Shown: positions 1 to 36,803 of the stretch, in pieces
Position numbering within the stretch: the stretch's first letter is position 1
Layout: each line of letters starts with the position of its first letter
Source of the DNA: Candidatus Zixiibacteriota bacterium
GTDB lineage: Bacteria; UBP14; UBA6098
Reading direction: 5' to 3'
DNA length: 36,803 nucleotides
Assembly (NCBI GenBank): GCA_011388305.1
Contig: DSAF01000137.1
Location: forward strand, 1 to 36,803
Made by a program: the position numbers and the translations under genes
The notes under the pieces: model-generated
What the model was told of the DNA's origin: nothing
The model's input: the letters and a program-made list of their open reading frames with translations, nothing else
The model's database searches: none

Positions 1-414
1 GTGTTCGAGCAAAATTCCCTTGACCTTCCGGGCCGTCCCGACGGGGACTGTGCTTTTATCTACGACGATTGCGCCTTCAACGAGAAGCGGCGCCATCTCG
101 CGCGCGGAGGCCTCGACGAAATCGAGGTTCACTGTGCCGTCATCGGGGTTCATCGGTGTGCCGACGGCAATATAGACGATTTCTGCGCCGTGGAGTGCGG
201 CTTTGCGGTCGGTAGTGAACACGAAGCGGCCTGCCTCCGAGTTCTTGCGTAGAAGCTCGCCGAGTCCCGGTTCATAGAAAGGCACCTCGCCCTTTTTGAG
301 AAACTCGATGCGTTCCTCGTCGATATCAAGGCAATAAACATCGTGCCCAAATTCCGAGACGCATACGGCCGTAACAAGGCCAACATATCCCGCGCCGATA
401 ACACAAATCTTCAT
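1..414 (-). CDS. UDP-glucose/GDP-mannose 6-dehydrogenase family protein, N-terminal part (runs off left edge)
   Basis: Not in the ORF track. Reading the minus strand from ATG at 414 gives MKICVIGAGYVGLVTAVCVSEFGHDVYCLDIDEERIEFLKKGEVPFYEPGLGELLRKN...VGTARKVKGILLEH, with an N-terminal Rossmann GxGxxG and the VPVGT-like motif. Frame stays open to base 1. AGGAG Shine-Dalgarno just upstream. Confidence 0.92.
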   Translation of the reverse strand, partial: MKICVIGAGYVGLVTAVCVSEFGHDVYCLDIDEERIEFLKKGEVPFYEPGLGELLRKNSEAGRFVFTTDRKAALHGAEIVYIAVGTPMNPDDGTVNLDFVEASAREMAPLLVEGAIVVDKSTVPVGTARKVKGILLEH

Positions 415-574
415 TTCCGACTCCTACAAAGGCGTGAAACTATTATTAACAAATGTGAACTGGCTCGAGTGCCAATGCACCAGAATCTCGCGTAAGAAAA
501 TATACCTTGCTCTGACGATTTGCAAGCGCTTTCTCGACTGGGCTTGCTAAAATATGTCGCGCGGGAAGTAGATC

Positions 575-616
575 GCGCTGGCGCGCAGGTTGCAGACGCA
601 ACCTCCGTGCCAGCGC
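575..616. other. Long near-perfect stem-loop in the ftsZ-ugd intergenic region
   Basis: GCGCTGGC(575-582)...GCCAGCGC(609-616) outer arms and AGGTTGC(587-593)/GCAACCT(598-604) inner arms with an AGAC loop. Only one internal mismatch, about 18 bp in total. Confidence 0.7.
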
Positions 617-646
617 CGTAGTTCGAGCTTAAGGCCAATAAAATAT

Positions 647-674
647 GCGGCCTCCCCTGGGGGAGGGAGGCCGC
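647..674 (-). terminator. Hairpin downstream of ftsZ, probable terminator of the dcw cluster
   Basis: Perfect 10-bp stem gcggcctccc/gggaggccgc with 8-nt loop, followed on the minus strand by the AT-rich ATATTTTATT. Confidence 0.6.
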
Positions 675-758
675 GGGGGTCGCGTAGGTGAGTAGAAAAG
701 GAGGGTTCTATAGAGGGACGGCGGGCGCCGCCCCCCTCGATAACGGGCTTGCGCCCGA

Positions 759-2024
759 TTATCTCTTCTTTCTCATGAACGCTGGAATCTCATAATCGTC
801 CGGAGCGAAAGAACTTATCTTAGGTCGCTCCTCGATGACCACATCGGGTTCATTCACGATTTCCGCTTCATGTGTTTGATCTTCTGTCTCAATCGCGTCC
901 TTCAAGTCGATGTCGTCGAATTTCGGCGGCATATATGTCGGCGCGACTTTCGGCGTCGATTGCGCCTTTTCGACTGCGGGAACATTCGTCGTGAAGATGT
1001 CGCTCGAAGGCTTGTGCGCTCGGCTTCCATCGAACGCACGCGCCCTGCGGTTAGTGCGGTTGAATCCCGCCGCGATGACCGTCACGCGCATTTCGTCCTT
1101 GAGTTCCTCATCGACCACCGTGCCGAAAATGATATTCGCTTCGCTACCGGCGGCCTCGGAGATGAGAGTTGCCGCGTCGTTAATCTCCTGAAGCGACATA
1201 TCCGGGCTTCCGGTGATATTGATGAGCACGCCCTTCGCGCCCTCGATAGACATATCCTCCAGAAGACTGCTGGAAATCGCTCCCTTTGCGGCCTCGATAG
1301 AGCGGTTTTCGCCCGATGAGATTCCCGTTCCCATGAGAGCATCGCCGCCCATGCCGCAGAGCACGGAACGGACATCGGCGAAATCGAGGTTCACCATGCC
1401 CTTGATTGTAATAAGGTCGCTGATTCCGCGCGTTGCATGATGGAGAACCTCGTCAGCCAAAGCGAATGCTTGGACGAGCGGAGTGTTCTTCTCAACAATG
1501 CTCAGAAGGCGTTGGTTGGGGATTACGATTAGCGTATCGACGCAATCCTTGAGGGCCTCGATTCCGGAGTCGGCGTTCTGAACGCGTTTTTTCCCCTCGA
1601 AATCAAACGGCTTCGTCAGAACGGCTACGGTCAGCGCGCCCAACTCTTTCGAACAAATATCGGCGACGACGCTCGCGGCGCCTGTGCCGGTCCCGCCGCC
1701 CATGCCCGCCGTGATGAATACCATATCGGCATCCGCAAGCGAGCTGAGTATCTGGTCGCGGTCTTCCTCGGCGGCTTTCCTGCCAACTTCAGGGTTTCCG
1801 CCGGCACCGAGGCCTTTAGTGATCCTCTTGCCGATTGTGATTTTCTGCGCGGCGTTACTGTGCGTTAGCGCCTGCTGATCTGTGTTTACATAGATAAACT
1901 CCACCCCTCTCAAGCCGGCGGAGATCATCCTCTCCACAGCGTTGCCGCCGGCTCCGCCGATTCCCACGACCTTGATCTTGGCCGGGCCGGCGATTTCTTC
2001 GCTTTTCTCGATTTCGAATAACAC
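759..2024 (-). CDS. ftsZ: Cell division GTPase FtsZ
   Basis: [25 protein letters not shown] tubulin signature, NVDFADV-like segment ([11 protein letters not shown]). GTG start with AGGAGG Shine-Dalgarno. Confidence 0.98.
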
Positions 2025-2072
2025 CTTGCACCTCCTAATGGTGATGGTTTATAAAATTTGACAAATTTTCAA

Positions 2073-3287
2073 TTATATCTTGCGCAAGAACCATTTGCGT
2101 ATCTTTGACCACATCCCGCGCTTCTCTTCTGACATTTCTATTCTATGGTGTTTGTCGCTCGCGGATAGAACAGCACCCACAACGCCCGAAAACTGAGGCG
2201 TTCTCGCCAAATCGGGCACATCCCCCGCGATGTTCGGCGCGCCGGTTCTCACGGGCATCTCGAACACGCGCTCGGAAAGTTGAACGATGTCGCGCATTAG
2301 AGAAGTCCCACCGGTCATAACGATTCCGGCGGAAAGTTTGCTTGCCAGCCCCGCCTCGAATATCGCGTCTTTACATAGCGTCAAAATCTCCTCCAGCCTC
2401 GGCTCAATGATATGCGCGAGGAATTTCCGCTCGACGGAGCGCGCCTGCCTCCCCCCGATTCCGGGGATGCTCACGAACTCTTCGCCTTGCACGTTTTTCT
2501 CGATTGCAGAGCCGAAATCGACTTTCAACTGCTCGGCCGACTCGAACGGCAGTTGGAGGCCTACGGTCATGTCCTTAGTGACGGACTCGCCCGCGTATCC
2601 GAAGCTGTATGCCCATATAAGCGTTCCGCGCGTGAACACGCCGATTTCCGTAGTGCCGCATCCGATGTCGATGAGTGCGACGCCAATCTCGGCCTCATCG
2701 GGGGTGAGCGTCGCCATGCCAGAGCCGTGGATAAGCGCGGCCTGTCCATCGGGGATGATTCCCGCGCGCTCGGCGGTGCGGTCGAGGTTCATAAGGACAC
2801 TCTTGGGCACCATCAAAAGGCCGACATCTGCTTCCATGCGCACTCCGCTCATGCCCACAGGGTCGGTGATTCCGCCCTGCTTATCGACGATGAACTCGCG
2901 GACGACCGAATCCACGATAACGGCCTCCGGCGGAACGACAATCGCGCGCGAAGCCCGCAGAACCTCCGACACATCCGTCGCGGTGATGACATCCTGATCT
3001 CTCGGGATGGCCGTCACGCCGCGGCTCGCGAATGTCCTCAGCCTATCGCCGCCCACGGCGATGAAGACCTCTTTCACCTCGATTCCGGCCATTTTCTCTG
3101 CATCGGCCAGCGCGGCTGAAACGGCCTTCTGAGCTTTCTCGGTATTAACAATGTTTCCGCGAATCACGCCCTCGGAGCGCGCCTCGCCGATGCCGAGTAG
3201 TTCCATATTGTTGCCGAGCCGCTCCTCGGCGATAGCAACTTTGGTGCTGTGGCTACCTATGTCCAGTCCAACGTAAATTTCCTGCAT
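2073..3287 (-). CDS. ftsA: Cell division protein FtsA
   Basis: MQEIYVGLDIGSHSTKVAIAEE actin-like phosphate-1 motif, DIGCGTTEIGVF. ATG at 3287 preferred over the TTG at 3299 in the ORF track because GAGGCGA lies upstream of the ATG. Confidence 0.95.
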   Translation of the reverse strand: MQEIYVGLDIGSHSTKVAIAEERLGNNMELLGIGEARSEGVIRGNIVNTEKAQKAVSAALADAEKMAGIEVKEVFIAVGGDRLRTFASRGVTAIPRDQDVITATDVSEVLRASRAIVVPPEAVIVDSVVREFIVDKQGGITDPVGMSGVRMEADVGLLMVPKSVLMNLDRTAERAGIIPDGQAALIHGSGMATLTPDEAEIGVALIDIGCGTTEIGVFTRGTLIWAYSFGYAGESVTKDMTVGLQLPFESAEQLKVDFGSAIEKNVQGEEFVSIPGIGGRQARSVERKFLAHIIEPRLEEILTLCKDAIFEAGLASKLSAGIVMTGGTSLMRDIVQLSERVFEMPVRTGAPNIAGDVPDLARTPQFSGVVGAVLSASDKHHRIEMSEEKRGMWSKIRKWFLRKI

Positions 3288-3295
3288 AATTCGCC

Positions 3296-4039
3296 TCAAC
3301 TTGTATTTTTAGCCCTCTGCGATAGCTTAATTATCGCTTGGTCGGTGTATCTTAAATCGATTGTAGAGTAGTCTGCCCGCTCTGCGCCCATTTCATCGAG
3401 AATCGCCGTAAGGCGCAGAATGCGCAACTCCGCGGGTTCACTGCCAAACTTGACTGCGAGACCGTCGCCTGATAGTATCATAGTTATCTCGCGGTTCTCC
3501 GCGACATGAATTTCGCTTATTCGGTCGATAAATTGCGGCGACGTGCATTTTATGCTATTATAGAAATCGAGTCCGGCGACTATCTGTGCATCGTCGATCA
3601 TTTTATATGCCGACACTGCAAAATCGTTGTTTTCGCAAGTGAGAACCGTAAGATTGGGTATTTGGAAAGGCCCCTCGAACGGAATAGCGAGGCCGAAATC
3701 GGTGATTCCCCATATCCTGTCGGCGACGAGGAGCATGGCCGGATGCTCTTCGCGAACAATCACATCGACTCTGCCGTTAAACCTTCTGCGAACCTCCGCC
3801 CACGCGATTCTCGGGTCGTCCTCGAGTGCTCTCTCGGCATGGCGTTTCGGAATTAGCAGTATGTGCTCGCCCTCGAAGAAGCCCAGTTTTGAGCGAATTT
3901 CCGCGCTCGCGGCTCTGTCGTTGCCGGTGATGGTAATCTCGCTCACATAGAAATTCTCGTGAAGCGCGACAAATCCCAACCCTCCGAGCACAATCGTCGG
4001 AAGGCCAAGCCTCAACGCATATTTCAAGAATTTCCTCAT
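3296..4039 (-). CDS. ftsQ: FtsQ/DivIB-type division protein with POTRA-like domain
   Basis: Single N-terminal TM, FYVSEITITGNDRAASAEIRSKLGFFEGEHIL (POTRA), position between murB and ftsA. Confidence 0.9.
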   Translation of the reverse strand: MRKFLKYALRLGLPTIVLGGLGFVALHENFYVSEITITGNDRAASAEIRSKLGFFEGEHILLIPKRHAERALEDDPRIAWAEVRRRFNGRVDVIVREEHPAMLLVADRIWGITDFGLAIPFEGPFQIPNLTVLTCENNDFAVSAYKMIDDAQIVAGLDFYNSIKCTSPQFIDRISEIHVAENREITMILSGDGLAVKFGSEPAELRILRLTAILDEMGAERADYSTIDLRYTDQAIIKLSQRAKNTS

Positions 4040-4947
4040 TAGTTTCCGAAACCTAACTTGATTATTTCGAGTTCGAGTTCTATGTTGAATTCGCGGCGAA
4101 TTCTATCGCGAACGATTTCAATGAGTTTCAAAACATCACGCGCCGCTGTGCCCTCACGAACGACGATGAAATTCGCGTGAAGCTTGCTGACCTCCGCGCC
4201 TCCAACGGCCATGCCTTTCAGTCCAGCGACATCGATAAGCCTTCCGGCGTGGTCGCCTTCGGGGTTCTTGAACGCGCAACCCGCCGAACGTTTGTCCAAT
4301 GGTTGCGTCTTTGCCCGCTGTGCGCGAATATCGGCGATTTTGCCGGAGAGTTCGTCGGGGGTGGATTCGTCCGAGAGCTTGAACATCGCCGAGTGGATAA
4401 TCGCCCTGCCCCTCATTGCAAAAGTCCGATAGGAGAACATCTTCGTTGGGTCGAACGAAATTTCGTCGCCCGTCATGTCGAACGCGATAACAGACTCGAT
4501 CAACTCTCCGGTTGAAACTCCCCATGCGCCGGCGTTCATCGCAATCGCGCCGCCCACGCTTCCCGGGATGCCCGCAAGGCCGATTGCAGAGCCATAGCCG
4601 GATTTCGCAGTCGTATCGACGAAGCTATCGAGACCGGCCATCGCGCCCGCGCGGAAGGAATTGCCCTCGATGTGCGCGATTTCGGCGTTCGTCGCCTTGA
4701 TGAGCGCGCCCTCGAAACCCTCGTCGGCGGCGAGGATGTTCGTTCCTCTGCCTATTGGGAAGACGAGCACATCTTTATCGACGAGAACGGCGAGCGCTCG
4801 CGATGTTTTCTCGGCGGTATCGGGCAGAGCGAGAAGTCTCGCGGGACCGCCTATCCCAAAGCTGGTGAGTTTCGCCAGCGGAACGTCCCGCTCGAAAGCG
4901 ATTTTCGCCTCGCTTAATGCTTTCTCTATGTCGTTGAACTTCCTCAA
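4039..4947 (-). CDS. murB: UDP-N-acetylenolpyruvoylglucosamine reductase
   Basis: LTSFGIGGPARLLALP, IPGSVGGAIAMNAGAWG, LIDVAGLKGMAVGGAEVSKLHANFIV. Confidence 0.97.
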   Translation of the reverse strand: MRKFNDIEKALSEAKIAFERDVPLAKLTSFGIGGPARLLALPDTAEKTSRALAVLVDKDVLVFPIGRGTNILAADEGFEGALIKATNAEIAHIEGNSFRAGAMAGLDSFVDTTAKSGYGSAIGLAGIPGSVGGAIAMNAGAWGVSTGELIESVIAFDMTGDEISFDPTKMFSYRTFAMRGRAIIHSAMFKLSDESTPDELSGKIADIRAQRAKTQPLDKRSAGCAFKNPEGDHAGRLIDVAGLKGMAVGGAEVSKLHANFIVVREGTAARDVLKLIEIVRDRIRREFNIELELEIIKLGFGN

Positions 4948-4948
4948 C

Positions 4949-6331
4949 TTATGCCTTGTCCTTTAACAATTCAAAAAACGCCTTTGTGGACTTCCAAATG
5001 TCCCCCGCGCCGAACGAGATGACCAAATCCCCCGGCTGGGCAATGCGGAGTAGCCGTTCGGGGATTTCGGCTTTATCCGGCACATAATAAACCTCGCGAT
5101 GGCCGTAATCCTTCGCGGCGCGATACACCAGCTCGGCCGTCACGCCGGGGATGGGATCTTCCCGCGAAGGGTATATTCCCGTGACGATGAGCACGTCCGA
5201 GTGAAGAAACGCCTGCCCAAAATCTGCGGCAAAGTCTCTTGTGCGCGAGAAGAGATGCGGCTGAAAAACCGCCACGACGCGCCGGTCATACCCGAGCTTT
5301 GCGCCCTGAAGCGTCGTCCGAATTTCCGTCGGGTGGTGGCCGAAGTCATCGATTACTATGATGTCGTTTGCTTCCCCGATTATCTCGAAGCGCCGATGAA
5401 CTCCGCGAAAACCCTCGATTCCGCGCTTGATTTCGGCGAACTCCATGCCCAGCTCAAGCCCTACGGCAATCGCCGCCAGCGCGTTGCGGACATTATGAAG
5501 TCCGAGCATGTGCATTTCGATTTCGCCATAGCTGTGCCCGCGAGAGATGACCTCGAACTTGGATAGATTGCCGTCGAATCGGATACGCGTGGCTCGAAGG
5601 TCGCTCTGCGTCGAGAGGCCGTATGTGATGACTCTGCGGTTGATTTCCGGCAGAAGGCTTTGGAGCGACGCCTCGTCGAGGCAAAGGATGACCGCGCCGT
5701 AGAACGGCACCTTGTTCATGAATTCGACGAACGCGCCGCGCAGGTCATCCATGTCGGTGTAGCACTCCATGTGCTCGGCCTCGAGCGTCGTCACGACGGC
5801 GATTGTCGGCATGAGCTTGAGGAACGAGCGGTCGAACTCGTCGGCCTCGGCTACGAGGAACTCCGACATCCCAACGCGGACATTCGCGCCGAGGTTTGTC
5901 ACCTTGCCGCCGACAATTATCGTCGGGTCGAGGTTGCCTGCGGAGAGCACGTCGCCGGTGATGCTCGTCGTAGTGGATTTGCCGTGCGTCCCGGCGATAG
6001 CGATTCCGAACTTCATGCGCATAAGTTCGGCGAGCATTTCCGCGCGGGGGATGACGGGAATAGCTCTGTCCAGTGCCGCCGCCACCTCGACATTGTCGGG
6101 CTTGACGGCGCTCGAATAAACGACCACATCGGCGGTGCCGACATTGCCAGCCGAATGTCCGATAAATACCGTCGCGCCGCGCTCTACGAGATTTTCCGTG
6201 ACATCGCTTTCAGCAATATCCGAGCCGGTGACGGCGTAGCCGAGATTGAGCAGAACCTCGGCGATGCCCGACATTCCCGAGCCGCCTATGCCTACGAAAT
6301 GTAGTCTTTTTATTTTGTGAAACAGAGTCAT
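4949..6331 (-). CDS. murC: UDP-N-acetylmuramate--L-alanine ligase
   Basis: HFVGIGGSGMSGIAEVLLNLGY, GTHGKSTTTS, FGHHPTEI, FQPHLFSRT. Confidence 0.98.
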   Translation of the reverse strand: MTLFHKIKRLHFVGIGGSGMSGIAEVLLNLGYAVTGSDIAESDVTENLVERGATVFIGHSAGNVGTADVVVYSSAVKPDNVEVAAALDRAIPVIPRAEMLAELMRMKFGIAIAGTHGKSTTTSITGDVLSAGNLDPTIIVGGKVTNLGANVRVGMSEFLVAEADEFDRSFLKLMPTIAVVTTLEAEHMECYTDMDDLRGAFVEFMNKVPFYGAVILCLDEASLQSLLPEINRRVITYGLSTQSDLRATRIRFDGNLSKFEVISRGHSYGEIEMHMLGLHNVRNALAAIAVGLELGMEFAEIKRGIEGFRGVHRRFEIIGEANDIIVIDDFGHHPTEIRTTLQGAKLGYDRRVVAVFQPHLFSRTRDFAADFGQAFLHSDVLIVTGIYPSREDPIPGVTAELVYRAAKDYGHREVYYVPDKAEIPERLLRIAQPGDLVISFGAGDIWKSTKAFFELLKDKA

Positions 6332-7429
6332 TTACTTATTGCTTCCTGCAAATTTTTCAACTATGTCAACGATGTTCCTTGTCGCCTCTGGCCTTCCGAG
6401 GCTTCTCATGTTCTCGGACATCTTAGCGTTTTTCTCGTCATCGATTATCTTGCTCAATTCTTCTGAAAGTCTTTTGCCATCGAGCTTTGCGTCTTCTATG
6501 ACGAATCCCGCGCCGGCCTCGGCGAAGCTTTCGGCGTTCTTGCGCTGATGATCTCCCGCCGCAAACGGATACGGCACTAGCACAGCCGGAACGCCGTAGC
6601 ACGCGATTTCGCTCAATGTCAGCGCGCCGCAACGGCAAACTACCGCGTCGCTAGCGATATATGCTTCGCACATTGGCGAGATAAACGGCACGATTGCGAC
6701 ATTCTCGGGCACGGAGTCGATTTCCGCGAGGACGCCAAAATGCTTACCTCTGCCGGTTTGCCAGAGAATCGACCAGCCCTCGGGGATTGCCTTCTCGGCG
6801 AGTAGCTCGAGCATGGCGGAGTTAATTCTCTGCGAGCCTTGCGAGCCGCCCGTGACGAGCAGTGTCTTCTTCGATGGGTCGAGCTTGAAGCCTTGCAGAA
6901 TCTCCTCGCGCGACCTCTCCGTGCAAACTATGTCCACGGGATTGCCGGTCTCGACAATCCGCGATTTTCGCCAAAGGAAATTCTCCGCGCCGGAAAGCCC
7001 CGTGCATACTACTTTTGCGAAGACGCTTCCGACTCTGCTCGTTAGCCCCGGATAGCTGTTCTGCTCGCAGAGAACAAGCGGCCTTCCCGAGAGCCACGAC
7101 CCTAATATTGCCGGGCCTGCGACATATCCACCTGTTGCGACGACGATGTCGATTTTCTCGCGCCTAATCAGCCTGACGACTTTCATTATCGATTTGAAAA
7201 GAACGAACGGGAAAGCTATCCAACTCGGCGAGGGCTTTCTCGAGAGCGGCACAACCGGCAACAGCTCGAGCCTAAATCCCTCGCGCGGCACGAGTTCGGT
7301 CTCGATGCCGCGGGATGTTCCCACAAAAACTATGTCAATGTCCGGGTGGCAAGCCCTCAACTCCCGAGCTATATTCAAAGCCGGGATGAGGTGTCCTCCG
7401 GTGCCACCGCCTGCGACCAATATCCGCAT
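6332..7429 (-). CDS. murG: UDP-GlcNAc:undecaprenyl-PP-MurNAc-pentapeptide GlcNAc transferase
   Basis: MRILVAGGGTGGHLIPALNIARE, TGGSQGSQRIN, SDAVVCRCGALTLSEIACYGVPAVLVPYPFAAGDHQ. Confidence 0.98.
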   Translation of the reverse strand: MRILVAGGGTGGHLIPALNIARELRACHPDIDIVFVGTSRGIETELVPREGFRLELLPVVPLSRKPSPSWIAFPFVLFKSIMKVVRLIRREKIDIVVATGGYVAGPAILGSWLSGRPLVLCEQNSYPGLTSRVGSVFAKVVCTGLSGAENFLWRKSRIVETGNPVDIVCTERSREEILQGFKLDPSKKTLLVTGGSQGSQRINSAMLELLAEKAIPEGWSILWQTGRGKHFGVLAEIDSVPENVAIVPFISPMCEAYIASDAVVCRCGALTLSEIACYGVPAVLVPYPFAAGDHQRKNAESFAEAGAGFVIEDAKLDGKRLSEELSKIIDDEKNAKMSENMRSLGRPEATRNIVDIVEKFAGSNK

Positions 7430-8573
7430 TCATACTCCCAAGTCTTTGCTCGTTGGTGAGCAGGATTTCCGTTTCGAGCGACTTTGTCGCGTGGGTCGAA
7501 ATGTTCAACAAAATTCCGACGGAGGCCATTGCCACGACCAACGCCGAGCCGCCATAGCTGATAAACGGAAGCGGAATTCCCGTCGTCGGCAGGAGGTTAA
7601 GAACGACGCCGACATTGAGCGCCGCATATATAAAAATCATGGAAGTCAGCCCGATTGCGAGATTGCACCCGAACCTGTCCGGCGCGCGGAGGGCTATCTT
7701 TAGGCCGCGCCAGCTAATGAATAAGAACATCGCCATCACCGCGACAGTTCCCAAGAAGCCCAGCTCCTCGCCGATTACGGCAAAAATGAAGTCCGTGTGA
7801 AGTTCGGGAACATACATGAGCTTCTGCACGCCGTTGCCGATCCCAAGCCCGGCGAAACTTCCTGTGCCGAGCGCGATGAGCGACTGTTGTATTTGGAAGC
7901 CTGCGCCAAGGGGGTCGCCGCCGCTGATGAAGGTGATAACCCTCGCCCGGGCGTGACCTGAGTGCATCACGCCGAAAGCCAGCGCGCTCACCGCCGGAAC
8001 GCCCACATAGAGCATGTTCTTCATTGGCACGCCGACCACAAAGAACATTATCGCCGAAACGAGCGCGATTGCCACGGCCATGCCGTAGTTTGGCTGGAGG
8101 GCTATGGCCGCCACAAGGCCGCCAACTATGATTGTCGCGGGCAAGAAGCCCTTGGCGAAATTATCGAGGGTCTCGGCCTTACGGGCGAGATACTCGGCGA
8201 GGAAAATCACGATGGCGACTTTGGCGATTTCCGATGGTTGTAGCGTTAGACTGTATATTTTTATCCAGCGCGTCGCGCCTCCGGCATCGCCGGCAATCGA
8301 GGGAATGGCTGTTAGGAAAAGAAGAATTGCGGAAAAGGCCAAAAATACCAAGTAATACTTCTTGTAATTGCGATAGTCTATATTCAATGTTATAATCATG
8401 GCAATTGCTCCGAGAACTACGCGGAACATGACCTTCTGAAAATAGAACCACGCATTGCCGATGGCCGGGTCTTTAGCACAACGGATGCTCGTCGCAGAGA
8501 AGATCATCACGACACCCACGGATATGAGCAATATCGTTGTGATAAGCAGTTTTCTGTCGAAATTACTCTTCAT
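7335..8573 (-). CDS. ftsW: Lipid II polymerase FtsW (SEDS family)
   Basis: Multi-TM SEDS protein with GGATRWI, LQPNYGMA, GNGVQKLMYVPELHTDFIFAVIGEELGF, PTTGIPLPFISYGGSAL. C-terminal about 95 nt overlap murG out of frame. Confidence 0.95.
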   Translation of the reverse strand: MKSNFDRKLLITTILLISVGVVMIFSATSIRCAKDPAIGNAWFYFQKVMFRVVLGAIAMIITLNIDYRNYKKYYLVFLAFSAILLFLTAIPSIAGDAGGATRWIKIYSLTLQPSEIAKVAIVIFLAEYLARKAETLDNFAKGFLPATIIVGGLVAAIALQPNYGMAVAIALVSAIMFFVVGVPMKNMLYVGVPAVSALAFGVMHSGHARARVITFISGGDPLGAGFQIQQSLIALGTGSFAGLGIGNGVQKLMYVPELHTDFIFAVIGEELGFLGTVAVMAMFLFISWRGLKIALRAPDRFGCNLAIGLTSMIFIYAALNVGVVLNLLPTTGIPLPFISYGGSALVVAMASVGILLNISTHATKSLETEILLTNEQRLGSMNADIGRRRWHRRTPHPGFEYSSGVEGLPPGH

Positions 8574-9936
8574 TATTACTAATAATTTCCTTAGCTAAAT
8601 TGCGAAATTCATCGCCGCGATGCTCAAAATTTCTAAACATGTCGAAGCTCGCGCAACCGGGAGAAAGCATGATAACATCGCCCGACTTCGCGTTGGAAAT
8701 CGCGATTTCTACCGCTCTTTTCAAAGTCTCGGCGCGCTCGATTTTCGTCACATCGCGCCATGCGGTCCCGATTTTATCCGCCGTGTCGCCAATAAGGACG
8801 GCGCACTTCACGTTTTTCTTCACCAGGCCGGACACCTCGGAGAAATCCGCACCCTTGTCATATCCGCCGGCGATGAGGACGATATTATCCCCGAAGCTTT
8901 TCAGGGCGACCTCCAGTGATTCGATGTTCGTCGCCTTGCTGTCGTTGACGAACGCGATTCCGTTCGACTCGCCGACTTTCTCAAGTCGATGAGGGAGGCC
9001 GGCAAAGTCTTTCAATGCGCGGGCAATCGCTTGTGCCGGCACATCGAACGGCAGTGTGCATGCGACGGCGGCGCAGGCATTAGACACATTGTGCGGCCCG
9101 GGGATGCCCATCTCGCGCGTGGGCAGAATCGGGACTGTTCTGCCGTCCAAGGTCTTCATCGTGATAACGCCATCGCGGACAAAGCAACCCGTCACGCTCA
9201 AGTCGTGCGAGCCAAAAAGCGCCGCCCTGCCGTTCACGCGCGATGCGAGCATGGCGACTTTCGCATCGTCCATCGAGAGGACGCTCAAATCGGCGGCGGT
9301 TTGGTTCATAAAAATTCTCTCTTTGGCGCGAAAATATGCTTTCTCGTCGAGATGCCTGTCGAGGTGGTCAGCGCTCAAGTTCAAAATACAGGCGACTTTC
9401 GGGCGAAAATCGACTATCTTCTCGAGCTGGAAAGACGACAGCTCGACCACATGAATTGTCTCTTCGGTTGCCGACTCGACCACATCGCAGAACGGCGTCC
9501 CGATGTTTCCTACAACGTTGGCCTCGCGTCCGTCGGCCTCGAAAATGCACCCGAGGAGCGTCACCGTGGTCGATTTGCCGTTGCTTCCGGTAACGGCTAC
9601 GATTTGCCCTTTGGTGAGTCTGAACGCAAGTTCCACCTCGGCGATTATCGGCAGACGCGGCCTCTCGCGCATGGCCTGCCGGAGAATGTCCAAATCCTGC
9701 GGGACTCCCGGCGAGACGACAATCTCGTCGGCAGTGCGGAAGACCGCCTCGCTGTGCCCCCCCAACTCGACGGATGCGCCCATATCGCGGAGAATCGCGG
9801 CCTTGAATTCGAGTTCGTCACAGGCACGCGCATCGCTTGCGAGCACAATCGCACCCCGACGGATGAGGAGCTTCACCGACGCGAAACCGCTCTTACCCAA
9901 ACCCAGCACGCTCACCTTTTTTCCGCGATAGTCCAT
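8563..9936 (-). CDS. murD: UDP-N-acetylmuramoylalanine--D-glutamate ligase
   Basis: MDYRGKKVSVLGLGKSGFASVKLL, VTGSNGKSTTVTLLG, NLSADHLDRH, FVNDSKATN. ATG at 9936 chosen; the 30-aa upstream extension in the ORF track overlaps mraY. Confidence 0.97.
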   Translation of the reverse strand: MDYRGKKVSVLGLGKSGFASVKLLIRRGAIVLASDARACDELEFKAAILRDMGASVELGGHSEAVFRTADEIVVSPGVPQDLDILRQAMRERPRLPIIAEVELAFRLTKGQIVAVTGSNGKSTTVTLLGCIFEADGREANVVGNIGTPFCDVVESATEETIHVVELSSFQLEKIVDFRPKVACILNLSADHLDRHLDEKAYFRAKERIFMNQTAADLSVLSMDDAKVAMLASRVNGRAALFGSHDLSVTGCFVRDGVITMKTLDGRTVPILPTREMGIPGPHNVSNACAAVACTLPFDVPAQAIARALKDFAGLPHRLEKVGESNGIAFVNDSKATNIESLEVALKSFGDNIVLIAGGYDKGADFSEVSGLVKKNVKCAVLIGDTADKIGTAWRDVTKIERAETLKRAVEIAISNAKSGDVIMLSPGCASFDMFRNFEHRGDEFRNLAKEIISNNEE

Positions 9937-9938
9937 GT

Positions 9939-11024
9939 TCACCTTACCTTGAACATTGCAAGTCCCATGAGGGCACAGATTATCCCTAATATCCAAAAGC
10001 GTGTGACGACGAGGTTCTCCGGCCATCCCATAAGCTCGAAGTGGTGGTGAATCGGCGTCATCTTGAAAACACGCTTGCCGGTGCTCTTAAAACTCGCCAC
10101 CTGAATTATCACGCTCAAAGTCTCGACTACGAAGACACCTCCGACGATTATCAGCAAAAATTCTTTCTTTATCAAAATCGCGATTGTTCCGAATGCGGCG
10201 CCCAGCGCCAAGGCACCGGTATCTCCCATGAACACCTTCGCGGGATGGCCGTTAAACCACAAGAAGCCCAGCGTCGCGCCGACAATTGCGCCGCCGAACA
10301 CCGCAAGTTCCCCCGCGCCGGGGAGATACATGAAATTGAGATAGTTAGTGAAGTCCACCCTGCCGACGACATAGGCTGTCATCGTGAAGAAAGCCGCAAC
10401 GATGCCCGAGAGGCCGGTCGCGAGACCGTCGAGGCCGTCGGTGAGATTGATTGCATTCGAGCTACTCGTGATGACGAAGGCAATCCAAATAATGTAGAAA
10501 TGGCCGAAGTTTACATGGATATTTTTGATGAACGGAAGCTCGGTGACCGTGCGAAGTTCCGCGATTGGCGGGTTGAAGTAGAAAATCGCGCCGATAGTCA
10601 GTCCCAGCAATATCTGCCCGATGAGTTTTTCGCGCGCGAGTAGCCCTTTGCGGTGTCCCTTGACGATTTTCAGGTAATCGTCCATGAAGCCCATCACCGC
10701 GCTGAGAAAAGTCCCGCCCAGAGCGAGCCAGACGAACATATTCCTCAAATCCGCCCACAGGAGCGTCGATATTGTGAACGCGAGCACCATGATGATGCCG
10801 CCCATGCTCGGCGTGCCTTTTTTCTTCTGATGGTGCTCGGGCGTGTCCTCGCGGACGGGGTCGCCGATGTGTTTTCTTCTGAGAAATCTAATTATCGGCG
10901 GCCCGATTAGGAAAGCGATGGCAAGGCTCGTTGCGGTGCCCGCGGCTATGCGGAAAGTCAGGTAGCCGAGCAGGTTGAAGCCTATCCAGCTGTCTTTAAG
11001 AGGATGTAGCAGATTAAACAGCAT
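9939..11024 (-). CDS. mraY: Phospho-N-acetylmuramoyl-pentapeptide transferase
   Basis: Multi-TM, PEHHQKKKGTPSMGG, NLTDGLDGLA, FMGDTGALALG, TPIHHHFELMGWPE. Confidence 0.98.
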   Translation of the reverse strand: MLFNLLHPLKDSWIGFNLLGYLTFRIAAGTATSLAIAFLIGPPIIRFLRRKHIGDPVREDTPEHHQKKKGTPSMGGIIMVLAFTISTLLWADLRNMFVWLALGGTFLSAVMGFMDDYLKIVKGHRKGLLAREKLIGQILLGLTIGAIFYFNPPIAELRTVTELPFIKNIHVNFGHFYIIWIAFVITSSSNAINLTDGLDGLATGLSGIVAAFFTMTAYVVGRVDFTNYLNFMYLPGAGELAVFGGAIVGATLGFLWFNGHPAKVFMGDTGALALGAAFGTIAILIKKEFLLIIVGGVFVVETLSVIIQVASFKSTGKRVFKMTPIHHHFELMGWPENLVVTRFWILGIICALMGLAMFKVR

Positions 11025-11290
11025 TATTCGTCCTCTAACTGCTTGGGCGTTTGCAGACCTTCGCTGTGTCTGCCTTTGCTCACCGCGATTCTGGTCTTGG
11101 GCGCGGGGAACCTTTGCGTGATGAATCCCGGATGAATCGGCCGCCGATAGAACTTCCCGTCGATGTATTTCGGGTCGGCGTATCCGCGCACTCCGCTGAA
11201 TGTCACCCTAATTCGCAGGCCGATGGCGTAAACCGCAGTCACGAATGCCAGAAGGGCGAGAGCCACGATAATCAGCTTCGAGCGGCGCAT
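11024..11290 (-). CDS. Small membrane protein of unknown function (88 aa) inside the dcw cluster
   Basis: N-terminal hydrophobic segment KLIIVALALLAFVTAVYAIGL. TAATG overlap with the mraY start and 19-nt overlap with the murF end suggest translational coupling. Confidence 0.75.
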   Translation of the reverse strand: MRRSKLIIVALALLAFVTAVYAIGLRIRVTFSGVRGYADPKYIDGKFYRRPIHPGFITQRFPAPKTRIAVSKGRHSEGLQTPKQLEDE

Positions 11291-12660
11291 GCGCCCTCCA
11301 GTTCGGTCGTTATTCTCTCGAATTTCATACTCCTGCTGGCCTTCACCAGAACGATGTCTCCTCCTTGTAAGTCGTTCATCAGCCTCGAAATAAGCTCTTC
11401 AAAATTCGTCGTGTGAAAAATATTGTTCTGCGAAATCCCCGCGGATATTGCCGGTTGAACGGCGTTCGCCATCAGCTCGCCAAATAGATACAGCTCATCG
11501 ATACGGCACTCGCCGGCGAATGCGCCAACTTCCTCATGATAGCGGACTTCGTCGCGCCCAAGCTCGAGCATATCGCCCAACACGGCGACTTTGCGCGCGC
11601 CCGCCATGGCCGACAGGGCGCGGAGGCCCTGTTTAACGGCGAGAGGGCTGGAGTTGTAGTAATCCTCGATGAAAACGATGCCATCGAGTTCGTGGACGGT
11701 CAGTCTTCCGGGAACACCCTCGAATTCGGCCACGCGCCCGACGATTTCATCGGGCGAGATGCCAAGTTCCGTGCAGATTGCCACAGCGCAGGCCGTAGCG
11801 TGGGCAATGCCCTCGCCGAGCGCTTTCGCACGGAACGAGATGCCGTTCACATCGAAGATTGTCCGTCCATCGGGGAGCGTCCGAATGTTTTCCACGCGGA
11901 AATCCGCGCGGGTGTCGCGCCCGAAAGTCCTCACGCGTTCGCGGGGGAGGATGTCCTGCCCGAGAAGGCGCGGCTCGTCGGCGCTAATGAACGCGACGCC
12001 TTCATCAGGAAGATGCTTCAATAGTTCGAGCTTCTCCTCGGCGACTTTATCCAGCGACCCAAGCCCCTCGATATGCACCGGCGCGATGTTAGTGATGACC
12101 GCGTAGTTCGGGCTTGCAATTTCCGCGAGGCGGCGCATCTCGCCGGGGAGATTGATTCCAAGCTCCAGCACCGCAAGCTCGTGCTCTTCGATGTCGAGTA
12201 TCGAGAGCGGGAGGCCTATTAGATTGTTATAGTTCTTTTTAGATTGGGCGACTTGATATTTCGCTTGAAGGCAATGGCTTAAGAGCATCCGCGTCGTCGT
12301 TTTGCCGAGGCTTCCGGTGATTGCTATAACGGGAATTGCCAGCTCTGTGCGGTATTCTTTCGCCAGTTCGCCGAGAGCGACAAGTGTGTTCTTCACGTAA
12401 ATCTCTGGCGCAACGTTCTGAACGCGCCTCGAAACTACGACTGCTTTTGCGCCGCGGGTAATCGCCGAATCTACGAAATCATGGCCGTCGCGGAGGGCGG
12501 GCAGTGCGAAGAAAAGCTCGCCGCCCGAAAGCTCCCTGCTGTCGGTGGAGACCTTGCGGATTTCGAGAAGCTCGGCGCACTCGGGGATGAGCACCCCGCC
12601 GATGGTTTTCGCGATATGTCCGAGTGATTTAGCTTTCAAAGCGTTTCCCCGAAAATTCAT
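11272..12660 (-). CDS. murF: UDP-N-acetylmuramoyl-tripeptide--D-alanyl-D-alanine ligase
   Basis: AITGSLGKTTTRMLLSHCL, NYNNLIGLPLSIL, VLELGINLPGEM, FIEDYYNSSPLAVKQGL. Start at 12660 (MNFRGN) preferred over 12693. Confidence 0.96.
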   Translation of the reverse strand: MNFRGNALKAKSLGHIAKTIGGVLIPECAELLEIRKVSTDSRELSGGELFFALPALRDGHDFVDSAITRGAKAVVVSRRVQNVAPEIYVKNTLVALGELAKEYRTELAIPVIAITGSLGKTTTRMLLSHCLQAKYQVAQSKKNYNNLIGLPLSILDIEEHELAVLELGINLPGEMRRLAEIASPNYAVITNIAPVHIEGLGSLDKVAEEKLELLKHLPDEGVAFISADEPRLLGQDILPRERVRTFGRDTRADFRVENIRTLPDGRTIFDVNGISFRAKALGEGIAHATACAVAICTELGISPDEIVGRVAEFEGVPGRLTVHELDGIVFIEDYYNSSPLAVKQGLRALSAMAGARKVAVLGDMLELGRDEVRYHEEVGAFAGECRIDELYLFGELMANAVQPAISAGISQNNIFHTTNFEELISRLMNDLQGGDIVLVKASRSMKFERITTELEGACAARS

Positions 12661-14125
12661 CGAACCATTCTTGTGCGACCTCTCGGTCATCAAAGTGGTT
12701 CTTCTTTTTGCCGATAATCTGATAATCCTCGTGGCCTTTCCCCGCGATTAGCACGACATCGCCGGCTTCTGCGAGGGACAGCGCGTGCCTAATCGCTTCT
12801 CGCCTATCCTCGATTCGGAACATCGTCGCGCCTGCCGGAACTCCGCTCACGATTTGGTCGATAATCCTGGCGGGGTCTTCCGTGCGCGGGTTGTCGTTTG
12901 TGATGACGATGATATCCGACAGGCTTCCGGCGACATCGCCCATCTTCGGGCGTTTGTCTCTGTCTCTGTCGCCGCCCGCGCCAAACACCGTAATCACGCG
13001 CCCTTCGGCGATTTGCCTGCAAGCCTGAATAGCATGGCGTAGCGAGTCCGGTGTGTGTGAGTAATCTACATAAACAGCGAAATCTCCCGAACCATGGACT
13101 AATTCGAGCCTTCCGGGGATTCCCTTGAAACTCTCCAATCCGGCCGCGACAGCATCCAACGGCAATCCCATCGATATGCCTATCCCTATGGCGCATAAGG
13201 CGTTATAGACGTTAAACTCTCCGGGCACGCCGAGGCGAATCGCGGCAATATCGTTGTCGGCGCGAAGCGTGAACTTTGTGTGGTCTTTCGCGAATTCGAT
13301 GTCGCTTGCCACAAGGTCGGCGGGCGAGTTAATAGCGTATGTGATAACCCTCTCGCTTGCAGTTTTCTCGACAAGCCGCGCTCCGTATTCGTCGTCAACA
13401 CCAATCACGCTAGTCGATGGCGATTCGGCCTCCTCAAAGAGCCTGCTTTTGACCGCGAAGTAGCTCTCCATATCGTGATGGTAGTCGAGATGATCCTGTG
13501 TTAAATTTGTGAATCCAATTGCCGAAAATATTAGCCCGCGACAACGCTGTTGCTCGATTCCGTGACTGGAAACCTCCATCGCGACGCCATCCAGTCCGTG
13601 CTCGACCATCTCCGCCAGCGTGCCGAAGAGCTGGACGGGGCCGGGAGTTGTGAAGTCGAGCGGATGGCGTTTATCGTTAATAGTGTATCCGAGCGTGCCA
13701 ATCGTGCCGAAAGACTTGCCTGCCGCCTTCGCGATGGCTTTTATCATATATGTGGTCGTGGTTTTGCCGTTCGTTCCGGTAATCCCTATAAGTTCCAATT
13801 TGAGATGCGGCATTCCGTAGAATTCGGCGGCGGCCTGCGCAAGTGCAATCCTCGTGTCCGGCACGCAGATGACGGGCGCCGAAGGATCTAAGACTCGCTC
13901 CACAACCACGGCTACCGCGCCGCGTTCGAGAGCCTCCGGCACGTGAGAATGAGCATCCACCGTTTCGCCGACGAGCGCGAAGAAGAGGTCTCCGCGCCTG
14001 ACTTTCCTCGAATCCGAGACAAGTCTCGACACTGAGTAACCATTCGCGGAGAAAGTGGCTTCACCGTAAATCGCCTCGATGAGTGCGCTCAGTTGGATTT
14101 CTTTATTTCGCATTTCAAGAGGCAT
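12629..14125 (-). CDS. murE: UDP-N-acetylmuramoyl-tripeptide synthetase (Mur ligase E)
   Basis: GITGTNGKTTTTYMIKAI, TTPGPVQLF, SSHGIEQQRC, NLTQDHLDYH, FGAGGDRDRDKRPKMG, TNDNPRTEDP (DNPR, suggests meso-DAP addition). Confidence 0.97.
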   Translation of the reverse strand: MPLEMRNKEIQLSALIEAIYGEATFSANGYSVSRLVSDSRKVRRGDLFFALVGETVDAHSHVPEALERGAVAVVVERVLDPSAPVICVPDTRIALAQAAAEFYGMPHLKLELIGITGTNGKTTTTYMIKAIAKAAGKSFGTIGTLGYTINDKRHPLDFTTPGPVQLFGTLAEMVEHGLDGVAMEVSSHGIEQQRCRGLIFSAIGFTNLTQDHLDYHHDMESYFAVKSRLFEEAESPSTSVIGVDDEYGARLVEKTASERVITYAINSPADLVASDIEFAKDHTKFTLRADNDIAAIRLGVPGEFNVYNALCAIGIGISMGLPLDAVAAGLESFKGIPGRLELVHGSGDFAVYVDYSHTPDSLRHAIQACRQIAEGRVITVFGAGGDRDRDKRPKMGDVAGSLSDIIVITNDNPRTEDPARIIDQIVSGVPAGATMFRIEDRREAIRHALSLAEAGDVVLIAGKGHEDYQIIGKKKNHFDDREVAQEWFDEFSGKRFES

Positions 14126-16185
14126 ATATCGTCTCTATTGATGAATTTGCCGGGCTTGGGATCTTGCGCCATGACGACACCAGAGCCTACGATTCGGAAC
14201 TTAACATTGGACTGCGCCATCTCGAGAATAGCTTCGCGGATGGTCAATCCTTTGACGTCGGGGACTTCCACTTGAGTGCCTGTTTTATTTTCCATCGGGC
14301 GAAGTATCAGGCGAACGGTGCTCCCCGTGGCGACCATCCTGCCTGCCGGTGCCTGTTCCACGACGAAGCCCTCGCCCGAAGTCTCGACCTCGAAGCCCCT
14401 CATGGTAAGTATTTCGACGGCTTGACTGGCCGACATTCGCCGAACATCCGGCACTAACGCGAAGTCGCCTTCTTCTTCCGTTTTGGCAGTCGGTTCAATA
14501 TCTCGAGTGATTATTCCCGTCGCGTATGCTTTTGTGACGATATTTTTCCAAGAGGGCGCGGCTGTCCATCCGCCCCAGTGAGTTTGGCATTTTGGGTTGT
14601 CATAAATGATGACTCCCACGATTTGCGGCGACTCGACGGGCGCGAACCCCGCGTAAGAGCTAATGTAATCTGTGTCGGAATATCCTCTTCCGCCCTCTTC
14701 TAATTTCTGTGCGGTGCCGGTCTTGCCCGCCGATGGAAGTCCGGGGATTCTTGCGCGAACGCCCGTGCCGCTATCGACAACGGCATGCATCAGCTCGCAG
14801 AGAATCTCCGCGGTCTCTTCGTCGATAACCCTGCGAACTCGAATTGGCTCTCTGTCGCGAATCACCCTTCCGGATGGATCGACGACGCTTTTAACGAAGT
14901 ATGGTTGCATAAGCACTCCGCCGTTTGCTACAGCGCCGTATGCAGAGGCAATTTGCATGGCGGTGACGGCGACCTCGTGCCCCATTGGGAACGCCGCCGG
15001 TGTCATGCCGCTCCAGTTTTCGGGGCGATGAAGTATTCCTACGACCTCGCCGGGAAGATCGATGCCCGTCGGGCTTCCGAAGCCGAACGCGCGGGCATAG
15101 CTGTAAAGAACCTCCGGCTCGAGCCTCAGAGAGAGCTTTATCGTGCCGATATTTGAACTGTGGATAAACACTTTGCGCGCGCTTAAATTGCGGTGCGGCG
15201 TGGCATCTCGAATTGTGTCGTTACAGAAGAACCATCTTCCGTTTTCGCAATCGACTGTTTCCTCGAGGGCTATTGCGTTATTTTCCAGCAGAGCTGAGAA
15301 AGTCACCAACTTGAATGTGCTTCCCGGCTCGTAGATGTCCGTCACTTGCCGAAGTCTCCTCGCGAAGAGATCCGCCCTTCCGGGGTTATTGGGGTCGTAA
15401 TCGGGATAGCAGGCCATCGCAAGAATCTCTCCTGTCGATGGTTTGATGAAGATGGCCATCGCATTGTCGGCTTTATATCGCTCGACGCCCTCGGCAAGCT
15501 CAGCTTCTACAATTTGCTGAAGCTCCGGATGGATTGTCAGGTGAATATGTGCGCCGGGGATTGCGGGTTTTCCATCGAGCTGATATACTCGATACGGTCT
15601 GCCATGGGCGTCGGAGATTATCGTCCGCTGGCCGTTTTGGCCCTTGAGATAAGAATCGTATCGGAGTTCGAGTCCCTCGCGACCTTTGCCGTCCACATCC
15701 ACGAAGCCGAGGATTTGCCCGGCGGTTCTGCCATAAGGGTATATTCTGTTATACACCGGCGTCGAGAAGACGCTGTCTTTCTCGAGTTCCTTCAGAGCGA
15801 GAGCGCTGTTTAGGTCAACCTTTCTCGCGAGATACAACCAGTTAAGCCTTGTGCTTTCAATTCTCCTCCCGATATATCCGCGCTCGAAGCCGACGACCTC
15901 GGCGAACATCGAATCGACTTTGTCGATATTCTTTATGGAGCTTTTCGTCGTCCAGAAGTCATAGGCAACTGTATTTTTCGCGAGGACTTCGCCGTTCCGA
16001 CCGTAAATTTCGCCCCTCGCCGCACGAATAGTCTCGACTTTGCGTTGCTGGTAGCTGGCTTTAGTTTTCCAATAGTTCGATGAGACAATTTGAACGGCGA
16101 AAAGCCGCCCGACTATAACAACCCAGACGGCGATGCCGATAATTCCGATAACTATAAGCCTGTCTAAACTACGGCGACCAACCAC
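14089..16185 (-). CDS. ftsI: Division transpeptidase (PBP2/FtsI class B PBP) with two C-terminal PASTA-like domains
   Basis: N-terminal TM, EPGSTFKLVTFSALLE (SxxK), SSN motif (IHSSNIGTIK), AGKTGTAQK (KTG), then FALVPDVRRMSASQAVEIL... and VEVPDVKGLTIREAILEMAQ... PASTA-like repeats. Confidence 0.95.
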   Translation of the reverse strand: MVGRRSLDRLIVIGIIGIAVWVVIVGRLFAVQIVSSNYWKTKASYQQRKVETIRAARGEIYGRNGEVLAKNTVAYDFWTTKSSIKNIDKVDSMFAEVVGFERGYIGRRIESTRLNWLYLARKVDLNSALALKELEKDSVFSTPVYNRIYPYGRTAGQILGFVDVDGKGREGLELRYDSYLKGQNGQRTIISDAHGRPYRVYQLDGKPAIPGAHIHLTIHPELQQIVEAELAEGVERYKADNAMAIFIKPSTGEILAMACYPDYDPNNPGRADLFARRLRQVTDIYEPGSTFKLVTFSALLENNAIALEETVDCENGRWFFCNDTIRDATPHRNLSARKVFIHSSNIGTIKLSLRLEPEVLYSYARAFGFGSPTGIDLPGEVVGILHRPENWSGMTPAAFPMGHEVAVTAMQIASAYGAVANGGVLMQPYFVKSVVDPSGRVIRDREPIRVRRVIDEETAEILCELMHAVVDSGTGVRARIPGLPSAGKTGTAQKLEEGGRGYSDTDYISSYAGFAPVESPQIVGVIIYDNPKCQTHWGGWTAAPSWKNIVTKAYATGIITRDIEPTAKTEEEGDFALVPDVRRMSASQAVEILTMRGFEVETSGEGFVVEQAPAGRMVATGSTVRLILRPMENKTGTQVEVPDVKGLTIREAILEMAQSNVKFRIVGSGVVMAQDPKPGKFINRDDICLLKCEIKKSN

Positions 16186-16212
16186 AATGTGCCCCCAATA
16201 TAGAAGGGCGGT

Positions 16213-16629
16213 TTATATAGAGCCGCCCGTCCCCGTGATATTGTTCTCGAAAGACCCCGCGAATATCCCATCAATTTTTCTGCGCGCGCGTGCAAAGAAT
16301 TCGTTCACCGAGAACTGCTCTCCGCTTTCACTCGGAATAGCCGGTTCTGCAAGGACTACGACTTCATCGAGCTTCGCCGCGCGGAGTCCGTAATCGGCCT
16401 CGGCGACACGTTCGAGCTGTTTTGTCTCAATTATTCTCACGATGTCGCGCTCGATTTCGTTGTTCTGATTGGTGAGCAGAACGAGAAACTCTTTATTGGC
16501 GTCCACTCTTTCCTCGATGCCAATCATGTAAGCCCTCTGTGCCACTAATGCCAGCGAACAAGCTATTATAAAAGCCCATAAAAACGGGATTTTCGCCTTT
16601 TGGATAACTGTATAAAATCTTTTTCTCAA
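16213..16629 (-). CDS. FtsL-like septum protein (single TM, coiled-coil)
   Basis: Position between rsmH and ftsI. Short N-terminal cytoplasmic stretch, one TM (FLWAFIIACSLALVAQRAYM), then a helical segment NKEFLVLLTNQNNEIERDIVRIIETKQLERVAEADYGL. No sequence-level certainty. Confidence 0.65.
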   Translation of the reverse strand: MRKRFYTVIQKAKIPFLWAFIIACSLALVAQRAYMIGIEERVDANKEFLVLLTNQNNEIERDIVRIIETKQLERVAEADYGLRAAKLDEVVVLAEPAIPSESGEQFSVNEFFARARRKIDGIFAGSFENNITGTGGSI

Positions 16630-16651
16630 AATCCCTCCTTGCCCTCGCTTG

Positions 16652-17578
16652 TCAAATCTTCACGGCCGCCCTAAGTTTTGCCGACCGCGCTCTGTTGTTC
16701 TCGCGGATTTCCTCCTCCGAAGGCCTCATCGGTTTTCTGAACGGCCTACGGATTCGCGGGAGATGCCCGCACCTGCAAACAGGAAGCTCCGGCGGACAGA
16801 TACAGCCCTTTTCTTCGCCTGCGAAGAACCGCTTGACGATTCTATCCTCCAGCGAGTGATAGCTGATAACGACAATAACGCCGTCCGGGATTAGTTCATC
16901 GAGTGCCGCGGAGAGTCCCCGCCGAAGCTCCGTTAGTTCATCGTTGATAAAGATCCTTATGGCCTGAAAGACGCGCGCCAAGTCGGCGTTTCGGCAGTTT
17001 GGAATCGCGTTTTTGACGGCTTTGGCAAGCTCTTCCGTCGTCTCGACTCCCGTCTTGTCGCGCATCTCGATAATCGCCCTCGCGACTCTCCCCGGATGGC
17101 TAACTTCGCCGAACTCCCGAAGAACCCTCGCCAACTCGCCAAATTCGACAGACTCGATGAAGCCCCGCGCCGAAATCTTCGCCTCGCCCATGCGCATATC
17201 CAATGGCGCAGAGGCGGAGAAACTGAAGCCGCGCTCCGGCTCGTCGATTTGCGGGCTACTCACTCCGAGATCGAAGAGCACTCCCGCCGGCACGCCAAAC
17301 CCGCTTTCCATAGCAATCTCCGCAATGTTAGCGAATCTGCCCTCGACGAATTTGACTCTGTCTCCGAAATGCGAGAGCCGCTTATAGCTTCTCTCGATTG
17401 CGCTCGCGTCGCGATCAATGCCTAAAAGAACAATGTTGCTATTATATTCCAAAAGGGCTTCGGCGTGTCCGCCGTCGCCCAACGTAGCATCGATGACAAA
17501 ATCCCCGGGGACATTACCGAGGAGATCGACGACCTCATTGCACATCACAGGATGATGAAACTCAATCGGCCGGTTCAT
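16652..17578 (-). CDS. rsmH: 16S rRNA (cytosine(1402)-N(4))-methyltransferase
   Basis: HHPVMCNEVVDLL, DATLGDGGHAEALL, FDLGVSSPQIDEPERGFSF, ISYHSLEDRIVKRFF. Confidence 0.98.
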   Translation of the reverse strand: MNRPIEFHHPVMCNEVVDLLGNVPGDFVIDATLGDGGHAEALLEYNSNIVLLGIDRDASAIERSYKRLSHFGDRVKFVEGRFANIAEIAMESGFGVPAGVLFDLGVSSPQIDEPERGFSFSASAPLDMRMGEAKISARGFIESVEFGELARVLREFGEVSHPGRVARAIIEMRDKTGVETTEELAKAVKNAIPNCRNADLARVFQAIRIFINDELTELRRGLSAALDELIPDGVIVVISYHSLEDRIVKRFFAGEEKGCICPPELPVCRCGHLPRIRRPFRKPMRPSEEEIRENNRARSAKLRAAVKI

Positions 17579-18062
17579 TCGCTTTTTCGCCGAATTTCTT
17601 GCGCCCCAAATTTGAGAAGAAGAGGTCTGCGATCTCGTCGTAATCTATTTCACTATTCGCACATGCCCGCTCGTAAAGCTCCTCGTTCCAGATTTCAACC
17701 CAAGAGCCAACGCCCAAAACGAGAACTTTGTCCTCGAGTCCGGCGAACTCCCGAAGATGCTTCGGGATGATGATGCGGCCTTGGTTGTCGAGTTGAACCT
17801 CGAAGATATTCGGAAACAATCTTCGCGAGAAGTTCACGACGCCTTTAGCGTCGTATTCCGGCTTGAACTCGCGGGCGGTCTTGAAAAACTCATCTGTGGG
17901 GACGAGCGAGAGGCAGTTGCCGGAGCCTTTGAGCATGATGAAGTTCCGGTAGTATGTCACCTTATCGCTGGGAGTCGTTTCTCTGTCGCACTCTCTTAGA
18001 GCGATGGGTATCTGCAGTCTGCCCTTTGCGTCGATTTTATGTTCGTAGCGTCCGTAAAACAT
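17562..18062 (-). CDS. mraZ: Transcriptional regulator MraZ
   Basis: MFYGRYEHKIDAKGRLQIP, first gene of the cluster. ATG at 18062 preferred over 18140, because the predicted promoter lies at 18112-18140. Confidence 0.94.
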   Translation of the reverse strand: MFYGRYEHKIDAKGRLQIPIALRECDRETTPSDKVTYYRNFIMLKGSGNCLSLVPTDEFFKTAREFKPEYDAKGVVNFSRRLFPNIFEVQLDNQGRIIIPKHLREFAGLEDKVLVLGVGSWVEIWNEELYERACANSEIDYDEIADLFFSNLGRKKFGEKANEPAD

Positions 18063-18111
18063 TTTCCCCACATTTAGCCTAAAATAGGGAGCGTCCTCCA
18101 CTTTCATTTCG

Positions 18112-18140
18112 ATTATAAGTCTAATTACCGGAAGAGTCAA
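18112..18140 (-). promoter_or_regulatory. Sigma70-type promoter of the dcw cluster
   Basis: Minus strand TTGACT - 17 nt - TATAAT (18135-18140 / 18112-18117), about 50 nt upstream of the mraZ ATG. Confidence 0.75.
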
Positions 18141-18338
18141 GGGGAAAAAACAAAAAAATTTTTATAAGTGCATAAAACATAACAGCATACTAACATCTGT
18201 TCGCTTGACTTGCGAAGTAAAAATATCGCAGTTTAGCTATAAATCGCTGTTTTATAATTAGTTATAAAGTTTTACTTCAGGAATGTTCTAAGCTGGCAGG
18301 AAGAAATTTAATTTATATTTTCGTGTAAGTATAATTAG

Positions 18339-18360
18339 TTATTGCACTGCAGTGCAATAA
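18339..18360. repeat. 22-bp perfect palindrome
   Basis: TTATTGCACTGCAGTGCAATAA is identical to its reverse complement. Lies between the end of the nucleotidyltransferase gene and the dcw promoter. Confidence 0.85.
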
Positions 18361-18420
18361 GTTACGCGCGCGAGAAAAGGAGTAGAGGTTTTTTCTGAAA
18401 GTCGGTGGCTTTTTAATAAT

Positions 18421-19662
18421 TTACAAACTACGCGAGGTAATGAAATGCTCCGCGTCATCGAGAGTGTGGACTTCGCCGGAAAGCTCGGCATATCTTAGTT
18501 CTGAGAGGATTGTAGCTACTTTTTCGGCGGGAATATCTTTCACAATTTCGCCGAGTGCACTGCCCCTTAAGAATCTGGGTGCGCCTAAATTCGGAAACCG
18601 CCGCGCGAGACGAGTCTCTAATCGAACGTCCGGAGCAACGAGCGCAGTCAGCTTCCGCACGGTAGAAAGTTCGGGCGAGTCCGCCAGCGCGGTCGATAGC
18701 GCTTTGGTTAAGTTGTCGAAGTCAAGCGCTAACCGAATGCCGTCGAGAATGCGCGAAATTTTTTCGCGCTCTGCCTTCGGGAATTTCAATCGTTCGAGTT
18801 TTTTATCAACTTCAATACGTAAGTCTTTATTTTTCAATTCGATAGGCGCGAGAAAAATTGCCCACATCCCTGCGCGGGAGATTCCGTGCACTGCCGCACT
18901 ATTGAGAAGCGCTACCCGACGAGCCAATTCGATGTCATCGCCATCGAACTCTTCGCCGAAAATCGCGCACCAAATGCCGAGCTTGATGAGCAGTTCCAAG
19001 CCATTCCCCGAATGACTGCACTCGAGGATCCCGCCGATTTCACCGCGAACTCTCTCTGCAGATAACGTCTTGACGCCGTTTGCGAGTTTCTCTATTGCAA
19101 CAGCGTCATCGGACGACAGCTTAAAATCCAGCCTTGTCGCAAAGCGCACTGCCCGAAGTATGCGAAGTTTGTCCTCCTCATATCGCCTTATCGGTTCGCC
19201 TATCGCGCGTATTGTTCTCGCTGACAAATCCGCGACGCCTCCCACGAGATCGACGACCTCCAACGTGATCGGGCGCACGGCGAGTGCGTTAATCGTGAAA
19301 TCGCGACGCCGAACATCACGCTCAAACGAGTCGGTCAGGCGCACCTCGCAGTGTCTGCCATCGCAGGATGCTTCCTCACGGAAGCGCGCGATTTCGATAG
19401 TTCCGTGCTCGGATGGCACACGATAGACGGAGTATTTGCAAAAGCCCCACGGTCGGGCGTTCGGAATTAGCTTCTCCAGTTCTTCGGACGGGCAAGCCGT
19501 GCACAAATCCACATCCGGAGAGGGAATTTCCAGAAGCGCATCGCGGACGGCGCCGCCCACGACGAGCGACTCAAATCCTGCGCGCTGGAGCTTTTCGGCG
19601 ATGTCGAGCGCAAGAATAAACTGAACCCGCGAGACCTCGTTCTCCGGAATGCGAAGCCTCAC
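18421..19662 (-). CDS. CCA tRNA nucleotidyltransferase / poly(A) polymerase family protein
   Basis: LVVGGAVRDALLEIPSPDVDLCTACP, RDFTINALAV, EEDKLRILRAVRFATRLDF. Family motifs clear; CCA-adding versus poly(A) polymerase specificity cannot be decided by eye. Confidence 0.88.
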   Translation of the reverse strand: MRLRIPENEVSRVQFILALDIAEKLQRAGFESLVVGGAVRDALLEIPSPDVDLCTACPSEELEKLIPNARPWGFCKYSVYRVPSEHGTIEIARFREEASCDGRHCEVRLTDSFERDVRRRDFTINALAVRPITLEVVDLVGGVADLSARTIRAIGEPIRRYEEDKLRILRAVRFATRLDFKLSSDDAVAIEKLANGVKTLSAERVRGEIGGILECSHSGNGLELLIKLGIWCAIFGEEFDGDDIELARRVALLNSAAVHGISRAGMWAIFLAPIELKNKDLRIEVDKKLERLKFPKAEREKISRILDGIRLALDFDNLTKALSTALADSPELSTVRKLTALVAPDVRLETRLARRFPNLGAPRFLRGSALGEIVKDIPAEKVATILSELRYAELSGEVHTLDDAEHFITSRSL

Positions 19663-20516
19663 TTGCCCGCCCCGATAATCGCGATAGCCCGCTTGACAGA
19701 ATTGCCCTCGGAGTCACTCGCGAAAACGATATACACGCCGGCGGGAAGGCGTTTTCCGCGGTCGTCTGTGCCGTCCCACTCAATGTTGAAGCCGACCGGA
19801 TCCTCCGGCCGCGCGAGAATTCGGTGGGAAACGCCGCTCCGGTCGTAAATCCTCACAAGGAGGCCGCTCCCCGGAAGTGCGACGCGAATATGCGCAACCT
19901 CCCTCGAAGGGTCGAACGGGTTAGGCGAGATTTCGATACTATCTTCCCCCTCCGGCTTGCCCCAAATAGCATTCGGGCAACCGGGAGTGCTCCCGGCAGG
20001 GCAACAGACGATCTCCGTCCCGCCGATAGTAGTCACCTCGGCGGAGATGTCGTATGTCATGCAATCGCCGAAGTCGGCCTTGACGTAGGTAATTAAATGC
20101 CGTTCCCTGCCCTCGGGGTCGTGGAGGCGAACGAGGTCGCGGTCATTGTTGAGAATCGGCCATCCGCTGGGACGTATGATAAATGCGCCCTCGCAAAGCG
20201 TGTCGGCGAAAATATCGGGGTTTTGGCAGAGGACGGCGAACTGCCCGGGATGCAGGGTGCAAGGGGGAATCGTCCGAAGGGCAAGCTCATCGCCGAGTTG
20301 CCAACCGGTCAAATCTACGGGAGAATCGCTTTGATTATATATCTCAACCCATTCCGGAAGCCCGCTCGACTGGATGAACATGAACTCGGTAATCGCAATC
20401 GGCCAGCCGGGGATAATGTCCTCGGCGGAAGCGACAAGCGGTATATATAATGTAAGGAATAGAATCGCGAATTGCGGAATAATTCGTCTGCCGAATTTGC
20501 GTTTTCGATGCATCAT
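19659..20516 (-). CDS. Secreted lamin-tail-domain protein with C-terminal FlgD/T9SS-CTD-like Ig segment
   Basis: Signal peptide, then AITEFMFIQSSGLPEWVEIYNQSDSPVDLTGWQLGDE (lamin-tail), and C-terminal ISPNPFDPSREVAHIRVALPGSGLLVRIYDRSGV...FNIEWDGTDDRGKRLPAGVYIVFA. Confidence 0.8.
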   Translation of the reverse strand: MMHRKRKFGRRIIPQFAILFLTLYIPLVASAEDIIPGWPIAITEFMFIQSSGLPEWVEIYNQSDSPVDLTGWQLGDELALRTIPPCTLHPGQFAVLCQNPDIFADTLCEGAFIIRPSGWPILNNDRDLVRLHDPEGRERHLITYVKADFGDCMTYDISAEVTTIGGTEIVCCPAGSTPGCPNAIWGKPEGEDSIEISPNPFDPSREVAHIRVALPGSGLLVRIYDRSGVSHRILARPEDPVGFNIEWDGTDDRGKRLPAGVYIVFASDSEGNSVKRAIAIIGAGK

Positions 20517-21037
20517 TCCGTATCGTCTTGAGCTTCGAGCAACTTACCGGAAATTAGATATTCCTGAAATGTCAAATCTCGATACCAATATCCGCCGACA
20601 TATTGAAGAATCGTAGTGAACTGCTGTGCATCGACATAGCCGGGAAGCGCGGCGACTACTTCGCCGGTAGTGTCGATAAAAGTCGTGTATGGCACGCCTC
20701 TTCCAGCGAAGATTGCCGCGATTTCGCGTTCTGCAAGCTGTCTGCCCATCCAATCGATTCGGCGGTTCGAGGCGATGTTCAGCTTCGCCCCGATGAAGCC
20801 CTCATCCAAAATGCCGAGGACTGTCGTGTCTTTGAATGTAGAGTTGTCCATTCTACGGCACCAACCGCAACCTAATGAATAGAAATTGATTACGAGGTGC
20901 TTTCCCTCGGACATTGCCAGCGGATATGCCTCGGCGAAATCGAGCCATTTCCAGGCGGAGTCTTCCGCCGCCGAAGCAGTAAAAGCCATAGAGGCAAGCA
21001 CGAACACAATTAGCAATATACGAACTTTATTTTTCAT
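20513..21037 (-). CDS. Secreted thioredoxin-fold protein
   Basis: Signal peptide MKNKVRILLIVFVLASMAFTASA, then HLVINFYSLGCGWCRRMDNSTFKD (CxxC) and GVPYTTFIDTTGEVVAALPGYVDAQQF (cis-Pro region). Confidence 0.82.
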   Translation of the reverse strand: MKNKVRILLIVFVLASMAFTASAAEDSAWKWLDFAEAYPLAMSEGKHLVINFYSLGCGWCRRMDNSTFKDTTVLGILDEGFIGAKLNIASNRRIDWMGRQLAEREIAAIFAGRGVPYTTFIDTTGEVVAALPGYVDAQQFTTILQYVGGYWYRDLTFQEYLISGKLLEAQDDTE

Positions 21038-21044
21038 GGCAGTT

Positions 21045-21072
21045 ATTATACTTATAGCCCCGCTAATGTCAA
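21045..21072 (-). promoter_or_regulatory. Sigma70-type promoter close to the thioredoxin-fold gene start
   Basis: Minus strand TTGACA - 16 nt - TATAAT, with only 7 nt between the -10 and the ATG at 21037. Confidence 0.65.
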
Positions 21073-21234
21073 ACCAAATCCCTCGGCGGCCTCAAAATTT
21101 GCCTTTCGGATGTATCAGTCGCGCGATACGGGCGTGACCGCTTTTCATAGTGAATAAATATCGCAGAGTCAACGCGATAGCGCGTTTTAGATTTTTGGGC
21201 GATAGGCTCTCGGTCTCGTTCTGTCGGAGAAGCC

Positions 21235-21642
21235 CTACTTCGAACGCGCGATTAGGTCGGCGATAATCGGTTCGAGACGCTTCGATGTCTCGCGTGCGGT
21301 GAGGCGAATCATGGCGATTGTCGTGGCGACATCGAACACGGCGACCAATATGCCGAAATCGGCCACGAGAGCGATATATATGTTAATCCTTTTCCCCTGA
21401 TGAAAAACGCCGGTGAATTCCTTTTCGCCCACGACCGATGCTAACGCCTGTGTGCTCGCGAAAGAGCCGGCGGTTAGTGCGGCCAGCGACTGAACATCGA
21501 CGCCGGCGAAATCGCCCCTGCGCGAGAGTATCATGCCGTTCTTGCCGACGAGCATCGCCAGCCGTGCGCCGCTTTCCTCGATGAAGCCCGTCAGGACGGA
21601 CTCCAGCTTAATCTTATCGCTCTCCAAAATGACTAAATTCAA
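21235..21642 (-). CDS. Roadblock/LC7 (MglB-like) protein
   Basis: 135 aa, GARLAMLVGKNGMILSRRGDFAGVDVQSLAALTAGSFASTQALASVVGEKEFTGVFHQGKRINIYIALVADFGILVAVFD matches the roadblock pattern. Directly downstream of the MglA-like gene, GGGGGAG Shine-Dalgarno. Confidence 0.88.
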   Translation of the reverse strand: MNLVILESDKIKLESVLTGFIEESGARLAMLVGKNGMILSRRGDFAGVDVQSLAALTAGSFASTQALASVVGEKEFTGVFHQGKRINIYIALVADFGILVAVFDVATTIAMIRLTARETSKRLEPIIADLIARSK

Positions 21643-21650
21643 AACTCCCC

Positions 21651-22250
21651 CTATTTCTTGATGTCTTTGAGGATTTTCGCCACGACCATGCGAGTGATAT
21701 AGTTCAACACCTCGAAAACGCCCTTGCCCTCGGTCGCCACGGCCTCGAACGAGGGGACTTTGAACTCCTCACGATTGAGAAGATATTCCATATACTCCGG
21801 CCTTGCCGCATCGGCGAGGTCGCGTTTGTTATATTCGAGGATATAGGGAATATCGCTAAGTTTGACGCCTTCTTCGAGAAGATTCTCTTTGAGGTTCGTG
21901 AAGGAATCGACATTGTCCTTCTGGCGCGACCACTGCGAATCCGCGACAAACACTACGCCATCGGCGCCCTGAAGCACGAGCTTTCGCGTGGCGTTATACT
22001 GCACCTGTCCTGGGACAGTATAAAGCTGAAATTTCGCTTTGAAGCCGGGGATAATGTCAGTCTCCAACGGGAGGAAGTCGAAATACAGCGTCCGGTCGCC
22101 CTCCGTAGCGATGGACACCATATCCGTGAGATTCTTGCTCATTATTCGCTGATGTATGTAAAGCAAATTCGTCGTCTTGCCGGACATGCCCGGACCGTAA
22201 TAGACGATTTTAACCGTTACCTCTTTATCGGCTACGCTAATCTGCGCCAT
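21651..22250 (-). CDS. MglA-like Ras-family small GTPase
   Basis: VKIVYYGPGMSGKTTNLLYIHQRI (P-loop), DRTLYFDFLPLET, YTVPGQVQYNATRKLVLQGADGVVFVADSQ, EYNKRDL (NKxD). GAGGGG Shine-Dalgarno. Confidence 0.93.
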   Translation of the reverse strand: MAQISVADKEVTVKIVYYGPGMSGKTTNLLYIHQRIMSKNLTDMVSIATEGDRTLYFDFLPLETDIIPGFKAKFQLYTVPGQVQYNATRKLVLQGADGVVFVADSQWSRQKDNVDSFTNLKENLLEEGVKLSDIPYILEYNKRDLADAARPEYMEYLLNREEFKVPSFEAVATEGKGVFEVLNYITRMVVAKILKDIKK

Positions 22251-22285
22251 ATAGACCCCTCATAAAAATCAAAGCCCCTCAACGC

Positions 22286-24316
22286 CTAACTCTGTTTTTC
22301 GCCTAATGTCTTCTCGTCAAAACCGATTTTCTCGGATAGTTCCTCGGCTTCGGAAGCCCATTTGGAATCTTCACGGTTTTCGGGCATTTTCTCTATCAAT
22401 ATCTCCGGCGAAACCTGTTGCATAATGTCAGCCAGCGGAATCAGCAGGGTCAGCTCCTGAAGGTTTCTGCCCTGCTCGGCGGAGATGAAATTAACCAGCT
22501 CGATGGGCACTTGGTTGTATATGTAATCCGCCGTAAGCTCGATTTTTCCGGTCTCGAGTTGGTCAATAATCATCGAGAGCGGCACCTGCAACTTGTAATC
22601 CGAGCCGCGCCGAAGTAGCTTATTCAGCACAGCGGAAGCCTCGCTGGTTTTGCCGTAGTCGATAATCCTGCGAACGGAGATTGTCACCGTGTCCGAAGGC
22701 TTCTCCGCGAGGCCTTTACCGGCGGGCTTGGTCTTGCCTTTTTTATCGGTCTCTTTTGCCGGTGGCTTTTCGTCCTCGGCGGGTTCAAGAGGAAGGCCGG
22801 GGGCTTGTTCGGATTCCTCGTCCGGCATTCCCGGAAAATCCGGAAGCGGCGGGAGGTCATCGAGCGAGACGATTGGTTTCTCATCGAACGATAAATCCGG
22901 AAGGTCGCTATCGCCCAAAGACTTAAGGAACTCATCGAGATCGGGCTTTTCTTCTTCCGGCGGTTCGGCCTGCTCGTCCATTTCGTCGATAAAAGATACT
23001 TCTTCGGCAATTCCGTTGGGCAGTTCGATTTCATCCTTAGGAGGCTCCACCTCCGGAAGAGGCGGCTGTTCGTCGATTGGCGGAAGCGGCGGCGGCGGAA
23101 TATCGCCGATGAGTTCTTCGATATCGACTGCGTCTTCGGCGGGAGGTTCCTCGGGCAGAGGCGGTTCCTCCGGTTGTTTCTGAACTGGTGGCTCGCCTTC
23201 CGGTTTCTTGGATGGCATCTCGACTTCCAGTTCAGGAAGGCCAAGCTCGGGGGCCTCCTCTTTAGGCAACTCCTCGGCACCGGGAATTTCGAATGCGGGT
23301 AACTCGATTTCGTCCGGCAAAATCTCCGGTGAGGGCTGTTCGGGAGGCGTTTCGAGCTTTAGCTTCTTAGGCTCGGCGCCGAACATTTCAAGGGCTTCAT
23401 TCGGCTCATCGGGAAGTAGCGGCTTTATTTCCTCCGAAACTTCGAGTTCGGCAAGCTCTTTGAGTAGCTCGTCTCCGCTCTCGCCTGCGCTATCTTTGAG
23501 GGACTCCTCTTCGCCCAAAAGCTCTATAGGCTCAGGCTCCTTGTCGCCCTCGCCGAAGAAGCTCTTTCCGTTAAGCTCCCCGAGAAGTGCTTTGAGTTCG
23601 GCGTCCAATTCATCGGATGGTGATGGCTTTTGGGACTCGGGTGTTTCCGTCTTTGGTTTTTCTTGGGGCTTCTTCTCGGTCTCAAACTCCTCGGCCAAAT
23701 CCTCCAAGCCAAGCTCTTTCAGCAATTCGGAAGATATTTCGCCCGATGATTTCCCCTTCTCGACAATTTCCGATGCCTCTTCTTCAGAGCTAAAATCTTC
23801 GAGCCACTCCGGCGGCAATTTCGTTTTCGGCGGCGGAGGTGGAAGATTAGCGGTTTTGGGCTTGGCGGCTTCTTCTTTTTCGGCCTTCTCGCGCTCGACC
23901 TTTTCGGTTATCACCGCAACAAGTAATGGATATGCCAAACATGGCGAGAGAAGAACTTGAACGATGAAAACATAATTGTTTATATAAAGAGCATTGAAGA
24001 AGTATTCTCCGAAGCCTTCGTGTAGTTGGGCAAAGAGCATGAAAAGAACGGTGCCTATCATTATCGAGAAGAGCAACCTGAAAAAGAGGATTATCAAGAA
24101 GCCTTGAACCCAAAGATTTGGTTTGATTTTGTAATTTGAAAAGAGGAACAGGGACACGAGATAGACGACAAGCTCGAAAAGCACTTTAAAGCCTATTGGG
24201 AACTCCAGCACCGGAAGAGTTCTCGATGCGGAGAACAATGCCGCCGAGAGCGCCACTCCCACGAGGAACACTACCACGACTATAATCAATGAGGTTTTCG
24301 TGCTCAAGTTCTGCAT
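22286..24316 (-). CDS. Multi-TM membrane protein with about 380-aa Pro/Glu-rich linker and conserved-looking C-terminal domain
   Basis: Several N-terminal TM helices, linker such as PPLPEEPPAEDAVDIEELIGDIPPPPLPPIDEQPPLPEVEPPKDEIELP, then DTVTISVRRIIDYGKTSEASAVLNKLLRRGSDYKLQVPLSMIIDQLETGKIEL...TLLIPLADIMQQVSPEIL. First gene of the MglA/MglB operon. Confidence 0.8.
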   Translation of the reverse strand: MQNLSTKTSLIIVVVVFLVGVALSAALFSASRTLPVLEFPIGFKVLFELVVYLVSLFLFSNYKIKPNLWVQGFLIILFFRLLFSIMIGTVLFMLFAQLHEGFGEYFFNALYINNYVFIVQVLLSPCLAYPLLVAVITEKVEREKAEKEEAAKPKTANLPPPPPKTKLPPEWLEDFSSEEEASEIVEKGKSSGEISSELLKELGLEDLAEEFETEKKPQEKPKTETPESQKPSPSDELDAELKALLGELNGKSFFGEGDKEPEPIELLGEEESLKDSAGESGDELLKELAELEVSEEIKPLLPDEPNEALEMFGAEPKKLKLETPPEQPSPEILPDEIELPAFEIPGAEELPKEEAPELGLPELEVEMPSKKPEGEPPVQKQPEEPPLPEEPPAEDAVDIEELIGDIPPPPLPPIDEQPPLPEVEPPKDEIELPNGIAEEVSFIDEMDEQAEPPEEEKPDLDEFLKSLGDSDLPDLSFDEKPIVSLDDLPPLPDFPGMPDEESEQAPGLPLEPAEDEKPPAKETDKKGKTKPAGKGLAEKPSDTVTISVRRIIDYGKTSEASAVLNKLLRRGSDYKLQVPLSMIIDQLETGKIELTADYIYNQVPIELVNFISAEQGRNLQELTLLIPLADIMQQVSPEILIEKMPENREDSKWASEAEELSEKIGFDEKTLGEKQS

Positions 24317-24341
24317 AGCCCGATTAAGTTAGTTGTGCGGA

Positions 24342-24369
24342 ATAATACGCACTCTGTTCAAAATGTCAA
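24342..24369 (-). promoter_or_regulatory. Sigma70-type promoter of the MglA/MglB operon
   Basis: Minus strand TTGACA (24364-24369) - 16 nt - TATTAT (24342-24347), 25 nt before the ATG. Confidence 0.65.
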
Positions 24370-24380
24370 ACATTTTGAAC
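24356..24380. repeat. 25-nt inverted repeat overlapping the operon promoter
   Basis: GTTCAAAATGT-CAA-ACATTTTGAAC, perfect 11-bp arms with a 3-nt centre; the -35 hexamer lies at the centre. Confidence 0.8.
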
Positions 24381-24461
24381 GGTCAAGTTTTCGGCGATTA
24401 CTATCTTATACTCGTTCCTTGCGCTTCTCCTTGCTTCTACGAATATGCCTTATAAGAACTC

Positions 24462-27400
24462 TTATGGCAACGAAATATATCCGGTAATTACGATGCCAAT
24501 CTGTTGCGGGCCGTAGGCCGTGCTCGATGTCGGCGACGACCAGCTCATCCAGAGGTTTTCGGATGTGCCGCTCTCGATGTGCCATCCGCCGCTTCCGAAT
24601 ACTTCGCTTGTCGCCCATCTAATCGTCGGCAGAACCGCATCGGCGGTAAGCCCCCATGTAGTCGGAGGAATTGCCGAGTTGTTGAACTTCGCCTTCAGAG
24701 CGAACCTGTTGGCACCCGCGCCATAACCGGCAGTCCACGGACCCGAATTAGCTATATGCAATCCGAATACCAAAGCATGACTTCCGGTGTTGTGCATGGT
24801 CATCTTCTCCGAGGCATCCATCGCGGCTGTTTCGTTGAGTCCTACATCGCCGATTCGCCATGCGGCCGTATCTACGGAGAATTCCAGCACAACGATTCCC
24901 TGAAGGTATTCGGCGATGATGAGTTCCGCCGTATCCACCGGCGAGAACTCGAGCACAGGCTCCGTTCCACCGGCGCTCCATCTGTCGAAAGTCCAGAGCG
25001 TGTCGGCTCTTCCGTCTGGCGTTGAGACCTCGATATTCGCAGTCGCGCCGATGTCATACCAGCGCAATGCTTCGGAGACGTCCGTATAATATGTCGATTC
25101 GAACTTTATCCATCCAGTCGCCTGAAGCGGGTTCTTCTGGACGGTCAGCGCAAACTGGCGCTGGTATGTCGCCGTAAGGCTATCCGTGCCGGCGACAGGT
25201 CCGATATTGTGCGTCCTCGCGCCGCCATCCGACCAGCCCGTCCAACGGAAACGCCTGCCGGCATCGATGTTGTCGATATCGCTAGCAGAAATCTGATAGA
25301 CCGCGCCGGAGTCGAGCCACGCCGTTGCCGATGCGCTCGTCTCGCCCGAGAAGACCGTCCCGCCGACAGTGAGCGTGCCGAACGTATTCCAGTCGGGGTC
25401 TTTGGCGAAGCGGTATCTGTATTGTTTCTTCATGAATGCGGTGAATACGGCGTTTTCGCAAATCGGCCCGATGGTGTGCTCTATCGCGCCGCCATCCGAC
25501 CACGAAGTGAAGACAAACAGCGAATCGCCGCCATCGGCGGTGTCTGCGGGCGTCGATGCGATAGTGCCAATCCAGCATTTGGGGACCCAAATCTCGGCGT
25601 GGCTAGTGCGGTCGAAGCTCACGCCATCGACGACGAAGCCTCCGAAGTCCTGCGCCGGCGATTTGAAGAGGTCAATTCTCACGCCGCGAACGAACCTCGC
25701 CACGGCGGTTCTCGGCGCATCGGCCATATCGATTGTCGTGGCGGTGTCGCTGGCATCGGCGAATATCGCGCCCTCGGGAATCGAGAGCCAGCGGTCGAAG
25801 TAGTATGCCACGCCGCCGCTTTCGATGCGATTAGACACGACAATCTCCGCCTCGTCTGTGTAATAGCCCTCGGTGCCGAGAACTTCCGGCGCACCGCCAC
25901 CGCAACCGTCAACCGCGAGATTGAGCTTATATGCCGGCCCATCGAAGTGCCACTCTATCTCGCTCGCCTCGTCGATAACGAAGCTCGCTTCGTGGCCATC
26001 GCCCGAGCCGACGCTTCCCGTGCCGGTGTAGCTGGCGCATATCCACGCCATCCCCGGCGCGAATATATCGAGACTGTCGTTGGTTGCGTCGATTGTTGTG
26101 CCCGGCGTGAACCAAGTCGTCCCGACGGGCGGCCAAGGCGCGCCGTGCTCGGAGATTACCACCAACGGCACCATCGCCCCCCAGTTCCAAGTGATGCTCG
26201 TGGGTTGTGTGATGTCGAAGCTCACCGAATCGGCAGTGCCGCCGGGGGAAAGGTCGCCGGTGCCGAGATAGCCCGTGCAGTAGGAGCTTGTCAGCGGGTC
26301 GGGGTTTTCCACGAATGCGTGAACCGTCACGCCTGCATCGAACCAGTGCGTGCCCACCGGCGGAACGGGTGAATCCGCGCCGGAGTTGAACACGGTGAAT
26401 GCAAACTGTTGCACGAAGTTCGCCGTGAATGTCGTCTCGCTGACTGCAACAACCGTCCGCTCGCGCGATCCGCCGTCGCTCCAATTTTCGAAGCGCGCCC
26501 GCAAGCCCGCGCCCAGCGGGATTCTCTGTTTGGCGGAAATTACGTGGCTCGCGCCGGGGAGCCATGTCGTCACGAACGGCGACGGGTGCGCCGTGCCATC
26601 GACGATGACCGAGTCGCCGTAGCTATCGTTGCGAATGGTGACGGTCACCAGCTCATCGCGAAGGACAACGCCGTCCACGGTGCCGCTACCCTCGATGTCG
26701 AACACAGCCTCGTCGATCATTGTCGGGCTTATGTAAGTCCCACCGTCGGATACGATAAGGCCTATATAGATGAGCGTGTCCGGCGGGGCAACCGCTATTG
26801 GCGTCAATGAATAGGCTCTGACTCGGACGCCGGTGTCGGCCGAACGGGCGATAGGCTCTGCGCTGGTCGTCTCCCAGTCGATTACGGGGTTTTCGGCAAG
26901 TCCATGGAATGTGAGCATGTCGCCATCGAAGAAGAAGTCGAAGCCGATCGAGTCGAGCGGGACTGTCGGCAGATTCTCGTGGAGAATCACCGGAATCCAT
27001 ATCGTCGCGCCGGCCGAGGAGAACACCGAGTCAATCGGGCTAACCTCGAAGGTGCCGTATTCTGCGATTGCCGTCTCCGGCTCGGCGATAGCGATTGTCG
27101 TGGTGGAAGAGAAAATATCCGCGATGCCGTCGCCGCGCCACTTTCGGAAGTGATAGCGCGTCGCACCGTCATAAACCGGATTCTGCGCGGAGATGGGGAC
27201 ATCCCCCTGAAGATAAAATCCCGTCGCGATGAGAATCGGGTCGGCGAGGCCGCAACCCTCGGCGGAAAGATCGAGATGATAAAGCGTATCCCAGCGTGCG
27301 ATTTCCTCGATTGGTTCGGCGGGAATAGCGACGGCGGGATTGTCCGCGCCGATGTAGCTTCCCGCGCCGATGCCCTGCCAACTGTCAAAGCGATACAGAA

Positions 27401-30400
27401 CGGCAGGCTCGATGACTTCCTCCGGCGATACGGAGAACGCAACCATAGAGCCAGCGGGATGATAGCCTCCGCCGAAGACCGTGCCGTGGTCGCTATTGAC
27501 ATCTACCATATAATGTGTCTCGTAGTTCGCCGACTGAAGTATCGGCGCGTTCATCGTGCAACCGGCGGGATTGCCCGCGCCGGTGTAACTTCCCGCGCCC
27601 CAGCCAGTCCATCCGACGAACACCTGCCGAACGCCGTCGTCATCGATAATCGGGTCAACGACGGAGAATACTCTGTTCGCGCCACGGTCGAACCAGCCCT
27701 CGCCGGTGGCTGGCGATGGGCCGCCATCGACGGTAAGATAGTGTTGCGTTTTCCAGTTCGCAGTTTCGATGACGGGCGAGGTCATCGTTATTGAGCGGGG
27801 ATTCTCCGGGCCGGAATAGCTTCCTTCACCGGTTCCGCTCCATCCGGTGAAAACAAATCGCGTTCCGTCGATTGTGACGGTCTCAGGCTCGACGGAGAAG
27901 GTGGCGAGTTCTCCGGCGTCGAACCATCCGCCACCCTCGGGAAGGCCGTGGGGGCTGACGACGTCGAGACGATACTGCAACTGCCAAAGCGCCGTGATTT
28001 CCTCGGGCGAAGTGAGCATGAAGCTGTGCGGATTGTCCGCGATTATGTCGCCATCGATTTCCCATCCGGCGAATCTCCAGCGGATGCCCTCCGCCGAGTC
28101 GATTGTCGCCTCGACGGATATTTCCACGGTCGAACCGGCGGTGTGCCAACCCTCGCCGAGGGGCGTTCCGCGCGGAGAGTCTATCGTGACGAGATGCTCG
28201 GTCCGCCAGACAGCGGTTTGCGTGTTGGGCGTTGTCACATTCCAAGTGGCAGGGTTATTAGTGCCGGAATATGCGCCAGTCCATGAAGTAAATGCATAGC
28301 GCGAGCCTTCCGCGAATTCCACGAAGGGATCAACGACGGAGAATTCCGCCGGTGTCCCGTGGGGATACCAGCCCTCGCCGGTGGTCGCCGAGTGGACGCC
28401 GTTCACCGTGAGATAATGCCTTCGCGTGTATGTCGCCGTCTCGGTAATCGGCGCGTTCATCGCGGCGGTCGCGGGGTTGTCCGCGCCGGTGTATGAGCCG
28501 TCGCCCTCGCCAACCCATCCGGCGAATGTCCATTCCGTTCCGCCGGAGACCACCGTCTCGTTGGCGATGCCGAACTCGGCATCCGCGCCCTCGGGGTAGA
28601 AACCTTCGCCGAAAGGCTCACCGTGCAGGGCGATTACCGTGAGTTTATGCTCGGTTTCGTAATGCGCGGTGAAAGTCGTATCGGTGAGCGGCGCGACACT
28701 GTGGAAAAGCGCTCCGCCATCCGACCAGTTGCGCCAAGCCAGACGGGTGCCGCCGTATCCAATCGTCTCGAATGTGCCGATGGAATGCGATTCTCCGGCC
28801 ATCCATGTCGCCTCATAAGGCGATGCCTGTTGGACTCCATCGACCAGAACGCGGGCGTCTTCGGCGGTGTAGTCCGTTTGGACGGTGACTTCGATTGGCG
28901 CGCTGATGATGAGAGTTCCCGGATGCGTGTTCGCGCCGGACACATCCGAGGAGAAGTTTTGAAGTAAGATTGTATCCACCGCCGCGGTAGTCTCGGTCGA
29001 AACGAAGCGCGCGACGCAGAGCACCACCGGTGGATAAACAAGGCTCGGGCTACGGTTGCCATAAACAATAAATGTGCTATCATCAAGAACGATATGAGTC
29101 AATGTGCTCCATGCTATGTCCGGCCCTGCCGAGAGCGAGACGAAATCGACAAGCCTATGCGGGAAACGGACTTCGAACTGCATTGTCATCATCGTGAGAG
29201 CGAAGGGGTTATAGAGTGTAATCGGCACGTCGAACACCTCGCCAGCATCTACGAACATCGTCTCCGGCGGCGAGACCTCGAAAGCGGAGTAGTGCGCGAT
29301 GAGGCTCAAAGAAGTATCGACATGAACCAGCGTGTTGTTCGAGAATTCGTCGTCGAAAGTGCCGCCGCTCCAATGGGAGAAAGATAGCCTGCTACTTCCG
29401 GAAGTAACCAACGACTGTGCATATATTTCTTGCCAAGTATTCTTGGGATGCCATCCCTCGCCCTCGAATTCGGGCAACCCGTAAGCGCCGTTGTCGGTGA
29501 TGTCCACGTAAAAGCGAAGCTCCCAGCTCGCGCGCTGGACTATCGGTGAGTTCATTTGGCATGTCGCGGGATTGTCCGCGCCGTTATAGGCGCCGTCGCC
29601 AATGCCCGCCCAGCCGTTGAACCACCATGCTTTGCCGTCGATGACGACTACGCTCTCCGGCTCGATGTGGAACTCGGCGAATTCGCCGGCATCATACCAA
29701 CCCGCGCCGAAAGCCGTGCCGTGGGCGCCTGCATCGACGGTCAGGTAGTATTGAAGTGACCATTGTGCCGTCTGTGTTATCGGCTCGTTGACTGTGCAGA
29801 AGGCCGCGGAGTCGCCGCCCGTGTATGCCTCGTCGCCCTCGCCGCCCCAACCGTCGAAAACCCAGCGGATGCCCGCCGTGGAGTCGATGATTGTGGGCGA
29901 AATCGAGAACCATGCGGTGTCGCCTTCGTCATACCAGCCGCCGCCGGTAATAGTTCCCCTGCCGCCATCGAAGACCATGACCATGTGTTGTGTGTGCCAA
30001 AGCGCGGTCTGCGTGACCGGAGACAGCGGGTGGAGCCAAAGCGAGTCCTCTTCGCCGGTGTATGAGCCTTCGCCGATGCCCTCCCAGCCCGTGAAGACGA
30101 ACCTCGATGACCCCTCGACGACCTCCGTCGGGCGAATTTTGAGAACAATCGAGTCGCCGCGGGCGCACCAGCCGTCGGTTTCGGGAGTGCCGTGCGCGCT
30201 CTCCACGCGGACGCGGTAGAGCGTATCCCATTGCGCTATAATATCTTTCGGCGAATCAACGAGAATCGAGCATGGATTGGCCGCGCCGGTGTAATCGCCG
30301 CTCCAACCGGTGAAGATGTAGATAATCGAGTCGCCCAGCGCGATGGAATCCGGCGCAACCGCTACGAATGTGCTGTCGCCTTCATCGAACCAGCCGTCGC

Positions 30401-33400
30401 CGGAGACTGTCCCGTGCGCGGTTTCTGCCGTCACGCGATGTTGCAGAACATAGAGCGCGGTGATTGTCGTGTCGGTGGTCGGGCGAATCTCGCGCCCGCG
30501 TTCGGGGCTGTCCTCCCAAGTGTCCCAGCGATGGCGGCTCCCCTCCCCCTCCGGCACGAACTCCGGCGCAACCGCGAAGTGCGGGCTTGATATGACCACC
30601 GGAATCGTCGTGCCGACGGGATAAGTTACATCGTCGAGATATATGCTGTCCGCGGTGGGGCTGGCGAGAGTCAAATCGACCAAGTCCGAAACGATGACAG
30701 CCCTGTTGCCGCCCAGAAGGCCGAACTCCGGCGAGTTCACGCGGACGATGTTCAGCTCGAATGGTGCGGTTCCGCCCGATGTTGCCTGCATATTCACGCA
30801 GAACAAATCGACGAAGTCCGAGACCACGAACGGCTCGGCGCGATATGCTTGAATATCCACGCGGATAACGCCGCCGCCGAGGTTCGTCGCCGTTGCGCTA
30901 AGGTAATCCCACGCGATTCCGCAGGCAGATATTTCGTCGAATGCGAGAATTCCGCCGCCGAAAGTAATCGACATATCGAGAGTGTCCAAGTCGATGGGCG
31001 CGCCGGAGATTGCTTGAACAGCAACGCTCGCGACCTCACCGACCGATGTCCAGACGGAGTCCGTCGCGCCGATTGCGGCCTCCGAATAAACTGCCGTCGC
31101 GACGAGAGCGGAGTTCACGAGCACAGTCGTGGCAGGCTCTGTGGAGTCGGCGAAAGTGCCGCCGGTCCAGTGGCTGAAAATCTTTGGGTTCAAAGACCTC
31201 GCGGGGTCTGTCACAATCGGCGATGTCGAAATCTCCGTCCATGTTCCGTGCGGGAACCAGCCCTCGCCAGTCATGGCGGGCACTGCCGAGCCTGTGCCGA
31301 CGAAGTCGAGGCCGAGATAGTGCGACTCTTGCCAGTTCGCCGTCTCGCGAATCGGCGCGTTCATGACCACCGACGCGGGGTTCGCCGCGCCGGAATACGC
31401 GCCCGCGCCATCGCCGGCCCACGACTGGAAGACGAATTTGTCGCCGCCGACAATAAGCGATTCCGGCGTCACGGAGAAGTGCGCCGTCGCGCCCTCGGGA
31501 TACCAGCCCGAGCCGGAGACCGCGCCGCGCAGGGAGACAACCTCGAGCCTGAAACGGTTCTGGTGATTTGCGGTGAAAACCGTGTCCGTCGTCGGGCGGA
31601 CATAGTGCGAGCGAAGCCCGTCATCGCTCCACGAGGCGAAGTATTTGCGATGCCCGGGCGAAACGGCCTGGAACTCCTGCACCGCGATGAGATGTTCGCT
31701 TCCGGCCGGCCACTCAGCCATGAACGGCGAATCTCGAAGGACGCCGTCAACAAGGACTTTTCCGCCGAAATCGGTGCGAACGACGACGGAAATCGTTTCC
31801 GTGACGCGAAGGACGCCATCGAGGGCGACCGCGCCGAAGAGGTCGAATCGCGGCGAGTGGAAGTCCAGCTCGTGAAGGCCCGAAGTCGCTGATACATAGA
31901 GGATTAGCTTGAGAAGAGTGTCGCCGTCGGCAATTGAAAATTCGGTTGCGTTGCGCGCGAAAACCGTTGCGGTAAAACCGTCGTCGCTGATATCAAGCTC
32001 GTCCCAAGCGAAATCCGCGGGGACGACGCTATTAGGCGCGATTCCCGCCGGAAAATCGAAGTCCCAGCCGATACTGTCCGCCGTTCTGCCCTCGCCATGG
32101 AAGATAACCGGCACGGCGATGAACGCCTCCGGTTCCGCCAAAGTGACGGCGGGCGGCCCGAACAGCGAGTTCCCCGTTTCAAGGGAATACACCGCCGTGA
32201 GCGCCGTCGGCCGCTCGACGAGCACAGTCGTAGTGTGGGAGAGGCGGTCAGCGATTGGCGCGTCGCCGCTCCAATAAAGGAAATAGTATGTGTCGCCGCC
32301 GTCATCGACAAACTCATCGGCCTCGATTGTCGTCCAAACGCCCTCGGCGAACCAGCCTTCGCCATCGAGCGCCGGGATGGCGGGCGTTCCGGAGTGCGCA
32401 AGCGTCAACTCGTGGAATGCGCTCCACTGCGCCGTCTCGACGCAAGACTCGTAAATCGTCATCGTCGCCTCGCGCAGAGGCCCGCTGTATGCGTCATCGC
32501 CCTCGCCAAGCCAGCCGTCGAAGAGGTAGTAAGAACCCTCATAATGCACCGAGTCCGGTGAGACATCGAAAGGCACGACCGTGCCGGATGCATACCAGCC
32601 ATCGCCGGTTGTAATTCCATGCTCTGAAATGACATGGAGTCGATAATCTATGTCGAAGTCTGCGGTGAATGTCGTATCAGTAAGCGGAGCAACAGCATGA
32701 ACTATCGCGCCGCCATCCGACCACTCGTCGAAAGTCATGCGGACGCCCGCCGATGGATACTGCGGTGAAGGCACGCCGATAGCCCGCTCCTCGCCGCGAT
32801 GCCACAGCGCTTCATAGGACGCGGAGTGTAGAACACCGCCCACAGTGACGTTGCCGAGAAGCGGCGTTGTCGTGACGGTGACAGAGACGCGCCCGAGGAT
32901 GTTCACCCAGCCGGAGTCGGGGCTTGCCGTCTCGATGTCGTGGCCGCAATCTCCGGCGATAACTTGCGAGACGCCGTCCGCGCCGGCACGGACGTTGAAG
33001 TGAAGGTTCGCCAGAATTTCCCCCGAATCTACCGACAGCGGCGAAGGAGATTCGGCATAAGTGTATATCTGCCCGGAACTTCCGGATGAGAGGTTCGTGC
33101 CGGTAAGTGTCGGCCATGCCAAGTCCCCGACTGTGATTCCGGAATATGAGAGCTGAGTATTGTCGAAATAGAAGTTGAGCGAAATCGTCGAGAGAACCAC
33201 GGCCGTAGGGATGTCGAGAGCCACGGGAATGGTGATGCTTCCCGAGGGCACGCCTAAAGTCGTCTCCGGCACTGCAAGTTCGAACGCGAAAGGCTCGTCG
33301 GCGTAAATCGCGATAATCGTGTCCGGCGAAGTGACGAAGGCCTCCGTTGAGTGCGAGAACCTGTCGGCAATAATGCCACCCGACCACCACGCGAAGAACT

Positions 33401-35861
33401 TGGTTTCCGCGCCGTCGGCGACGGTGGCGTCGGTCTCGATGGCAGTCCACTCGGAGTCGTCCTGCCAACCCTCGCCGGTCATGGCCGGGACGCCCGCGCC
33501 CGTGCCCGTGAATTCCAGCTCGAGCCAGTGTTGCGCCTGCCAAACCGCCGTCTCCACGATGGGCGTCATCATGACGCAGGTCGCGGGGTTGTCCGTGCCG
33601 GTGTATGAGTCATCGCCGGTGCCCTCCCAGCGGACGAAAATGTCCCGCGAAAGCCCGTCGGTGATAACCTCCGGATCGACGGAGAACTCGCGCTCCTCGC
33701 CGCGCTCAAACCAGCCACTACCCTCGGTCGTGCCAAATGGCGAAACGACATCGAGATAGAGTAGCGTATCGAAAAGCGCCGTGAAAGTGCTGTCGGAAAT
33801 CGGCTGAACATTGTGGAATCTCGCGCCGCCGTCCGACCAGCCGACAAAGCGCGCCATCTCGCCCTCGCCAAGCGGATTGAGCGAATCGACGCCAATCTCG
33901 CGAACCTCCGCGCCAACCCATGTGTCGGAATATGGCGCGGGGAAAGGCGTGCCGTCAATCCAGACGGAGTCGCCGCCATAGTCGGTGGTGACGGTGATGT
34001 CGATTTCCCCCGGAACAATTTGCACCTCGCCGGGATATGTCTCGGCGCGCTCGAAAGCGTATTGGAAATCGCTGAAATCTATATCGACAGTGCCCGTCGC
34101 GTCGATGTTTGCGCGCATGTGATAATAGAAAATCGTGTCCGGCACATCGATGTGCATCACCGAGCCGGGAACATCGCCGAAAACAGAGATAGTCCCCGCT
34201 CCGGGCGTTGCCTCGAGCCGCGACCAAATCACGCTCGAATTTATGAGTCCTAAAAACTCTAACTTGTCGTCGTCATAAGTCATCGTGAAGCGGAAGCTGT
34301 CCGTCGGGAAGGGGATGGTCGCATCGATGAGCGCGGGCAGAAGGAATTCATGCGCCGGCGCGACAATCATGTGATCCTGCGGATAGACCTCCAGTTCAGG
34401 ATCGACAAGATAATTCGCGATAATTGTCCGCGGCATATCGGGATTGACGAACCAAGTTCTTGCGCGCGTGCTGTCACGAAGGTGTCCCGCGGCATCCGAC
34501 CAATGAGTGAAGAAATACCACGCGCCTTCGACGAGTAGCGATTCGGCGGTGATTACCTCCACGGAGTCGTGGACGAACACCCAACCCTCGCCGATTTGCG
34601 CGGGAACGCCCGTGCCGGTGCCGGCGTAGTCCAGCTCGAGCCAATATGCCGTGTCATAAATCGCATGCTGGTGAATCACCTCGCGCATCTGCACCCAAGC
34701 CGTGTCCGAGGAGCCGGTGTATGAGCCGAGGCCTACGCCCTGCCATCCTCGGAAAATATGGCGCGTTCGGGAGAGAGGGCCGGTGAACACCGTATCAGGA
34801 CTGATTTGAATGCGCGCCCATTCGCGCGGATTGAACCAAACGCTGTCCGGATGCACCGGCGACGGAGTGGAATACGCCGGCGCGTGGATTATCAACTGGA
34901 ACATCGTGTCGAAAAAGGCCGTGTAGATCAGCGTGTCCGGCGAAATATGGATTTCGTGGCGCTTGTTGCCGCCGTCAGACCATGAGTGCCACATATGTTT
35001 AATGCCCGGGAACGGGTATTGTATGCTGTCCGTGTCGATAATGTGAAGTTCATCCTCATACCACTCTCCAATATAGGGCGAGTCGGCACGAATCGAGTCG
35101 TCGATAGTGACGATGCCGCCTTCGAAGTCGGTGCGCACGGTGATGTGCGTCGAAGTGTAATATGTCACGCGGATTTTCTGGTTAATCCTCGGCGTAAAGC
35201 GGACGAAGGCCTTGCCCGTCTCGGGAGTAAATTGCGTGACGCGGACACCGATAGCGAACCATCCCTCGCTCAACTGATTGTTGATGTCTGCCAATGCATC
35301 GGCGTTGAGGTGCATGGATACTTCGCCTGTTGCGTTCACGGCTTTTGCACCAAAATAGGTCTTATTCCCAATATCGCCGCCAAGGGCGTCGTTCATGTTG
35401 GTTAAATCCAGAAGGCGCGCCGACGGGGGCGTTGTGTTCGTCAACATGTCCTCGATGGCGATTAAAACCGGGCCGCCCTCGGAGTTATAGACCGAGTCCA
35501 CATCGAGAATGAGGCTGACGTCGTTAATATAGGCCGTGTCGGGAATGTCGTTGATATTGAACTCGAGAATTATTACGCGCTTCTCCGCACTGCCTGACAT
35601 GAGACCACAACCGTCGCGGTCTTCAAAAGCCCAAAGTGTGTCATAAGGCGTTGGAAGTAGCGCAACTGTCCAGCCGCAATACTGCGGAAATCCGCCTATA
35701 TCGTCGCCGAGACACCGCGACCAAGAGCTATAAAGCATTGCGGGGCTTTCGCGAACCGTGACGGGAATGTCGATGGTGATCGGCTCTGTGCCTGCGCCGA
35801 TTGATGTAAGAGCAAACAGGCAAATAGTTGCCAAGACAATAAACGATAACACTTTATGCAT
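24462..35861 (-). CDS. Giant secreted modular repeat protein (3799 aa): cohesin-like segments alternating with InlB-B-like/PEGA-like repeats
   Basis: Signal peptide MHKVLSFIVLATICLFALTSIGAG. Repeated WSDGG..H, SYTGADNP(A)T..M..PI.ETA.W and GEGW motifs (divergent InlB B-repeat type), and six cohesin-like segments of about 130 aa. AGAGG Shine-Dalgarno before the ATG. Confidence 0.88.
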   Translation of the reverse strand: MHKVLSFIVLATICLFALTSIGAGTEPITIDIPVTVRESPAMLYSSWSRCLGDDIGGFPQYCGWTVALLPTPYDTLWAFEDRDGCGLMSGSAEKRVIILEFNINDIPDTAYINDVSLILDVDSVYNSEGGPVLIAIEDMLTNTTPPSARLLDLTNMNDALGGDIGNKTYFGAKAVNATGEVSMHLNADALADINNQLSEGWFAIGVRVTQFTPETGKAFVRFTPRINQKIRVTYYTSTHITVRTDFEGGIVTIDDSIRADSPYIGEWYEDELHIIDTDSIQYPFPGIKHMWHSWSDGGNKRHEIHISPDTLIYTAFFDTMFQLIIHAPAYSTPSPVHPDSVWFNPREWARIQISPDTVFTGPLSRTRHIFRGWQGVGLGSYTGSSDTAWVQMREVIHQHAIYDTAYWLELDYAGTGTGVPAQIGEGWVFVHDSVEVITAESLLVEGAWYFFTHWSDAAGHLRDSTRARTWFVNPDMPRTIIANYLVDPELEVYPQDHMIVAPAHEFLLPALIDATIPFPTDSFRFTMTYDDDKLEFLGLINSSVIWSRLEATPGAGTISVFGDVPGSVMHIDVPDTIFYYHMRANIDATGTVDIDFSDFQYAFERAETYPGEVQIVPGEIDITVTTDYGGDSVWIDGTPFPAPYSDTWVGAEVREIGVDSLNPLGEGEMARFVGWSDGGARFHNVQPISDSTFTALFDTLLYLDVVSPFGTTEGSGWFERGEEREFSVDPEVITDGLSRDIFVRWEGTGDDSYTGTDNPATCVMMTPIVETAVWQAQHWLELEFTGTGAGVPAMTGEGWQDDSEWTAIETDATVADGAETKFFAWWSGGIIADRFSHSTEAFVTSPDTIIAIYADEPFAFELAVPETTLGVPSGSITIPVALDIPTAVVLSTISLNFYFDNTQLSYSGITVGDLAWPTLTGTNLSSGSSGQIYTYAESPSPLSVDSGEILANLHFNVRAGADGVSQVIAGDCGHDIETASPDSGWVNILGRVSVTVTTTPLLGNVTVGGVLHSASYEALWHRGEERAIGVPSPQYPSAGVRMTFDEWSDGGAIVHAVAPLTDTTFTADFDIDYRLHVISEHGITTGDGWYASGTVVPFDVSPDSVHYEGSYYLFDGWLGEGDDAYSGPLREATMTIYESCVETAQWSAFHELTLAHSGTPAIPALDGEGWFAEGVWTTIEADEFVDDGGDTYYFLYWSGDAPIADRLSHTTTVLVERPTALTAVYSLETGNSLFGPPAVTLAEPEAFIAVPVIFHGEGRTADSIGWDFDFPAGIAPNSVVPADFAWDELDISDDGFTATVFARNATEFSIADGDTLLKLILYVSATSGLHELDFHSPRFDLFGAVALDGVLRVTETISVVVRTDFGGKVLVDGVLRDSPFMAEWPAGSEHLIAVQEFQAVSPGHRKYFASWSDDGLRSHYVRPTTDTVFTANHQNRFRLEVVSLRGAVSGSGWYPEGATAHFSVTPESLIVGGDKFVFQSWAGDGAGAYSGAANPASVVMNAPIRETANWQESHYLGLDFVGTGSAVPAMTGEGWFPHGTWTEISTSPIVTDPARSLNPKIFSHWTGGTFADSTEPATTVLVNSALVATAVYSEAAIGATDSVWTSVGEVASVAVQAISGAPIDLDTLDMSITFGGGILAFDEISACGIAWDYLSATATNLGGGVIRVDIQAYRAEPFVVSDFVDLFCVNMQATSGGTAPFELNIVRVNSPEFGLLGGNRAVIVSDLVDLTLASPTADSIYLDDVTYPVGTTIPVVISSPHFAVAPEFVPEGEGSRHRWDTWEDSPERGREIRPTTDTTITALYVLQHRVTAETAHGTVSGDGWFDEGDSTFVAVAPDSIALGDSIIYIFTGWSGDYTGAANPCSILVDSPKDIIAQWDTLYRVRVESAHGTPETDGWCARGDSIVLKIRPTEVVEGSSRFVFTGWEGIGEGSYTGEEDSLWLHPLSPVTQTALWHTQHMVMVFDGGRGTITGGGWYDEGDTAWFSISPTIIDSTAGIRWVFDGWGGEGDEAYTGGDSAAFCTVNEPITQTAQWSLQYYLTVDAGAHGTAFGAGWYDAGEFAEFHIEPESVVVIDGKAWWFNGWAGIGDGAYNGADNPATCQMNSPIVQRASWELRFYVDITDNGAYGLPEFEGEGWHPKNTWQEIYAQSLVTSGSSRLSFSHWSGGTFDDEFSNNTLVHVDTSLSLIAHYSAFEVSPPETMFVDAGEVFDVPITLYNPFALTMMTMQFEVRFPHRLVDFVSLSAGPDIAWSTLTHIVLDDSTFIVYGNRSPSLVYPPVVLCVARFVSTETTAAVDTILLQNFSSDVSGANTHPGTLIISAPIEVTVQTDYTAEDARVLVDGVQQASPYEATWMAGESHSIGTFETIGYGGTRLAWRNWSDGGALFHSVAPLTDTTFTAHYETEHKLTVIALHGEPFGEGFYPEGADAEFGIANETVVSGGTEWTFAGWVGEGDGSYTGADNPATAAMNAPITETATYTRRHYLTVNGVHSATTGEGWYPHGTPAEFSVVDPFVEFAEGSRYAFTSWTGAYSGTNNPATWNVTTPNTQTAVWRTEHLVTIDSPRGTPLGEGWHTAGSTVEISVEATIDSAEGIRWRFAGWEIDGDIIADNPHSFMLTSPEEITALWQLQYRLDVVSPHGLPEGGGWFDAGELATFSVEPETVTIDGTRFVFTGWSGTGEGSYSGPENPRSITMTSPVIETANWKTQHYLTVDGGPSPATGEGWFDRGANRVFSVVDPIIDDDGVRQVFVGWTGWGAGSYTGAGNPAGCTMNAPILQSANYETHYMVDVNSDHGTVFGGGYHPAGSMVAFSVSPEEVIEPAVLYRFDSWQGIGAGSYIGADNPAVAIPAEPIEEIARWDTLYHLDLSAEGCGLADPILIATGFYLQGDVPISAQNPVYDGATRYHFRKWRGDGIADIFSSTTTIAIAEPETAIAEYGTFEVSPIDSVFSSAGATIWIPVILHENLPTVPLDSIGFDFFFDGDMLTFHGLAENPVIDWETTSAEPIARSADTGVRVRAYSLTPIAVAPPDTLIYIGLIVSDGGTYISPTMIDEAVFDIEGSGTVDGVVLRDELVTVTIRNDSYGDSVIVDGTAHPSPFVTTWLPGASHVISAKQRIPLGAGLRARFENWSDGGSRERTVVAVSETTFTANFVQQFAFTVFNSGADSPVPPVGTHWFDAGVTVHAFVENPDPLTSSYCTGYLGTGDLSPGGTADSVSFDITQPTSITWNWGAMVPLVVISEHGAPWPPVGTTWFTPGTTIDATNDSLDIFAPGMAWICASYTGTGSVGSGDGHEASFVIDEASEIEWHFDGPAYKLNLAVDGCGGGAPEVLGTEGYYTDEAEIVVSNRIESGGVAYYFDRWLSIPEGAIFADASDTATTIDMADAPRTAVARFVRGVRIDLFKSPAQDFGGFVVDGVSFDRTSHAEIWVPKCWIGTIASTPADTADGGDSLFVFTSWSDGGAIEHTIGPICENAVFTAFMKKQYRYRFAKDPDWNTFGTLTVGGTVFSGETSASATAWLDSGAVYQISASDIDNIDAGRRFRWTGWSDGGARTHNIGPVAGTDSLTATYQRQFALTVQKNPLQATGWIKFESTYYTDVSEALRWYDIGATANIEVSTPDGRADTLWTFDRWSAGGTEPVLEFSPVDTAELIIAEYLQGIVVLEFSVDTAAWRIGDVGLNETAAMDASEKMTMHNTGSHALVFGLHIANSGPWTAGYGAGANRFALKAKFNNSAIPPTTWGLTADAVLPTIRWATSEVFGSGGWHIESGTSENLWMSWSSPTSSTAYGPQQIGIVITGYISLP

Positions 35862-35912
35862 TTCGAACCTCTGTGTTGAGTTATACTACGAACAAGCTAT
35901 CCTAATTTGTTA

Positions 35913-35941
35913 AATATAGAATTATCTAAGTTTAATAGCAA
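35913..35941 (-). promoter_or_regulatory. Candidate promoter of the giant ORF
   Basis: Minus strand TTGCTA - 17 nt - TATATT, about 50 nt upstream of the ATG. Confidence 0.5.
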
Positions 35942-36028
35942 GCCCTAAAACGCCAATTTTTCAGCCGCATTTCTTCGCGAGGGTATAAACCCATCTCCCT
36001 TTATCACCCAAAAATCTAAAATTTCCAC

Positions 36029-36057
36029 TTGACACTGCCTTTCCCGAGAATTATACT
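36029..36057 (+). promoter_or_regulatory. Sigma70-type promoter of the tRNA gene
   Basis: TTGACA (36029-36034) - 17 nt - TATACT (36052-36057), about 20 nt upstream of the tRNA. Confidence 0.8.
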
Positions 36058-36077
36058 TTGCAAGCGTTTGAAAACAA

Positions 36078-36152
36078 GGCGGTATCGTCTAGGGGTTAGG
36101 ACAGGTGGTTCTCAGCCATCAGACCGGGGTTCGATTCCCCGTACCGCTACCA
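36078..36152 (+). tRNA. tRNA-Glu (anticodon CTC), CCA encoded
   Basis: Cloverleaf can be folded by eye: acceptor GGCGGTA/TACCGCT, anticodon arm GGTGG-TTCTCAG-CCATC, T-arm CGGGG-TTCGATT-CCCCG, 3' ACCA. Confidence 0.95.
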
Positions 36153-36157
36153 ATTTG

Positions 36158-36181
36158 GCGGCCTTCGGCCCGCTTTTTTTT
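36158..36181 (+). terminator. Rho-independent terminator after the tRNA
   Basis: GCGGCC-TTC-GGCCCGC stem (one bulged base) followed by a run of eight or nine T. Confidence 0.75.
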
Positions 36182-36240
36182 CCAATTCATCGTGCAACAA
36201 GTTCCCTTGAATAATCCGCCGATTTGAGTAATTTACCATC

Positions 36241-36585
36241 ATGATTATGAGAATGGACAGGGTTTTCATCTATGTCGGCGATATGGAACGCGCCGAGCGT
36301 TTTTACGGCGAAGTTTTAGGCTTGAAGCACCTCGAAGGTTTCGAGGGCGATGTGATGTTCGACTCGGGGAATGTCCCGATCATGCTCGTCCCGGCACGTG
36401 AGCGAGGTTGCGCTAAAACCGGCGCGGATATTTGCCTTTGGACAAACGACATAAACGGCGATTATGGGCGGCTATTAGTCTCCGGCGTGAAATTTTTCAA
36501 GCCGCCCGCGCGCGAAAGCTGGGGCGGATGGATTGCCGGCCTGTTCGACTCTGAGGGCAATCGCATCTATCTCATTCAGTATTAG
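36241..36585 (+). CDS. VOC (glyoxalase/bleomycin-resistance) family protein
   Basis: MDRVFIYVGDMERAERFYGEVLGLKHLEGFEGDVMFDSGNVPIMLV...FDSEGNRIYLIQY. Confidence 0.88.
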   Translation: MIMRMDRVFIYVGDMERAERFYGEVLGLKHLEGFEGDVMFDSGNVPIMLVPARERGCAKTGADICLWTNDINGDYGRLLVSGVKFFKPPARESWGGWIAGLFDSEGNRIYLIQY

Positions 36586-36803
36586 TCCCCCAAAACGAGT
36601 GTATTGAGAAAGTTCTCGATAAGCCCGATGTCCCAGCGCGCCGAACGGCCACCGCCGTTCATCATGAAGACCTTGCCATCGAACTCCGCGAAGCCCAAAA
36701 GTAACGAAACATCTTCAGCGTCGAAGCCCGTCGAGCGACGGTTTGCTACGTAGAGCGTTACATCTACACCGTCGCGGGTTCTCATCATGTATCGCTTAAT
36801 TGA
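36582..36803 (-). CDS. Partial ORF of unknown function, open to the right edge
   Basis: Frame is open to the last bases (..IKRYMMRTRDGVDVTLYVANRRSTGFDAEDVSLLLGFAEFDGKVFMMNGGGRSARWDIGLIENFLNTLVLGD*). Stop overlaps the convergent VOC stop by 2 nt (TTAG). Confidence 0.6.
   Translation of the reverse strand, partial: SIKRYMMRTRDGVDVTLYVANRRSTGFDAEDVSLLLGFAEFDGKVFMMNGGGRSARWDIGLIENFLNTLVLGD

Follow-up and report, generated by a model that had tools for sequence, protein, structure and literature searches.

A 36,803-nt stretch of DNA (the window) carries, on its reverse strand, a gene (24462–35861) for a secreted multidomain protein of 3799 aa (410 kDa, pI 4.3), raising the question of how such a giant is built and what it serves. 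The genome of origin (2.15 Mb, 217 contigs, 92.5% complete) belongs to the candidate phylum UBP14, of which we know no cultured member. Literature searches for UBP14 gave, among the matches listed, unrelated deubiquitinase and receptor papers, and those for UBA6098 gave none. We infer, with slightly better than even confidence, that the protein is a UBP14 cell-surface stalk, in which a rod of repeats displays six cohesins for adhesion or partner binding and a C-terminal tail shared with other giants provides the anchor.

Domain organization of the giant protein

The reading frame spans 3799 codons with zero internal stops, in agreement with the single uninterrupted ORF described in the initial annotation, and AGAGG upstream of the ATG is a plausible ribosome-binding sequence. 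Residues 1–24 (35790–35861; all features of the protein given below lie on the reverse strand) resemble a signal peptide without a lipobox cysteine, as assigned by eye and from a Kyte-Doolittle profile, in which the top hydrophobic window is aa 3–7 and no window elsewhere is strongly hydrophobic. The following N-terminal domain (aa 25–240, 35142–35789) is conserved in an alignment of 13 orthologues and found no match in Pfam and PDB profile searches; an undescribed carbohydrate-binding module within it would be compatible with this result. Many long antisense ORFs lie opposite the gene (24504–34253, forward strand). They were not counted as genes and probably result from its high GC content and repeats.

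The module series reads signal; N-terminal domain; [R1 R2 R3 COH] four times; R1, four R2, R3, COH; R1, six R2, R3, COH; R1 R2 R2 R3 R1 R1 R1; and the C-terminal domain (CT), where COH denotes a cohesin. The tally is 10 R1, 16 R2, and 7 R3 (33 B-repeat-type modules), 6 cohesins, and two end domains, or about 41 domains. Self-comparison of the protein yielded off-diagonal periods of 364–372 aa (super-module) and 74–79 aa (single repeat), matching the period of about 370 aa that had been expected. As proposed earlier, R1, R2, and R3 follow a fixed order, but the regular super-module applies to the first four cohesins only; before the fifth and the sixth, R2 occurs four and six times, respectively. 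Pfam recognized Flg_new_2 and Cohesin in the whole protein and nothing else: the scan detected no carbohydrate-binding or catalytic family, no S-layer family, and neither RTX calcium-binding repeats nor Bap-type Ig domains, the marks of a type I secreted RTX/Bap-type adhesin.

Six segments of about 130 aa, which align as one family, are cohesins. An iterated HMM (per-domain E of 5e-23 to 2e-35) placed them at aa 490–615 (34017–34394), 860–988 (32898–33284), 1236–1353 (31803–32156), 1599–1705 (30747–31067), 2194–2319 (28905–29282), and 2938–3066 (26664–27050). The upper bounds of these nucleotide ranges, where the domains start, fall within about 20 nt of the six starts proposed in the initial annotation, whose designation "cohesin-like" is borne out by three kinds of match. 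Pfam PF00963 (Cohesin) exceeded the cut-off in the whole-protein scan over aa 874–965, in cohesin 2 (E = 3.4e-7), and gave weak matches for two of the six segments taken singly. A profile of the six segments searched against the PDB found the scaffoldin B cohesin 4ums as its best match (E = 1e-4). An AlphaFold2 model of aa 484–860, computed with 13 orthologous sequences, reached a pLDDT of 92 and a pTM of 0.64; in Foldseek, its cohesin 1 matched many cohesin crystal structures (E down to 1e-7), with TM scores (target) of 0.74 to 5nrm and 0.76 to 3ul4. The fold was thus modelled for cohesin 1, and the other five are assigned by sequence homology. The copies within the protein are about 13–30% identical to each other. 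Three other cohesin-bearing ORFs are present in the same genome.

The intervening blocks were likewise delimited by iterated HMMs. R1-R2-R3 blocks occupy aa 251–484 (34410–35111), 632–853 (33303–33968; E down to 2e-28, and included in the AlphaFold2 model), 1005–1225 (32187–32849), and 1369–1592 (31086–31757). They are followed by R1-R2x4-R3 at aa 1739–2191 (29289–30647), R1-R2x6-R3 at aa 2338–2935 (27057–28850), and R1-R2-R2 at aa 3084–3306 (25944–26612), which leads into the tail. PF18998 (Flg_new_2, the divergent InlB B-repeat) exceeded the cut-off for the whole protein in four stretches (E = 9.6e-16), the best being aa 1811–1879. Most single repeats alone fall under Pfam detection, and R1 repeats taken singly have no PF18998 match. 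In hhalign, the R1, R2, and R3 profiles matched one another with probabilities of 99.4–99.7%, figures flattered by members shared between the profiles after iteration, compared with about 1% or less against the cohesins. By this comparison, the three repeat types are subtypes within a single divergent B-repeat family. The earlier likening of R2 and R3 to Flg_new_2 therefore holds for the part of the repeats matched by PF18998, while R1 is not the separate family it had seemed. Strands in the AlphaFold2 model run continuously over the R1/R2 and R2/R3 boundaries (residues 208–223 and 285–302), which suggests a stiff B-repeat rod, its geometry being provisional at this pTM.

Near-absence of dockerins in the class

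The true cohesin fold raises the possibility of a non-cellulosomal scaffoldin, as proposed for 'Ca. Stygibacter' or ANME archaea, whose cohesins would take up secreted enzymes or other surface proteins by their dockerins or dockerin-like modules and so assemble a complex at the surface. Scaffoldin-like giants with repeated cohesins have been published from uncultured phyla (PMC8542988; PMC9012536), and the sequence divergence among the present cohesins would allow different partners. However, published systems have several dockerin proteins, whereas none of the 17 genomes of the class (completeness of 90% or more in nine) contained a dockerin (PF00404) over the cut-off. A single weak match below it (E = 6e-4), in the congener G001, speaks for a scaffoldin, and the lack of any Pfam family for carbohydrate binding or catalysis in the giant speaks against one. 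We consider a scaffoldin of this kind unlikely, though a serious candidate. The absence of above-cut-off dockerins also argues against a cellulosome, which we rejected on the negative dockerin search in the 17 class genomes; a carbohydrate-binding module is likewise absent from the Pfam scan of the giant. This picture would change if the class had dockerin-like partners that have diverged beyond the reach of Pfam.

The initial annotation had offered a giant surface adhesin or a scaffold for recruiting partners. The scaffold loses support because dockerins are almost absent from the class, and the adhesin appears to be the better description. Multi-cohesin proteins in bacteria nearly devoid of dockerins constitute a clean case, in which what such cohesins bind becomes directly testable. 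A 1903-aa frame in G001 (L056) has a weak dockerin-like module, cohesin-like segments recognized by eye, and an FlgD-type C-terminus.

The shared tail and the possible route of export

The C-terminal domain CT (aa 3653–3799, 24465–24905), delimited by alignment and ending in the residues '..LP', represents an unnamed family; Pfam, NCBIfam, and PDB profile searches returned nothing credible for it. Each class genome has 1 to 17 CT matches, mostly C-terminal, in hosts that range from 220-aa secreted proteins to giants. Directly before CT lies a tail block, R3-R1-R1-R1 (aa 3313–3652, 24906–25925; iterated HMM), and this R3-R1-R1-R1-CT arrangement ends eight other B-repeat giants of the class (1453–3640 aa; in one, the last module was called R3). 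They are encoded on contigs C46, C28, C62, and C1 of the same genome and, in four or more cases, in relatives. Their N-terminal parts look different from each other; at a threshold of E 0.01, the four paralogous giants of the same genome matched nothing in Pfam, and a PDB search with the N-terminal portion of one of them gave no credible match. Several tail-sharing giants recur in many genomes at near-constant lengths of about 2660–2770, 2250–2300, and 1460–1480 aa, as judged by comparing lengths alone. The tail is probably a common base for anchoring, assembly, or export, and together with CT it sets apart, within UBP14, a hitherto undescribed family of exported giants.

Genes for such giants can adjoin each other, as observed in L087 (3036–9803 and 9884–17905; 2255 and 2673 aa) and L090 (3305–11389 and 11634–19709; 2694 and 2691 aa), where both members of each pair carry B-repeats and the R3-R1-R1-R1-CT tail. 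At the other extreme, small secreted proteins of 220–246 aa, forming an unnamed family, combine a short motif region with CT (L076:1339–2079, L089:5950–6627, and L088:7183–7845). Outside the class, CT-like domains occur in clusters of neighboring genes (L082:4632–12291 and L083:2384–5040), and the three CT-like proteins of L082 have differing N-terminal parts.

All 17 class genomes encode Omp85, indicating diderm cells. SprA_N was found in 14 of the 17 (E = 9.5e-27 in the genome of the window) and PorV-family matches in every one, so that export by a type IX secretion system (T9SS) is possible. The T9SS translocon exports giant adhesins elsewhere, such as SprB. The protein might accordingly be T9SS cargo comparable to this gliding adhesin, with CT as a new T9SS signal, perhaps tied to the adjoining MglA-like GTPase and roadblock genes. 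The position of CT at the C-terminus of proteins with different N-terminal parts agrees with such a role, as does the presence of the MglA-like and roadblock genes nearby in the genus. On the other hand, the giant has no NCBIfam match to a known T9SS C-terminal sorting domain (e.g., TIGR04183), and the top-scoring PorV-family matches, at about 800–860 aa, are larger than PorV itself. Among 193 genomes searched, CT-like domains were also detected in five outside the class, three of which (G087, G101, and G186) lack SprA, which weakens CT as a T9SS-only signal. In G015 (family f4), the giant gene is followed by mraZ-mraW and the MglA/roadblock pair is not beside it; a link to MglA is thus no general feature. 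Finally, an FlgD_ig-like C-terminus, seen by eye on other exported proteins of the same genome (e.g., on contig C54), may be a second export signal. We regard the T9SS-cargo proposal as improbable, although worth keeping in view. It is compatible with the surface stalk that we prefer, from which it differs by naming the export route and a motility role.

The neighborhood of the gene comprises several further loci on the reverse strand. Adjoining it downstream, and conserved there in the genus, is a gene (22286–24316) for a 676-aa protein that begins with membrane helices, continues in a long, probably disordered stretch rich in acidic residues and proline, and has a conserved C-terminal region; it matched no Pfam family. 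The MglA/Arf-like GTPase and roadblock/LC7 pair (21235–22250) lies just downstream of the giant in this genome and in G001. The locus 19659–20516 encodes a secreted protein that has a lamin tail domain and ends in an FlgD_ig-like domain. Further downstream, an almost complete dcw cell-wall and division cluster (759–18140) extends from mraZ to ftsZ in the usual order.

Fixed architecture and comparison with known systems

The giant protein was found in 13 of the 17 class genomes, its own included, as eight complete ORFs and five cut by contig ends. With start codons of the orthologues chosen by script, the complete copies measure 3799 aa here and 3830 (G001), 3801 (G002), 3821 (G006), 3838 (G008), 3722 (G011), 3730 (G012), and 3729 aa (G015) elsewhere. 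Module order and count are identical in all eight, which represent four families, and the truncated orthologues show the matching series over their available length; the exception in scoring is one first-block R2 that was called R3 in G001 and G002. Copies from the genus share about 60% identity, and those from different families average roughly 27–39% per domain type. In long repeat proteins, the number of repeats usually changes fast through gains and losses. The layout thus seems to be held fixed by selection, and the constant domain count implies that inter-cohesin spacing and total length matter; some 41 domains kept constant over four families at this level of identity point to strong selection on both. 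Three genomes (G007, G010, and G013; 85–98% complete) have no match to the N-terminal 1000 aa of the giant, implying that not every member of the class needs it, and a fourth (G009) has one repeat-type match to this region.

In comparisons across families, conservation is lowest in the cohesins (27% identity vs 35–39% for the repeats; Mann-Whitney p = 6e-5); among members of the genus, cohesins and repeats do not differ significantly (p = 0.13). Faster divergence suits recognition modules carried on a constrained rod, and it also fits relaxed constraint. A tree of 71 cohesins grouped them largely by position, with 9 label changes against a minimum possible of 5 and a shuffled mean of 46, indicating that cohesins at most positions had diverged from one another by the time the families separated; with only 130 columns, the deep forks of this tree are poorly resolved, and the G006 copies fall outside their groups. 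A profile of the super-module, searched against 386 genomes, matched 11 outside the class, in the listed matches over either the repeats or the cohesin and never both. The five genomes outside the class with a CT-like domain do not overlap with those in which the repeats were matched, so that, within this sample, the full combination is seen only in this class.

Constancy of length and order over four families might also be expected of a structural envelope component (an S-layer-like coat, sheath, or spacer), whose cohesins and B-repeats would be mutually contacting beta-sandwich blocks and whose CT would polymerize or anchor. The occurrence of CT both in small stand-alone secreted proteins (220–250 aa) and at the ends of giants is in line with this proposal, as is the resemblance of the AlphaFold2 model of CT to pilin domains and the TasA fibre. 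That model is poor, however (pLDDT 67), and its Foldseek matches, with pilins and TasA (8aur) among the top ones, are weak (E of 3e-3 to 0.1); no match of CT to the pilin or TasA structures was obtained by sequence profile. The Pfam scan found no S-layer family, and absence from several relatives would be odd for an essential coat. We consider an envelope component doubtful, and rank it below the two alternatives above. Short-read metagenome-assembled genomes often mis-join repeats, and collapsed repeats had been named as a way in which the ORF could prove spurious, but collinear orthologues with the same domain order in 13 separately assembled genomes rule out misassembly, and cohesin copies of such low mutual identity are too diverged for assembler collapse, leaving next to no likelihood for an artefact or a functionless, drifting repeat array.

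According to the surface-stalk reading that we prefer, the protein, with its signal-peptide-like start, would cross the outer membrane of a diderm cell, and the shared C-terminal tail would hold or assemble it at the surface. The B-repeats would form a stiff rod, along which the six cohesins would stand as ligand- or partner-binding modules. These cohesins would act in adhesion to other cells, a substrate, or the cell's own surface, and not as cellulosome sockets for dockerins. More tentatively, the giant stalks of UBP14 may all share one new anchoring or export tail, and the six cohesins, at fixed spacing, may bind a non-dockerin partner, which would make the protein a molecular ruler or a multivalent adhesin of a new kind; we rate this extension as possible yet rather improbable.

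No paper in the literature we searched combined cohesins with InlB B-repeats, an absence that is not proof of novelty. The architecture, which the initial annotation had not recognized as a described one, accordingly found no counterpart in the literature searched, and the nearest systems each share a part of it. Scaffoldins such as CipA, ScaB, and the 3755-aa scaffoldin-like protein of the Cloacimonadota 'Ca. Stygibacter', which comes with dockerin enzymes and carbohydrate-binding modules (PMC8542988), are likewise large secreted chains with several cohesins, and the modelled fold matches CipA and ScaB cohesin structures. In contrast to them, the giant belongs to a class without above-cut-off dockerins, has no carbohydrate-binding or catalytic module, and separates its cohesins by B-repeat blocks in a domain order that is invariant across families. 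With InlB B-repeat (Flg_new/Flg_new_2) surface proteins it has in common secretion, the match to PF18998, and long arrays of B-repeat-like units of about 73 aa; it departs from them in its interspersed fixed-position cohesins, its diderm host, its three ordered subtypes, and single repeats that mostly escape Pfam. SprB-type T9SS adhesins of Bacteroidota are repetitive surface proteins of several thousand residues in SprA-bearing hosts. The giant resembles them in size, repetitiveness, and the SprA of its genome, but has different repeats and no known T9SS sorting domain, and its export by this route is putative.

The TMEM132/coherin family offers a parallel (PMC6030884): its members, for which a role in adhesion is inferred, couple a cohesin to beta-sandwich domains in tandem, in an ancient and conserved arrangement, and have no detectable dockerin partner. 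They are membrane proteins of animals, each with a single cohesin and three Ig-like domains, and whole-protein homology is not claimed. The cohesin and dockerin proteins of ANME archaea are also multi-cohesin and come from anaerobes not known to degrade cellulose (PMC9012536). Unlike the giant, their scaffoldin-like proteins themselves carry a dockerin and vary between relatives, whereas the UBP14 protein is constant.
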